This document shows, piece by piece, positions 1 to 64,000 of a DNA stretch of 64,000 bases. The stretch covers positions 1-64,000 of the forward strand of contig RXJP01000075.1 in the NCBI GenBank assembly GCA_003963315.1, read 5' to 3'. Under the pieces are notes generated by a model that worked only from the letters and a program-made list of their open reading frames with translations, was not told the DNA's origin and did not search any database. The position numbers were made by a program, and so were the translations under genes. The first letter of the stretch is position 1; every line of letters begins with the position of its first letter. This DNA comes from Rhodocyclaceae bacterium (GTDB lineage: Bacteria; Pseudomonadota; Gammaproteobacteria; Burkholderiales; Rhodocyclaceae).

Positions 1-305
1 TAGATGCAGTTGATGTCCTTGGGGATCATGTTGCGGACGAACTCCAGCATTTCCGCCTTGCCGCGCCGCTCCAGCTCGCTTTCCAGTTCGTAGGCCTTGT
101 CGAAATGGTCCTCGATGGCCCGCTTGCTGCGGCCAGTGACGAAGATCATGTCGGTGATGCCTGCTGCCACCGCCTCTTCCACCGCGTATTGGATCAGGGG
201 CTTGTCCACCACCGGCAGCATTTCCTTGGGGCTGGCCTTGGTGGCGGGCAGGAAACGGGTGCCCATGCCCGCCACGGGGAAAACGGCTTTGGTGACTTTT
301 TTCAT
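1..305 (-). CDS. galU: UTP--glucose-1-phosphate uridylyltransferase, N-terminal part (runs off left edge)
   Basis: Reverse-strand reading from ATG at 305 gives [69 protein letters not shown]..., the classic GalU N-terminus. Not in the ORF track because it is truncated. Confidence 0.95.
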
Positions 306-388
306 GACAACACGAGGGTACGGAAAGTGGTTTTTATGGCTGGCTTAGCCGGCACAGTAACGGTTGGCGACGGCGCCCTGCACCGCCA

Positions 389-1861
389 TCAACGCCCATA
401 GGGGTCGGCCAGGCGCACGATGTCGTCCTCGCCAAGGTAGCTGCCGGACTGTACCTCGATGATCTCGAGAGGCACTTTGCCGGGATTGGAGAGGCTGTGG
501 CTTTGCCCGAGGGGGATATAGGTGGACTGGTTCTCCGACAGCAGCAGCGTTTCTTCCCCGCAGACAATCCGGGCCGTCCCCCTGACCACCACCCAATGCT
601 CGGCGCGGTGATAGTGCATCTGCAAGGACAGGCTGGCGCCCGGCTCGACCACAATGCGCTTCACTTGGAAGCGATCCCCCTCCGCAATGGCATCGAAGTA
701 GCCCCAGGGACGATACACCTTGCGATGGGTAGCCACCTCGCTACGCCCAGCCTGCTTCAGTCGGGCGACGATCCGTTTCACCTCCTGCGCCCGACCGCTT
801 GCCGCCACCAGGACGGCGTCGGCTGTCTCCACCACCACCACACCCTCGAGTCCTACGCAGGCCACTACCCGACCCGACGAAAATACCAGCGAATTGCGCA
901 CATCCTCGAGCAACACATCTCCACTGAAGGTATTGCCGCTGACATCCTTGTCCCGAGCCGCCAACAAGGCATCCCAGGCCCCCAGATCGGACCAGCCCGC
1001 CATCAGGGGCACCACCGCGGCGGGAGATGCGGACGCATCAACCGTCAACGGCTCCATCACCGCATAATCAATGGAGTCCGAAGGGCAGGCGAGAAACGCC
1101 AGGCGATCAACCCGCAGGAAGTCGCCGTCGCGGCTCGCGCCACGATAGGCATCCTTGCAGGCGGCATGGAGGTCGGGGGCATACTTCGACAATTCAGCCA
1201 GCCAACGCCGGGCACGCAGCATGAAAATGCCGCTATTCCAGAGATAGTCACCGCTGGCGACGAAAGCGGCAGCCGTCTCGTGGTCGGGTTTTTCAACAAA
1301 ACGCTCGAGACGGCGGCCCTTTCCGTCGGACAGAGCCCCTCCCAGTTTCAGGTAACCGTAACCCGTCTCCGCGCGATCCGGAACTATGCCGAAGGTGACC
1401 ACCGTGCCATCGGCGGCCACCTCGGTCGCCGTTGCAACCGCCTGGAGAAAGGCCGCCTCATCCCCAATCACATGGTCCGCCGGCATCACCAACAGCAGGG
1501 GGTCATCCCCTTGCTCGATGGCACGGAAGGCGGCCAGGGCCAACGCGGGTGCGGTGTTACGGCCCTCGGGCTCAAGGATCAGGGCCGCCAAAGGACAGTT
1601 CGCCCGGCGAAACTGTTCGGCGGTGATGAAACGGTATTCCTCGTTCGCCACCACGATCGCAGCGGCCACCCGCCCGGGCCCCGCGTACCCGCCCAGGCGT
1701 AGCGCTGTGGCCTGAAGCAGCGAGGCATCCCCAATCAGGGGCAACAACTGTTTGGGATGGTTTTCCCTCGACAGGGGCCAAAGACGTGTTCCCGCCCCAC
1801 CACAGAGAATGACCGGTTGAATCACCTCCAATCCCGGTATCACGCCCAGCGGATCGTTCAC
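389..1861 (-). CDS. manC: Mannose-1-phosphate guanylyltransferase / mannose-6-phosphate isomerase (bifunctional)
   Basis: PVILCGGAGTRLWPLSRENHPKQLLPL, FVEKPD, C-terminal cupin RPWGYFDAIAEGDRFQVKRIVVEPGASLSLQMHYHRAEHWVVVRGTA. GTG start at 1861 overlaps the rfbC stop (GTGA); the track's 1927 start is a longer reading. Confidence 0.93.
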   Translation of the reverse strand: MNDPLGVIPGLEVIQPVILCGGAGTRLWPLSRENHPKQLLPLIGDASLLQATALRLGGYAGPGRVAAAIVVANEEYRFITAEQFRRANCPLAALILEPEGRNTAPALALAAFRAIEQGDDPLLLVMPADHVIGDEAAFLQAVATATEVAADGTVVTFGIVPDRAETGYGYLKLGGALSDGKGRRLERFVEKPDHETAAAFVASGDYLWNSGIFMLRARRWLAELSKYAPDLHAACKDAYRGASRDGDFLRVDRLAFLACPSDSIDYAVMEPLTVDASASPAAVVPLMAGWSDLGAWDALLAARDKDVSGNTFSGDVLLEDVRNSLVFSSGRVVACVGLEGVVVVETADAVLVAASGRAQEVKRIVARLKQAGRSEVATHRKVYRPWGYFDAIAEGDRFQVKRIVVEPGASLSLQMHYHRAEHWVVVRGTARIVCGEETLLLSENQSTYIPLGQSHSLSNPGKVPLEIIEVQSGSYLGEDDIVRLADPYGR

Positions 1862-2403
1862 GGAAACACCTCGGCATTGGCCAAACTTTCTCCTTGCGCA
1901 TCCTTGGCTGAAAGCAGCGGCGAGCATTCCACGGGCCAGCGGATGTTCAAGGTATCGTCATCCCACCGGACGCAACGCTCATGCTCCGGCGCCCAGTAAT
2001 CGGTGGTCTTGTAGAGGAACTCGGCACTCTCCGAGAGCACTAGGAAACCATGGGCGAAACCGGCCGGGATCCAAAGTTGACGCTTGTTCTCCGCGGAAAG
2101 GTGGATGCCCTCCCAACGACCGAAGGTGGGGGAGGACCGACGCAAATCCACCGCCACGTCGAACACCTCCCCATGGGTGACGCGCACCAGCTTGCCCTGG
2201 GGTTGGCGAATCTGATAGTGAAGCCCGCGCAGCACCCCTTGCGCCGACCGCGAGTGGTTATCCTGCACGAAGCTGACCGACAGGCCGGTCCCTTCAGAGA
2301 AGTGGCGGGCGTTGAAGCTCTCGAAAAAGAAGCCCCGGTTGTCGCCGAAGACCCTGGGTTCCAAAATCAGCGCGCCGGCCAGCGATGTCTCAACGACCTT
2401 CAT
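1858..2403 (-). CDS. rfbC: dTDP-4-dehydrorhamnose 3,5-epimerase
   Basis: LILEPRVFGDNRGFFFESFNARHF, SRSAQGVLRGLHYQ, PAGFAHGFLVLSE; inside the rfb gene set. Confidence 0.96.
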   Translation of the reverse strand: MKVVETSLAGALILEPRVFGDNRGFFFESFNARHFSEGTGLSVSFVQDNHSRSAQGVLRGLHYQIRQPQGKLVRVTHGEVFDVAVDLRRSSPTFGRWEGIHLSAENKRQLWIPAGFAHGFLVLSESAEFLYKTTDYWAPEHERCVRWDDDTLNIRWPVECSPLLSAKDAQGESLANAEVFP

Positions 2404-2406
2404 GGC

Positions 2407-3291
2407 TCAGAAAACCCTTTCCTTGAGCAGACCAAGCAGATACTGGCCATAAGCGTTCTTGGCCAGCGGGCGGGCCAGGCGCTCCAGATCGGTGTCACCG
2501 ATCCAGCCATTGCGCCAGGCGATCTCCTCAGGCGCAGCGACCTTGAGGCCCTGCCGCTTTTCCAGGGTGGCGATGAATAGCGAAGCCTCGATCATGGATT
2601 CGTGCGTCCCCGTATCCAGCCAGGCATGGCCACGCCCCATGACCACCACCTCCAACGCCTCCCGCTCCAGGTAGATGCGATTGACATCGGTGATCTCCAG
2701 TTCCCCCCGTGCCGACGGCTTCAGCCCGGCGGCGATGTCGATCACCTGGTTATCGTAGAAATACAGGCCGGTGACGGCATAGCGCGACTTGGGCTGGGCC
2801 GGTTTCTCCTCCAGGCTGATCGCGCGTCCTTGACGGTCGAACTCGACCACGCCATAGCGTTCCGGATCGTGCACCGGATAGGCAAACACGGTTGCCCCAC
2901 CGGCCTTGGTGGCCGCCGAGCGCAGCAAGGGAGCCAGGTCGTGACCATAGAAAATGTTGTCACCCAACACGAGCACGGAATCGTCCCGGCCGATGAAGTC
3001 CCGGCCGAGGATGAAGGCTTGGGCAAGGCCGTCCGGGGAGGGCTGAACCGCGTAGCTGAGACTGAGGCCCCAGTTGCTGCCATCACCCAGCAACTGTTCG
3101 AAGCGGGGGGTGTCGAGGGGGGTGGAAATGATCAGGATGTCCTGTACTCCCGCCAGCATCAAGGTACTGAGGGGATAGTAGATCATCGGCTTGTCATATA
3201 CCGGCAGCAGTTGCTTGGAGACGGCCAGGGTAACCGGATAGAGTCGGGTCCCGGATCCCCCCGCGAGAATGATGCCCTTGCGCTTATTCAT
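2407..3291 (-). CDS. rfbA: Glucose-1-phosphate thymidylyltransferase
   Basis: [44 protein letters not shown]. Confidence 0.97.
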
Positions 3292-4223
3292 GGTTTATTA
3301 CTCAGAACTTCGGAAATCATGCGCCGCACGCCATGCCGCCAATCCGGCAGCTCAACGCCAAAGGTGGCGCGCAACCTTTGGGTTTGTAGGCGCGAATTCA
3401 AGGGACGGCGGGCCGGCAGCGGATAGTCCGCGGAGGGAATGGCTTCCACTTGATGCGGCAACACCTTGAGGGCGTGGCCCATTTCCTCGGCGCACTCAAG
3501 CACGTAACGGGCATACCCATGCCACGAGGTTTCGCCACTGGCGGCGAGGTGATAGGTACCGCTCAAGGACGGCTCCGCAAGCGCAGCACGCAAGGCATGG
3601 GCGGTGATATCCGCCACGAGATCGGCGCTGGTGGGAGCACCAATCTGATCCGCCACCACGGATAGGCGGTCGCGTTCCGTCGCCAAACGCAACATGGTCT
3701 TTGCAAAATTCCCGCCCTGGGTGGCGAAAACCCAACTGGTACGGAAGATCAAATGGCGGCCGCCCACCGCGCGGATCATTTCCTCGCCGGCGAGCTTGCT
3801 ACGGCCATAGACCGACAGGGGCGACGGCACATGGTCTTCATGCCAAGGATGGCTGCCGCTGCCATCGAAAACGTAATCGGTGGAATAGTGCACCAGCAGA
3901 CTGCCCAACAAGGCCGCCTCGCGCGCGAGGACGCCGGGGGCCACCGCGTTGACCGCCATGGCGGTGGACACCTCGGACTCGGCCTTATCCACGGCCGTAT
4001 AGGCCGCCGCGTTGACGATGACATCAGGCGCCAGCTTCCTGACCGTCCTGGACAGATCTACCGGCTCCGCCAAATCCCCGCAACAACCACCTTCGCCGGA
4101 CCGGTTCAGGGCCACGACATCGCCCAACGGGGCCAGCGCCCGCTGCAACGCCCATCCCACCTGGCCGTCGCACCCCAGGAGCAGGATTTTCGGCCAGACG
4201 AAACCGCGCACATCACGTGCCAT
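3288..4223 (-). CDS. rfbD: dTDP-4-dehydrorhamnose reductase
   Basis: [52 protein letters not shown]; start chosen at ATG 4223 overlapping rfbB (ORF open to 4289). Confidence 0.95.
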
Positions 4224-5271
4224 AGTGCCGTTCCATCCATTGCCGATAACCACCATCGGTGACGTTACCAACCCATTTCTGGTTCTCAAGGTACCAAACC
4301 ACCGTCTTGCGGATGCCCGATTCGAAAGTCTCCGCGGGCGCCCACCCCAACTCGTTCATCAACTTGCTGGCATCAATCGCGTAGCGACGATCGTGGCCCG
4401 GCCGATCCCGGACGTAGGTAATCTGCTCCCCATAGGAGCGCCCGTCGGCACGGGGGGCCAGCTCGTCAAGGATGCCGCAGAGCGCCTTCACCACCTCAAG
4501 GTTGGTTTTTTCGTTGCAACCGCCGACGTTGTAACTCTCCCCCGGGCACCCCGCCGCCAACACCCGACGGAGGGCACTGCAATGGTCTTCCACGTACAAC
4601 CAATCCCGTACCTGCCGGCCGTCGCCATAGATCGGCAGGGCTTTGCCGGCCAGGGCATTGTGGATGACCAGCGGGATCAACTTTTCAGGAAAATGGAATG
4701 GACCGTAGTTGTTCGAACAATGGGTGGTCAATACGGGAAGCCCATAGGTATGGTGATAGGCCCTTACCAGATGGTCGGAGGATGCCTTGGATGCCGAATA
4801 GGGGCTGTTGGGCATCACGCGGCTGGATTCGGTAAAAGGAGGGTCCTCGGGTTCAAGGGAACCGAACACTTCGTCGGTGGACACATGAAGGAAGCGGAAC
4901 GCCCCCATTTCCCCGTCGCCCAGGCCTTTCCAGTAGGCGCGCACGGCTTCGAGCAGACGGAAAGTCCCGACCACGTTGGTTTGAATGAAATCGGCGGGGC
5001 CGAGGATGGAACGATCGACATGGGACTCGGCAGCGAAATTGACTACGGCACGAGGCCGATAGCGCTCCAGCAAATCCGACACCAAGTTCGTATCGCCAAT
5101 GTCACCACGGACGAAAACGTGGCGATCCATGCCCATCACGGCGGCCAGGTTCTCCATGTTCCCGGCATAGGTCAGATTGTCGAGGTTCAGCAGGCGCTCA
5201 TCGTTCCGAGCCAGCCAGGTCAGTACAAAATTGGCGCCGATGAAACCCGCGCCGCCCGTCACTAAGATCAT
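4213..5271 (-). CDS. rfbB: dTDP-glucose 4,6-dehydratase
   Basis: [83 protein letters not shown]. Confidence 0.97.
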   Translation of the reverse strand: MILVTGGAGFIGANFVLTWLARNDERLLNLDNLTYAGNMENLAAVMGMDRHVFVRGDIGDTNLVSDLLERYRPRAVVNFAAESHVDRSILGPADFIQTNVVGTFRLLEAVRAYWKGLGDGEMGAFRFLHVSTDEVFGSLEPEDPPFTESSRVMPNSPYSASKASSDHLVRAYHHTYGLPVLTTHCSNNYGPFHFPEKLIPLVIHNALAGKALPIYGDGRQVRDWLYVEDHCSALRRVLAAGCPGESYNVGGCNEKTNLEVVKALCGILDELAPRADGRSYGEQITYVRDRPGHDRRYAIDASKLMNELGWAPAETFESGIRKTVVWYLENQKWVGNVTDGGYRQWMERHYGT

Positions 5272-5394
5272 CGCTGCTTACCTCCGGCATCCATAACACC
5301 ACCGTCCCCTGAATTGACGTGCCAGCAAAAGATGCCACCTTACGCAAGGTTTGTTACAAACATTGGGCAGGAGGGACTGCCTGCCGGCCATGGC

Positions 5395-6078
5395 TCAGCT
5401 TCGCCCCAATCCGCTCAAACGCTGCCGGCTCGATTCGGGAATGGCCTCCAGCAATTGATTGACGAACAACGCGTGGGCCCGATAGGCCCGGGCCGGGTCC
5501 GGATCAATGGAAGAGACCCGAAACAGCAGTCCGTCCGGGATCTGGCCGGTCAGGCCATAACGCAGTTCCACCAGGCGCTTGTAAAACTTGCTTTCGATGG
5601 CCTTGTCGCCCACCGTGAACCAGTAGGTGACCGGTTCCTGGCGCGGCCCCATGGAAGTAAACAGGCGGCGTACCGGAATCTCGCCGAACTCCGTGGGCAG
5701 CATGCCGGGCTCGTTACTGTGGAGGGTAAAGCCCTGGGCCGGGTAGCAGACCTCCGGCTTATGCGCCTGCAACTCGTCGCGCTGGTCGCTGCCATAGGCG
5801 ATGGACACCATGACCCGATAGCCGTCGTCGTTGACGTAGGTCCGCGTCAGGATCTGACTATAGAGTTTGTCGAGCAGCTCCTTGGTCTGGGGATTGACCA
5901 CCTGGGCGAACTGCTGCGGCTCCTCCCGCCAGTTGCCGAGCCGATGAGGCACCATGGTTTCCAGCGAAATGGCCGGCCCCTTGTCCGCAGCTTTGGTATC
6001 GGGCCGCACCACGACGGCACCCAGACTGGTGGCGAACATTAATGCGGCCAATACGACCGCGGTTCTCGATGAAATCAT
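5395..6078 (-). CDS. epsI: EpsI-family protein associated with exosortase systems
   Basis: MISSRTAVVLAALMFATSLGAVVVRP signal/TM, HRLGNWREE, SQILTRTYVNDDGYRVMVSIAYGSDQRDELQAHKPEVCYPAQGF, YWFTVGDKAIESKFYKRLVELRYGLTGQIPDGLLFRVSS. ATG at 6078; the longer track ORF (to 6537) enters the neighbouring gene. Confidence 0.88.
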   Translation of the reverse strand: MISSRTAVVLAALMFATSLGAVVVRPDTKAADKGPAISLETMVPHRLGNWREEPQQFAQVVNPQTKELLDKLYSQILTRTYVNDDGYRVMVSIAYGSDQRDELQAHKPEVCYPAQGFTLHSNEPGMLPTEFGEIPVRRLFTSMGPRQEPVTYWFTVGDKAIESKFYKRLVELRYGLTGQIPDGLLFRVSSIDPDPARAYRAHALFVNQLLEAIPESSRQRLSGLGRS

Positions 6079-6143
6079 GATTGACGCTCCTGGCACGACG
6101 GGACCGGGTCCCGAGAAATATTTACAGTAGCCCGCACTCGCGG

Positions 6144-7349
6144 CTACCCATCCCGCTGGGTTCTTTCCCACGCCCGTTGCCGGTCGGAAAAGAACTTGAT
6201 ATAGAGGGGAATCTTCGACGCCGCGTAGGCTGGCACCGTCATCAAATCGGCGAAGGAGACGATGTCGCGGCCGAATCGGTACCAACCCAGGAAGACCGAC
6301 ACAATCAGCATTCCCACCACGATGCCCGCCGCCGCCAGCGGCATCCAGCCGCCCCCCGCCATCCCCGTCAAGGCCACCAACGCAACCAGACCGAAAACCG
6401 CCAGGCTCAGAAAGGCCAAGGGCGGCACGAACAAATCGATCACCATGGCCAGCAGGGGAAGATTGCCCTCCTTGACCGCCCGGAACGCGGCAAGGGGAAG
6501 CGCACCGCCGATCAAGGAAAGAGAACCATGTTCCCAACGCCGTCGCTGACCTTCGCGGCCGGCGGCGTTGGCGGGGAACCGGCTGGACACCCAGGCATCG
6601 GGACAGAACTGGGGGGCCGCTCCTGCGGCGGCCAGGTCGAGGCCTAGCTTGAAGTCCTCCACCAGAAAACCATTGGCCACGGGCACGTCATTGATCTTCT
6701 GCCAGGGATAGGCGATACCCGAACCCATGACCTGGCAGGGCAAGCCCCAGCGGAGGAAGCCCAACGGCCGTACCCGGTTTTTAACGGCCCAGGCGAAGGC
6801 GGCGATTCTCATGCCTGGCCCGCCGCCCGCCGCCTCCATCAGATAAAGCGCCTGCACGGGTCGTCCGGTTGAGGCACATTGGCAGGCAATCCGGTCTATG
6901 CACCCGTCAGCCACCCAGCAGTCGGCATCCACCACAATCACCACCTCCGGTGGCGACGCGCGCAAATGGGCGATGCCGAATTCAAGGGCATAGATTTTCC
7001 CCCGTTGCCGCGTATCGAACCTTTCGATCACCTCGGCCCCGGCCTGCCGCGCCTGCTGGGCGGTATCGTCGCCGCAGTTGTCGGCGATGACCAGCAAGCG
7101 GTCACCCTCACCCAACTGCCCCTTCACGCTGTAGAGCGTATCTACAATCCCGGCCCCTTCATCATGGGCTGGCACCAGCACGACGATTGATGGCCGCCGC
7201 GTCGCCGGGGCCTGCGGGGCCTTGCGCCGCCAGAGGCAAGCGCTAGCGACTTGAATAAACAGCACGACCACCGGAAACGCCGTGACCGCCACACACGTCC
7301 ACGCCAGGAAGCCGACCAGGACCGCCACCTCGATGCCGCCGGCGTTCAC
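6144..7349 (-). CDS. Glycosyltransferase family 2
   Basis: [69 protein letters not shown]-terminal TM helices. GTG at 7349 overlaps the upstream stop. Confidence 0.9.
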
Positions 7350-8305
7350 AGGCCGGTCCCCTGTTGCTTGAAATAATCCACGGTACGTTGCAGCCCAGTT
7401 TCCAGCGATGTCGTCGGCTGCCATGCCAACGCTGTTTGCGCCAGGGAGATGTCCGGCTTTCGGCGCAAAGGGTCGTCCTCCGGCAGCGGCCGGAAGATCA
7501 ACCGACTCGACGCCCCGACAAGTTCGATCACCTTGCGGGCAAGCTCCGCCACGGTGATTTCCCCGGGATTGCCCATGTTCACCGGTCCGGTGAAATCGTC
7601 CGCGGAATGCATCGCCCGGATCAAACCATCGACGAGATCGTCCACATAGCAGAAACTGCGGGTCTGGCTACCGTCGCCGTAAATCGTGATGTCCTCGCCG
7701 CGCAGGGCCTGGACGATGAAGTTACTCACCACACGGCCATCGTTGGGCAGCATGCGGGGGCCGTAGGTATTGAAGATCCTGACCACCTTGATGCGCAATC
7801 CGTGCTGCCGCCAATAATCGAAGAACAACGTTTCCGCACAACGCTTGCCTTCGTCGTAGCAGGCGCGGATACCCACCGGATTGACCCGACCCCAATAACC
7901 TTCGGTCTGGGGATGAATCTCGGGGTCGCCGTAAACCTCGCTGGTGGAGGCCTGCAGAATTTTTGCCTTGAGACGCTTGGCCAGGCCCAGCATGTTGATG
8001 GCACCGTGGACGCTGGTCTTGGTGGTTTGCACGGGATCATGCTGATAGTGGATGGGGCTCGCCGGGCAAGCGAGGTTGTAAATCTGGTCCACCTCCACGT
8101 AGAGGGGAAAGGTCACATCGTGGCGGACCAATTCGAAGTTGGGGCGATCCAGCAGATGGGCCACATTGCGTCTACGCCCGGTGAAAAAGTTGTCCACGCA
8201 CAACACCTCGTGGCCGGCCTCCACCAGACGCTCACACAAGTGGGAACCGAGGAAGCCGGCCCCGCCGGTAACCAAAATGCGTTTGCTGTCCGTGATCGTT
8301 TCCAT
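7346..8305 (-). CDS. UDP-glucuronate decarboxylase (UDP-xylose synthase)
   Basis: [103 protein letters not shown]. Confidence 0.94.
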
Positions 8306-8312
8306 CAAGGCC

Positions 8313-9407
8313 TCAGGCTGTGTGCTCCAACACAAAGTCGGCACAGGCGTAGCCGAGGATGCGTCGCACCGGGTACGAGGGGTTTGTCACCGCCAGGCGG
8401 CCGCATTCCGCCAGCGCTCCATGCAACAGCAGGAGCAAACCGACAAAGGCGCTATCGGCGAAACTCACCCCGCCGAGGTCGAGGCGCACCGGCCTGCCGT
8501 CAAGCGCGGCGGCGGCAAAACACTGCCGCAGGGGTAGCAGGTTGGCGGCGGACCAGGCGCCCAGCGGCCGGATCACCATCCGCCCATGCTCTTCCACGCA
8601 CCCGACCGAAGCCTCGGCCAATGCCACCGCCGATGGCCGGTGACGGCGCAAATACCAGGCCGCAGGCAGCACCCGGCGCCATAGCAATCCGATCAGCCTG
8701 CCTCCGTCAATCCAGTAGCGGCGCCACAGCGAGGGCTCCTCGCGGATGCGCCACAGCCATTCCAGCCCGCAACACTGCATCCAACGGGGCGCACGGCGCA
8801 CGGTGCCGGCGGCAAAGTTGACCACCGCGCCCAGGTGGCTGACCAGCGGTGCGCGAATGCGGTCGCGATTGCGCTCTATCCAGGCCTGGCCCTTTTTGGC
8901 CCCCAGGGCGACGACGACGAAATCGGCCCCGCTGGCGTTGATCCGATCGATGATCCCGTCGCTGCTCATGTCTTCGATCGAACCGAATCCGGGAAAATCG
9001 TGGCCGACACAGACAAGGCCTGCCGCCGCCTGGTTGAGCCGTCGGGAAGCCTGCTCGGCAGCGCCCGGCGGGCCGCCGAAGAAATACACGCTCAGGCGCC
9101 CTGGCCCCTGCCGCAAAGCTTCGAACACGTTTGAGCCGGTGACCCGCTCCTTCAAGGGAACGCCCATCAAGCGGGCGATCCAAACCAGGGGCATACCGTC
9201 GGCGGTGCTCAAATCGCTATTGATGACGGAACGGCGGAAGGCTGCATCCTCCAGGCTACCCACCAGGAAGCTCAGGTTCGGCGTGGACAGGAAGCAGCGC
9301 GTGCGGGACGCCGCGGCCTGTCGCAGGCGTGCCACCACTTCTTCCTGGGTTACCGCGTCCACGGTCAGTCCGCAGAGGCAATGCACGTCCCGGGTGAAAT
9401 CCGTCAT
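8313..9407 (-). CDS. WecB/TagA/CpsF-family glycosyltransferase with C-terminal STAS-like domain
   Basis: [83 protein letters not shown]-terminal [26 protein letters not shown] resembles STAS. Confidence 0.9.
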
Positions 9408-9413
9408 GGTCGT

Positions 9414-10577
9414 TCAATCCCGCCCGGTCTTGACCCAGTGCCGCTGTCGTCGGGTCAGAAAGCGGCCGTAGAGCGGGACCTTGCGGGCCAGATAGAGCGG
9501 AACGGACAGCAGGTCCATCACGGAGACCACCTGCCGTCCCCAACCCAGCCATGCCAACCCCACGGCGGCACCTATCATCCCCAAGGGCAGGAAGGCCCAA
9601 CCCAGCAGCCCGCCGCCGGGCAGCAGACAGGCTGCGGCAGCGACAGCCAAGGCGGCCATCGACAATAACGCCAGGGGCGGCACCGCCAGATCGAGGGCCA
9701 TCGCCACCACCCGTGCATCGCCACGGCGCAAACCCCGCCCGAGGAGACGTGGAAACTCCCCCAGGATCATCTGCAGGTGGCCGTGCTCCCATCGTGTGCG
9801 CTGGCTCTCGCCGGCGGCCCGATCCAAGGGGAAACGACTGGTCACCAGGGCGTCAGGGCAGAAGAGCGGGGGATGCCCCGCCAAGGCCAGGTCGATGCCC
9901 AACTTCATGTCTTCCACGATATTGCTGCTGGCCAAGGCCATGTGATCCGCCAGTGCCCAAGGAAAAGCCATGCCGGTGCCCATCAGTTGGCAAGGCAGCC
10001 CCAGGCGGGCATAACCCAGGGGCCGCGCCCAGTTGCGTACCCGCCAGGCGAATTCGGCCAGGCGCATGGCCAGCCCCGCACCCCGAGGCGACTGCATCAG
10101 GTAGAGCGCCTGCACAGGTCGGCCCGACGCAGCCGCCTCCCGCGCGATCCGGTCAACGGCACCGGCGTCCACCTGGCAATCGGCATCCACGATCACCACC
10201 ACATCGGGGGGGGCCAGACGCAACCGGCGCATACCGAAATCCAGGGCGTAGCCCTTGCCGCGCAGGAGCGGATCCTGACGCACCAGAACCTCTGCGCCAA
10301 AGCCGGCGGCCAAGGCCGCCGTGCCGTCACTACAGTTGTCGGCCACCACCAGCAGGCGATCCTCCCCGGTCAATTGCGGCCCCAGGGCACCAAGGCAATC
10401 CCCGATCACCGCTTCTTCGTTGTGCGCCGGGATAAGGATGGCCACCCTGGGCCGGGACCCGACAACCACGTCATGTCGTCCGGCGCCCCAGGCCGACAGC
10501 ACCTGCAACAGGAAGACCCCGCTCGGCAGCGCCAGCAGGGTGGCGGCGATCCCCAGAAATATCTCAGGAAAGGACAT
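9414..10577 (-). CDS. Glycosyltransferase family 2 (paralogue of 6144..7349)
   Basis: VAILIPAHNEEAVIGDCLGALGPQLTGEDRLLVVADNCSDGTAAL, VVVIVDADCQV, RTRWEHGHLQ. Confidence 0.9.
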   Translation of the reverse strand: MSFPEIFLGIAATLLALPSGVFLLQVLSAWGAGRHDVVVGSRPRVAILIPAHNEEAVIGDCLGALGPQLTGEDRLLVVADNCSDGTAALAAGFGAEVLVRQDPLLRGKGYALDFGMRRLRLAPPDVVVIVDADCQVDAGAVDRIAREAAASGRPVQALYLMQSPRGAGLAMRLAEFAWRVRNWARPLGYARLGLPCQLMGTGMAFPWALADHMALASSNIVEDMKLGIDLALAGHPPLFCPDALVTSRFPLDRAAGESQRTRWEHGHLQMILGEFPRLLGRGLRRGDARVVAMALDLAVPPLALLSMAALAVAAAACLLPGGGLLGWAFLPLGMIGAAVGLAWLGWGRQVVSVMDLLSVPLYLARKVPLYGRFLTRRQRHWVKTGRD

Positions 10578-11820
10578 GGGCGACGCTTCTCCCCGTGGGC
10601 GAGGAAAGGGGGAGGGATTCGCGCAACAACGCGTTCAGCTTGCCCGCTTCCTTATCGATGTCGTGGCGCTGAAGGACCCTTGCATGGGCGGCCTCCCCCA
10701 TCGCCGCCAGGATATCGGCGGGACAGGCGAGCAAAGCCGCCATCGCGTCCGCCAGTGCCGCCACATCCCCGGCTGGCACCAGCCAGCCGCATGCCCCGGG
10801 CAGCACAAGCTCGGGAATGCCCGCGACATAAGTGGTCAATACCGGCCGCCGCAGCGCCATCGCTTCCATGATGACCACCGGCAATCCCTCGGCGAAGCTG
10901 GGCAGCACCAGACCCCGGGCCTGGAGCAGTTCGTCGCGCACCTCGGCACTGCCGATCCAACCGGTGATCCGTACCTTGCCGGCCAGCCCGTATGCGGCGA
11001 TCAACGCTTCGATTTGCGCCCGCATCTCGCCATCGCCGGCCAATACCAGCTCGAAGGCCGTGCCCCGATCCGCCAGACGGCGTGCCGCCTCCAGCAGCAG
11101 CAGTTGTCCTTTCTGCTCGCACAGACGACCGACGCACACCAAGCGTGGCGCCGCGGAAGGCGCGGCGGCGGCCACCGCATGGAAGGCGGTCTCAAGTCCG
11201 CAATGCACGACCTTGATGCGGGGCCAATAGTCTCTGTCCACCCAACGGTAAAGCTGGCTGCGACCGAAATCGCTGATCGCCACCACGAAGGCGGCACGTC
11301 GTATCTTTTCCCCCAGGCCGATAAATTGGGGCTTGTCGAACTCTTCGGGCCCATGTACCGTGAAGCTGTAAGGCGGACCGCCCAGGGCGCGGGCCAGCAT
11401 CACCACCTCGGCCGGATTGGTGCCGAAATGGGCATGAACATGCTGCACTCCCAAACGACGCATCCAGCGTAGTAGAAGACAGGCCTCCGCCAGGTAAATC
11501 AGGTGGTAGGGCAAGGGGCGGTCGGCATGGCGGCCCACGCCGACCGCCAATCGGCAGGCGGCCAGGAAACGCAGGGGCGCCCCGCAGAAGGCCGCCATGG
11601 CGGCGCCGACCAGACCGGTCACGCCACCTTGCAGCAGATAGCGGGTACGCCGCCGTTCCTCGATATCCTCCGGGTCCACCAAAGGGTCGGCCCACCCCCT
11701 CAGGGCAAAGCGTTCGACGATGACCCCTTGCCGCTCCAGGGCGAGGATCTCGCGCCGGATGAAGCTGTGGCTCACCTTCGGGTATTGATTGATGAAATAG
11801 GCGACGTGCGGCGCATTCAT
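10564..11820 (-). CDS. Glycosyltransferase family 4
   Basis: VAYFINQYPKVSHSFIRREILALERQG, HAHFGTNPAEVV, RLVCVGRLCEQKGQLLLLEAARRL, LPSFAEGLPVVIMEAMALRRPVLTT. Confidence 0.92.
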   Translation of the reverse strand: MNAPHVAYFINQYPKVSHSFIRREILALERQGVIVERFALRGWADPLVDPEDIEERRRTRYLLQGGVTGLVGAAMAAFCGAPLRFLAACRLAVGVGRHADRPLPYHLIYLAEACLLLRWMRRLGVQHVHAHFGTNPAEVVMLARALGGPPYSFTVHGPEEFDKPQFIGLGEKIRRAAFVVAISDFGRSQLYRWVDRDYWPRIKVVHCGLETAFHAVAAAAPSAAPRLVCVGRLCEQKGQLLLLEAARRLADRGTAFELVLAGDGEMRAQIEALIAAYGLAGKVRITGWIGSAEVRDELLQARGLVLPSFAEGLPVVIMEAMALRRPVLTTYVAGIPELVLPGACGWLVPAGDVAALADAMAALLACPADILAAMGEAAHARVLQRHDIDKEAGKLNALLRESLPLSSPTGRSVAHVLS

Positions 11821-13949
11821 CGCATGAAATCCCTCACCGGAGCGACGATGCCGCGCTCGATCAGGGCTTCACGGCTGCCCGCGGGCTGCCAGCCGAGGAC
11901 CTCGCGGGTCTTGGCGGCATCATAGCGGGCACGGTGGCTGCGGGAGTCCCAGTCGCGGTAGCTCGGAACCCGTCGGTTCGGATGCCTGATGGCATGCTTG
12001 ACCGTCTCCTTGACCAGGTCGCCGAGAAAGACGCGCCAGGCCGGCGTGGGCTCGGCCCGCACCTGCGTACCGCTGACGCGGGAAAGCGCGTCCACATACT
12101 CACGGCCACTCAGCAGGGGGACGTCGGTCAGCAGGAAGGTTCCGCCCTCGATCCCCGCCGCATCATGGGCACGCAGCAGGGCATCGGCCACATCCTCCAC
12201 CAGGACCAATGGCAGCTTGTGGCTGCCGTCACCCCACAGCTGGACACGGGTTTCCGACTGGAACATGCCGATGCCCCAGTGGGCGGGCGGGCAACCCTTG
12301 CCGATGACGACACCGGGACGGAAGATCACCAATGGCAGGCCCCGCTCCTTTTCCATTTCCTTCAACAGGGCCTCGCAGGTGGCCTTGGAGCGGGCGTAGT
12401 GGTTGCGCGTGGCGATGCCGGGATCGAGGGGCGTATCGCCGGTGATCACGTCCCCCTCCCGCGCCGAGTAATAGGAATCGATGGTGCCGGTGTAGATGAA
12501 ACGGCGCACGCCGGCGGCCAGGGCCTGTTCGGCGATATTGCGGGTCACGGCCACGTCGTGGCGAACATAGTCGTCCCACCGCTCCCCGGCCGCCTTGGCC
12601 AAGTGGTAGACCACCTCGATGCCTGCCAGGGCCGACGCCATGAAGGCCGGATCGGCCAGGTCACCCGGTGCCAGCTCCACCGGCAACCCGGCCAAGGCCA
12701 GTTGCGCCGAGCCGACGCCACGGGTCACCACCCGCACGCCCAGGCCCTGGGCAGTCAGTCCCTGCACCAGGTATCTGCCGATAAAACCAGTGCCGCCGAT
12801 CACCAGCACCGTGGGACGTTGCAGCGGCGTCTGGACCTGCCAGCGCCGCCCCGGGTCGGATGGAAGGGACGAGACCGAGGTATCGAGCTGACTGGTAATG
12901 CGGGCGCAGATGTCGATCACGTCAGCGCCAAAGTGCCCACTCAGGCGACGGTCCAGGGTGCCTGCCAAGCCGGCATAGAAGGTGCGAATGCTGTTGGCGA
13001 TGCTGGTGCCGAAGGGATTGGCCCCCGGCCCCTTGCGCAAGGTGGCGGCGAGGGAGGAAAGCAGATTGCGGCGACCGTTGGCGGCGATCTGCCGTGCCAC
13101 GTTGCGTAAGCTGAAATAGTTGTCGAACAGCAGGGCATGGCCGGACGGCTCGTCGCGGACATAGACATCCCGCTCGAAATCGCACCGGGCGGTGGCCCCG
13201 TGGCCGCGTATCGAGATGCTGCGATCGGCATACCCCGGCTTCACCGAAAGGTTGAGGTCCACGGCGACACCATCGCAATCCCCATGCACGTGCCAGCGCC
13301 GGAACACCCGGCTGCCCCCGGGCAGGTCGATGGGCGCAAAGGCATCCACCGAGAGACGATCCGGCACGCCGGCCAGGTCGGCCATGAAGGCGACCAGATG
13401 GGGACCCAGCTCGAAGAACAGGTTTTCCGGCTGGCGCAGCATCCAGTTGTTGTAGGGGCCGAACTGGATCAAGGGCAAGGGATACAGCCAATTCACGGTG
13501 ACCTGATCGAGGGCGCCAAGAAGGCCATCCGCACGATCCCGGCGCAGCTTCTCGTAAGCCGGCAGAAAGAGGAAGTTGTGGTTCACGCCGAGCTTGAGCT
13601 TGCGCTGATCCGCCAGCGTCGCCAACTCGCGGCATTCGACGGGATCGAGGCCCATCGGCTTCTCGAGGAAGACGTGGCGTCCCGATTCAAGCAGGGCGCG
13701 CGTGGCCGAGCCATGGAGTTGCGGTGGCAGCAGCACATGGACCACCTCCACGTCGCTGGCCAACAATTGTTCCAGGGAGGTGAAGACCTGGGGAATGCCG
13801 AAGGCGGTTGCGGCTTCCCTGGCCTTCTCCTCCGCCAGATCGCAGACCGCGACAAGGCTGACTTCGGGCAGGGCTTTGAGGGCCTTGGCATGGGCCTTGA
13901 GGATGAAACCCGCGCCGAGCAGGCCCACTTTCCAGTTACGTTGACTCAT
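11817..13949 (-). CDS. Fusion: N-terminal Gfo/Idh/MocA oxidoreductase + C-terminal NAD-dependent epimerase/dehydratase (SDR)
   Basis: N-term KVGLLGAGFILKAHAKALKALPEVSLVAVCDL, EKPMGLDPVECRELA; C-term TVLVIGGTGFIGRYLVQGLTAQGLGVRVVTRG, VYHLAKAAGE, in one uninterrupted 710-aa frame. Confidence 0.92.
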   Translation of the reverse strand: MSQRNWKVGLLGAGFILKAHAKALKALPEVSLVAVCDLAEEKAREAATAFGIPQVFTSLEQLLASDVEVVHVLLPPQLHGSATRALLESGRHVFLEKPMGLDPVECRELATLADQRKLKLGVNHNFLFLPAYEKLRRDRADGLLGALDQVTVNWLYPLPLIQFGPYNNWMLRQPENLFFELGPHLVAFMADLAGVPDRLSVDAFAPIDLPGGSRVFRRWHVHGDCDGVAVDLNLSVKPGYADRSISIRGHGATARCDFERDVYVRDEPSGHALLFDNYFSLRNVARQIAANGRRNLLSSLAATLRKGPGANPFGTSIANSIRTFYAGLAGTLDRRLSGHFGADVIDICARITSQLDTSVSSLPSDPGRRWQVQTPLQRPTVLVIGGTGFIGRYLVQGLTAQGLGVRVVTRGVGSAQLALAGLPVELAPGDLADPAFMASALAGIEVVYHLAKAAGERWDDYVRHDVAVTRNIAEQALAAGVRRFIYTGTIDSYYSAREGDVITGDTPLDPGIATRNHYARSKATCEALLKEMEKERGLPLVIFRPGVVIGKGCPPAHWGIGMFQSETRVQLWGDGSHKLPLVLVEDVADALLRAHDAAGIEGGTFLLTDVPLLSGREYVDALSRVSGTQVRAEPTPAWRVFLGDLVKETVKHAIRHPNRRVPSYRDWDSRSHRARYDAAKTREVLGWQPAGSREALIERGIVAPVRDFMR

Positions 13950-13986
13950 GGGTGAAAAATCGCCTTCCTTTGGAATCGGTTTCCGG

Positions 13987-15027
13987 TCATTTCAGGCCCC
14001 GCACTTCCCGCACGCAGGGCGTTCCGACGCCGTCAGCCGGACGCTTGTATTCAATGATGTGGTAGCGCCGGGCGCAGCGGTTCAAGTGGAAACGCAGCAA
14101 GCCGATGCCGTTGGCAAACTTGGCCAGCAGCAGATACCGGGCATAGAACAAGGCATCCGCCGCGCTATCGCCAATCCCCCGACGGAAGCGGAAGACCCGA
14201 TAGCCCAGCAGCAGGTAAGCGGCCAACAACAGGAGGCTGACTCCGTGGCTCGGTGGTAGCGTCGCCAACGTCAGCGCCGGCAAACCGATGCCCCAGAACC
14301 AGGTACTGTTGCGTTCCCGCACGCAGTCCCGCAGCGGGCTGGCGCCGTTGAGATGGGCGCGTTGGCCGATGGCGTGCCCCGCCCGCACCGAGCGGGTCCA
14401 CCACTGGCCAAACGTGACGATGTTGGCATCGTGGCTCGCCATGGGCACATCCAGCTTGGTCACGCGGTAGCCGGCCAGCCCGATGCGGGCCCCCAGTTCA
14501 GAATCCTCGCCGGCGATCACCTGGCTGTTGAAGCCGCCCAGGGCGCGGAACACCGCCAAGCGCATCATCGAGATGCCACCGAGGGCGCCGTAGTCCCTCA
14601 AGTCACCGGGGGGTGATGCCCATTCCAAGGCACATAGGCGGTTGTAGGGTGTCGCGTCGGCATGGCGTTCCTGTAGATGACCGACCACCGCGGCCATATT
14701 TTCATCATCCCGCAACGCCCTTGCCGCCGCCTCGACCCAGCCCGGCAACAGGATGCAGTCACCATCGACAAACTGCACCAGGGAAATTTCCGGATGCCGC
14801 TGCGTCAGGCGCTCCACACCCTCGTTACGGGCCCGCGCCGCGGAAAGCGGTCGCCCGGCATCCAGCGCCAGCACGTCAACACCGAAGGACCCGGCGAGGG
14901 CGGCACTGCCATCGGAAGAATCCGAGTCGACATAAACGACAGGATGCCCCACCGGCATGGAGGCCAGGCACAACCGCAGGCGTTCTCCTTCGTTGCGACC
15001 GATGACGACGATTCCAACCAATTCCAT
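13987..15027 (-). CDS. Glycosyltransferase family 2
   Basis: MELVGIVVIGRNEGERLRLCLASM, VYVDSDSSDGSAALAGSFGVDV, VQFVDGDCILLPGW; ATG at 15027 (ORF open to 15222). Confidence 0.88.
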   Translation of the reverse strand: MELVGIVVIGRNEGERLRLCLASMPVGHPVVYVDSDSSDGSAALAGSFGVDVLALDAGRPLSAARARNEGVERLTQRHPEISLVQFVDGDCILLPGWVEAAARALRDDENMAAVVGHLQERHADATPYNRLCALEWASPPGDLRDYGALGGISMMRLAVFRALGGFNSQVIAGEDSELGARIGLAGYRVTKLDVPMASHDANIVTFGQWWTRSVRAGHAIGQRAHLNGASPLRDCVRERNSTWFWGIGLPALTLATLPPSHGVSLLLLAAYLLLGYRVFRFRRGIGDSAADALFYARYLLLAKFANGIGLLRFHLNRCARRYHIIEYKRPADGVGTPCVREVRGLK

Positions 15028-15147
15028 TGTCTGCTCCGGGCCGACCGCCCCTTGTCCCAAGCCGACAACAAACCTCGCGGCAGGGAGGCACGGTGCGGCA
15101 GGGATATCCCGTCCGCTGCGCCTTAAATGAAGAAGGATCAGTGTAGT

Positions 15148-15181
15148 GAGGGCAGATGACGGGAATATGTCATCTGCCCTC
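15148..15181. other. Stem-loop, 13-bp perfect arms, 8-nt loop
   Basis: gagggcagatgac-gggaatat-gtcatctgccctc, intergenic between two co-directional glycosyltransferase genes. Confidence 0.75.
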
Positions 15182-15183
15182 TT

Positions 15184-15207
15184 CCCCGAAACGGCGCCGT
15201 TTCGGGG
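15184..15207. other. 24-bp perfect palindrome
   Basis: ccccgaaacggc|gccgtttcgggg, 2 nt from the neighbouring stem-loop. Confidence 0.75.
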
Positions 15208-15218
15208 CCATTTCATGC

Positions 15219-16226
15219 TCACAAAAAAGGAAACTCAACCGCCTGGCCGCGCAAAGCAAACACGCGTCCGCTCATGATGGCGCGCAGGTCTCCCCAGAGT
15301 AGATCGACCATGAACCACTTGGGATCGGCGCCGGGTTTCCCGCCCAGGCGCAGGGCCCGGCGTGCCAGGAAGGACAGGCGGCCAAGCGCCCACAGCAGGT
15401 CGGCCAGAATCAGGCCGGCGACGCCGTGGTGGCGGACGAAGAAGCGTCGCCGCGAGTCGTACCAATAATGGGCCCGCCGTTTGGCCGCCTTGCGGATGCC
15501 GGTGCTGGCACCTTCGAGATGCATCACCCGCGCTTCGGGCACGTACCACACTTCCCAGCCGGCTTCTTTCGCGCGGCAACAGAAATCCACTTCCTCGAAG
15601 TAGAGAAAATAGCCTTCGTCCATCAGGCCCGCCTGCACCAGAACCTCGCGGCGCATCACCAGGGCGGCGCCGGAAACCCAGTCGCAAGGGTGGGCCTCGG
15701 AGCCGGGAGCATCCGACACGCGGTGTTCGCGCAACAGGCGGCTGAGGGGACCGAAGCGGGCGCTGCCTTCCAGTTCCCCCAGCGCACTGGGGATCCGGTG
15801 GGCGGAGCAATCGACGCTGCCGTCCGGGTTCTCCAACAGACTGCCGGCGATGCCGACGCCGGGGTGCGTTGCCATGAATTCCCGTAGCGCCCCCAGGGCG
15901 CCGGAACGCACCACGGTATCGGGGTTGAGCAGCATGATCCATGCTGCCGCCGGGTCGGCGGACAAGGCGAGGCGGATGCCCACGTTGTTGCCGTAAGAAA
16001 AACCGCCGTTGCGGGGCGCGGCCACCACCTCGGCCCACGCCGACCATCCGTGGGCCGTTATCGCTTCGGCAATACGGCCCACCGATCCGTCGCCGGAATC
16101 GTTGTCCACCACCACCACCTTACCGCCACCAAGCACCTCGCGCTGCGTCTCCAGCGACTGCAGACAATCCACCACCAAATCGGCGGTGCGGTAATTGACG
16201 ATGACGATCCAGAAATTCTTGTGCAT
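15219..16226 (-). CDS. Glycosyltransferase family 2 (rhamnosyltransferase-like)
   Basis: FWIVIVNYRTADLVVDCLQSLE, VVVDNDSGDGSV, GGFSYGNNVGIRLAL, LLNPDTVVRSGAL, YFEEVDFCCRAKEAGWEV. Confidence 0.92.
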   Translation of the reverse strand: MHKNFWIVIVNYRTADLVVDCLQSLETQREVLGGGKVVVVDNDSGDGSVGRIAEAITAHGWSAWAEVVAAPRNGGFSYGNNVGIRLALSADPAAAWIMLLNPDTVVRSGALGALREFMATHPGVGIAGSLLENPDGSVDCSAHRIPSALGELEGSARFGPLSRLLREHRVSDAPGSEAHPCDWVSGAALVMRREVLVQAGLMDEGYFLYFEEVDFCCRAKEAGWEVWYVPEARVMHLEGASTGIRKAAKRRAHYWYDSRRRFFVRHHGVAGLILADLLWALGRLSFLARRALRLGGKPGADPKWFMVDLLWGDLRAIMSGRVFALRGQAVEFPFL

Positions 16227-16248
16227 GGTGATTCCCTTCGCCCGGGGC

Positions 16249-17544
16249 TCAGGTCTTGCGTAGCGCGACGATCTGGGCCAAGGGGCCGGAAGGCCGGGGC
16301 GGCGGTAGCGGCAATCGTCCGGGGAACAGGTCGTTCAGCACCGTGGCGACGGCCATGCCAAGGCCATTGGCTGGGTCAAAGAAGGGCTTGCGCAAATCCT
16401 CGCAGGCGGCGCACAAGCGCTGGTAACGGTCGGGATCGTCCATCAGTTCCAGGATTCTGGCAACGTAATCATCCACGTCGTCGGTACGCGCCAGCACCAC
16501 CGCCGGCGCAAGCACCTCACAGGCCGGTACCACGGGATTACTCAGCACCGGGCGGCGCATGAGGACGCCTTCGGCCACCACCATGGCGAAGGCCTCGTTG
16601 AAGTCGCTGGTGGTGGGTACGATCACGAGGTGGCTGCGGCGGTATACCGCCACCAGTTGCGGTCGCCTCAACCGGCCATGAAGGATCACCACCTGATCCA
16701 GGCGGTGCTTGGCCTTTTCGGCGGCGATCTGGTTGAAAGCGCTGCCGTCGCCGCAAATTTCGAACACCACCTGATCCGGGCGCAGGGCGTTGAGCTTCTC
16801 GGCCATGGCGACAATGTCGAATACGCCCTTGTTGCGCTCCACGCGGCCGGCGAACACGATACGGAATGGCCGTTGGGAAAAGTCGGCCGGCGTGTGGTCG
16901 GCGAAGGGCGCCTCCAGGTAAACCGCGCGGTATTGGATGAATCGTAGTGGCCCACGGGCGATCTGCTCCGCCTGACGTTGGCACTCCGGGGAGACGCCGA
17001 TGCAGGCGTGGCAGAGGTAACGCAGGAAGAAACCATTGAGCCGGTTGATCAGACGGATGATGGGTTTTTTCGGGGGGAAGCCGGCAGGCCACACCGCATT
17101 GTGGAAATTGCAGACGACCTTGATGCCGAACAGTCGAAACAGGGCGAAGACAAACCAGTGGGAGGTGCCCGAGTCGATCAGGGCCACGTCCGCCCGGTCA
17201 ATCACGCCGAGCCCGACTATGCACAGGCCGTAGGCCAGCTCACGAAGATGGAACAGCAGGCCGCGCTCCTTGCCCGATCCCGGCTTGGGCAGGTTTTCCA
17301 CGACAAAGGCGCCATCATGAACCACCTCCCTGCGCGGATGGCAGGACACCACCCGGGTCTTGACGCCATTACCGATGCAAAAGGAAAAATACTTGGACGA
17401 ATAGGTGAGCGATGTTTCGTCCTCCAGCACCGCGTCGCTTTTCCAATGGCGGTAGGAAGCCACCGCATCCCCCGGGCCCACGGCATGGAGAATGCGCAAC
17501 GGCCGTCTCCCCACCCCCGTCAGACCGGATTGATCGGTGGCCAT
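16249..17544 (-). CDS. Glycosyltransferase family 4
   Basis: FRIVFAGRVERNKGVFDIVAMAEKL, EICGDGSAFNQI, HGRLRRPQLVAVYRRSHLVIVPTTSDFNEAFAMVVAEGVLMRRPVL. Confidence 0.88.
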   Translation of the reverse strand: MATDQSGLTGVGRRPLRILHAVGPGDAVASYRHWKSDAVLEDETSLTYSSKYFSFCIGNGVKTRVVSCHPRREVVHDGAFVVENLPKPGSGKERGLLFHLRELAYGLCIVGLGVIDRADVALIDSGTSHWFVFALFRLFGIKVVCNFHNAVWPAGFPPKKPIIRLINRLNGFFLRYLCHACIGVSPECQRQAEQIARGPLRFIQYRAVYLEAPFADHTPADFSQRPFRIVFAGRVERNKGVFDIVAMAEKLNALRPDQVVFEICGDGSAFNQIAAEKAKHRLDQVVILHGRLRRPQLVAVYRRSHLVIVPTTSDFNEAFAMVVAEGVLMRRPVLSNPVVPACEVLAPAVVLARTDDVDDYVARILELMDDPDRYQRLCAACEDLRKPFFDPANGLGMAVATVLNDLFPGRLPLPPPRPSGPLAQIVALRKT

Positions 17545-17578
17545 GTTGTCGTTTTGTCTATCACCCCGAGGGACGCCG

Positions 17579-18337
17579 CTAGTCTTCCGCGCCCAGCCGG
17601 GACAGCGCCGCCACCACCTCCGTCTGACGGAGGATGCGTGCCATGCGCAACGGCGTATACCCCTCGGACCGGAGGTCGGACCGGGCCCCTTTGTCGATCA
17701 AGGCCAGGGCCATGTCGGCATGTTCTTCGAGGATGGCCCAGAACAGGGCGCTACGGTGGAATTTGTCCGTCACGTTGGCTTCGGCCCCGCGGGCCAGCAG
17801 TTCCTTGAAGGCGTATTGATTGTTGGCCTGTATCGCCACCACCAGGGGCGTTTCCCCCAGGGCATTGGCGTCTTCCAGGCGGGCACCGGCATCGAGCAAT
17901 TGCTTCGTCACCCCATGATGACCGAACTCGATGGCCAGATGCAGGGGGGTGGACCCCATGACGTTCCGTGCATTGATGTCCGCCCCGGCCTTGAGCAGCA
18001 AACCGACGTCGTGGGAAGACCCGCGATAGGCGGCGAAGGTCAGCGGCGTATAGCCGGAGGCACCGCGCACATTGGGGTTGACGCCCTTGTCGAGCAACAT
18101 GCGGAGGGTCTGGTGTTGCCCCCCTTCCACCGCCGCGAGAACGGCGTTGTTGCCCGACCGGTCCACCGCGTTCAGATTGGCCCCCAGGCTCAGGGCCGTG
18201 TTGAAACTCGCGGCATCGCCCTGGCGTGCCGCATAGATCAGGCTCGTATTCAGGTCTTCCTGGCGAATCTCCTCTGCCTGGGACGACAGAACCCGCAAGC
18301 AGGAGAGGAGCACGAGGAGTAAAGGGAAGGGACGCAT
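17579..18337 (-). CDS. Secreted ankyrin-repeat protein
   Basis: Signal peptide MRPFPLLLVLLSCLRVLSSQAEE, then at least six ankyrin repeats (GYTPLTFAAYRGSSHDVGLLLKAGADINARNVMGSTPLHLAIEFGHHGVTKQLLDAGA). Confidence 0.88.
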   Translation of the reverse strand: MRPFPLLLVLLSCLRVLSSQAEEIRQEDLNTSLIYAARQGDAASFNTALSLGANLNAVDRSGNNAVLAAVEGGQHQTLRMLLDKGVNPNVRGASGYTPLTFAAYRGSSHDVGLLLKAGADINARNVMGSTPLHLAIEFGHHGVTKQLLDAGARLEDANALGETPLVVAIQANNQYAFKELLARGAEANVTDKFHRSALFWAILEEHADMALALIDKGARSDLRSEGYTPLRMARILRQTEVVAALSRLGAED

Positions 18338-18427
18338 GGCGACGGAAGATTCCATTGATACAAATACAATCTCCCGAGACTAGGGCGCAATCATGACAGC
18401 TTGATGAAAACCGGGGAATCCGGGCAG

Positions 18428-19837
18428 TCAATAGGCCCAGCGGCCGAACATCGCCCAGATCACCAATTTCCCCACCCCGCAGCCGACCGGGAACAGGGGC
18501 AGCAGCCACACTTCTCTGCGCGCATCGAGCAGACCAAGGCCGGACTTGATGACCAGGGCGAAGGGCACCACCATGAACATGCTGAGAACGATGCCCCATA
18601 GCGCACCGGACAGCCCGAACAGATGGAAGCCAAGGGGAATCAGCAGATACAGGGATACCAGCCGGATGCCGTTCTGCAGGGTCAGCAAGCGGGGTTGGCC
18701 CAGGGCCAGATAGCATTGCTCCGCCAGGTCGTAGCGGGTCGCCACCAGGCCCAGACCCAGGATCGACAGCATGTCGCCCGCGCCCAAGTAGCGGCTATCG
18801 TAAAGCAGTGCCACTATTGGCTTGCCGAGGACGAAGAGACTGCCGGCGCTGAACAACACCAGGGCATCCACCGGCAGGCGAAAACGGTAATACGTGTCCC
18901 GCAATCGGGCAGGTTCGCTGCGCACCACTTCGCTGAAGGCGGGGAAAGCCACGCTGCCCACCAACTTCTGCAAGGCCTGTTGGACCGCGCTGACCATCAT
19001 GAAGGCCACGCTATAGAGGCCCAGCACATCGGCGGGAACCAGCCCCCCCAGCAGCAGCCGGTCGCCGTTCATCAGCAGGAAGCCCAGGATGGAGGACAGG
19101 AAAACCCATTTCCCGAAACCGATCAATTCCGCCAGTGCCGCCCGGTCCCAGACCCAGCGGTCGGCGGGGCCGGCCAGCCACCAGTGGCTGAGCAGCATGC
19201 GGGTCAGCGCCCCGGCCACTCCGCCGGCCACCAGCGCCCAGATGGAACGGTCGTAGCCGGCCCACAGCACCATGACCAAAAGGGAAACCAGGGGGCAGGC
19301 CATTTCGATACGGGTGATCTGCCCGAGTTCGAGATTGCGTCGGGCCAGGGAAAAACGATTGGAGTCGAAGCCGCCGATCAAGGCGCTCACCGACAGTACC
19401 GCGAGCACCTGGGGCAGGCGGGGATCAGCATAGACGGTGCCCGCCGCCGTCCATTGCCAGACGGCGGCCAGATGCACGCCCAGGCTGGCCAGCAAGGCCA
19501 GGAAAAAGATCAGCACACCGCGCAGGATCTGCACCGCCCAGGCGGTATGGAGGAAGACGGGATCGCTGCCGCGCCGGCTTTGGACGATGTTCTGGCTGAT
19601 CCCCATGTCGGAAAACAGGGTGAGGCCGGTCATGAAGACGAAGGCAATGGCCATCACGCCGAACATTTCCGGCACCAACAGCCGTGTCATGACCAGGTTG
19701 CCACCCAGCCGCAAAGCCTGGATCGCCACATGGCCACCCAGCGTCCAGCTTCCCGCGCGCAGTACCCGCTGGCGCAGGGAAGGTCGGGAAGCCCTTGAAG
19801 CAGGCGACGGAAGGGGGGCCGGAATCGGAGCAGACAT
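18428..19837 (-). CDS. Lipopolysaccharide/oligosaccharide flippase (Wzx-like)
   Basis: SLRQRVLRAGSWTLGGHVAIQALRLGGNLVMTRLLVPEMFGVMAIAFVFMTGLTLFSDMGISQNIVQSRR; multi-TM. Start uncertain (19837 or 19858; ORF open to 19951). Confidence 0.9.
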   Translation of the reverse strand: MSAPIPAPLPSPASRASRPSLRQRVLRAGSWTLGGHVAIQALRLGGNLVMTRLLVPEMFGVMAIAFVFMTGLTLFSDMGISQNIVQSRRGSDPVFLHTAWAVQILRGVLIFFLALLASLGVHLAAVWQWTAAGTVYADPRLPQVLAVLSVSALIGGFDSNRFSLARRNLELGQITRIEMACPLVSLLVMVLWAGYDRSIWALVAGGVAGALTRMLLSHWWLAGPADRWVWDRAALAELIGFGKWVFLSSILGFLLMNGDRLLLGGLVPADVLGLYSVAFMMVSAVQQALQKLVGSVAFPAFSEVVRSEPARLRDTYYRFRLPVDALVLFSAGSLFVLGKPIVALLYDSRYLGAGDMLSILGLGLVATRYDLAEQCYLALGQPRLLTLQNGIRLVSLYLLIPLGFHLFGLSGALWGIVLSMFMVVPFALVIKSGLGLLDARREVWLLPLFPVGCGVGKLVIWAMFGRWAY

Positions 19838-20026
19838 GAACCGCTCACTTTCGCCCATTTGTGTTACAGAACGGGGACCGTCGGCAGCGGCTCCTGGGGA
19901 GCCCGACGGAAAGCGCACCCCGCCCGTCCGGCCGTCACACGATTCACACAATTGGCAGGCATCATTGCCGGCCCGAACACCTTCAGCGCTCCCCGCTAGC
20001 CCGACTATCGGTTAACCGGCCGGAAC

Positions 20027-21580
20027 ATGCCAGAACACCTCAAGACAATCGTCATCATTCTCGGTCTGGCGCTGCCCTACTTCCTGGCGGCGCGCGCGCC
20101 GGCGACCGTGTGCATCGAGGAAGGGGACTACCTGCGCCGACGCAACCTTTGGCTCGGGGTCACCCTCAGCGCCTTCCTCGCCCACAACTATTGGGTGCAT
20201 ATCCTCGTCGCCGGCGGCCTGATCCTTTATTGGAGCGCCGGGCGGGAACGCAATCCGGTGGCGCTGTACTGCTTCCTGCTGTTCGCCGCGCCGGCGCTAC
20301 CCAACCCGGTTCCCGGCTTCGGCATCATCAACTACGTTTTCGACATGCAGTACCACCGGCTGCTTTCCCTCACCCTGCTGGCGCCGGCCGCCCTGGCGCT
20401 GTACAAGGATAGCGACAGCCCGCGCCCGGGTACCTGCCTGACCGACAAGTTGGTGCTGGCCTACGTCGGCTACAGCCTGTTCCTGGTATACATGGCCGGC
20501 ACCTTCACCAATTTTCTGCGGGTCGCCTTCACCCAGAGCCTGGACATCCTCCTTCCCTACTACGTCGCCAGCCGGGCCCTGCGCAACCTGGAGGATTTCC
20601 GCGACGCCTTGATGAGCTTTGTCGTCGCCGCCGCCGTCATGGCCCCGATGGGCGCCTTCGAATCGATCAAGCAGTGGTTGCTCTACGCCCCGCTCAAAGA
20701 AGCCCTCGATGTCCCCATCTTCGGCCACCCGCTGCTGCGGGAGGACAGCCTGCGGGCCGAGGTGGCCCTGGGCCAGCCCATCCCCTATGGCTACGTCATG
20801 GCCGTGGCCCTCGGCTATTTCCTGTTCCTGCAAAAGACGCTGCCCGGCATCGCCCTGCGGGTCGCCGGCGTATTGCTGATCGCGGTCGGCCTGGTGGTGT
20901 CCTACTCCCGTGGCCCCTGGCTGGGCGCCCTGTTGATGGTGCTGACCTACCTGTTGTCCGGCCCCAGGCCGGGTGTCCAGATCGTCAAGCTGGCAGCGGG
21001 GGGGGCGCTGGTCGTCGGTATTCTCATGGCCACCCCCGAAGGCGACAAGATCACCGGTCTGCTGCCCTTCGTGGGCGATGCCGAAGGAGGGACGGTGGAC
21101 TACCGCCAGCAACTGCTGGAAACCTTCCTGCCCATCGTCCTCGACAATCCCATCTTCGGCGCCTCGGATTTCCTCTATTCCCCCGCGGTGGAGGCGCTGC
21201 GCCAAGGGGAAGGCATCATCGACATCGTCAACAGCTACCTGTTCATCGGTCTGTACAACGGCATGGTCGGCCTGGCTCTGTTCATCTCATTTTTCATTGC
21301 GGTCGGCGCCGCCCTGGTCAAGGGAATGCGCCTGACCGCCGACAAGGACAGCGACCGCCATCGCCTCGGCCAATCGCTGCTGGGCACGCTGGTCGGCATC
21401 CTGTTCATCATCGTCACGGTCAGCAGCATTTCCGCCATTCCCTACATCTACTGGATGCTGGGCGGCATGGGCGCCGCCTATCTGTCCCTCGCTCAACGCA
21501 GCCTGCCCAAAGCGACGCCAGCGATGGCACGGATACCGCACCGTCGCCCCCCACGCCGCCGGCTATCGGCCTCCGGTTGA
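20027..21580 (+). CDS. O-antigen/EPS polymerase-ligase-like membrane protein (Wzy-like)
   Basis: Multi-TM; VVSYSRGPWLGALLMVLTYLL, periplasmic-loop-like region, within EPS locus. Confidence 0.75.
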   Translation: MPEHLKTIVIILGLALPYFLAARAPATVCIEEGDYLRRRNLWLGVTLSAFLAHNYWVHILVAGGLILYWSAGRERNPVALYCFLLFAAPALPNPVPGFGIINYVFDMQYHRLLSLTLLAPAALALYKDSDSPRPGTCLTDKLVLAYVGYSLFLVYMAGTFTNFLRVAFTQSLDILLPYYVASRALRNLEDFRDALMSFVVAAAVMAPMGAFESIKQWLLYAPLKEALDVPIFGHPLLREDSLRAEVALGQPIPYGYVMAVALGYFLFLQKTLPGIALRVAGVLLIAVGLVVSYSRGPWLGALLMVLTYLLSGPRPGVQIVKLAAGGALVVGILMATPEGDKITGLLPFVGDAEGGTVDYRQQLLETFLPIVLDNPIFGASDFLYSPAVEALRQGEGIIDIVNSYLFIGLYNGMVGLALFISFFIAVGAALVKGMRLTADKDSDRHRLGQSLLGTLVGILFIIVTVSSISAIPYIYWMLGGMGAAYLSLAQRSLPKATPAMARIPHRRPPRRRLSASG

Positions 21581-21586
21581 CTTCCC

Positions 21587-22609
21587 ATGCACTGGATTCT
21601 TTCCACACCGAGTTCCGCCGGTCCCGACGCCAGTTGGCTGGAGCCCTTCGTTCCCGGTACCCGCCACAGCTTCCAACGCGTGCCCGGGGTCTATCACCAT
21701 GATCGCTCCCGCAAGCAGACCAACACCGAGCAATGGCGCGACTATTTCACCCATGGTCGCAACACCTGGGCGGCGCGCAAGGCAAGCCTCGGCCGCACCG
21801 GCATCATCACCCTGTTTCCCCAATTGCCGGTGACCGTGGGCCTGCACAAGCGCCTGTCGCGGCGGCACACCCCCCTGTTGGCGTGGACCTTCAACCTGGG
21901 CAGCCTGTACGGCGGCCACAAACGGCGCCTGGCCCGTTTCGCCCTGGCCGGGGTGGACCGTTTCATCGTCCATTCCCGCCGGGAAATCCAAAGCTACAGC
22001 GAGTGGCTCGATCTGCCACCGGAACGCTTCCGGTTCGTCCCCTTGCAACGGCCGGTACAGGCCATCGAACACCCCGAGGACGACCGCCGTCCCTTTGTCC
22101 TCGCCATGGGCTCGGCGCACCGGGACTACCGCTTGTTCCTCGGCGTCATGGGCGACCTGGGATACCCCACGATCGTGGTGGCGGGCGCCCATGCCCTGGC
22201 GGGGCTGTCGATCCCGAGCAATGTCGAGGTCCGTCATCGATTGAGCATCGCCGAGTGCAACCGCCTGACCCAGCAGGCCCGCATCAACGTCGTGCCGGTG
22301 GACAACCCCGCCACCGCCTCCGGCCAGGTGACCCTGATCGACGCCATGATGTACGGGCGCCCCACCGTCGCCACCCATTCCATTGGCACCGAGGATTACG
22401 CCCAGGATGGCATCACGGCCGATCTGGTTGCCCATGGCAACCCCCGTGCCATGAAGGAAGCCATACGCACCCTGTGGGAGGATGCGCCGCGCCGCGCAAC
22501 CCTGGGCGCGGCCGCACGACACTATGTGGAGACGTGCCTATCCGACGATGCCGCCGGCCGTACCCTGGCCTCGGTGCTGGACGAGCTGGAAGACCAATGG
22601 CCGGATTGA
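21587..22609 (+). CDS. Glycosyltransferase (GT4-like)
   Basis: TWAARKASLGRTGIITLFPQLPVTVGLHKRL, FIVHSRREIQSYSEWLDLPPERFRFVPL, NVVPVDNPATASGQVTLIDAMMYGRPTVATHSIGTEDYAQDG. Confidence 0.78.
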   Translation: MHWILSTPSSAGPDASWLEPFVPGTRHSFQRVPGVYHHDRSRKQTNTEQWRDYFTHGRNTWAARKASLGRTGIITLFPQLPVTVGLHKRLSRRHTPLLAWTFNLGSLYGGHKRRLARFALAGVDRFIVHSRREIQSYSEWLDLPPERFRFVPLQRPVQAIEHPEDDRRPFVLAMGSAHRDYRLFLGVMGDLGYPTIVVAGAHALAGLSIPSNVEVRHRLSIAECNRLTQQARINVVPVDNPATASGQVTLIDAMMYGRPTVATHSIGTEDYAQDGITADLVAHGNPRAMKEAIRTLWEDAPRRATLGAAARHYVETCLSDDAAGRTLASVLDELEDQWPD

Positions 22610-23805
22610 CCCCGCCGCCCCATGGCCGCCATTCCCTGGCTTCCTCAGGCAAGCCGGCGCCGGGGAAAGACAGGCTCCGCCGCCATCTCCATCTGGTTGC
22701 GCAAGAGGATACGGCCCATGCCCCACCCCCCTTGGCGCGGGAACGATCCTCACACTGGGACAGCGTCAAAGGGATAGGCATTCTGCTGGTCGTTTACGGC
22801 CATGTGGTGCGCGGTCTGCTCAGCGCCGCGCTGCCGATGGACAGGGCGTTCCATGAGACCGTGGACACGGTGATCTACAGCTTCCACATGCCGCTCTTCT
22901 TTTTCGTGGCGGGCCTGTTCTTCCCCCCTTCCCTGTCCCATCACGGCCGTACCGGATTGTTGCTGACGAAGGTACGCACCATCCTGTATCCCTACCTGGT
23001 CTGGTCCCTGCTCCAGGGCCTGATCGAAGTCGCCTTGTCCGGGCTCACCAACGGCCACACCAGCATCGGAGAGGTGCTGGCCCTGGCCTGGCACCCGAGG
23101 GCCCAATTCTGGTACCTGCACACGCTGTTCATGTTGTTTCTCGTCGCCACCTTGGTCTATCGCGACACCACCCTGGGCTGGCGCCTGGGCATCGCCGGGA
23201 TGGCCTTGGTGCTCCACTGGGTGCCCCTGCCCGGTCTGGATTTTCATGTCGTCAATGCCTTCAAGCAGTGGTTCGTGTTCCTTACCCTGGGCGTCCTCTG
23301 TGCCCCGCTGCGGCCCCTTGCGGCGGCCTTGGGCCGCCTTGCCGTCGGTCCTTGTCTTTTCCTGTTCGTTGCCGTGGAATGGGCTCTGCTGCAGACCCCA
23401 GGCGACTTGGCGCCGCTGGCAGCCCAGGCCCTGCCGCTGCTCGCCGCCGCCGCCGGCATTGCCCTGGTGGTGGCGTTCGCCCACGGTTTCGGTGACCGAT
23501 TACCCTTCCTGAGCGCCATGGGAAGACATTCTCTGGACATCTACCTGGCCCATATCCTCGTCGCCAGCGGCATACGCATCGTCCTGACCAGACTCCTTGG
23601 CATCACCGCGGTGGAGGTGCATCTGATCGTTGGCACCCTTGCCGGCATTGCCGGACCGATCCTTCTCTATCGAGTCACCGAACGTTACGGATTCCGTTGG
23701 TTATTTATGTTACCGACGCACCCGGAACCGCATTTCCAACGGGACGCCCTCGGGGCTGACTCCGCTCCGGAAACGCAAGCGCTTTGCCCCAGGACATTAA
23801 GATGA
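22597..23805 (+). CDS. Acyltransferase-3 family membrane protein (sugar O-acyltransferase)
   Basis: HWDSVKGIGILLVVYGHVVRGLLSAALPMDRAFHETVDTVIYSFHMPLFFFVAGLFF, LSAMGRHSLDIYLAHILVASGIR; ATG at 22597 in frame with the 690-aa track ORF, overlapping the upstream stop. Confidence 0.85.
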   Translation: MAGLTPPPHGRHSLASSGKPAPGKDRLRRHLHLVAQEDTAHAPPPLARERSSHWDSVKGIGILLVVYGHVVRGLLSAALPMDRAFHETVDTVIYSFHMPLFFFVAGLFFPPSLSHHGRTGLLLTKVRTILYPYLVWSLLQGLIEVALSGLTNGHTSIGEVLALAWHPRAQFWYLHTLFMLFLVATLVYRDTTLGWRLGIAGMALVLHWVPLPGLDFHVVNAFKQWFVFLTLGVLCAPLRPLAAALGRLAVGPCLFLFVAVEWALLQTPGDLAPLAAQALPLLAAAAGIALVVAFAHGFGDRLPFLSAMGRHSLDIYLAHILVASGIRIVLTRLLGITAVEVHLIVGTLAGIAGPILLYRVTERYGFRWLFMLPTHPEPHFQRDALGADSAPETQALCPRTLR

Positions 23806-25027
23806 GCGCCTTACCCATCGAAACACCTTTTCTGGCCATACTCGCTTTCTCTTTTGCCATCGGTGCCGCCCACTTGGCCCTTAGATTTCTGCCCAAGGTA
23901 GACACCTTGCTCCCCGATAACGGTGAGCCACGCCACCTTGCCATCGACGGCATGAGAGGCTTGCTGGCAACTGGTGTCTTCGTCCATCACCTCGCTGTAT
24001 CTTCCCAATTCCTGGTCAATGGGCGTTGGGAGGTACCTCCGTCTCAGTTGTATTCCCATCTGGGAAAAACCAGCGCATTCTGTTTTTCATGGTGACGGCA
24101 TTTCTGTTCTGGGGACGGTTGTTAGACAGACGGGATACGATGGACTGGCTGGGATTCTTCAATGCCCGCATCCATCGACTGTATCCCGTCTATCTTCTCT
24201 CGCTTTCTCTGGTATTCGCAACCGTCTTGATCTCGTCCGGATTCCATGTTCGGGAGAGTTTCGGATCGCTGGCCACCACCTTGATGCAGTGGCTTGTCTT
24301 CACAGGTGCCACGCCCCCTTTGCCACCCGACATCAACGGCTTCCAGCATACCTGGATGCTGATCGCGGGAGTCACCTGGTCATTACGCTACGAGTGGCTT
24401 TTTTACCTTGCGCTGCCTTTACTGAGCTGCTTGTTTCTCCGCTCCAAAAACTATATGGCTGGTGCGCTCTCCCTGCTTGCCTCGCTGACTTTTGTGGCCC
24501 TCTATGGTGGCAATGAGGGCATCAACGTCAAGTTGCTCGGCTGTTTTCTTGGAGGAATTTTCGCTGCCCACTGGGTACGTAACTCAAAACTATCCGAGAT
24601 CAGTCGTGCCTGGCCGGCAGGACTCATCGCCGTCATGACACTGGTAGCCACTGTGGCATGGGTCCCAGCCAACTCGCCGCTGACCGTAGCCGGGTTGACC
24701 GTATTTTTCATTGTGGTCGCCTCAGGCCAGGATTTTCGGGGCTGTTTGACGGCGCCGGCCATCCTTTTGCTTGGCGAAATCAGCTACGGTGTGTATCTAC
24801 TCCACGGTCTCGTCATCTGGGCAATGTTCACCCAACTGCTACCAGGCATCACAGGGCAACGCTTCGAACCATCCATATTTTTCCTGGCAGTTCCCATTGC
24901 CAGCATCATTCTCGTGCTTCTCGCCATACAGGCGAGCCTGCACATTGAACGTCCTGGTATCCGCTTGGGTAAGCGCCACCACAAGATACTGATGAATCTG
25001 TCCAATCGACTGGCCCCTGCAAGGTAA
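23802..25027 (+). pseudogene. Acyltransferase-3 family protein split by a -1 frameshift (ORFs 23802..24095 and 24026..25027)
   Basis: Frame 1 HLAIDGMRGLLATGVFVHHLAVSSQFLVNGRWEVPPSQLYSHLGKTSAF ends early; frame 2 resumes LFFMVTAFLFWGRLLDRR...GFFNARIHRLYPVYLLSLSLVF. Joined length about 408 aa, normal for the family. Confidence 0.75.
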
Positions 25028-25032
25028 TCCCG

Positions 25033-27981
25033 ATGACTGCCTTGCGGAATACTCGGTCTCGTCTCCAACGTTATCTGGCTGTTGTCCTTTGTATCATTCC
25101 TTTTATAGCTGGAGCGAGAGACGACATGAGAGGATCCGCCCAGTTCCGCGTCACCAACGATGTTGTCAACAGCGACGTTTCTCCTTTTACGGCCACGATC
25201 AACGGCTTCGGTAATACGCTGATCACCGAAGGCGGCGGCTTCGAGCCGGTGGTATTCCGCTACAAGTTCATGGCCACCGAGGACGCGCCCAACCGCATCG
25301 TTGCCGATCCCATGGCCCTCACCCGCTACGACACCCTGCGCGAGGGATTCCTCGATGGCGCAGCGGTGCGGGTATTCCGCGTCGAGGGCGGGCGCATGCG
25401 CCTGGCGCGGGAGGACACGGTGGCGCCCGGAGGTGCCCATGCCAGCGGCTGGGTGCGCGCCATGGACGACAATCAGGTGGTCGCCGCCGACAAACCGCGC
25501 TTTGTCTTCCGTTGGGATGCCTGGAACCGGCCCAATGCGCCCTACTACTTCACGGTGCGTGCCGTGGACCGGGCAGGCAACCTCTCCGCGATAGCGCCGC
25601 CCATTACCGTCCTCGGTCCGGAAAAACCGGGCAAGACGCCCGCCCCCGCCAACGCCCTGCTACCTTTCAAAGCCACGACGGCCCCGTTCCTCGGTCGTGC
25701 ATCAGCGCCCGCCGCACCGAAAAACCTGCGCGCTCGCCTCGGCGGTGATGGTTTGCTCATCTTGGAATGGGAGACATCCTCCGGTCCCGACTTGGCGGGT
25801 TATGTGGTTTATCGATCCGACTACCCGCCGGAAAAGCACAGCGGCTATTACCTGCAACTCACCGGTTCAACCGCTCCGGGACAGGCTATCCGCGCTGGCG
25901 ACATGGTGATCGTCAGCAAGAAGCTCTACACCGCTTCCCGCAATCGGGACCTGTCCAACCGGGTTTGGGGCGCGGCCAACGAATACAGCCTGTTGATGCC
26001 CGGCTTGCTGGGATTCTTCCCCGACGAGGCCGCGGACAAACACTGGGCGCTGGTGCCCCACGACCCGGCCACGCCGGTGGAGGAAGCGGGGGAAACCTGC
26101 CTCCGCTTGACGCTCGGCCCAGGCGTGAAGGAATCCCTGTCGCTCTACAACCACAGCGGCACGGGACAGTCTTGGTACGAGGTACTGGAGAAGACGACTT
26201 ACAAAATGGAAGTCTGGCTGCGCCAGGAGGGTAGCGGCTCGGTCCGCTTCAAGCTCACCGGCTTTTACGACAGTCCCCCACAAAAAATCGAACCCACGGT
26301 GTTCAACGTCGGCAACGGCTGGAAGAAATACGTCGCCCGCTTCACGCCACCCACGATCCAGGAGGGAGACCGGCCCAACACCATGGCCCTGGAGTTCACC
26401 GGCCCGGGCACGTTCTACGTAGACAATTTCCGCGTCTACCGGGCCGACACGCCCTTCATGGACCTGTTGCCTCGGGAGCTGGACGCCATCCGCAGCTCGG
26501 GCATGTCGGCGCTGCGCACCCACGGCCTGGCGCGAACGTTCATTCATACCTACGACATGGCGCAACTGACCAATCCCGGCGGTGTCATCAGCGGCACAGG
26601 AAAACTGAACACCCTGCCGCAGACCTTGCGTGCCATGAAGGCGGCCGGCGTCCAGCCTTGGCTGCAGGTGGAGTTCCACATGAGCCCGCAGGAATGGCTG
26701 GGGCTGATCGAGTACCTGGCAGCCCCTTACGATCCGGCGGTGGACACCCCGGTCCGCAAGCCCTGGGCCTACAAACGCTATCGTCAGGGCCAGTCGCGGC
26801 CGTGGACGGAGGAGTTCGACAAGGTCTATTTCGAATTGAGCAACGAAACCTGGAACGGCCTGTTTTCCCCGTGGACTTTCCCCGCCATGCGCGACGCAGC
26901 GAGTGACAGGAACTATAGCCCGGGACAGGTATACGGCCTTTACCAGGAATACGTGCGCGGCGTGATGGCCGGCAGCCCCTATTGGCAGTCCGCCGGCTTG
27001 AACAAAAAGCTCGCCTTCGTGCTGGGCGGTTGGGCGGCGAACATGGGCTACAGCCACGATGCGGCGGCGGCCTCGCCATCGTCGGACTATCTGGCGATCG
27101 CCGCCTACAACGGCGGTTGGGACGAAGCCGAAGGCCCGCCGAAATTCGATGCCGCGAGCCTGTTCGACACGCTGTCCAACACGGTGCAATCCGCCCTTCC
27201 GGTGGCGGAACGCTATGCTCAGGAACTCCGGGCGCTGAATAAAGCCCGTGGTGATCACCCCTTGCGCCTGGCCACCTATGAGGCGGGCCCGGGCTATGCC
27301 CTCAACGGACTCAACGGCGCCCATGTCAGCGAGACCCAGCAAAGGGAACAGGAACAGGTGATGAAAAGCCTGGCGGCGGGTACCGCGACGCTGGACGCCT
27401 TCCTGGCGCGGGCCTATCGGGGCTTCTCGGTGCAGAACTTTTTCACCTTCGATGCCGGGCCGCTTTGGAAATCCCATGCCAAGTGGTACCACGGCGGCCA
27501 GGCCTATCCGTCCTGGAAGCTGCTCTCGCTGTTCAACCAGGAAGCCGCCGGCCCCATGCTGCGAACCGAGACCCTGAACGTACCCACCGCCGAACTGAAG
27601 GGTTACAGCCGCCGCCAGACGGTGAAGGATGCGCCCCTCGCGGCCATTTACGCCACCCGGCGCGAGGACCGCTTCAGTCTGGTAGTGGTGTCGCGCAAGG
27701 TGGCGGACTATCCCCTGACCGGCGACGACGGCTATACCCCGGTGACGGTCCAACTGCCTTTCGCCAAGGCCAAGTCGCTGACGCTTTACCGCATGACCGG
27801 GCCCGCCCGAAGCAACAATCTGCTCACCGATAACGTGAAGGTGGAGCAGGTCGAACTTCCGGTTCCGGACACACTACGCACCTTCAACCTGAATGACGCG
27901 ACCGGGGCGGATTCCCGCGGCCTGCCCCCGGCCTCGACCTACCTGTATGTTTTTGAAGGCGTGGCGGGAGGAGTCCGCTGA
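25033..27981 (+). CDS. Large secreted protein with Fn3-like region and TIM-barrel glycoside-hydrolase-like domain
   Basis: Signal peptide; PYYFTVRAVDRAGNLSAIAPPITVLGPEKPGKTP and KNLRARLGGDGLLILEWETSSGPDLAGYVVYRSD (Fn3-like); AMKAAGVQPWLQVEFHMSPQEWLGLIEYLAAPY ... DKVYFELSNETWNGLFSPWTF (SNE motif typical of clan GH-A acid/base region). Confidence 0.65.
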   Translation: MTALRNTRSRLQRYLAVVLCIIPFIAGARDDMRGSAQFRVTNDVVNSDVSPFTATINGFGNTLITEGGGFEPVVFRYKFMATEDAPNRIVADPMALTRYDTLREGFLDGAAVRVFRVEGGRMRLAREDTVAPGGAHASGWVRAMDDNQVVAADKPRFVFRWDAWNRPNAPYYFTVRAVDRAGNLSAIAPPITVLGPEKPGKTPAPANALLPFKATTAPFLGRASAPAAPKNLRARLGGDGLLILEWETSSGPDLAGYVVYRSDYPPEKHSGYYLQLTGSTAPGQAIRAGDMVIVSKKLYTASRNRDLSNRVWGAANEYSLLMPGLLGFFPDEAADKHWALVPHDPATPVEEAGETCLRLTLGPGVKESLSLYNHSGTGQSWYEVLEKTTYKMEVWLRQEGSGSVRFKLTGFYDSPPQKIEPTVFNVGNGWKKYVARFTPPTIQEGDRPNTMALEFTGPGTFYVDNFRVYRADTPFMDLLPRELDAIRSSGMSALRTHGLARTFIHTYDMAQLTNPGGVISGTGKLNTLPQTLRAMKAAGVQPWLQVEFHMSPQEWLGLIEYLAAPYDPAVDTPVRKPWAYKRYRQGQSRPWTEEFDKVYFELSNETWNGLFSPWTFPAMRDAASDRNYSPGQVYGLYQEYVRGVMAGSPYWQSAGLNKKLAFVLGGWAANMGYSHDAAAASPSSDYLAIAAYNGGWDEAEGPPKFDAASLFDTLSNTVQSALPVAERYAQELRALNKARGDHPLRLATYEAGPGYALNGLNGAHVSETQQREQEQVMKSLAAGTATLDAFLARAYRGFSVQNFFTFDAGPLWKSHAKWYHGGQAYPSWKLLSLFNQEAAGPMLRTETLNVPTAELKGYSRRQTVKDAPLAAIYATRREDRFSLVVVSRKVADYPLTGDDGYTPVTVQLPFAKAKSLTLYRMTGPARSNNLLTDNVKVEQVELPVPDTLRTFNLNDATGADSRGLPPASTYLYVFEGVAGGVR

Positions 27982-27985
27982 GTCC

Positions 27986-28004
27986 ATCGGGCGAGCCGCC
28001 CGAT
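27986..28004. terminator. Stem-loop between convergent genes (8-bp arms, 3-nt loop), no clear U-tract
   Basis: atcgggcg-agc-cgcccgat between stops at 27981(+) and 28009(-). Confidence 0.4.
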
Positions 28005-28008
28005 ACGG

Positions 28009-28869
28009 CTAGCCCGCGTTCGGCTTGATGGCGATTGCCAGCAAACGGTCCAACAGGAAGAAGGCGAGCAAAGCGACGACCATCAGCACCATACCGGCGG
28101 CGCCATGGAGGAAACCCTGGCCGGCTTCATCGCCGAGGTGATAGGTGACCAGCACCAATACCATGACCCGGACGACATTGGCGACGAAGGCGATGGGCAG
28201 GATGCTGGCCACCATGAGGGCGTTGTGCAGCCGGCTGTCGCGTTTCTTGAGGTAGAGAAAGAGGATGCCAAGGGCCGACAGGCTGAACATGGAGTGCAAG
28301 CCGGAGCAGGCATCGGCCACCAGCAGTTGATACTGGCCGATCGCCAGCACCACGCCATGGCGGGCGACGGGATAGCCTGCCGAGTAGAGGCTGTTCTCGG
28401 CGAGGTAGGACACCCATTGCTTCAGCGGCCCGGTCACGGCATCGACCAGGATGCCCGGCAATGGAATCATGAACACTTGGTAGAGCAGCGGAAACCAGGC
28501 CACCCGGACCCCGGGCCACCCCAGGACCAGCAAACACAGGCCCAGCAGCACCGGTAATTGCGAGCCCAGCTCCAGGATGGACACATTCAACATGCGTCCA
28601 ACCGCATAGACCGCCAGTCCCAGGAGGAAACAGATCCAGCCGGCAAGGGGCGCGGGACTGGGCTGCACCGCAACGATGGCCTGGCGGCGATCCCAGAACA
28701 ACCAGATCACCACCATCAGGATCAGGGCGCCATGGGCCTGCTCATCTGTCTGCCAGATGGTGTTGAGCGCCCACCAATACGTGGGCAGGTAGAGCGCGGC
28801 CACGCCGGCCAGGAGCAGGACCCAGGGTTGCCGCCAATAGGGCAGCGTGGGCGACAGCGATGGCGTCAT
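28009..28869 (-). CDS. xrtB: Exosortase, XrtB-like
   Basis: About 8 TM; Cys motif LLVADACSGLHSMFSLSALGILFLYL, Arg motif IAFVANVVRVMVLVLVTYHLGDEAGQGFLHGAAG with His; adjacent to epsG/F/E/D and without fused EpsI domain (EpsI is separate here). Confidence 0.9.
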   Translation of the reverse strand: MTPSLSPTLPYWRQPWVLLLAGVAALYLPTYWWALNTIWQTDEQAHGALILMVVIWLFWDRRQAIVAVQPSPAPLAGWICFLLGLAVYAVGRMLNVSILELGSQLPVLLGLCLLVLGWPGVRVAWFPLLYQVFMIPLPGILVDAVTGPLKQWVSYLAENSLYSAGYPVARHGVVLAIGQYQLLVADACSGLHSMFSLSALGILFLYLKKRDSRLHNALMVASILPIAFVANVVRVMVLVLVTYHLGDEAGQGFLHGAAGMVLMVVALLAFFLLDRLLAIAIKPNAG

Positions 28870-29744
28870 GCCACTTTCACCAGGGGCGGATCATTGAAAA
28901 CGGAGCCGATGACTGCCACGCCGTTCCGGTTCAGGGACTTGACCATCTCGCCGAAAGCGCTGACCCGGGTCACGTTGTTGCGGCCCACCGCCAGCACCGC
29001 GCCCGCATGGGTGGCCACCATGGCGGCATCGGCGCCCTGGCTCATGGCCGTGGTGTCGATCAAGACCACCTCATAGCGCTTCCCAGCCTCGGTGAGGAAC
29101 TGCTGGAACTGGGGCCGGTTGAGCAATTCCAGCGGGTTGGGCGGTACCGGCCCGGAAGGCAGTACATCCAGGCTGGAAAATGCCTTGATGGGGACAATCG
29201 CGTCCTCGTCACCCCGGCCGGCCAGGAGCGAGGACAAACCACGCTTGTTGTCCAGCTTGAACAGTTCGTGCTGACGGGGCATGCGCAGGTCGGCATCCAC
29301 CAGCAAAGTACGCTCCCCCAACTGGGAAAACAGGACCGCCAGATTGGCCGCCAGATAGCTGCGCCCTTCACCCCGGGCGGCACCAACGAGCGCAAGGGTA
29401 GTCTGTTCCGCCTCCCGGTCGAACCAGCGCAAGAGCAGTTGGCTGCGGATGGAACGCAACTGCTCCACCAGATGGCTGAAGGGCTGGTAGGCCGCCACGA
29501 CTTCTTCACTGACGGGACGGCCACCAGCAAGGGGCAGATAGGTATAGCTGAACTGATGGGACAAAGCGAAGCGGATATCTTCGTCGGTCAGCAGGCCGAG
29601 CCGGATCGCCGCATCGCCGAAGCGCAGGTTTTCCTCTTTCTGTAACTTGAGGATGCGTTCCGCCTCTTCAAGGCTGAGCATCTCCGCATCGATCAGGATG
29701 GCACCAATGGAACGTTGCGGGTTCTGCAAGGTCGTTTGCATCAT
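28866..29744 (-). CDS. epsG: EpsG-like chain-length determinant tyrosine kinase / ParA-like ATPase with MshEN-like N-terminal repeat
   Basis: ALVGAARGEGRSYLAANLAVLFSQLGERTLLVDADLRMPRQHELF, LDVLPSGPVPPNPLELL, VVLIDTTAMSQGADA; N-term IGAILIDAEMLSLEEAERILKLQKEENLRFGDAAIRLGLLTDEDIRFALSHQ. Confidence 0.88.
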   Translation of the reverse strand: MMQTTLQNPQRSIGAILIDAEMLSLEEAERILKLQKEENLRFGDAAIRLGLLTDEDIRFALSHQFSYTYLPLAGGRPVSEEVVAAYQPFSHLVEQLRSIRSQLLLRWFDREAEQTTLALVGAARGEGRSYLAANLAVLFSQLGERTLLVDADLRMPRQHELFKLDNKRGLSSLLAGRGDEDAIVPIKAFSSLDVLPSGPVPPNPLELLNRPQFQQFLTEAGKRYEVVLIDTTAMSQGADAAMVATHAGAVLAVGRNNVTRVSAFGEMVKSLNRNGVAVIGSVFNDPPLVKVA

Positions 29745-31171
29745 GCGTTCTCCGGCAGCATGCGCCAGGGGCGTTTTCGGATGTTGCGCAGGAAGGACCA
29801 GGCGATCGCCAGGCGCTCCTTCACGGTGTATTGCTTCGGCTCCGGCGTCAAGGCGCCGAGCAAGGGCACCAAATCGGCCACCATCAGGTCGCTCGCATTG
29901 CGGACGCGGCGATCCATGAGTTCCACGGCCATCGCCAATACGATGCCGAGCATCAGGCCACCGCCCAGGGAGGCCATGATGCTCTTCATCAATACGGGCC
30001 GGGACGGCTCCGTGGGAGGGACCGCGGGGGACAACACGCTGATGTTGGTCTGCTCCGACTTGCTTTCCAGGCTCAATTGGCTCATCCGCTGGGAAACGGC
30101 TTCATAAGCGTGCTGAGCAGTTTCCACATCCTTGACCAGGACGGCGATCTCGTCGTGCTGGGAGCGTAACGCCAATACCTTCTTTTTCTGCTCCTCGATC
30201 AGGGCACGCAGCTCGGACTCCTTCTGCACCGTGACCCGGTTGGCCGTGGCCGCGGTTCCCGATATGCGCCGGATTTCTTCGCTCAACTGCTGCTTGAGGC
30301 CGGCAATCTGGGCTTCCAGTTGCAAGCGTTGAGGATGATTCCTGCCCACGTTGCTGCTGATCTCGTCAAGCTTCGTCTCAGCGCGGGAAATGTCAGACTT
30401 CAAACCCTGGATCAGGGGATTTTGCGCCACATCGGGGGACAATTCGCTACCGCTGTTCTTTTCCCGCGTCGCTGCATCCACTTTCTGCCCCTGGATTTCC
30501 GAGAGTTGCTGGGTCAGGGCATTGAGCCGGGCAGTCTCCTGGTCCACCCGCTCGTCTGTGGCCACGATGCCGTTCTCCTGCTGATAGCTGGAAAGCCGTT
30601 TCTGCGCCTTTTCCAATGTGGTACGCAGACTGGTCAGACGTTCGTCGAACCAGGCTGCATATTGCCGCGCGGGTTCGACCCGGAGATCGATGGTGGTGTC
30701 GATGTAGGCCTGGACGAAGGCGTTGGCGATGGCGGCGGCGGATTGGGGATCCCGCGCCGCATAGGAAAGACTGATGATGTTGTTGCCCTTGAACGGCTTT
30801 ACCACCAGACTCTTTTGTAAAAGGGCGCCGTAGTAATAGTCGAAGGGCGTTTTACCCTCCGTTTCCTGACGCCAGGACTGCACCACCGCCGGGCTCTGGT
30901 CGAAATGCATCAGCTTCACCACCCTGGCGGCCACGCGGTCGCTCTGGATGATTTCGGTCTGCGTGGACATATAGGCGGGCGATGCCATGGCTGGCTGGGC
31001 GATGCCGGCAATCGGATCGGTCTTGACATCCACCACGACGGACACCGAAGCGGTATAAAGCTTCGGCATCAACAGCGTGACGACCGTACCGACCGCCGCG
31101 GTAACGAGGAAGACGATCAATACCAGCTTGCGCCGGGCCAACAGGACAAGGAAGAACTGCTGAGGCGTCAT
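29741..31171 (-). CDS. epsF: EpsF-like chain length determinant (Wzz/PCP family)
   Basis: N-term TM LVLIVFLVTAAVGTVVTLLMPKLYTASVSVVVD, long coiled coil, C-term TM PVLMKSIMASLGGGLMLGIVLAMAVELMDRRVR. Confidence 0.92.
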   Translation of the reverse strand: MTPQQFFLVLLARRKLVLIVFLVTAAVGTVVTLLMPKLYTASVSVVVDVKTDPIAGIAQPAMASPAYMSTQTEIIQSDRVAARVVKLMHFDQSPAVVQSWRQETEGKTPFDYYYGALLQKSLVVKPFKGNNIISLSYAARDPQSAAAIANAFVQAYIDTTIDLRVEPARQYAAWFDERLTSLRTTLEKAQKRLSSYQQENGIVATDERVDQETARLNALTQQLSEIQGQKVDAATREKNSGSELSPDVAQNPLIQGLKSDISRAETKLDEISSNVGRNHPQRLQLEAQIAGLKQQLSEEIRRISGTAATANRVTVQKESELRALIEEQKKKVLALRSQHDEIAVLVKDVETAQHAYEAVSQRMSQLSLESKSEQTNISVLSPAVPPTEPSRPVLMKSIMASLGGGLMLGIVLAMAVELMDRRVRNASDLMVADLVPLLGALTPEPKQYTVKERLAIAWSFLRNIRKRPWRMLPENA

Positions 31172-31173
31172 GA

Positions 31174-31980
31174 TCAGAGCAGGCTTTCGCGCACGTAGAT
31201 GACATCGTCCGAATTCACCGGATCGTCCAGATCGGGCTCCAATTTCTCCATCTTTCCATCCTTGTTGCGTCGATAAAGACGGACACCCCGCAAGGTGCCG
31301 CGCAGCGTCGCCCCGCCACCGAGGACCAGGGCCTGGCGCACGGTCATCTGCCGTTCGATGCGGAAAGCGCCCGGGTGCTGCACTTCGCCGTAGACATACA
31401 CCAGCGGCGCGCGATGAACATAGATGATGTCGCCGCCACGTACCTGCACGTCCTGTTCCGGCTGGTTGTCCAGGAACATGCTGGCCACATCCAGCTCGAG
31501 GCGATAGGGTTTGCCGTCACGCTGGCCGATCAGGATCAATACGTCGCTGCCACCGGGATTGATACCTCCCGCCAACGCGAGCAGGTCGCTGATCTTGCTG
31601 TTGGCCTGCTCAAGGGGGAAACGCCCGGGGCGCCCCACCTGGCCCAGTACCGCGACCTGATTGCCTCGCACCTGCTGGACCAGGATATTGACCTGGGGTT
31701 GCTGGACGAATCCTCCGTCACGGAGCATCTGGGCGATCTTTTGTTCGGCGGCGCCGATGGTCAAGCCGCCGAGGGGCACGGCCCCGACCAGGGGATAGGT
31801 GATCATCCCGGTCTCGGAAACGCGGGTATCCACCGTCAGATCGGGATTCTGGAAAACGGTGATCCTGACAATGTCGCCCGCCCCCAGGACATATTCACTT
31901 TCGTCGGCGTTGGCGCCACCGGCCAGAAACAGGAAACACAGGAGCGACGCCAGGAGTCGCGCAGCAATACGCACTAGCAT
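31174..31980 (-). CDS. epsE: EpsE-like polysaccharide export outer membrane protein (Wza family)
   Basis: YVLGAGDIVRITVFQNPDLTVDTRVSETGMITYPLVGAVPLGGLTIGAAEQKIAQML, VYVYGEVQHPGAFRIERQMTVRQALVLGGG. Confidence 0.93.
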   Translation of the reverse strand: MLVRIAARLLASLLCFLFLAGGANADESEYVLGAGDIVRITVFQNPDLTVDTRVSETGMITYPLVGAVPLGGLTIGAAEQKIAQMLRDGGFVQQPQVNILVQQVRGNQVAVLGQVGRPGRFPLEQANSKISDLLALAGGINPGGSDVLILIGQRDGKPYRLELDVASMFLDNQPEQDVQVRGGDIIYVHRAPLVYVYGEVQHPGAFRIERQMTVRQALVLGGGATLRGTLRGVRLYRRNKDGKMEKLEPDLDDPVNSDDVIYVRESLL

Positions 31981-32045
31981 TCTGCAAGCCTTTCAGGTTG
32001 CGGGGATGTCGCCCCGAGTGGGCGAGGGAAGAATGAGCGCAACCG

Positions 32046-32999
32046 TTACTTGAGCCCGGCAACGGCTTTATCGACGACGGCCGGCGTGGCCACGGATTCC
32101 GCCTGGGCGGTGGTCGGTTGCGTGGGGGCGGCGTTCTCCGTCTTGGCGGTGGATTCACCTGCCCCCGTCTTGGCAAAGTCGCCCAGATATTCGACGGTGG
32201 CCTTTTCCCGTAGCTGCTTCATTTCCTTGGTCACCATTTCCATCCGGCGCTGATTCGTCAGGTATTGCTCCACCATGGGAATCGCGGACCTCTCATCAAT
32301 TGGTGCGGCCTTTGACGCCGCCAATTGCACCACCAACACGCCCTCGGGCGTGGGAATCACACCGATTTCCCCGTCTTTCATCTGCTGGAAGCGGGGAAGC
32401 AATTCCATGGGCAATTGCTCGGCCGCCTTGGTGGTGTTGTTGACGGCTACCGGTATTTTCTGTTCCTTCAGCCAATCGGCAACCTCCGCCAGCGACTTCG
32501 CCTTGGCCATGCGTTCCTTGAGCTTGGGCAACAGGTCGGCGCCCCCCTTGGCGGAGAGTTCGTTGATATTAAACACGCGGCGGTCGGAGAAAAGCTCCGG
32601 ATGCTTGCCATAGAAATCGGCGACCTCGCTGGCAGTGGGCTTCGTCAGTCCGCTGGTCAATTGTTCAAGGTAGGCGCGGGAAAGGATTTCCCGTTTGGCT
32701 GACTCTATCGCCATCATGACCTTGGGATCACGGTCGATCTTCTTCTCCACGGCTTGCTCCACCATCAGCTCCTGCTCAACGAGCTTTTCAAGGACCTGCT
32801 TGCTGGCAACCTTCGCCTGCTCGGGGGTCAGGTTCGGCGTCCTCGACAAGGCGTTGTTGATCTGATGAACCGATATTTCGTTCTTATTGACCTTGGCCGC
32901 GACCTGCGTGGCAGCCTTGTGCTCGCCACAGGCCGCGAGGATCAGGGGCATGGAAACGAGGATCAGCAGACTTTTAGAGTGACGTTGAATGAATGACAT
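32046..32999 (-). CDS. epsD: EpsD-like peptidyl-prolyl cis-trans isomerase / SurA-like lipoprotein
   Basis: Lipobox LILAACGEHK; AAKVNKNEISVHQINNALSR, LEKLVEQELMVEQAVEKK, REILSRAYLEQL, position next to epsE. Confidence 0.9.
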   Translation of the reverse strand: MSFIQRHSKSLLILVSMPLILAACGEHKAATQVAAKVNKNEISVHQINNALSRTPNLTPEQAKVASKQVLEKLVEQELMVEQAVEKKIDRDPKVMMAIESAKREILSRAYLEQLTSGLTKPTASEVADFYGKHPELFSDRRVFNINELSAKGGADLLPKLKERMAKAKSLAEVADWLKEQKIPVAVNNTTKAAEQLPMELLPRFQQMKDGEIGVIPTPEGVLVVQLAASKAAPIDERSAIPMVEQYLTNQRRMEMVTKEMKQLREKATVEYLGDFAKTGAGESTAKTENAAPTQPTTAQAESVATPAVVDKAVAGLK

Positions 33000-33182
33000 G
33001 GGATGGATATCCGAGAGTGGGGTCATATGGCAATACACGGGTAAGCCAGGACGTGGCGTCCGGGACGCGCGGACGAATGAAAATGATCGGCAGCATCGGA
33101 CGGCCAGAATAGCGATTATTTATTACAGTCCAGTTGCATCCCCACGCTGTCGACCGATCGATTCGTTCGGTGCCGCCCCAAT

Positions 33183-33210
33183 AAAGAAAGCGGAAGATGG
33201 CTGCTTCCGC
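33183..33210 (-). terminator. Rho-independent terminator-like hairpin for the minus-strand PEP-CTERM gene
   Basis: Minus strand: gcggaag-cagccat-cttccgc followed by tttctttatt. Confidence 0.65.
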
Positions 33211-33330
33211 CCTTCCCCTCCCGCTGGGATATCGTCGTGGCGAACAAACAGCGGCCCAGGTCCCCTGGGCAAACCGGGGTGGGACTAGCGCGGTTCCAGG
33301 CGCGATTGCGCGGGCATGACGCCGTATGCG

Positions 33331-34056
33331 TCAGCCGCGTTTATGAATGCCCTTCGGTTCCTCTCGCCGTGCCATACCCAGCAGGGACAAGCCGGCCAAT
33401 ACCAATGCGACGGTGGCCGGCTCTGGCACCGGGCTCATCACTTCACCGAGGGCGGAAAATACGGCCAAATCCTGGTGGCTCGGGCTATGCCAGATATCCA
33501 GCGAATACGTGTTGGCCTGGGGCAGATTGTTGAGCCAGTCCTGGGCCAGGGCCTGCACCTGCTTGCTATCGGCGAAGGCCTTGAAGCTGCCGCCGCGAAG
33601 GTTGTAGGCGTTGCCGTTTTTTTCATTGACAATTTCCCACACAGCGATTTGGAACGCGCCCGCCGTCGCCGCGTCCACGACCTTTGTGTAAAACCCGGTG
33701 GCGAGCCGTCCCAGATCGGTCGCCTTGGCGGCCCCGAACAGACTGGTGGCTGACATCAGGCTGTAATCCGATATCGCTCGGTCGAATTTTGTTTCCTGAA
33801 AGATATCGACGCAAAAGGCGAGGAAGGAACTGTCCGCCACCTCTGCCAAAAAGGCCCCTGCCAAGACATCCTCTTTGATCGCGGGCTTCTTGAGCTGTAT
33901 GTCCACTTCGGACGAATGTCGGAAAGCCCAGCCATCCACCGTCAGTGTTTCCGCATTCGCCTGGAGAGCACTGCCCAGCGCCGCCACCAACAAAACAAGG
34001 CGCGCCAATCCGGCTCGAGAAATCATGAAAAATTTCGCTGTATATCGCATGTCCAT
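33331..34056 (-). CDS. PEP-CTERM sorting-domain protein
   Basis: Signal peptide; C-term PVPEPATVALVLAGLSLLGMARREEPKGIHKRG. Confidence 0.92.
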   Translation of the reverse strand: MDMRYTAKFFMISRAGLARLVLLVAALGSALQANAETLTVDGWAFRHSSEVDIQLKKPAIKEDVLAGAFLAEVADSSFLAFCVDIFQETKFDRAISDYSLMSATSLFGAAKATDLGRLATGFYTKVVDAATAGAFQIAVWEIVNEKNGNAYNLRGGSFKAFADSKQVQALAQDWLNNLPQANTYSLDIWHSPSHQDLAVFSALGEVMSPVPEPATVALVLAGLSLLGMARREEPKGIHKRG

Positions 34057-34069
34057 TGCACCGAAAGGT

Positions 34070-34633
34070 TCAACAACCCGTACCTACCGACATCCCTGGC
34101 GCACCCATCCCCTTGCGACGGACCACCATCACCATGGCAAACAACCCCAACCCCAGCAAAGCCCAAGCACCAGGTTCGGGAACTGGCGGAAGATCGAGCA
34201 GCACATCCGGAATCGCCGCCAGGGAAAAAAGATAGGCGCCACCGGAAGAACCCGTCGCGGTTCCCGTCACCGCTGCGTGATAGGTTCCGCCGTCCAGGGG
34301 TTGGAGGAAATTGGTCAAACCACCGGCTGACGACCCCACCAGCTGACCTGTGCCGTCAAAGAAGGCATAGGCCAGATTTTCGATATGCAGCAAGTTGAGC
34401 GGTCCGGCTTGCATATCGAGGGGCACGGCGCTGGCCGACAGAAAGGATTGATCCGGCATTTCGAATGCAATCAGGTTCTGGAACTGGCCCGACATCACTG
34501 TCGCGCTATAGACGTAGGGGGTTGGCGCCAGCAGGCCGGCGTCCGTCTCGGCCAAGGCCTCCCCATGGAGCCCAAGGAAAACTCCCAGCACGGCCGCCAA
34601 GCGGCCAAGCATCCGGTAAAGATTCGGTTTCAT
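34070..34633 (-). CDS. PEP-CTERM sorting-domain protein
   Basis: Signal peptide; C-term PPVPEPGAWALLGLGLFAMVMVVRRKGMGAPGMSVGTGC. Confidence 0.9.
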   Translation of the reverse strand: MKPNLYRMLGRLAAVLGVFLGLHGEALAETDAGLLAPTPYVYSATVMSGQFQNLIAFEMPDQSFLSASAVPLDMQAGPLNLLHIENLAYAFFDGTGQLVGSSAGGLTNFLQPLDGGTYHAAVTGTATGSSGGAYLFSLAAIPDVLLDLPPVPEPGAWALLGLGLFAMVMVVRRKGMGAPGMSVGTGC

Positions 34634-34949
34634 TTCTCACTCCAACCGGGTGCGGCATCGGTATCCCCTGCGGAAAACGACGCGCGCCAACAGCCCCGGC
34701 ACCCTAGGAAAAATCGGCAATATTGCCCCCCGATGATGCTCCCACCATCCAATGACAGTTATTGGATCGCGGCACCCGTATTCACTAGTCCATTCAGATC
34801 ATTGCCAAACCACCCTGGCTTGAATCAACCCCCGAGCCTCACCATGGATTACTGATTTGCGCCTAATGGCTCAGCGCGGTGTCAACCGGCCGTCATCGCC
34901 TTCTGGCAAGGTGTCTGTTCCAAAAAAGCCGGCGCGCGTTCCCACCCCT

Positions 34950-37088
34950 ATGAAGATCTTTCGTTTCTTATCGGTCGTTCTTCTCCTGGCTGCGCCGCTC
35001 CTGTCGATTGGCGCAACCGCGCCAGATGAAGTGATATCCCGGCTCCGCTCCGGAGAGGTGGTTGATCTCATCGTCGAATATGACAGTGCCGCCATTGAGC
35101 AGCAGGCCGCGCTGGCACGCAGCCGTAGCCCCCGTCGTATTGACGACGATGCGACGCTCAAAGCAAAGGCAAACGGATATTTGCAACTTAAGGATCGTGC
35201 CGATACTGTTGGATACCATCCGGATAGCGAGACGCTGAAAGATTACAGCCATCTTCCCATGCGTTTCCGGCGGTTCCGTTCCTTATCCGCCCTGGAACGG
35301 TTCCTCGCCCGCCCCGAAGTCAAGGCCGTATTCCCCGACACCGTGCTCCACCCCGTGCTGGCCCAGAGTTTGCCGTTGATCAACCAACCCACCGTCGCCG
35401 CCGTGGGGGAGCGGGGCAGCGGTACCACCGTGGCCGTCATCGACAACGGGATCGACTACACCAATGCCGCCTTCGGCTCCTGCACCTCGCCCGGCGTGCC
35501 GGCGACATGTCATGTAGCCGCCTCGCTGTTGTTCGGCAGCGGTACGACGGACAACAGCCACGGCACCAACGTATCGGCCATCGTCCTGGGGGTTGCACCG
35601 GATAGCAGGATCGCCATGCTCAACGCCTTTTCCGGCAACGGCGCCTACACCTCCGACATCGTTTCCGCCATCAATTGGGCGATCGCCAATCGCAGTACCT
35701 ACAACATTGTGGCCATCAACATGAGCTTGGGGGATGCAACAAAAAACACGTCCCCATGCCAGAACAGCAATCTTTTCTACAGCCCGGTCAACAATGCCCG
35801 CAACGCCGGTATCAACGTCGTGGCCGCTGCGGGGAACGACACGTACACCAATGCCTTGGGCAAACCTGCCTGCACACCAGGCGTCATCTCCGTGGGAGCG
35901 GTGTACGACAGCAATATCGGCGGCGTCGGTTGGGCCACCAACCCGGCCTGCACCGACGCCACCACTTCCGCCGATCTGGTCACTTGCTTCTCGGACAGCG
36001 CCAGTTTCCTGACTTTGCTTGCCCCAGGGGCCATGATCACGGCTGCCGGCATCACGCAAGCCGGGACATCCCAAGCCTCGCCCCATGTGGCTGGCGCGGT
36101 GGCGGTGCTGCGCGCCACCTTCCCCAACGAAACCATTGACCAGATTCAGGCGCGGCTCACCAGTACCGGAACACCCGTCACCGACCCGAGAAACGGTCTC
36201 GTCAAGCCACGCCTCAACCTGCTTGAAGCGGCGCGCCCCGGCAACAATGCCTTTGCCGCCCGCACTACCCTGTCGGGCAGCAGCGGCAGCACCAGCGGAA
36301 CCGATCTGCTCGCCACGGAGGAAGCCGGAGAACCACAGCATGCCGGCGTTGGCGGTAGCCATTCGGTCTGGTGGAAATGGACAGCCCCCGCTGCCGGCCA
36401 GCTGAGCATCAACACCCACGGCAGCGGCTTCGACACCTTGCTGGCGGTTTACACGGGAAACGCCGTGGCCGCCCTGACACCGGTGGCGTCGAACGACAAT
36501 GACGGCAGCAGCGGCAATGCCAGCGGTCTCCTCTTCCAGGCCGTTGCCGGTACCGAATACCAGATCGCCGTAGATGGCGCCAACAATGCCGCCGGTTCCG
36601 TGGCATTGAACTGGGCCTTGAACGCCTCGGCCCAGGCCAATTTGAGCGTGGGCCTGAGCGGTCCCGCCGGCGGCAGCGATGGGGCCACGGGTACTTATAC
36701 CCTTTCTGTCGTCAACGCCGGCCCCCAGACCGCAACCAATGTCGTCGCCACGATGACGCTCCCGGCCGGCGCCAGCTATGTATCCGGCCCATCAAGCTGC
36801 ACCATTGCGGGCAACACAGTCAACTGCGCGATAGGGACGTTGACCAATGGCGCCAGCATCGATCTCGTGGTCCAGATTTATTGGGACTCGGTGGTCGGTC
36901 CTGCATCGATTTCCGCCAGCACCACATCCGACTTGCCCGACCCCAACAGTGCAGACAACTCCGGCAGTGTCCTGGTCGAGGTAAGCGGCAACGATGGCGC
37001 GGACGCACCTACCCTGCCCGAATGGGGCATGTTGCTGCTGGCCACAGCCTTGATCGGCATGTCACTCCATCGACGGCGGCATCAATAG
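34950..37088 (+). CDS. S8 (subtilisin-like) peptidase with DUF11/CARDB-like repeat and IPTL-CTERM-like C-terminal signal
   Basis: TTVAVIDNGIDY (Asp), TDNSHGTNVSAIVLG (His), GTSQASPHVAGAVAVL (Ser); C-term DAPTLPEWGMLLLATALIGMSLHRRRHQ; ATG 34950 precedes a signal peptide (ORF open from 34857). Confidence 0.92.
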   Translation: MKIFRFLSVVLLLAAPLLSIGATAPDEVISRLRSGEVVDLIVEYDSAAIEQQAALARSRSPRRIDDDATLKAKANGYLQLKDRADTVGYHPDSETLKDYSHLPMRFRRFRSLSALERFLARPEVKAVFPDTVLHPVLAQSLPLINQPTVAAVGERGSGTTVAVIDNGIDYTNAAFGSCTSPGVPATCHVAASLLFGSGTTDNSHGTNVSAIVLGVAPDSRIAMLNAFSGNGAYTSDIVSAINWAIANRSTYNIVAINMSLGDATKNTSPCQNSNLFYSPVNNARNAGINVVAAAGNDTYTNALGKPACTPGVISVGAVYDSNIGGVGWATNPACTDATTSADLVTCFSDSASFLTLLAPGAMITAAGITQAGTSQASPHVAGAVAVLRATFPNETIDQIQARLTSTGTPVTDPRNGLVKPRLNLLEAARPGNNAFAARTTLSGSSGSTSGTDLLATEEAGEPQHAGVGGSHSVWWKWTAPAAGQLSINTHGSGFDTLLAVYTGNAVAALTPVASNDNDGSSGNASGLLFQAVAGTEYQIAVDGANNAAGSVALNWALNASAQANLSVGLSGPAGGSDGATGTYTLSVVNAGPQTATNVVATMTLPAGASYVSGPSSCTIAGNTVNCAIGTLTNGASIDLVVQIYWDSVVGPASISASTTSDLPDPNSADNSGSVLVEVSGNDGADAPTLPEWGMLLLATALIGMSLHRRRHQ

Positions 37089-37155
37089 CGCGGAATCTTC
37101 CCTGCGGGGAAATCCGGAGACGGCGAGCGATGGGAAGGGCTTGGGAAACGAGAAA

Positions 37156-37189
37156 GCCCATCGGACTGTTCAAGTTCAGTCCGATGGGC
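37156..37189 (-). terminator. Stem-loop, 13-bp perfect arms
   Basis: gcccatcggactg-ttcaagtt-cagtccgatgggc; minus strand continues ttt ctcgtttccc; lies downstream of the minus-strand gene ending at 37266. Confidence 0.6.
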
Positions 37190-37210
37190 AGCAATCCTCC
37201 TGGGATTCTG

Positions 37211-37234
37211 CCGCCCCCTTGATCACGGGGGCGG
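37211..37234. other. Second stem-loop, 8-bp perfect arms
   Basis: ccgccccc-ttgatcac-gggggcgg. Confidence 0.5.
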
Positions 37235-37265
37235 TGCAGCGAAGCGTCCTCCTGAAACGAACGCT

Positions 37266-37973
37266 TCAGGCGTTGCGGCTGCGGCGCCGGGCAATGACGC
37301 CGATCAGACCAAGACCAGCCATCAGCATGGTGTAGCTTTCGGGCTCGGGTACCGCGGCCACCGAGGCGAACGGCGTGTAGCCGGGGCTGCCGATTTCGTT
37401 CAGACTGGAAAGATACGACCCCTTGCCATCGCCCACGGCAGACAAGGTCCACAGGCTGGCGTTATTGGCGCCAACGGCCGCCAGGCTGCCGGGGATGCCG
37501 CTTACCCCGGTCGTTCTCGGACCAGCCACGGACCCGGTGCCCTGGTCGTTGTAGGTCAGGCGATCCACCAGGGTACCGGTGCCATCGTAGACATTGACCT
37601 CGTCGGAACGTCCCAGGTTATTGAGATTTCCGCCAAGGACCTTGACGCTGGCGCTGAGGTTCCAGTTGGCACGGAAGGCAGCGGCGGTCTGATCGGTGAA
37701 GATCACCGACTCGCCGGCCGCCACCGTACCGAAGCCGGACAGGTTCTCCGAACCCGCAGTACGGGAATTGTCATCGAAGCTCCAGCCGGTGAAGTCAACG
37801 GTGGTAGTCCCCAGGTTGGTGAGTTCGATGAACTCGCCAATGGAACCAGTGCCGTTTCCGTTGTACATCCACTCGGTGATGCGCACATTGGCGGTGGCGG
37901 CGTGGGCGGTACCGAGCATGGCGCCCGACAGCAGCGCTGCGGCCAACAGGCGGGACAGTGGGGTGGCTTTCAT
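37266..37973 (-). CDS. PEP-CTERM protein with lamin-tail-like domain
   Basis: VRITEWMYNGNGTGSIGEFIELTNLGTTTVDFTGWSFDDNSR (lamin-tail pattern); C-term AVPEPESYTMLMAGLGLIGVIARRRSRNA. Confidence 0.93.
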   Translation of the reverse strand: MKATPLSRLLAAALLSGAMLGTAHAATANVRITEWMYNGNGTGSIGEFIELTNLGTTTVDFTGWSFDDNSRTAGSENLSGFGTVAAGESVIFTDQTAAAFRANWNLSASVKVLGGNLNNLGRSDEVNVYDGTGTLVDRLTYNDQGTGSVAGPRTTGVSGIPGSLAAVGANNASLWTLSAVGDGKGSYLSSLNEIGSPGYTPFASVAAVPEPESYTMLMAGLGLIGVIARRRSRNA

Positions 37974-37988
37974 CTTGGTGGCTCCTGA

Positions 37989-39419
37989 TCAGACGGATTG
38001 ACGTTTGCGGCGGGACATGAAACCCAGCAGGCCGAGGCCGGCCAACAGCATGGCGTAGCTTTCGGGTTCGGGCACGGCAGCGATGCTTTGGGCCTGATAG
38101 AGGGATGTCCCCAGGTCCGCATTGCTCACAGAGAAAACATAGAAATTATTGGGGCCGGATGTGCCCGGAACAAAGTCGTTGTCGTTGGCAAGGTAGAGCG
38201 TGTGGGTGCCGTCCGCCAGGTCTTGGCCCCAGGACAAGCCCTCCAGCTTGGAAGGAATCTGGCTTGCCGAAATACCATGGGCCGTGAGGACGGACACGAC
38301 ATCCATGAACAGAGACTTGGACACCGCCTTGGCGGAAAGGTCGCCGCTCAGTCCAGTCACATCCTGGGCATTGCTCAGGTTGATCTTGAACAACTGCTTG
38401 GCTGCGGCATTGGAGCCATCCCCCAGACCTTTGCCATCTCGCTCGTCCACCAGGAACTCGTGGTCATTGATGGCCAGGATTTCGCTGACGCCCGAGCCAG
38501 TGGTCAGTTTGTAGGCGTATTCATGGGTGGTTCCGGTGGCGATGTCGATCGTGACGATGCGCACGTTCTTGTTGGTGTCCTGTTCCAGGGGCGCCTGCAT
38601 GATGCCAACCAGGGTCTTGCCGTCGGGCGTGATGGCGAGGCCTTCCATGCCCTTGTTGGCGACGCGGCCGGTGGTGTTGCCGGAAATTTCGACATTGCCC
38701 TGGGCGCTCAGGTTGCTCACAGCCAGGTTGCCCGGCAGTGTGAAGGTATTGATGCGCTGGCCGGTGCTGCGATCGAACTGATAAACGTAGGGACCATATT
38801 CGTCGGACACGAACACGCTACGGCCGTCGTTGGACACACGGATGCCTTCCGGGTCCAGACGTGCGTTATTGGGATTGGTAGACAAGCCGGCCGCGAAGTT
38901 GTCGGAACGACCGGTGAAGTAATAGGTCCCCGCCGAGTTCTGCGTCGGCGCACCGGAACCGAGGGGAGTCCCGTCCGCCTTGTTGCCGAGGCCCGCGCCG
39001 CTGCCGTAATTGAGGGCAGTAGGGCTGGACAACAACGTGGTGGCGGCGAGGGTGGGCGTCAGGTTGTACGCCAGACCAACACCGGAGTTGTTCACCGTCA
39101 GGTCCATGCTCACCGTCTGGAAACGGGAGATGTAGGAGACGGTGTCGTCCACCAGGCTGTTGTAGGGAGTGGCATTGGGACCGCGGTCCGGCAAAGCGAG
39201 GAAGGTGTTGCCACCAGCCCAAGCCAGCCCGGAACCAATGCCGCCGAGCACGTTGGCGGCAACGCCGTTTTCCAGGGTACCGGTCAAGCCGGACAAGTCG
39301 GCATAGGCACCGGCCGAACTACCGGTCAGGCTGCCCAAGGCGATCAAATCGGCCGCGTGGGCGGCAGGCGCCGCAATCGCGGCCAGAATTGCGAGCGGAA
39401 TCAGTTTGAATTTTTTCAT
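37989..39419 (-). CDS. PEP-CTERM protein, esterase-like/phytase-like beta-propeller
   Basis: FLALPDRGPNATPYNSL, RLDPEGIRVSNDGRSVFVSDEYGPYVYQFDRSTGQRINTFTLPG, NKGMEGLAITPDGKTLVGIMQAPL, FLVDERDGKGLGD; C-term AVPEPESYAMLLAGLGLLGFMSRRKRQSV. Confidence 0.92.
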   Translation of the reverse strand: MKKFKLIPLAILAAIAAPAAHAADLIALGSLTGSSAGAYADLSGLTGTLENGVAANVLGGIGSGLAWAGGNTFLALPDRGPNATPYNSLVDDTVSYISRFQTVSMDLTVNNSGVGLAYNLTPTLAATTLLSSPTALNYGSGAGLGNKADGTPLGSGAPTQNSAGTYYFTGRSDNFAAGLSTNPNNARLDPEGIRVSNDGRSVFVSDEYGPYVYQFDRSTGQRINTFTLPGNLAVSNLSAQGNVEISGNTTGRVANKGMEGLAITPDGKTLVGIMQAPLEQDTNKNVRIVTIDIATGTTHEYAYKLTTGSGVSEILAINDHEFLVDERDGKGLGDGSNAAAKQLFKINLSNAQDVTGLSGDLSAKAVSKSLFMDVVSVLTAHGISASQIPSKLEGLSWGQDLADGTHTLYLANDNDFVPGTSGPNNFYVFSVSNADLGTSLYQAQSIAAVPEPESYAMLLAGLGLLGFMSRRKRQSV

Positions 39420-39635
39420 GGGTCCGTATCTCCAGGGGGCCTGCACCAGGCAGGCTGACTTCGACATCGGCCCAGCGCCGATAGTCTTTCAACGACCTGT
39501 CGATACTAGCGACTCGAGATTACCCAAAGACGTCTCCTCTCGGACCGAGAATAGTCTGTTCGGACTATCCACATGCCGCCGTCAGCCCAGCCCCAAGGCA
39601 ATGACCCAACGCTATCGAGGAATAAGCCCAATACA

Positions 39636-39666
39636 AAAAAAGGGGCCAGAATTTTCCGGCCCCTTT
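39636..39666 (-). terminator. Rho-independent terminator
   Basis: Minus strand aaaggggcc-ggaaaattct-ggccccttttttttg, 20 nt past the stop of the gene at 39686. Confidence 0.85.
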
Positions 39667-39685
39667 GTGACACATAGCGAACAGC

Positions 39686-41236
39686 TCAGACGACGCCCTT
39701 GCGACGCCTTGCGACTACGCCCATCAGGCACAAGCCCAGCGCCATCAACCCGTAGGTCTCAGGTTCGGGCACAGGCGCAATCGCCACGCCACCAAAGCGT
39801 GTGCCGGCATCGGCCGTCTCCACCACGGAGAACGCTGTGTTATCAGCAGTGGAATTGGCGCCGACGGTAATGGAGACGATTTCGTTGGGATCCGCGCCCA
39901 AGTCATGGGTAGCCTCATCGCTGACGGTCGATGTTGTCGCGAAGAGGGTGAAGGTGCCGTCGACATTCTTCCGCCCCGTGAGATTACGTAGGCCATCTTC
40001 CTTAACCGACCAGTTCAGACCAGCGGGTGTCGTAATCTGGTTGATCAAACCTGACTGGAAGGTAGCCATTTTGCTCCACACGCCGTTGATAAGCTTCCAT
40101 TCTTCCAGACCGCCGGAAGTACTGGCAGCTTTGTTCAGACTGCGCGCACCGTCCCCCTCGTCAGCCACAAACAAAGTCGTATCGTCGCCGAACCAGAGAC
40201 CAAAAGGATGCTCGACACCGGTGGTGGATTTCGCCAACACCGTGGAAAAGCCGGGCAGGATGGTGATGGAAGCGTTGGTCGGAATCGCACCACCGTTGTT
40301 TAGCGCGCCAGTCACACCGACTTGATACACGGTATTGATGCCGTTGCTGCCGCTGCCTTTAGTCACGTAGAGCGTACCGTTGTAGACGGTCATACCTCGG
40401 AAATTGTCGTCCTTACCCGTTTTGTCGGCTGCATATCCGGCTTGGGTGACGTCAAAGCCATATTGGCCGCCCTTACCGCCGGAAACCGGCGTAGGACCTG
40501 AACCTACGACGGTGGTATTTCCAATACCAGGATTGCTTGCCGAGATCATCTGTACGCCTGTATTGGCGCTCAATTGGTTAAACGTCGTTTGAGATGTGGT
40601 TGAACCGGAAACAGTACCGGAGTTTCCCGCGTTCCCCACCATGTAGTAGTTGCCATTGGCAAGCACGGCAGCACGGCCGTTGTTACCGCTGTAGGCATTG
40701 ACACCCGTCACGGTAACCGTACCGGAGGAGAGGCTGACCTGGCCGATGGCACGTTGATAGGTTGCCGTCACCGTATTGGTGGGATCGTTGACCGCGGCCG
40801 TGTTCGAGTTTGACACGTCGATTTTTCCAACTGCCGCCTTGTAGCCCATGAACGTGATGGCGCTGCCATCGGTAGACACATTCAAGGCGAGCTCGGACTT
40901 CGAAGCAAAACTGGAGGTCATGACGCTTGGATCAATCGCCAGCGTGCTGATGAAGGAGCCTGCTGTCGTCAACTGATCCAAGTAGATCGCAGAGCTAACG
41001 CCAAATGAAGCATCAGGTGTTTCATTCTTGAAAACGTTGGGGAAGGAGCCATCGGCAACCGCGGTACCGCCGTAAGGCAACGCAGACCCGGCAACGAGCG
41101 AAGCCACATCACCTACATCCTGATATACCGTGCGCGAAACGATCAGATTGCCGCCAGAAAAACTGTCGGCGAACGCGGGCACGGAACTGCCCAAGAAAAA
41201 GCCCGCCAACAAGGTCGGGATTACTAAACGCTTCAT
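39686..41236 (-). CDS. PEP-CTERM protein (beta-propeller-like)
   Basis: Signal peptide MKRLVIPTLLAGFFLGSSVPAFA; C-term PVPEPETYGLMALGLCLMGVVARRRKGVV. Confidence 0.92.
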   Translation of the reverse strand: MKRLVIPTLLAGFFLGSSVPAFADSFSGGNLIVSRTVYQDVGDVASLVAGSALPYGGTAVADGSFPNVFKNETPDASFGVSSAIYLDQLTTAGSFISTLAIDPSVMTSSFASKSELALNVSTDGSAITFMGYKAAVGKIDVSNSNTAAVNDPTNTVTATYQRAIGQVSLSSGTVTVTGVNAYSGNNGRAAVLANGNYYMVGNAGNSGTVSGSTTSQTTFNQLSANTGVQMISASNPGIGNTTVVGSGPTPVSGGKGGQYGFDVTQAGYAADKTGKDDNFRGMTVYNGTLYVTKGSGSNGINTVYQVGVTGALNNGGAIPTNASITILPGFSTVLAKSTTGVEHPFGLWFGDDTTLFVADEGDGARSLNKAASTSGGLEEWKLINGVWSKMATFQSGLINQITTPAGLNWSVKEDGLRNLTGRKNVDGTFTLFATTSTVSDEATHDLGADPNEIVSITVGANSTADNTAFSVVETADAGTRFGGVAIAPVPEPETYGLMALGLCLMGVVARRRKGVV

Positions 41237-41623
41237 TGTTGTGACTCCCAATAGATTTTTTTAAGGAAATGGCACGTGGTCATTTGGTTCTAAACATCGC
41301 CTCTGCGATCCGACCTGAGACGAAAAAGCGAAGCACAGATACGGGAATCACTTTAGGAACTCTTTGTGGCTCGGCGATGACCCTGATACGTTTTTTAATA
41401 GTCTTTTCTTGCTATATCAGCAATTTACCGACAGCATTCCGTCAGAAATCCTCGCCGTGGTGGCAACGATGAAGTATCGGTCAAAGTCAATTGTCGACAC
41501 TCATTGTCCTGCCAAGCCGACGTGGGTAGTCCGAAGACGTCACATCTTTGACGCAACCTTTAATTAAACTCGAATAACCCCATTGTCATTACGACGCAAA
41601 CAAAAATCGACAGACCTCTCCTA

Positions 41624-42286
41624 ATGAAATTGAGATTTTTTCCTCTGTTGCTGTTGTTTTCTTGCCTGAATTCCCAAGCCGACAGCGCTAATTTTTCGTT
41701 GCGTTGTGAAGCATTCGCACGATCAGCACCGTTGTCCACAGCATTCAAAGATATTCAGGTCGAAATGGACGAAACCTTGGGCATCAACGATCTGAGAAAC
41801 CGTGCTGGGACCTACCTATCCCCTTTCCACAGCGTACTGGGCCTGACCCACGCGGAACCCATGGTCAACGTGCGTCTCCAGCCTCGACAGTTGACCGATG
41901 GCAACGGCCGCCGTTGCGCCGCCCCCGGAGTCACCGTCACCATCGGCTTCAACGCCCTCCGCGTCTATCTGGCACGGGAACTGGACAATCCCTGCCGGCG
42001 GGACATCGTCTATCGGCACGAGATGGAGCATGTCTCCGCCTGGCGTGACCATTTCCGTGCCGGTGCCCGGCTCCTCCTGCCGTTGATGCAAACGGACCTC
42101 GCGGGCCCCTACGACATTGAATCTGAATCCGACGAAGACGAGGCGGCACTGCGCCAACGGGTCGAGGCCCGCCTTGTCCCCCTGTTGCGTCGCCTCGAGG
42201 ACGGCGTGGCGGCGGCCCAACGGGCCATCGATTCGCCAGCGTCCTACCAAGGCGTGGAAAACCGCCTCCGCGGCTGCCCGCCATGA
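41624..42286 (+). CDS. Secreted protein with HExxH motif (putative metallopeptidase-like)
   Basis: Signal peptide MKLRFFPLLLLFSCLNSQADS; DIVYRHEMEHVSAWRDHF. Confidence 0.6.
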   Translation: MKLRFFPLLLLFSCLNSQADSANFSLRCEAFARSAPLSTAFKDIQVEMDETLGINDLRNRAGTYLSPFHSVLGLTHAEPMVNVRLQPRQLTDGNGRRCAAPGVTVTIGFNALRVYLARELDNPCRRDIVYRHEMEHVSAWRDHFRAGARLLLPLMQTDLAGPYDIESESDEDEAALRQRVEARLVPLLRRLEDGVAAAQRAIDSPASYQGVENRLRGCPP

Positions 42287-42379
42287 ATCCATCCCCCCGG
42301 AGCCAGCGGATCGGATTCGCGATCTTGTAACAAAGTCTGCGGATACTGGTCTTCCCGCCGGCTCCATGGATCGGCATCG

Positions 42380-43324
42380 ATGTCCCCACGAAAACAACTT
42401 CCCAGAATCCGGCGATGGCTGCTGGCCTTGTTGCTCATGCAGCAGGGCAGCGCCCACGCCTTGATGGCCGGTGCCTGGCCGGATTCCCCGGCTGCACGGG
42501 TGGACGCCAACCGGGCAGCTTCGCCCTGGGCCGGGGTGGGCAGCATCAGCGCCGCCGGGCAAACATTCTCCGGTGCCCTGGTCGCGCGCGACTATGTGCT
42601 CACCGCGGCCCATGTGGCGGCCGGCCTCGTGCCGGGGCACGCCACATTCAACCTCAATGCCGGCGGCGACCTGAGCGAACAAGTGGCCATCAGCAATGTA
42701 TTCGTGCATCCGGGCTACCGTGGTGTTGACCGCAACCATGTCGCCAACGATATCGCCTTGATCAAACTGGCCCAGCCCGTGCCGGACGGCGTGCCGATCT
42801 ACGGCCTTTACCGCAACCGACTGCCGCCGGGGGCGACGCTGACCATGGTGGGGTACGGCGCCAGCGGCCAGGGCGATCTGGGCGTAAGCCGACGGGCCGA
42901 CCCGGCGGTCAAACGCGTGGGGAAGAACGTCGCCGACAATTTGGGCCCCGGCGGCAATGGCTCGAATGCCCAGGCCGTTTACTACTTCGATTTCGACGGC
43001 CCCGATGCCGCCAAAAATCGCATGGGCGGGCTTACCTTGGGGAATCGCACGGAGACCTCCCTGGCCGATGGCGACTCCGGCAGCCCCGCCTTCGTCAGGG
43101 ACCGTTCGGGACATTGGTTGTTGGCGGGAGTCAATACTTTCCGTTTCGGTCCGGCCGCCACCTTCGGCAACGGTGGCGGCGGACAGAACGTCGCCACCTA
43201 TGCCGAATGGATCGACGGCATCCTGCTCGCCCCGGCCACGCCGATCCCGGAACCCGACGTCGCCATGTTGTTGCCTTTGGGTGCCCTGTTCCTGGCGGAG
43301 AAATTTCGGCGCCGAAAAAAATGA
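42380..43324 (+). CDS. Trypsin-like (S1) serine protease with PEP-CTERM-type tail
   Basis: YVLTAAHVAAG (His), VANDIALIKLAQPV (Asp), LADGDSGSPAFV (Ser); C-term ATPIPEPDVAMLLPLGALFLAEKFRRRKK. Confidence 0.9.
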   Translation: MSPRKQLPRIRRWLLALLLMQQGSAHALMAGAWPDSPAARVDANRAASPWAGVGSISAAGQTFSGALVARDYVLTAAHVAAGLVPGHATFNLNAGGDLSEQVAISNVFVHPGYRGVDRNHVANDIALIKLAQPVPDGVPIYGLYRNRLPPGATLTMVGYGASGQGDLGVSRRADPAVKRVGKNVADNLGPGGNGSNAQAVYYFDFDGPDAAKNRMGGLTLGNRTETSLADGDSGSPAFVRDRSGHWLLAGVNTFRFGPAATFGNGGGGQNVATYAEWIDGILLAPATPIPEPDVAMLLPLGALFLAEKFRRRKK

Positions 43325-43456
43325 AAGTGCCGAACGAGCCCATCCGCGTTGAGCCTGTCTAAGCGCGGACCACGGCAAAACCGGGCATAGACTAGGCTCT
43401 CCCGAGCAACGTCAAGGGCCCGGCCCGAACGGGTTGGGACCGCGTCAGCGCGTCCC

Positions 43457-44692
43457 TTAGAAGGTGTATTCGACGTTGAACGACGCGGAGCGGCTGTGGA
43501 AACGGAAATCCGTCGTGGCCGCGGTACCGTCGTAATTGGAATTCCGCGCATCGTAGCGCAACGAAAGATCCAGCTTCAGCGTACGCAAGGCTTGGTAACT
43601 GGCCGAAAGCGCAACGCTATCCAAGGTGTCGTCGCGTTTGGGAATCGCAGTGGCGACCGCCACGGGATCCCCCAGGTAACGACTCTGCTTGTGTTCCAGC
43701 GACAGCGCCACCTGGGTTTTGGCGCCGGCCGCCCAAGTGGCGGAAAGGCTGCTGCCGTCGTTGACCACGTAGCTGGCGTTCAAATCGCCGGCCGCCCCGA
43801 GATCGCGGCTGCGCCGCAGCGTCAACGTACTTTTCCCCGTCGGCTGCCATGTCCAGCCGACGCTCCCTGTGGGTCCGGAAAAATTTCTTTCCGTCAGTTG
43901 CCTCATGGTACGGCGGGTCTGGCCCAAGGTAGCGGAAAGCCGGCTGGCGCCAGTCACCAGGACGGAGACATCCGCCATCAGCGAGGTATCGTCGTAACTG
44001 TTGTCCACAAAAAATAACGACACCTGCTGGGGATTAGGATAGCGGGCCTTGCTGAGTGAGGAGGTCAGCCCCGCTTCCGTCCCCCCGCCGGAGTCGTAAC
44101 GCAGGGCGGCGCTGGAGCCGCCGATGCGGGCATTGGCCACGCTCCCCTGGGGCGAATCGTTGCTGCTGCCGCTGGTGGATACCCCCAAGACCATGTGCCA
44201 CGCCGGGTGAATGCGCAGACTGACATTGGCGGATGCATTGTTGACAGTATTGATGTTGCGCACCGGCGCCTGGGTCTGGCCATTGCCGAAGCCGGACAGG
44301 CTGGTGCTGCTGCTCGAGGTGACCTCGCCACCGATCAGATCGGTCAACGTCCAGGACAAGCTCCCTTTCAAGCTCGACCCGTCATTGTCGAAACGGGAAA
44401 AGTTCCAGTAGCGGTTGCGCCGCATATCCGCATCCATGCGCAGGCGCTGGCGGCCAATGGTCTTGTCCAGGGAAAGGTCCAGCCGGGTGGTGTCGATGCG
44501 GTCCCAAATGCGGTCGCTACCGAGCAAGGCCTGGGCATTCGCCGAGGGCGCCAGGCGAAAGACGTTGTCGTCCTGCAGCGCGCTGCGGCCGATCACGAGA
44601 TTGAATACATCCGCTTCGTCGGCCGCGGCGGTGAGGGACACGGCCAGGGCGACGAAGGCGGCGGCTGACCGAGCATGACATCGAATTCCCAT
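43457..44692 (-). CDS. epsL: EpsL-like outer-membrane beta-barrel of the XrtB EPS system
   Basis: Signal peptide; VFNLVIGRSALQDDNVFRLAPSANAQALLGSDRIWDRIDTTRLDLSLDKTIGRQRLRMDADMRRNRYWNFSRFDNDG; terminal aromatic SFNVEYTF. Confidence 0.88.
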   Translation of the reverse strand: MGIRCHARSAAAFVALAVSLTAAADEADVFNLVIGRSALQDDNVFRLAPSANAQALLGSDRIWDRIDTTRLDLSLDKTIGRQRLRMDADMRRNRYWNFSRFDNDGSSLKGSLSWTLTDLIGGEVTSSSSTSLSGFGNGQTQAPVRNINTVNNASANVSLRIHPAWHMVLGVSTSGSSNDSPQGSVANARIGGSSAALRYDSGGGTEAGLTSSLSKARYPNPQQVSLFFVDNSYDDTSLMADVSVLVTGASRLSATLGQTRRTMRQLTERNFSGPTGSVGWTWQPTGKSTLTLRRSRDLGAAGDLNASYVVNDGSSLSATWAAGAKTQVALSLEHKQSRYLGDPVAVATAIPKRDDTLDSVALSASYQALRTLKLDLSLRYDARNSNYDGTAATTDFRFHSRSASFNVEYTF

Positions 44693-44832
44693 CGTCGGCC
44701 GATTCTAGGCAAACGATATGAAAATTCCGTGACTGGACAAACCCGCGACGAATGCCGGCCCCCTGGCCCTGTAATAATTCCACCATATTGGTTCGCTAGG
44801 CTTGGAGGTCACTATTGGCCCCCCGGTGCCTC

Positions 44833-46230
44833 ATGCTTTCCACATTCCACCGCCAGACGAGCATTTTCCGCTCCCGGCTGAGCGTCATTTCATTGATCGG
44901 CATCACCTTCGACCCCGTGGTCGTGGTGGCGACGCTGTTCGCTTCCGCGCTGTACGCCGAAGACAATATCGGCGCCCCCCATGTGGTCCTGGCGCTGATC
45001 GCCTTTTCCCTGACCTTCCCAGGCACATCCCGCCTGCAGCAGGGCAACTGGGAGTTAGCCCGCGAGGTGTTGGGCGGCTGGCTTTCCATCACCTTGATGC
45101 TGCTGTTCTTCGGCTACGCCACGGGCTACCTGCGCCAATTTGAGCGCGATACCGTGCTGACCTGGTTCTTCCTGGCGCCGACGGTGCTGATCATCGGCAA
45201 CATGCTACTTCGCCTCGGTCTCACCAGGGCGTTGAGCACCCATGGCAACCAGCGCCTGGCCGTCATCGCCGGCATGAACGAAATCGGTCAGCGCCTGGCC
45301 CAACAGTTCCGGGAAAACCACTACCTGGGCACCCGCTTGGTGGGTTTCTTCGACGACCGAGATCGCTTGCGCCTCGGCGCCCTGGGGCAAAATCAGACCT
45401 TGCTGGGCAGGATCGACACCCTTGCCGCCTTCGTCAAGGACAATCGCATCGACGCCATCTACGTCACGTTGCCCATGGCAACCCAGCCCCGCATCTTGTC
45501 CCTGCTCGACGCCCTCAAGGACACCACCGCATCGATCTATTTCGCACCTGACATCTTCGTCACCGACCTGATCCAGGGACGTCTGGAGAACCTGGCGGGC
45601 ATGCCGGTGGTTGCCGTTTGCGAATCCCCCTTCACCGGGGTGGACGGCCTGATCAAGCGCAGCAGCGACATCGTGCTTTCCCTGTTGATCCTGATACTGA
45701 TCGCCCCCCTGCTGGCGGCCATCGCCCTCGGCGTGAAGTTCAGTTCCCCGGGGCCCGTTCTTTTCAAACAGCGCCGCTACGGCGTGGATGGGCAGGAAAT
45801 CGTCGTTTTCAAGTTCCGCTCGATGACCGTGCTCGAGGACGGTAACACCATCGCCCAGGCCACGCGCAACGACAAGCGCATCACCCCCTTCGGCGCCTTC
45901 CTGCGCAGGACATCCCTGGATGAGCTACCCCAATTCTTCAATGTCCTGCAGGGGCGCATGAGCATCGTCGGTCCGCGTCCCCACGCCATCGCCCACAATG
46001 AGCTGTACCGCAAGCTGGTCAAGGGCTATATGGTCAGGCACAAGGTCAAACCGGGCATCACCGGCCTGGCGCAAATCAACGGCTATCGCGGCGAGACCGA
46101 CACGGTGGACAAGATGGAAGCCCGCATCGACTACGACCTGCAATACCTGCGCAATTGGTCCCTGGGCCTGGATCTGTGGATCATCCTGAAGACGGCCCTG
46201 GTCGTGATCCATGACCGCCATGCCTATTGA
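44833..46230 (+). CDS. epsB: Undecaprenyl-phosphate sugar phosphotransferase (EpsB/WcaJ-like initiating transferase)
   Basis: LIKRSSDIVLSLLILILIAPLLAAIALGVKFSSPGPVLFKQRRYGVDGQEIVVFKFRSM, FLRRTSLDELPQFFNVLQGRMSIVGPRPHA, KVKPGITGLAQINGYRGET. Confidence 0.95.
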   Translation: MLSTFHRQTSIFRSRLSVISLIGITFDPVVVVATLFASALYAEDNIGAPHVVLALIAFSLTFPGTSRLQQGNWELAREVLGGWLSITLMLLFFGYATGYLRQFERDTVLTWFFLAPTVLIIGNMLLRLGLTRALSTHGNQRLAVIAGMNEIGQRLAQQFRENHYLGTRLVGFFDDRDRLRLGALGQNQTLLGRIDTLAAFVKDNRIDAIYVTLPMATQPRILSLLDALKDTTASIYFAPDIFVTDLIQGRLENLAGMPVVAVCESPFTGVDGLIKRSSDIVLSLLILILIAPLLAAIALGVKFSSPGPVLFKQRRYGVDGQEIVVFKFRSMTVLEDGNTIAQATRNDKRITPFGAFLRRTSLDELPQFFNVLQGRMSIVGPRPHAIAHNELYRKLVKGYMVRHKVKPGITGLAQINGYRGETDTVDKMEARIDYDLQYLRNWSLGLDLWIILKTALVVIHDRHAY

Positions 46231-46966
46231 CCGGTGCGCCCCGTCCCTGCGTCACATCGCGGCAATCTTTCTCCTCTGTACGGCCTGCCGGGGATTTGCC
46301 GGCAACGGCCTGGCCCAGGCTGAGTCGGGCTATCGGCTGCGGCTGCCGGCCCCCGATGCCTTCCGACTGGCGGACACCTCCCGTTACCGCGCCCAACTCC
46401 CGACGGGACGACTTCCGGAGGACGCGCCGTTTCGGGATTGGGTGGAGGAAGCGGCTCACAAACGTCACCTGGATCCGGCCTTGCTGCAGGCCGTGATCCA
46501 AGTGGAATCGGGTTACAACGCCACGGCGGTGTCGGCGAAAGGGGCGCAAGGCCTGGGGCAATTGATGCCCGACACGGCGCGCCGCTACGGTGTGGTCAAC
46601 CCCCATGATCCGCGACAAAACCTGGACGGGGCGGCCGCCTATCTCCACGACCTGCTGCAACGCTTCGATGCCGACACGCCTGTCGCCCTGGCCGCCTACA
46701 ACGCCGGGGAAGGCGCGGTGGAACGCCACGGCAGACGCATCCCGCCCTATGCCGAAACCCGCCGCTATGTCCCCGCCGTGTTGGCGCGCTATCGCCAAAT
46801 CGACGCGAAGCGAACGAGCCCCTATCGCTTGGTGAAGCCCCATCCCGCGCCGGCCCCCGCCATCGCGGCGGAAGGACAGCGGAAGGACGCCCCTACCAGA
46901 ATTGCCAGTTTCCCGTCGTCAGGACCCAAAGCCCCAGCAGCAGATTCGTCGTTCCGTGGGCGATGA
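46211..46966 (+). CDS. Lytic transglycosylase (SLT domain)
   Basis: LDPALLQAVIQVESGYNATAVSAKGAQGLGQLMPDTARRYGV, ALAAYNAGEGAVERHGRRIPPYAETRRYV. Confidence 0.93.
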   Translation: MTAMPIDRCAPSLRHIAAIFLLCTACRGFAGNGLAQAESGYRLRLPAPDAFRLADTSRYRAQLPTGRLPEDAPFRDWVEEAAHKRHLDPALLQAVIQVESGYNATAVSAKGAQGLGQLMPDTARRYGVVNPHDPRQNLDGAAAYLHDLLQRFDADTPVALAAYNAGEGAVERHGRRIPPYAETRRYVPAVLARYRQIDAKRTSPYRLVKPHPAPAPAIAAEGQRKDAPTRIASFPSSGPKAPAADSSFRGR

Positions 46967-47546
46967 TCGGTAGCCAGAGCCCACCGTAACGCCTATACAG
47001 TCCCCCGTAAGCGATACCGGCAACGATACCGGCCAACCAGAGCGTGTGTTCCAGGCCGAACAGAAGCGCGGTGATGCACACGGCCCGCAGGCTCGTGCGC
47101 GCGGGTGAAAGCAGCAGAAAATCCGGGCGATCCACCCAGCGCTGGATAAAGGAACGCCAGAACAGTTCCTCCATCACCGGTACGACAACGGCTGCGCCGA
47201 ACAGCCGCACCATCGCCAGCGGCCAGTTGATCTCCCCGGCCTCATTCCGTGGATCGTATCCCCGGGCCTGGCCCAAGGTCGCCCAAGCCTGGTCGAGATG
47301 GATCCAGAGCAGGAAAACAACGACGCCGACCACGATAGCGGTCCACCAGGCCCCGGGGTCGATGCCCGCGGGCATGCGCAATTCCCGGTATTCCCTTGCC
47401 AGCCACGCCAGCGCGATGGAAACTGCGGCGATCTGTATGCCATACAGCCAGCGCCCGTCCGGCAGGAGCGGCGCCAACACCCCGCCGGCGACGAGGAAAC
47501 CGATGTAGATGAAGAACGGCAGGCTGCGGGCCGTGCCGGGCCCCAT
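46893..47546 (-). CDS. CPBP/CAAX-family intramembrane protease, PEP-CTERM-associated type
   Basis: VVPVMEELFWRSFIQRWVDRPDFL (EExxxR), FGLEHTLWLAGIVAGIAYGGLYRRYGGLWLPIIAHGTTNLLLG; ATG at 47546 (ORF open to 47834). Confidence 0.88.
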   Translation of the reverse strand: MGPGTARSLPFFIYIGFLVAGGVLAPLLPDGRWLYGIQIAAVSIALAWLAREYRELRMPAGIDPGAWWTAIVVGVVVFLLWIHLDQAWATLGQARGYDPRNEAGEINWPLAMVRLFGAAVVVPVMEELFWRSFIQRWVDRPDFLLLSPARTSLRAVCITALLFGLEHTLWLAGIVAGIAYGGLYRRYGGLWLPIIAHGTTNLLLGLWVLTTGNWQFW

Positions 47547-48008
47547 CTTCCGCAAGGCGAGGAAACGCTGCCTCACCGGGGGAAGCCTCCGCAAGGGCGG
47601 CTCAACGCGCCGATATTTCGCATTGTTCCCGCTGTCTGCGCCACTCGGGCTCAAACACGTAAAGCAGGGGGCCGATGTCGTTGAGAAGGTATTACAGACC
47701 ATCCTCGTCATCGCCACCCCGGGCGTCGCCTTCCCAGAGGCGCCAGCCCTGGTCCCAAGTCTCACCCAACATATCCGCCTCCTGGACGTCGTTTCCACAT
47801 TCGATCCCGGCACTTTATCGGGCCTCTGTTTCATGCGTTTGACGTCGTACTAGGCCACCTGAATCAGCCTTGGGCACCGTCACGGGGACGAAACACTGCG
47901 CCGGCAGAATGCGACGATTTGAATGTGATCCCCCTTGCTGGCGACGATTCCGAGTCCGGCCCTTCCCCACCGGGTCCGCAGCGCCCTGGCCGGCGCGACC
48001 TGTCCTCC

Positions 48009-48749
48009 ATGAGCGGAACCGATAGACGGGGTCGGCCTAGGCTTCCCGCCCTGCGCAGCGTGTTGGTCTGCATCCTGGCATCCCTCCTGCTCAAGGGCAG
48101 CCTGGCGCTGGAGCCATCCGACGAGGATATCGGCCGGGCCGTCCAGCGCTATGGCGCGGGCGCGGGCCAACGCTTGAGGGAATGGAAGGAATTGCTGGCC
48201 GGGAACCGGAACGAGGGAGAAATGCGCAAACTCGAAACAGTGAACCGCTTCTTCAATCGCATTCCCTATGCAACGGATGCCGAGCATTGGGGCAAGGACG
48301 ACTATTGGGCGACACCGACAGAGCTGCTGGCCAGCAACGGGGGGGATTGCGAAGACTATGCCATCGCCAAATACCTGACCCTGCGCGAGTTGGGCGTAAC
48401 GGGGGAAAAGTTGCGGATCACCTATGTCAAATTGATCGGGGCCAATCGCGCCGGACTGCGCGACCTGGTCCTGGGCCAGGCGGCTTCCGGCACGCGTCTG
48501 GCGCCGGATACCGACGCGGCGCACATGGTCCTTGCGTATTACCCGGAGCCGGGCGCAGAACCCTACATCCTTGACAACAACGACAACGGAATCCGCCCCG
48601 CCGCGCAACGCAAGGACCTGGTGCCGGTGTACAGCTTCAACGGCGACAGCCTTTGGCTGGCCAAGGAATTGACAGGGCGCGGGCAATACGTTGGAGCGCC
48701 GGACCGGCTCGGTCCCTGGCGCGACCTCCTGAAACGTCTCAACAACTAG
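48009..48749 (+). CDS. lapG: Bacterial transglutaminase-like cysteine protease, LapG-like
   Basis: NRFFNRIPYATDAEHWGKDDYWATPTELLASNGGDCEDYAIAKYLTLRELGV (Cys), DAAHMVLAYYPEPGAEPYILDNNDNGI (His, Asp); followed by a LapD-like gene. Confidence 0.9.
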   Translation: MSGTDRRGRPRLPALRSVLVCILASLLLKGSLALEPSDEDIGRAVQRYGAGAGQRLREWKELLAGNRNEGEMRKLETVNRFFNRIPYATDAEHWGKDDYWATPTELLASNGGDCEDYAIAKYLTLRELGVTGEKLRITYVKLIGANRAGLRDLVLGQAASGTRLAPDTDAAHMVLAYYPEPGAEPYILDNNDNGIRPAAQRKDLVPVYSFNGDSLWLAKELTGRGQYVGAPDRLGPWRDLLKRLNN

Positions 48750-48772
48750 CCCGGCCGCGCCAAGGTTATCCC

Positions 48773-50713
48773 ATGCGACTTTCCCACCTTCTCCCCCTCA
48801 CCCTCGGAGGCATCTGGCTTGCCGTGTTTGCCGGGGTTCTCGCCATCACGCTGGATGGCAGCCACCGCACTCAGGCCTGGCAGATGCAGTCCCACGCCCA
48901 GGACACGGCCACCTTCCTCGGGCTCGCCCTGAGTGCCGCTGCCCGCAACGACCCGGCAACCACCACCGCGATGGTGGATGCCTTGTTTGATCGCGGCTAT
49001 TACAGCGAAATCACGGTTACCGCCACGGCGGGGGGGAGTATCGTCCAGCGCCGCCAGGCCCCCCACATCGAGGATGTCCCGGTCTGGTTCGTCAACCTCT
49101 TCCCCCTCGCCACCCCACCTGCCCATGCGGCGGTGATCGACGGTTGGCGCGAAGTCGCCAATGTGGAGGTGGTCAGCCACCCGGGCCGGGCCTACGAGGA
49201 ACTGTGGCGGACCTGCCGCCGCACCTGCATGCTGCTGGGCGCCATCGGCATCGCATCCTTCCTGCTCACGGTGGGAACCCTGCGCCTTGCCCTGGCTCCC
49301 CTCGCACAGATGATGGCCCTGGCGCGCAACGTCGCCCTGAGGCGGTTCGACACCCGGATTGCGTTGCCATGGACGACGGAGTTGCGGCAGGTCGCAGCCG
49401 CCATGAATGACATGAGCGACAAGGTGGAGCAGATGTTGGACGGGCAGACCCGGCTTGCCGAAGACCTTTACCGGAAAGCCCACCAGGACCCGATCACCGA
49501 ACTCCCCAATTTCCGCACGCTGAAGGCCCGCCTTGACCATTGGCTTCGCGCCGAGCACGCTCCCCCCAATGGCATCCTGGCCTTGATCCACCTGGACGGC
49601 TTCGCCGCCTTCAATGCCCGCCTTGGCCGTGACCATGGCGATGCGCTGCTGAGACAAGTCACCCAGGCCCTGCTCAGGCGCTTCGGCGCTGGCCCGGATG
49701 TCGTCCTCGCCAGGGGTAACGGCGCAGAATTCCTGCTGTTGCGCGGATCGCCAGATCCCCTCGACGCCGATGCCCTGGGGACCATGATCGTCGACACCTT
49801 ACGCCCGCCCCTGGCCGAAGCCGGTGGCGGGCTCCCGGTCACCGTCCGCGTTGGCCTCACATTACTGTCCCCTGTGGCCGACACCTCGGCGTTGCTGGCC
49901 AGGGCCGATGGGGCGCTCAGGATGGCCCAGGGGGCCGGGGGTCGGCCATGGCATCTGGCCGAAGACGGACAAGGCCAGGCCGGCGACCACGGCGGCTGGC
50001 GGCAACGGATTCTGGACAGCCTCCACGACGACTCCCTGCTACTGCATTTCCAACCGGTGCGAACCCTGTCCGGGGCCTTGCTGCATCGGGAGGCCCTGGC
50101 CCGGATACAGGGCAAGGACGGACAATTGCTGCCGGCTGCCCATTTCATGCCGCTGATTCGGGAAACGGGCAACGAGGCCCGTCTTGACCGTCTCGTCCTG
50201 GGCAAGCTTGTCCGCGACATGACCGCCATGGGCGAGGGAGCCCAGGACAGAATTGCCGTCAATCTTTGTACGGCGTCTTTCGCCGATCCCGACTTCCCCG
50301 ACTGGTTGATCCACATCCTGGCGGGACACCCGGCCCTGGCCGGTCGGCTTATTTTTGAATTTTCCGAAGTGGACTTCACTGCCGGTCGAAGCATCTTCGC
50401 TCCCCATGAGGCACGGCTTTCCGCCCTGGGCGTGGCGGTGGCGATTGATCGCTTCGGTCAGCAGGCCTCCGCCCTGCGCCTGATACGCAATGGTGCCATG
50501 GCCTACATCAAGATAGACGGCAGCCACATCAGGGGAATCGAAAACGACCCGGACAATCAGTTCATGGTCAGAACGCTGGTGGGCATCGCCCATGGCCTGG
50601 GCATCGGCGTCATCGCCGAATACGTGGAAACCGCCGCCGAGTTCGAAGCCGTCGCCGCCCTTGGCATCGACGCCGCCCAGGGTTTGTACATCGCGGCGCC
50701 CCAGGCCGGATGA
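48773..50713 (+). CDS. lapD: LapD-like c-di-GMP receptor: periplasmic domain, HAMP, degenerate GGDEF and degenerate EAL
   Basis: MRLSHLLPLTLGGIWLAVFAGVLAITLDGSHRTQAWQMQSHAQDTATFLGLAL; GGDEF site reads RGNGAEF; EAL domain lacks canonical DDFG (reads IDRFG); YIKIDGSHIRGIENDPDNQFMVRTLVGIAHGLGI. Confidence 0.9.
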   Translation: MRLSHLLPLTLGGIWLAVFAGVLAITLDGSHRTQAWQMQSHAQDTATFLGLALSAAARNDPATTTAMVDALFDRGYYSEITVTATAGGSIVQRRQAPHIEDVPVWFVNLFPLATPPAHAAVIDGWREVANVEVVSHPGRAYEELWRTCRRTCMLLGAIGIASFLLTVGTLRLALAPLAQMMALARNVALRRFDTRIALPWTTELRQVAAAMNDMSDKVEQMLDGQTRLAEDLYRKAHQDPITELPNFRTLKARLDHWLRAEHAPPNGILALIHLDGFAAFNARLGRDHGDALLRQVTQALLRRFGAGPDVVLARGNGAEFLLLRGSPDPLDADALGTMIVDTLRPPLAEAGGGLPVTVRVGLTLLSPVADTSALLARADGALRMAQGAGGRPWHLAEDGQGQAGDHGGWRQRILDSLHDDSLLLHFQPVRTLSGALLHREALARIQGKDGQLLPAAHFMPLIRETGNEARLDRLVLGKLVRDMTAMGEGAQDRIAVNLCTASFADPDFPDWLIHILAGHPALAGRLIFEFSEVDFTAGRSIFAPHEARLSALGVAVAIDRFGQQASALRLIRNGAMAYIKIDGSHIRGIENDPDNQFMVRTLVGIAHGLGIGVIAEYVETAAEFEAVAALGIDAAQGLYIAAPQAG

Positions 50714-50803
50714 AGCCTTCCAGCCAGTGCTGCCCATTCATCAAACGTTCACAAAAGCCCGATACGCTGCATGGTCGTCACTCCCAACCTGCCCTGACCC
50801 ACC

Positions 50804-51208
50804 ATGGAAAAAAGACATTCCGAACGCGTCCAGTTCTTCAATGCCCGAGACGAAAGCGGCATCCAACCCGTCTGGGTTTTCCGCCAGACACGCCAGGACT
50901 CGATCCTCGGGCTATTGGTAGACATCAGCAACCATGGCGTACAGATCATTACCAGCAGGGACGCAGCCATGGATGGCGACATGTTTCAACTCGTGATCCT
51001 GGACGAGAGCGAAGACGGACACTACCTGACGACGTTGGTGAATCGCAGATGGCACAAGGACGAAGGTACGCTCTACCTGCGCCATGGTTTCTCCTTTGAG
51101 GAAGAAGATGATATAGCCGATGCCATCCACGCCATTGTCGCTGCGGGCGCGGGCCTCAGTACCGGCAAATGGCTGCGCTGCGAATTAATTGACGCGAGCG
51201 CGGCATGA
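50804..51208 (+). CDS. PilZ-domain protein
   Basis: EKRHSERVQF (RxxxR) and LVDISNHGVQI (DxSxxG). Confidence 0.85.
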   Translation: MEKRHSERVQFFNARDESGIQPVWVFRQTRQDSILGLLVDISNHGVQIITSRDAAMDGDMFQLVILDESEDGHYLTTLVNRRWHKDEGTLYLRHGFSFEEEDDIADAIHAIVAAGAGLSTGKWLRCELIDASAA

Positions 51209-53097
51209 GTCCCGAGCTCAAGGAAACGGACATCGGCATGGCCGGCGATCAAGCCCAACATCTCGCCCCGCTGCCCGGCGCCTCGTTGATCGAACCGGAT
51301 ACCCACCGGTCCATGAACAAATTCATTTACCTGAATGCCGAAGAGGCGCCGGATGCGCCCCAGATCGTCTTCCTTTCCCGTTTTATCCAGCCGGCCAACC
51401 AGTCGGAAGAATGTCTGAGCGTGCTTGGACGATTCTTTTCCGACAAGAGCCTGTTCGCCATTCCGGTGGTGGACGACCAGAATCGCCCCTTGGGCTTGGT
51501 GGAGCGGCACACCTTCGTGGAGTTTTTCGGCAAGCCGTTCACCCGGGAAATCCACGGCAGGAAAGGCGTGGGCACATTGCCGGCGCCGGTGGTCAACCTC
51601 GGACCGGTGGTCGTGGACTCGGCCACGACGGTGGATGACGTGGCGCGGATCATCATCGATGCCGGCATGGAACACATGGTGACCGGCTTCATCGTGACCA
51701 GCGAGGGAAGCTATGCCGGTGTCGCCAACGGACATGACCTGCTCAACGAAATCACCCAGCGTCGCCAGGCGGAACTGTACGCCCTGGCCCATTACGACCT
51801 GCTCACCGGCCTGCCCAATCGCCGCCTGTTTCTCGACCGCATCAGCCAGGCCTGCCGCGAGGTGAGAAGAACGGCCTTACAGGCGGCGGTCATGTTCATC
51901 GACGTGGACCGTTTCAAACAGATCAACGACAGCCTCGGCCACGCCGCTGGCGACCACCTGCTCCGCGCCGTGGCGGAACAGTTGCAACAATGCGCACGGG
52001 ACTGCGACACCGTGGCCCGCCTCGGCGGCGACGAATTCGGCATCGTCGTGGAGAACATTCGCGGCGTGGAAGACGTCAACGCCATCGCCGGGCGCATCAT
52101 CGAGTCCATGGCCAAATCCGTGCTGATCGCGGATCGGGAATTCTTCATCACGGTCAGTATCGGCATTGCCCTATATCCCCAGGACGACGCCTCGGTATCC
52201 GGCCTACTCAACAAGGCCGACGCGGCGATGTATTGCGTCAAGGCCAACGGGCGCAATGGCTACCGCGCCTATGAGCCCGGCTTATCCACCGATGCGGTGG
52301 ACAATCTGTCGGTGGAAACCGAACTGCGCAACGCCATCGCGCGCGACGAACTGCGGTTGTACTACCAACCCCAGGTGGACCTGAAAAGCGGACGGATGAC
52401 CGGCGTCGAGGCCCTGGTGCGCTGGCAGCATCCGGCAAGGGGATTGCTCTCCCCCGCCCACTTCATTCCCGTTGCCGAGCAAAGCCATTTGATCGTCGAC
52501 CTGGGCTATTGGGTGCTTACGGCGGCTTGTCGCCAGTACAAGGCCTGGCTCGGCGCAGGCAAGGCGCCGTTGAAAGTGTCGGTGAACGTATCCACCCTGC
52601 AATTCCAGCAGCCGGATTTCTCCCGGCGGGTCCAGCGCATCATCGAAGAAACCGGCATGGACCCCGTCTATCTGGAACTGGAGTTAACAGAGAGCATCAT
52701 GATGCACCATGGCAACCACGCCCTGGACACCCTCCGTTCGCTCAAGTGTCTCGGGGTATCCCTCGCCCTGGACGACTTCGGCACCGGGTTTTCCAGCCTC
52801 AGCTACCTGCGGCAATATCCCATTGACCGAATCAAGATCGATCAGTCCTTTGTGCGCGGCATCAGCCAATCGAGTTCCAGCGAATCCATCGTCAAGGCCA
52901 TTTCAGCCCTGGGCAAAAGCCTGAAAATGGAAGTCGTCGCCGAAGGCATTGAAACCGATACGGAACTGGACGTCATCAGGGACTGTAGCTGCGACGGCGT
53001 GCAAGGCTACTATTTTTCCAAGCCCGTTCCGGCGGAATCCCTGGCGGAATTTTTCGAAGCCGCATCCAAGACGGCCACGGCCAGCGACCTGTCCTGA
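51205..53097 (+). CDS. CBS-pair + GGDEF + EAL bifunctional c-di-GMP enzyme
   Basis: ARLGGDEFGIVVENI; GVEALVRWQHPARG; LELELTESIM; LDDFGTGFSSLSYLRQYPIDRIKIDQSFV; N-terminal CBS-like LFAIPVVDDQNRPLGLVER. Confidence 0.93.
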   Translation: MSPELKETDIGMAGDQAQHLAPLPGASLIEPDTHRSMNKFIYLNAEEAPDAPQIVFLSRFIQPANQSEECLSVLGRFFSDKSLFAIPVVDDQNRPLGLVERHTFVEFFGKPFTREIHGRKGVGTLPAPVVNLGPVVVDSATTVDDVARIIIDAGMEHMVTGFIVTSEGSYAGVANGHDLLNEITQRRQAELYALAHYDLLTGLPNRRLFLDRISQACREVRRTALQAAVMFIDVDRFKQINDSLGHAAGDHLLRAVAEQLQQCARDCDTVARLGGDEFGIVVENIRGVEDVNAIAGRIIESMAKSVLIADREFFITVSIGIALYPQDDASVSGLLNKADAAMYCVKANGRNGYRAYEPGLSTDAVDNLSVETELRNAIARDELRLYYQPQVDLKSGRMTGVEALVRWQHPARGLLSPAHFIPVAEQSHLIVDLGYWVLTAACRQYKAWLGAGKAPLKVSVNVSTLQFQQPDFSRRVQRIIEETGMDPVYLELELTESIMMHHGNHALDTLRSLKCLGVSLALDDFGTGFSSLSYLRQYPIDRIKIDQSFVRGISQSSSSESIVKAISALGKSLKMEVVAEGIETDTELDVIRDCSCDGVQGYYFSKPVPAESLAEFFEAASKTATASDLS

Positions 53098-53237
53098 AAC
53101 CCGTTCGCCAGGGCATCCCCAACCTCACCCGCCCTGGGCGATGACCTCGCAAACAACCATGCATCCAACGGGAGTTTCCCGGCGGCCCCCTTTTTGCCCA
53201 TTTCAGTAGGGCTCGTGCGCTGCCCCGTCTCGATTGA

Positions 53238-53606
53238 TCAGGCTTTCTGTAATACAGCCGACAATTCCCTGTCCAACAAGGCCAGGCGACCGGCCTCGCC
53301 ATCGATGAGATGGATCAGGGCATCGTATTGTTGCTGCCCCACCGCCTTGAAGCGGATGCCCAGCGCCGTCCCCTCCTGGCGCATGACGATGCCGTGAAAG
53401 GCAACGGCAGCCACGGCGGGCAGATTGAGGAATTCGAGGCAACAGGCTTGGGTCACCACGTCGGCCATGGCATGGTCCGCGCGGAAAAGCGCACCCGCCA
53501 GAGAAATATCCTCGACGCTGCCGAGATAGTGCTTGCCGGGAATTCTCAGGCGCGAGGGGCTACTGGTCATCAGGCGGGGCAGGTAGCGACGATCCTGATT
53601 CGGCAT
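53238..53606 (-). CDS. PilZ-domain protein
   Basis: MPNQDRRYLPRLMTSSPSRLRIPGKHYLGSVEDISLAGALFRAD (RxxxR ... DxSxxG); ATG at 53606. Confidence 0.75.
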   Translation of the reverse strand: MPNQDRRYLPRLMTSSPSRLRIPGKHYLGSVEDISLAGALFRADHAMADVVTQACCLEFLNLPAVAAVAFHGIVMRQEGTALGIRFKAVGQQQYDALIHLIDGEAGRLALLDRELSAVLQKA

Positions 53607-53652
53607 GGCCTCTCCTTTCGGATGGGATGGACTTATTGGCCGGCAGGCGCCA

Positions 53653-54471
53653 CTACGGCTTTTCGGCCAAGAAAGCGTTGAGCCTTGCCTCCAGCGCGGC
53701 GGGCGGAATGGCGCCGCCCACCAAAAGGGAACGGCCAGAGGCGTTGTCGCGCAACACCACGCCCGGTGTCCCCTCGATACCGCCGCCGATGCCATCCTTG
53801 ATGTCTTCGCCGATCACCTTGGCCGTCTCGGCATCGGCAAGGCAGCGGTTGAAGGATTTCTCGTCCCCTGCCCCGGCCTGCTTGGCCAATTGCCCCAACG
53901 CGGTGTCCCCGCCCGGGAGCCCCTGGCCATTGGTTTGCCCATCGCGGAACACCGCATCGACAAACTTGAAGAAGCCGCCGTGGCCCGCCTGTTTCGCCAC
54001 GCACTCGGCGGCGTAGGATTCCTTCAAGGCATTGGCCCCGTGCATTTCCAACGGGAAATGGCGCCATACCACGTTGACCTGCGGCGACTTGTCGGCCAAG
54101 CCTTCCGCCACACCGGCGAAGCGCTTGCAGAAGGGGCACTCCAGGTCCGAGTACACCAGGATGGAATATTTGGCTTCCACCGGTCCATAGACGTGGTCCC
54201 GCGCCGGGTCCACCTTGCGCAGATTGGCCACCATTTCCATGCGCTTCTTTTGCGCCTCCTCGGCGGCTTTTTGCCGCGCTTCGGCATCCTGGCGAATGCG
54301 GCGATCAATGGCGCGGTCAACGGCCTTGTCCAGGGCGCCAGAACTTTCCAGGCGCTGCACCACCGCGTCGGCCAGGGCCCCCTCGTCCTTCTTGGCGGCC
54401 TGGGTCGGTGCGGCGAAAGCACAGGCGCTCGCCAACAGCAGGGGCATGAGGAAATGCGTTGCGGGTTTCAT
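53653..54471 (-). CDS. DsbA-family thioredoxin-fold protein (CPFC)
   Basis: Signal peptide; YSILVYSDLECPFCKRFAGVAEGLADKSPQVNVVWRHFPLEMHGAN, GIEGTPGVVLRDN. Confidence 0.9.
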   Translation of the reverse strand: MKPATHFLMPLLLASACAFAAPTQAAKKDEGALADAVVQRLESSGALDKAVDRAIDRRIRQDAEARQKAAEEAQKKRMEMVANLRKVDPARDHVYGPVEAKYSILVYSDLECPFCKRFAGVAEGLADKSPQVNVVWRHFPLEMHGANALKESYAAECVAKQAGHGGFFKFVDAVFRDGQTNGQGLPGGDTALGQLAKQAGAGDEKSFNRCLADAETAKVIGEDIKDGIGGGIEGTPGVVLRDNASGRSLLVGGAIPPAALEARLNAFLAEKP

Positions 54472-54529
54472 GTTCAGTTTTCCTTGTGACGAGGCCGGGC
54501 CCCATGGTTGATCGTGACATTCCTATCCA

Positions 54530-55162
54530 TTATTTCCCTGGCGCCGAGGCCAGCCCTTCCCGGCTCGGCGCGACCTTCTGCTCGTCCAGCTTGTCGCGGT
54601 AGTCTTCCACCAGGTTTTCAATCTCCACCCGTTTCAGGCCGGTCAAGGGCTCCGACTGGAGCAGCGAGGATGCGCAACCCTTGCCCTGATAGGCTTGCAG
54701 CAGCTCCGTACCATAGCGGTAGAGCTTCACATTCTTGCCTTCACAGGTGGTGATGGTGTCCCGCTGCCGCTCGCCAGTGGCCTCCAGATCACGTTTGGCG
54801 GCCTCGGTGCTGCGCAGGGTGGCCATGGTATCGGCCAACTGCTTTTCCGTCTCGGCCAGTTTGGCGCTCAGCTTTTCCTGGTCGGCCTTCAGCGCCTCAA
54901 GCTCGCGGCCCAAGGCCGTGGCCTTGGCGCCCAGCCCGGAGGCTTTACGTTGGCTGGCCTCCAGCTTGTCCTGGGCCTCCTTCAGTCCGTTTTCCGCCGC
55001 TGTCTTCTGTTGGGAAAGCTGCGCCTTTTCCTGCTCCACCTTGCGCAGCATCTGCTGCAGGCGCTTGGCCGAGTCCTTCTTGTCGTCGGCAGCGTGGCCA
55101 GTACAGGCTATCGACGCCAGCAGGACCAGGGCCGCCATTGCGGGAAGCAACCGTTTCATCAT
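54530..55162 (-). CDS. Periplasmic coiled-coil protein
   Basis: Signal peptide MMKRLLPAMAALVLLASIACTGHA then heptad-rich LQQMLRKVEQEKAQLSQQKTAAENGLKEAQDKLEASQ. Confidence 0.75.
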   Translation of the reverse strand: MMKRLLPAMAALVLLASIACTGHAADDKKDSAKRLQQMLRKVEQEKAQLSQQKTAAENGLKEAQDKLEASQRKASGLGAKATALGRELEALKADQEKLSAKLAETEKQLADTMATLRSTEAAKRDLEATGERQRDTITTCEGKNVKLYRYGTELLQAYQGKGCASSLLQSEPLTGLKRVEIENLVEDYRDKLDEQKVAPSREGLASAPGK

Positions 55163-55171
55163 GCCTCTCCC

Positions 55172-56905
55172 TTAGAAAGCGGCGGACAAATCCACCTGGA
55201 GTTGATCCACTGAGAACTTGGGATTCGTCGTGGAGAAACCGCCACTTGCCGCAATCGGGATCGTGGAATGCAGCGAGTCCGCAGACAGCCAACGCACGCC
55301 AAGATTCACGTTGCGGTCAACGCCGTAATTGAAGCCCAGGATGTAGCCCTTGTTGTTGGTGCCTCCCAGACCGAAATCAGACGAGGTAAAAGCGTCCAAT
55401 ACCGCGTCGCTGCCGACGCGGCGGAAGGCGACGTAGGCAGCCCAGTCGTCGCGCTCCACCACCTTGGGCATACCCACCTGGAGCTTGACCTGGAAGCCTG
55501 AATTGCTGCCATCGGGCATGTCCGCAGAAGTGAGGCCGGTTCTGGCATAGATTTCCGGACGCTTGAAACCGATGTTGCGCACATAGTCGCCGATCAGGAT
55601 GGCATGCACCGGATCCCACTGGCCCAGGTCCAGCATCGCGGTCAGGTTGACCTCGCGGAAACGGGAAGCGAGGCCCCAAATGGTATTACTAACGCCAGCG
55701 CCAGGAATATCACTTGGTGCATTCGTTCTAAACAGCGTGTTGCCCTTCTGGCGCAACCCGGCTTCGTATTCGTACCGGCCGTAGCTTGCGGCGGTCAGAA
55801 ATGAAGCATCCGTTTCCGGATGTCCTTCAAAATTATTAAAGGCATAGAAAGCGGCTCCCAATTTGAAGGAGCTTTGGGCCCAGTCCCATTGGAATCCCGT
55901 CTGAGCGCCTTCCAACATGCGCCCGTTGCGCGTGGGCGGATTGCTTTCCCGGATCGGGAAGACCCCCACCGTAAGGAAGGGTTTGAAAGCGTCAACGCCG
56001 TGGCGGGAACCCAGGGTGGCCGCCACCCCTTCGAAATTCAAGTTTTCATCCCAAACCAGATCCGTGCTGAACCAGGGATTGGGAATACGACCACCACTGA
56101 CCGACAGCCAATCATTGGGCTCGTATTTCAAATAAGCCCTGTCTAGCGAGAATGTGTACTTGTTGAAGTCCTGCCCCAAGGTCTGGTTGGTGGACACTCG
56201 GTCCGTGGCACTCCCTGTCGCCAATCGCGCCCCGAAAATGAAATCGTCGCTGACCTTGGCGCTCATCCCCAGCCTGGCGCGCAAACGAACGCGCTCTCGA
56301 TCCTCAAGCGTATTGGCCGTGGCCACAGTGCCACCACGTGTCCCCGAAAAATCGGCGATTCTGGTAGTAGACGGCAGGATCGCCGCCGCCGCACCAACGT
56401 AATCGCTCGCCGGCGCATTTCCCTTGCCCATCATGTCCGACTGGTAGCGCAAGCGCACATCCCCTTCCCATTTGATCCGCCCCACCCAATCGGGCAAAGC
56501 ACCAGGATCGCCCCAACGTTCCGCTTTGGCCTGGGCCAGCACTTCCTGGCGGATTTCGTCGCGCAGTTCCTTCTTCACCACCTCCGGCACGTAAGGCACA
56601 CGGATGCGGGGCTTGGCCTCTGCCGCCGGACGCTCTTCCTGGGGCAGGGCCGCCACGGTCTGAGCCGCCTTCTGCTGCGCGGCCTTGACCAAGGCATCGG
56701 CTTTCTCCTTGCTCATCACCCCCTGCTCCACCAGCACGTTGATCAGGTTGAGGGTGGTTTCGCGCAACATCTCCAGGGATTCCCGCTCGCCGGCGGCCCT
56801 GGCCGCCGGGGTGAAGGCAATGCCGGCCGCCAGGGCGGCGGCCAGGAGACGGATTCGGCTAGGACTGACAGGTTTCACGTGTTCGACCTCTTGGGGAGTT
56901 TTCAT
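55172..56905 (-). CDS. Putative outer-membrane porin
   Basis: Signal peptide, N-term helical region MLRETTLNLINVLVEQGVMSKEKADALVKAAQQ, WEGDVRLRYQSDM, RVRLRARLGMSAKVSDDFIFGARLATG, terminal VDLSAAF. Confidence 0.88.
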   Translation of the reverse strand: MKTPQEVEHVKPVSPSRIRLLAAALAAGIAFTPAARAAGERESLEMLRETTLNLINVLVEQGVMSKEKADALVKAAQQKAAQTVAALPQEERPAAEAKPRIRVPYVPEVVKKELRDEIRQEVLAQAKAERWGDPGALPDWVGRIKWEGDVRLRYQSDMMGKGNAPASDYVGAAAAILPSTTRIADFSGTRGGTVATANTLEDRERVRLRARLGMSAKVSDDFIFGARLATGSATDRVSTNQTLGQDFNKYTFSLDRAYLKYEPNDWLSVSGGRIPNPWFSTDLVWDENLNFEGVAATLGSRHGVDAFKPFLTVGVFPIRESNPPTRNGRMLEGAQTGFQWDWAQSSFKLGAAFYAFNNFEGHPETDASFLTAASYGRYEYEAGLRQKGNTLFRTNAPSDIPGAGVSNTIWGLASRFREVNLTAMLDLGQWDPVHAILIGDYVRNIGFKRPEIYARTGLTSADMPDGSNSGFQVKLQVGMPKVVERDDWAAYVAFRRVGSDAVLDAFTSSDFGLGGTNNKGYILGFNYGVDRNVNLGVRWLSADSLHSTIPIAASGGFSTTNPKFSVDQLQVDLSAAF

Positions 56906-56908
56906 GGA

Positions 56909-57571
56909 TCAGGCGCCCCGGGCCGTGACCCGGATGCGTATCGGTTGTGGCATGTTGTCCGGCGGCCCCTCGTGCATGGCGGCGGCCTGCATCAGGGAAT
57001 CCTTGAGCAGATCATCCACCGCGACATTGCCGGTGCTCTGCCCCAGTTCCACCTTCTGCACCGCGCCATCCGCGGACAGCCAGACGCTGACGATCACCCG
57101 ATAGTCGGTCTGGCGCAGCTTGCGGTTGCGGTTCAGCACCTCCTGCAGGTAGCGCTGCAATTTGTTGGCATAAAGGCCTTGCTGCATGCGGCCACCCACG
57201 GTACCGCCCACGTATTCCTTGTTCACCGAGCCCGACGCGAAGGCGCTGGGGCCATCGCCAGCCGCACCCTCCATTTTCAGGGGCTCGTTCTGGGCCTGGG
57301 GCGTGGGCTCCTTAGGCGTTTCGGTCTTCACTTCCTTCTGGTCGGGTTTCGGCGGCTCCGGCTTGTCTTTCGGCGGAGGCGGGGGTGGGGGCGGCTTGTC
57401 CGGCAGCATGGTGATCTTGGGCGGCTTCTTGGCCGGTCCCGGCGTGCTGCCCATCAGGCCACGGATGCCCCACACCAGGAGCAAGACCAGCAGCAAGGCC
57501 GCCGCGCCCACCAGCACCCAGCGCATCCACGCGCCGCGATTGCCCTTGCCTGTGACCTTCATCGCGTTCAA
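56909..57571 (-). CDS. TonB-like energy transducer
   Basis: Single N-term TM, Pro/Lys-rich spacer LPDKPPPPPPPPKDKPEPPKPDQ, C-term LQRYLQEVLNRNRKLRQTDYRVIVSVWLSADGAVQKVELGQSTGNVAVDDLLKDSL. Confidence 0.88.
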   Translation of the reverse strand: MNAMKVTGKGNRGAWMRWVLVGAAALLLVLLLVWGIRGLMGSTPGPAKKPPKITMLPDKPPPPPPPPKDKPEPPKPDQKEVKTETPKEPTPQAQNEPLKMEGAAGDGPSAFASGSVNKEYVGGTVGGRMQQGLYANKLQRYLQEVLNRNRKLRQTDYRVIVSVWLSADGAVQKVELGQSTGNVAVDDLLKDSLMQAAAMHEGPPDNMPQPIRIRVTARGA

Positions 57572-57972
57572 TTGCCGATCTTCGCCGTGACCAAGCCCAC
57601 CGAACCGATGCCGATGCGGCCGGTCAGGTCGAGCACTGCCACCACCCGTTCGTAGGGCACCCGCGCGTCGCCCTTGAGCACCACCGGTACCTCGGGGTCC
57701 TTGGCCTTGGCCGCGCGCAATTGGGCTTCAAGTTCGTCGGCGGTGACCCCGGCCCCGTTCAGGTGGAGGGAGCCATCGGGCAGCACCTGGATGACTTTCA
57801 CGTCCTTCTTCTCCAAGCTCGGCTTGTTGGAAGGCTTGGGCAGGTTGATGCTGAGGCCCTGCACCGACGCCGTGGTCATGATGATGAAAATCACCAGCAA
57901 CACGTAGGCCAAGTCCAGCATCGGCGTAACGTTGATGGAGTCGTAGGGTTTGGTTTCGCTCTGGACCTGCAT
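57568..57972 (-). CDS. ExbD/TolR-family protein
   Basis: YDSINVTPMLDLAYVLLVIFIIMTTASVQGLSINLPKPS. Confidence 0.93.
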   Translation of the reverse strand: MQVQSETKPYDSINVTPMLDLAYVLLVIFIIMTTASVQGLSINLPKPSNKPSLEKKDVKVIQVLPDGSLHLNGAGVTADELEAQLRAAKAKDPEVPVVLKGDARVPYERVVAVLDLTGRIGIGSVGLVTAKIGN

Positions 57973-57975
57973 GGT

Positions 57976-58377
57976 CTACTTCGCCCTCGTCGTGGCCAAG
58001 CCCAGATCGGTGATGTCGTTGCGCTTGAGCAGCTCCAGCACCTCCATCACCTTGGCGTACTGGACCCGTGCATCGCCCTTGATCACCACCGAGAGGGAAG
58101 GATTGGTGCTGCGATACTGGATCAGGCGCTCCTCGAGCTGCGCCATGGTGGCCGGGTAGGCGTCAAGGAACACGTCGCCGTTCTGGTTGATGGTTACCGC
58201 CTTGGTCTGCGGCTTGGCCAGGCTGGCGGCGAGCTGGGTCTTGGGCAAGTCCACCTTGACGCCTTGCACCGAGGCCGTGGTCATGATGATGAAAATCACC
58301 AGCAACACATACGCCAGATCCAGCATCGGCGTGACGTTGATATCGTCGTAGGGCTGGTTATCTTCCTGAAGCTGCAC
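57976..58377 (-). CDS. ExbD/TolR-family protein
   Basis: YDDINVTPMLDLAYVLLVIFIIMTTASVQGVKVDLPKTQ. Confidence 0.93.
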   Translation of the reverse strand: MQLQEDNQPYDDINVTPMLDLAYVLLVIFIIMTTASVQGVKVDLPKTQLAASLAKPQTKAVTINQNGDVFLDAYPATMAQLEERLIQYRSTNPSLSVVIKGDARVQYAKVMEVLELLKRNDITDLGLATTRAK

Positions 58378-58392
58378 GGATCCTGGCTCCCC

Positions 58393-60120
58393 TCAGCGCG
58401 AGTGCAGCTCGGCGGCCTTGGTCAGGAACTCGTCGGCGAACACCTGGGTATCCGCCGTCGCGTTCTTGATCTGCGCCGCCAGCCAGTTGTAACCGAACAG
58501 GGCGGGAATGGCCACGCCCAGGCCGGCCACAGTGGCCACCAGGGCGGCGGCGATACCCGGCGCGATGGAGTTCACGTTCACATCCCCCGCTGCGGCAATG
58601 GCGGCAAAGGTGATCATCACCCCCACCACGGTGCCCAGCAGGCCGAGGAAGGGGCCGCCAGAAATGGCGATGGTGAGCAACACAATCTGGCTGTTGATGC
58701 GCTGGCCCTCGCGGACCATGGCCGCGTCCATGGCGGCGCGGACGGAATCGAGAGCAGCGGCGGAAAGGGACTTTTCCCGTCCCGCCTTCGCCTGGTTCTC
58801 GAAGCGGTGCTTGATTTCATGAAGGCCGATGGCATACAGGCGGTAGATTGGCGAATGGCGCACCTCCTCGGCAGCCGCCAAGGCATGCACTTCCGACGTA
58901 CCCGGGGTGAGCAGGGCTTCTGGAGCTTCCTTGAACCGTTCCAGGAAAGCCGCATTGCCCTTGCGTACCCGGGAAAGGAAACGGGCCTTGCCAACCATCA
59001 CGGCAAAACTGATGACGCCCATCACAATGAGGATGCCGATCACCACCCAGCCGTCGATGGTGACCGCCCCCAGCAGGATGCTGAAATAAGACACGGACTC
59101 GCCGCCGCCTTCGTCGCCCTCGCCGAAGGACAGCAAGGCGCCGTCGGGCTGTTGGCTGCCATACAGGGCTTTGATGTAGTCGGCGGAACGGGCGGTGGAA
59201 GCCACCGTCACCTCGTCCAGGTCGCCCCGGTAGCCGCTGCCGATGGCTACGTCGCCGCCCATGTCGGCCACCGGCGCATCCACCGTGCCGGCCTCGGCGC
59301 CGTTGACGAACAGGGTCGCCTTGCCGCCGCCGATGCTCACCGCCACGTGCTGCCAGGCGCCAACCTGGAGCGGCGCCTGAGCCCGCATTTCCTTACCATT
59401 GACCGATAGGCTCAGCGTGCCGCCGGCGAGCCCCACCGACAGGCGCCTCGCCCCGTCGACCTGGCTGAACAAGGTACCGCCATTCACGTCCGCCGGCTTG
59501 ATCCAGGCGGTCATGGTGAAACCATTGGCAGCGATGACCCGCAGCGAGGGCGATGCGGCGAAAGCGATCTCGCTTTTGCCATCGAAGCTAGCCGCGCCGC
59601 CCAACGGACCTACCGCGCCCAATGTCACCTGCTTCGCCTTGGCCACATTGTTTCCACCACTCACATCCTTGGGCCCATCCGCTTCACTAAAGTGCAGCAC
59701 CAAGGCCTGGGCGGGATCGTAACTTCCCTTGCCATCCACCGCTTCTGCCTTGGCGTTTCCCCAATAGAGCCAGAACGCATCGTTCTTGGCGTTCGCGCTC
59801 AGCTTGGGCAATTGCACCCAGAGCACCGCCAGCTCATTGGTCGCGTCGTAGCTCTCGACATGAAATTTCAGCGGCGTCTTGCCGTCGGCCGCCGCCACCC
59901 GCAGGTCGGACCCGTCGGGCTTGGCCTCGGCGAAGGTGAAGTTGCCGGTATGCAAGCGCACCGCCACCGGCACGGCGATGACGCCGTTCTTCAACTCAAC
60001 GCCGCTGGCCGTGGTATCCAAGTTGATTTTGGTCTTGTGCGACCAGTCGCCGGGAAAGCTTTCCGCCATGGCGGGCAGGGCCAGCAGCGCAGCAAATAGA
60101 TATGCGAATAGTCTCATCAT
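58393..60120 (-). CDS. ExbB/TolQ/MotA proton-channel protein with N-terminal DUF2341/LamG-like extracytoplasmic domain
   Basis: N-term signal + WSHKTKINLDTTASGVELKNGVIAVPVAVRLHTGNFTF, LVLHFSEADGPKDVSGGNNVAKAKQVTLGAVGPLGGAASFDGKSEIAFAAS (LamG-like); C-term LLTIAISGGPFLGLLGTVVGVMITFAAIAAAGDVNVNSIAPGIAAALVATVAGLGVAIPALFGYNWLAAQI. Confidence 0.93.
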   Translation of the reverse strand: MMRLFAYLFAALLALPAMAESFPGDWSHKTKINLDTTASGVELKNGVIAVPVAVRLHTGNFTFAEAKPDGSDLRVAAADGKTPLKFHVESYDATNELAVLWVQLPKLSANAKNDAFWLYWGNAKAEAVDGKGSYDPAQALVLHFSEADGPKDVSGGNNVAKAKQVTLGAVGPLGGAASFDGKSEIAFAASPSLRVIAANGFTMTAWIKPADVNGGTLFSQVDGARRLSVGLAGGTLSLSVNGKEMRAQAPLQVGAWQHVAVSIGGGKATLFVNGAEAGTVDAPVADMGGDVAIGSGYRGDLDEVTVASTARSADYIKALYGSQQPDGALLSFGEGDEGGGESVSYFSILLGAVTIDGWVVIGILIVMGVISFAVMVGKARFLSRVRKGNAAFLERFKEAPEALLTPGTSEVHALAAAEEVRHSPIYRLYAIGLHEIKHRFENQAKAGREKSLSAAALDSVRAAMDAAMVREGQRINSQIVLLTIAISGGPFLGLLGTVVGVMITFAAIAAAGDVNVNSIAPGIAAALVATVAGLGVAIPALFGYNWLAAQIKNATADTQVFADEFLTKAAELHSR

Positions 60121-60297
60121 GATTCTGAAGTTCAGTCGAAAAGGGATTTGTCCAGCTCCGGCAAGATTGCCCGGCATATCAGCGGGAGGGGGCACGCATC
60201 AACCATCAGCGCATTCCCCCTGCCGGAAGAAGAAACAAGCCCGCCAATTTAGTTTTTTTATGTTTCATCAAAGTGACCGGGGCATGAATTCCAGGTC

Positions 60298-63200
60298 TCA
60301 TTCATCAGGATGATTTTTTTTCTTCGCCTTGCCTGTCGAAGGTACTTGTGGCAGCACCTTTCCAGGAATGACAGGGACAGAAGACGTGCTCGGCGATGGG
60401 GCAGCCGGATCAGAGAGTGTCTGCGGAACGGGATCGCCGGATGCCAATACCTCGACGGTCAGGATGCCCTGCTTGGCTGTCTGGGTGACATCCGCAGCCG
60501 GTGGCGGCGCCTTGTTGGCGTCTGTGGCGGCGCTGGGTGTGCTCGTAGTCGCAGGCGCGGCAGGCGCAGGCGGAGGCGCCCCCACGACACTTCCCGCGTT
60601 GACGTTGTCCGAATTCTTCACAGTGCTACCACCCACCGTAATACTGCGCGCCGTGGCGCCCGCATCGCCGAAGTCAACCGACCCATGGGGCGTGTAAAGC
60701 CCGATTGCTCCGTTCGTGGCATTGGCCCCGGAACCAGCGACGGAATTGGACGTATCCAGTACGATCTGTCCGTTGCGAATCACTAATACCGGGGGAGGAG
60801 TAGCGGACACCGTTTTCGCCCCCTTGCCCAGGTCAATATTTCCCTGGTCGGCCCACGCCATGATGTCGCCGGAATCACCGATGGCCATCACCCGCGACTG
60901 GTTTACCAGGAAGTCCTTGCCTACGTAGGCATCGATATCGCCGCCGCGGATGGTGAACAACCCCTGATCCGAACCCTTTTTACTCAGGTTGGCACTGGGG
61001 CTGGCGATACCTACCGTGACGCTGCCGCCCGGCGCCAGCAAGTGAATGTCGCCTCCCTGCTCCGTCTTGATCTGGCTGTAAAACAGGTCGATGTTGCCCT
61101 TCTGGTAGCTGCCGCTCGGGAATAATGCAGCCGCCATGGCGCTCCCCTCAAGATAGAAGGGCAGCGCCTTTTGGTAGCGCGCCGACTGGCTCGCACCGGA
61201 CGCTAGCGATGCCCCCTCCGATGCGCCACGGGCGCCATAGTCATCCAACAGGGTGTAGAACGCCTTACGCAAGAAGGGGAGTTTCAACGTGTCGGGCATG
61301 GTCTGCAGTGCAGCCTTGTATTGGTCCACAGTCGGTGTAACGCTGCTGACACTGCCAGCGTATTGTGGATGGGACGTCACAAATGCTGCCAAATCAGCCA
61401 CGAACTGGTCGTGATATTCCGGGGCCAATTTGTAATGTCCGCCGTCAGCGACATAGTTGAGGAAAGCCGAATAGTCAGCCGCCGTACTCCCGGCCAACAC
61501 GGAAACGCTGGCACCACCTTCCGGCAAGTTCGGATTGTTCAGATTGCCTGCGGTGACGATCCCCGTGCCGGAACCCAGGTCCACGTTCTTGCCGGCTGTC
61601 AGGTTGAGCTGACCGGGACCATCCACCTGGAAGGCGGTGCGGGAAGCCACGTCGGTCCGGAACACGATGCTGCCACCCGCGTTGATGCTGGTCACATCTC
61701 CGGCGTTCAGATGCTGGCTGACGATGCTGACACCGTCACGAATATCGCCGGAAGCCGATACCTGCACCGGTTCATTGAATTGCGCGACGATATCGGCAAT
61801 ACCCGGGCCGGCAATGTCTCCGTTCAATGCAATCATGCGGCTAGGCTGCGTATCCGTCGCGTGCCATGGGGTAATGCTGTGGGCCAGACTGGGGATAATG
61901 AGAGAGAAGGGATTGACGCCATAGGCCAGCGGATTGGACATGCTCGGTAGCTTGTCCGCAGGCGTGTCGTACTGGGTGATATTGCCCAACTGCAATCCCT
62001 TCGCCGCCAAAAGGTCGAGCTGTCCTTCATGGCCAGGCAACTGGGTCAAACTGACGCTGATATCGCCGGTGTCTTCGTTCAGGGTAGCCACCTTCACCCT
62101 GCTCGGCGCCATGCCGCTGCCGGCAAGCGATACAGGGCCATTCACAGCCGCCATATCCACTTGGGTCTGTTCGGTATAGGTGCCGATGCTCGCTTTGTAA
62201 GCGTTGCCGGCCAGTGTGCCGGTCAGGGCAACACCACTGCTGTCTTTATAAGCGGGCGTCGTCGATAACGGATTGAAGATATTGGCCAGACCGATGCCCT
62301 GCTGGGCGACGATGCGGGCCACGGTGTCCCCAAGGGCGATCTGCGGGTTGTAAAGGGGAATGTCACTGGCACGGGTGCCAGCCGGTGCGGCGGACGACAG
62401 TTTCTTGTCAGCATTCAGGTCCAGCAGACCGTTTTCCGCGTAGTAAGTGCCACCCAGGATGGAGCCGCCTGCACGGACCGAAAGATTGCCGCCGCCATTG
62501 ATCTGAGCGAGATCTGCCCGCGCTTGGCCGTTCACCCCGGGTACCCGTCCGTTGGTAGGTATGGCAGCCGTCACATTGCTGATATCCGCCCCGGCCGTCA
62601 GCATCAAATCACCACCGCCGAAGGTGGCAAACCCGTTACGGAAGGAAGCGATGCGGGGATACCACTGGGTATTGTTGTATGCACTGCTGAATCGCACCAG
62701 CCAGTCGCCGATGGTTCCCTGGGTTGTTTCGGAAATATTGCCACCCGCAGAGACTCTTACGTCACCGCCATGGGTAGGATAAAAGTTCCGTGTTCCATTA
62801 ATAACTTGGTCGCCGGTAAAGGGTACCGTTGCTCCGGTAAATGGATCAGGGGTAACGCTGCTGTTGGATTGTGCGAAGTTGCTGGGAGTAAGGGCATCGG
62901 CAGTTCCTGCGCTGTAGACGGCAGTGCCATCCGCCAGACCGATGTTCCCTTGGGCCGTCATGGTGATGGAGCCGGCACCGGTGCGCACAAGCGGCGCATT
63001 GATCTGGATATTGCCGGTAGTGCCCGTCGTAGGCAGCACGGCGTCGGCGTTGGCAGCACTCAGGTCGGCACCCGCTGTGAAACGGTAATTCCAGGAGTCA
63101 CCGCTGAACACAGGCCGGCCGTCCCGATCAGTACCCAAATACTTGGCCCCCGTAGCCGAGGAAGCGGTAAATCCGTCAGTAATCACCGCATTGATGTTGA

Positions 63201-64000
63201 GATTTCCCCCTGCCCGCAAGGTCAGAGAACCCGGCAGCGCTGCGCTGCCATAATGCCAGGGCGTCACGGAACCGTTGCTGCTATTGAAATCGATGGCGGT
63301 ACCCACGGTCATATTGCCCGTAGTGCGCAGATCAATACCGGGGCGAACGGACACGGACAAGCCATCGCTGCGACCAGTCGTCAAGCCCGCGGCAATCGTT
63401 GGCGCATAGTTCATGAAGGCCAAGTTGTCCGCTTGCCAAAGAGCCAGGCGACTGACGTCCACCACGGCATCTCCGCTCACGTTATAAGTCTTAAAGGCGT
63501 CCACCACCACCGGTGATGAGGACGATGTGCCCTTGATGGTGCCCGCGATGGGGGCGATAGCGACCCGTGTGCCATAGTCCGGCGTAGATGTAGCAGTTCC
63601 AGACACAGAGGTAATCTGGAAACCCGTTCCGTCGTATACGGCGGTCACCACTTCGCCGACCTGAATGTCTCCGGATGCCACGGCCTGTCCGCCATTCTTT
63701 AACAAGGCCACGGTTCCCAATCCGTTCATATTCAAGGTGGTGGTGCCTGCGTTGGTGCTGTCGGCAGTGAAGCTCACCACCGTGCCCGGCACATAGGCCA
63801 TGGCCGAACTCGCCACCGAATACCCGGTGCTCTGGGTGGCGATGGTATTGGTAGACGTTGCAGTAGACGCCGCATACCAAGTGGGAGATGCAGCGGTTCC
63901 GCTGGCAACCAGAACAAACTGTGTGCCGTTATAGATCGCGAAGTAATTACCCGTGGCCAAGTCATTGGCTGCGGTAAATCCGGATCCATTATTTTTAACC
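60298..64000 (-). CDS. Filamentous-haemagglutinin-like giant surface protein (C-terminal part; continues past right edge)
   Basis: Open frame continues to 64000 (M at 63960 in the track is an internal TTG). Repetitive beta-helix-like SVRPGIDLRTTGNMTVGTAIDFNSSNGS, LTLRAGGNLNINAVITDGF, GQLNLTAGKNVDLGSGTGIV; C-term GDIMAWADQGNIDLGKGAKTVSATPPP ... GAIGLYTPHGSVDFGDAGATA as in FHA-family (DUF3739-like) proteins. Confidence 0.85.
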   Translation of the reverse strand, partial: VKNNGSGFTAANDLATGNYFAIYNGTQFVLVASGTAASPTWYAASTATSTNTIATQSTGYSVASSAMAYVPGTVVSFTADSTNAGTTTLNMNGLGTVALLKNGGQAVASGDIQVGEVVTAVYDGTGFQITSVSGTATSTPDYGTRVAIAPIAGTIKGTSSSSPVVVDAFKTYNVSGDAVVDVSRLALWQADNLAFMNYAPTIAAGLTTGRSDGLSVSVRPGIDLRTTGNMTVGTAIDFNSSNGSVTPWHYGSAALPGSLTLRAGGNLNINAVITDGFTASSATGAKYLGTDRDGRPVFSGDSWNYRFTAGADLSAANADAVLPTTGTTGNIQINAPLVRTGAGSITMTAQGNIGLADGTAVYSAGTADALTPSNFAQSNSSVTPDPFTGATVPFTGDQVINGTRNFYPTHGGDVRVSAGGNISETTQGTIGDWLVRFSSAYNNTQWYPRIASFRNGFATFGGGDLMLTAGADISNVTAAIPTNGRVPGVNGQARADLAQINGGGNLSVRAGGSILGGTYYAENGLLDLNADKKLSSAAPAGTRASDIPLYNPQIALGDTVARIVAQQGIGLANIFNPLSTTPAYKDSSGVALTGTLAGNAYKASIGTYTEQTQVDMAAVNGPVSLAGSGMAPSRVKVATLNEDTGDISVSLTQLPGHEGQLDLLAAKGLQLGNITQYDTPADKLPSMSNPLAYGVNPFSLIIPSLAHSITPWHATDTQPSRMIALNGDIAGPGIADIVAQFNEPVQVSASGDIRDGVSIVSQHLNAGDVTSINAGGSIVFRTDVASRTAFQVDGPGQLNLTAGKNVDLGSGTGIVTAGNLNNPNLPEGGASVSVLAGSTAADYSAFLNYVADGGHYKLAPEYHDQFVADLAAFVTSHPQYAGSVSSVTPTVDQYKAALQTMPDTLKLPFLRKAFYTLLDDYGARGASEGASLASGASQSARYQKALPFYLEGSAMAAALFPSGSYQKGNIDLFYSQIKTEQGGDIHLLAPGGSVTVGIASPSANLSKKGSDQGLFTIRGGDIDAYVGKDFLVNQSRVMAIGDSGDIMAWADQGNIDLGKGAKTVSATPPPVLVIRNGQIVLDTSNSVAGSGANATNGAIGLYTPHGSVDFGDAGATARSITVGGSTVKNSDNVNAGSVVGAPPPAPAAPATTSTPSAATDANKAPPPAADVTQTAKQGILTVEVLASGDPVPQTLSDPAAPSPSTSSVPVIPGKVLPQVPSTGKAKKKNHPDE

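Follow-up and report, generated by a model that had tools for sequence, protein, structure and literature searches.

We found that a gene in the window (the whole 64,000-nucleotide stretch of Rhodocyclaceae DNA analysed here) encodes a glycosyltransferase of the WecG/TagA/CpsF family (GT26) with a STAS domain at its C-terminus, and that this WecG-STAS fusion is real and not a product of chance. Our reading of the whole, to which we give about even chances of being right, is that the GT26 enzyme, part of an exosortase-B type exopolysaccharide (EPS) pathway, carries its STAS domain for docking, with phospho-switching optional at most.

Domain architecture and predicted fold

The fusion gene lies where the earlier note had placed it (8313-9407), on the minus strand (Table 1). 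Profile searches identified both halves of its product. Residues 64-231 matched Glyco_tran_WecG (PF03808) with 166 bits against a cut-off of 27.4 (E 7.4e-49, Pfam), and TIGR00696 gave 105 bits against a cut-off of 69 (NCBIfam). The earlier note had also read a STAS pattern in a C-terminal peptide, which corresponds to residues 277-362 of the translation, and had proposed searching it with PF01740 and PF13466. This reading held: STAS_2 (PF13466) matched residues 283-351 with 39.1 bits against a cut-off of 29.2 (E 8.7e-10, Pfam), and the fold is that of RsbV (see below), while the older STAS model, PF01740, scored 18 bits, below its cut-off of 22.6. When the fused C-termini of 53 family members were scanned singly (E <= 0.01), PF13466 matched 52/53 and PF01740 46/53, and a profile of these C-termini matched TM1442, SpoIIAA, RsbV, and MlaB in the PDB with E values from 4e-14 to 5e-8.

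Table 1. Features of the fusion gene and of the EPS locus in the window
Feature	Position	Strand	Basis
WecG/TagA/CpsF (GT26) glycosyltransferase with C-terminal STAS domain, 364 aa	8313..9407	-	ORF, Pfam, model, fold
GT26 core and start of appendage, residues 11-232	8712..9377	-	Pfam, alignment; T42, D70, R88, R220, R230 conserved
Appendage helix, residues 227-256 (helix 227-255 in model)	8640..8729	-	predicted structure
STAS domain, residues 266-364	8316..8612	-	Pfam, predicted structure, fold, profile comparison
Ser319 codon, aligned with SpoIIAA Ser58 / SypA Ser56 phospho-acceptor	8451..8453	-	sequence alignment
EpsI type B, downstream	5395-6537	-	profile match
GT2, downstream	6144-7424	-	profile match
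NAD-dependent epimerase, downstream	7346-8344	-	profile match
GT2, upstream	9414-10577	-	profile match
GT4, upstream	10564-11820	-	profile match
Oxidoreductase-epimerase, upstream	11817-13949	-	profile match
Exosortase B (XrtB), EpsG, EpsF, EpsE, EpsD: exosortase-B type EPS core, same locus	28009..33038	-	profile matches
Initiating sugar-phosphate transferase (Bac_transf), ~35 kb from fusion gene	44815..46230	+	profile match

We modelled the fusion protein with AlphaFold2 from an alignment of 72 relatives (mean pLDDT 96.6, pTM 0.93). Foldseek comparison with the PDB matched the first half of the model to TagA (TM 0.90 by target length) and its last ~97 residues to RsbV from the RsbV/RsbW complex (6m36; TM 0.85 by target length, rmsd 1.8-2.0 Å), followed by SpoIIAA, TM1442, RsfB, and MlaB. 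The fold match on which the earlier note had let its STAS claim depend was thus obtained. Because the pTM is high, the STAS domain is predicted to be held at a fixed position on the enzyme, through a fixed interface.

The residues aligned with TagA T37, D65, R83, R214, and R224 are all kept in the window protein; of the counterparts of catalytic Asp65 and Thr37 in TagA, D70 is present in 72/72 alignment rows and T42 in 53/53 fusions. In TagA, the active site is completed by the region equivalent to the appendage helix, which also attaches to the membrane, and Arg221, a proposed stabiliser of the UDP leaving group, is required for activity (PMC6493773). The residue aligned with Arg221 is Leu227 in the window protein (codon 8727-8729, minus strand). 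Leu occupies this column in 49/49 proteobacterial fusions, and Arg occupies it in 19/19 STAS-less relatives and 4/4 acidobacterial fusions; a later sample gave Leu in 12/12 clade members (two of which repeat earlier sequences) and Arg in 12/12 readable STAS-less genes, so that the separation of Leu from Arg was perfect in two successive samples. Leu is a property of the clade rather than of the STAS domain, because it is also found in two loci described below, L072, which has no STAS domain, and L071, in which the STAS part is cut off. Membership of GT26 by profile stands despite Leu227, and the catalytic detail may differ.

Genomic setting and distribution

The earlier note had placed the gene in an exopolysaccharide setting, and the locus proved to be of the exosortase-B type, with XrtB and EpsG, EpsF, EpsE, and EpsD. 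It also holds rhamnose and mannose nucleotide-sugar genes, several GT2 and GT4 glycosyltransferases, a flippase, a Wzy-like ligase, and PEP-CTERM proteins. Judging from its family and this locus, the GT26 enzyme probably adds a sugar to an undecaprenyl-PP-linked EPS intermediate. Other features of the window are an ankyrin-repeat frame inside the EPS locus (17579-18355, minus strand), with an overlapping frame without a family match (17751-18716); a 982-residue protein adjoining exosortase B (25033-27981, plus strand), with no Pfam or NCBIfam match; a series of PEP-CTERM proteins (37266-41251, minus strand), two of which carry a lamin-tail and a phytase-like esterase domain, respectively; and, near the initiating sugar transferase, a LapD/MoxY-type GGDEF-EAL protein (48653-50713, plus strand), with another GGDEF-EAL protein at 51205-53097.

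The survey of WecG homologues proposed in the earlier note was carried out on 53 aligned members with an intact fusion. A scan of 84,980 species genomes returned 80 loci, of which 46 had an intact fusion and were aligned; the window protein and six members from whole-genome searches complete the set. Forty-nine members are proteobacterial (Beta-, Gamma-, and Alphaproteobacteria) and four, more distant, are acidobacterial, and nearly all fusion loci hold genes related to the EPS glycosyltransferase or sugar-nucleotide genes of the window. Herminiimonas fonticola (L052) and a Methylobacter (L085) are culturable, non-pathogenic carriers. An order-level sample had a clade member in 14/399 genomes, and all 14 extend into the STAS domain (one fusion is frameshifted or misassembled and one has an in-frame TAG); in a class-wide sample of 369 genomes, the window's own genome alone passed 1e-40. 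On contig C128, that genome has another copy of the fusion (48% identical), accompanied by an acyltransferase and ManC.

The maximum-likelihood tree of the enzyme part contains two fusion clades, one of the 49 proteobacterial and one of the 4 acidobacterial members, and a constraint to a single fusion clade was not rejected (AU p 0.395). L072, which belongs to the proteobacterial clade, no longer has a STAS domain, and in L071 (Methylobacter luteus) the WecG part is split from the STAS part by an apparent insertion element (~6715-7560) whose inverted ends, at about 6718 and 7555, are near-identical; the STAS domain is therefore not indispensable everywhere. Separate STAS genes in EPS loci were considered as an unfused form and rejected: the only extra STAS frame by an apparent clade member was that of L071, apparently one gene split by the insertion element, and the other candidate, in L078, is an unrelated 275-aa protein. 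Across members, median pairwise identity is 25% in the STAS part versus 58% in the GT part, and Gly283 is invariant. Such faster divergence would be expected of a docking surface with a varying partner, but also of a weakly constrained relic.

The phospho-site and candidate partners

The window protein has the motif D318-S319-A320, preceded by the aromatic Phe316. The earlier note had correctly seen Ala in place of the second Ser of DSSG (A320), but had taken that position for the phospho-acceptor; in SpoIIAA, RsbV, and SypA it is the first Ser that accepts the phosphate, and this Ser is present here as S319. In the PDB sequences of 1til and 1tid, the SpoIIAA chain has D-A-S-G in place of wild-type D-S-S-G, and we read this Ala as the S58A mutant. 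The phospho-acceptor of SpoIIAA is Ser58 (PMC3517971); that of SypA is Ser56, with a separate Ser57 next to it, and an acidic residue of the beta2-alpha1 loop (SypA Asp22) contacts the kinase, whose reaction the second Ser helps (PMC10120452). The window protein has neither this helper Ser nor the acidic kinase-contact residue, the counterpart of SypA Asp22 being S286 when positions are counted from a shared Gly. The doubt that the earlier note had cast on classical phospho-regulation therefore remains, on these two grounds and not on the original one.

Across the 53 members, the acceptor column holds Ser in 29, Pro in 11, Ala in 4, Gly in 4, Asn in 3, Gln in 1, and Leu in 1, with at least 12 changes along the tree. 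An acidic residue at 286 and the acceptor Ser occur together in only 7/53 members, and Ser or Thr at both 319 and 320 in only 2/53. On the window protein, the anti-sigma factor antagonist equivalogs scored below their cut-offs (TIGR00377, 18.2 bits versus 53.45; TIGR02886, 15 versus 114.75). Phosphorylation of Ser319 could modulate docking in the window protein, but the family as a whole cannot work in this way. There is still room for phospho-control, since Asp318 is retained by most members and the acceptor Ser by slightly more than half. Classical partner switching may thus operate in the window protein, but not as a family-wide rule.

No STAS kinase or SpoIIE-type phosphatase was found among the EPS-locus genes scanned. 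The window's genome has seven STAS_2 frames, the two fusions included, and its kinase and phosphatase matches all lie on contigs other than that of the EPS locus, none of them tied to it. A STAS-binding kinase or phosphatase that acts on the window protein is hypothetical: the search for RsbW-like kinases suggested by the earlier note yielded candidates, but no link between them and the EPS locus, and the distribution of their relatives does not follow that of the fusion. On contig C106, a 177-residue HATPase_c_2 protein is encoded immediately ahead of a receiver-PAS-SpoIIE protein (L136 3486-5659), with no STAS_2 match on that contig, and contig C54 encodes a 160-residue HATPase_c_2 protein. 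Relatives of the C106 kinase occur in 4/6 fusion genomes versus 42/95 others, which is uninformative as co-occurrence. One fusion genome in which the acceptor Ser is kept (G001, 99% complete) has neither a SpoIIE-type phosphatase nor a relative of the C106 kinase. Two other searches were set aside: a HATPase_c_2 search of 22 genomes, as a kinase test, returned mostly histidine-kinase-sized frames and was hence unsuitable, and matches to the receiver-HATPase protein of contig C24 were dominated by receiver domains. Elsewhere in the genome, a chemotaxis cluster with CheR, CheD, CheB, and CheZ on contig C149 (L134 7541-17401) also contains a 181-residue STAS-domain frame adjoining a SpoIIE-HATPase protein, a set that we read as a partner-switching module inside a chemotaxis locus; on contig C77, a STAS gene adjoins CheA and an MCP.

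Role of the STAS domain and known systems

STAS domains serve as docking modules for MlaF (via MlaB) and in SulP transporters. In the fusion, a complete RsbV-like STAS domain follows the appendage, which would bind the membrane. It is predicted to be fixed on an enzyme that probably adds its sugar within the exosortase-B type pathway, and would most likely act as a docking surface that either holds the enzyme to a partner or relays the partner's state to it. This is supported by the identification of both domains by profile and fold in a fixed two-domain model, by the retention of the STAS domain in all 14 carriers of the order, and by flanks that lie in EPS-type loci; the greater variability of the STAS part, its loss in L072, its separation in L071, and the room left for phospho-control argue against it. 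The counts at the acceptor and its helper positions, together with the missing phosphatase of G001, favour docking over phospho-switching.

Partner switching in cis, with a HATPase_c_2-type serine kinase phosphorylating Ser319 and a SpoIIE-type phosphatase reversing this, would turn the glycosyltransferase on and off, comparable to the action of SypE on SypA in Vibrio fischeri biofilm control. The presence of Ser319, Asp318, and Phe316, the nearest fold (an RsbV solved with its kinase), and two short HATPase_c_2 proteins, one just upstream of a SpoIIE protein on a contig without a STAS_2 match, would all fit. However, residues other than Ser (Pro, Gly, Ala, Asn, Gln, or Leu) occupy the acceptor column in 24/53 members, the window protein lacks the acid and the helper Ser, the EPS-locus genes scanned include no such kinase or phosphatase, G001 has no SpoIIE-type phosphatase, and C106-kinase relatives do not follow the fusion; we consider this mechanism rather unlikely. 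A broader proposal, that the STAS domain is a built-in post-translational on/off input and that stand-alone STAS polysaccharide regulators of the SypA type bind such an early glycosyltransferase in trans, seems very unlikely to us.

The fixed interface implied by the high pTM would also suit a purely structural cap, packed intramolecularly on the appendage helix, that lends stability to the active monomer or to the membrane-bound state and offsets the altered appendage of a clade without the TagA Arg221 equivalent. The Leu found in all proteobacterial fusions and later clade members, where STAS-less relatives have Arg, points the same way; yet the acidobacterial fusions keep Arg, L072 has Leu without a STAS domain, and STAS sequence conservation is poor, so we consider such a cap quite unlikely. 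Rapid divergence and the loss in L072 might even suggest a relic with little function, but the domain is open and recognisable in 52/53 members from several bacterial classes, with Gly283 invariant, and we find this highly improbable. Should the domain control the enzyme, many environmental bacteria would regulate how much EPS they make at the enzyme as well as by transcription, and the fusion would offer a testable guess at the target of SypA. Even as a docking site alone, the domain would point to a partner that takes part in exosortase-type EPS assembly.

In the literature searched, with subscription journals largely outside it, we found no paper on WecG or WecB with a STAS domain, which does not establish novelty. 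According to the description in a review (PMC8256260), Anabaena all4160 is a glycosyltransferase with an N-terminal STAS domain that serves the heterocyst envelope polysaccharide; on that description, and leaving the glycosyltransferase family aside, it likewise combines the two parts in a single chain that serves a polysaccharide, but with the STAS domain at the opposite end. A STAS-glycosyltransferase fusion as such is thus already published, and the WecG-STAS arrangement is a different variant. TagA/TarA of Thermoanaerobacter italicus (GT26; 5wb4, 7n41; PMC6493773) shares the enzyme fold, the five residues named above, and the C-terminal appendage with the fusion, but has no STAS domain and has Arg221 in place of Leu227. 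The anti-sigma factor antagonists RsbV (6m36) and SpoIIAA (1til) have the STAS fold and the phospho-acceptor Ser in common with it, whereas in the fusion the STAS domain sits on an enzyme, both the acidic kinase-contact residue and the second Ser are absent, and no sigma factor or kinase gene lies nearby. SypA and SypE of V. fischeri similarly tie a STAS protein to polysaccharide-dependent biofilm; SypA is a stand-alone regulator with an unknown target (PMC4517449, PMC10120452), whereas the STAS domain of the fusion is joined to a glycosyltransferase. To MlaB, the STAS subunit of the Mla transporter (6xgy, 6xbd), we liken the STAS domain of the fusion as a stable docking partner of an enzyme, with the difference that MlaB is a separate subunit that binds an ABC ATPase and the STAS domain of the fusion belongs to the same chain as its enzyme.
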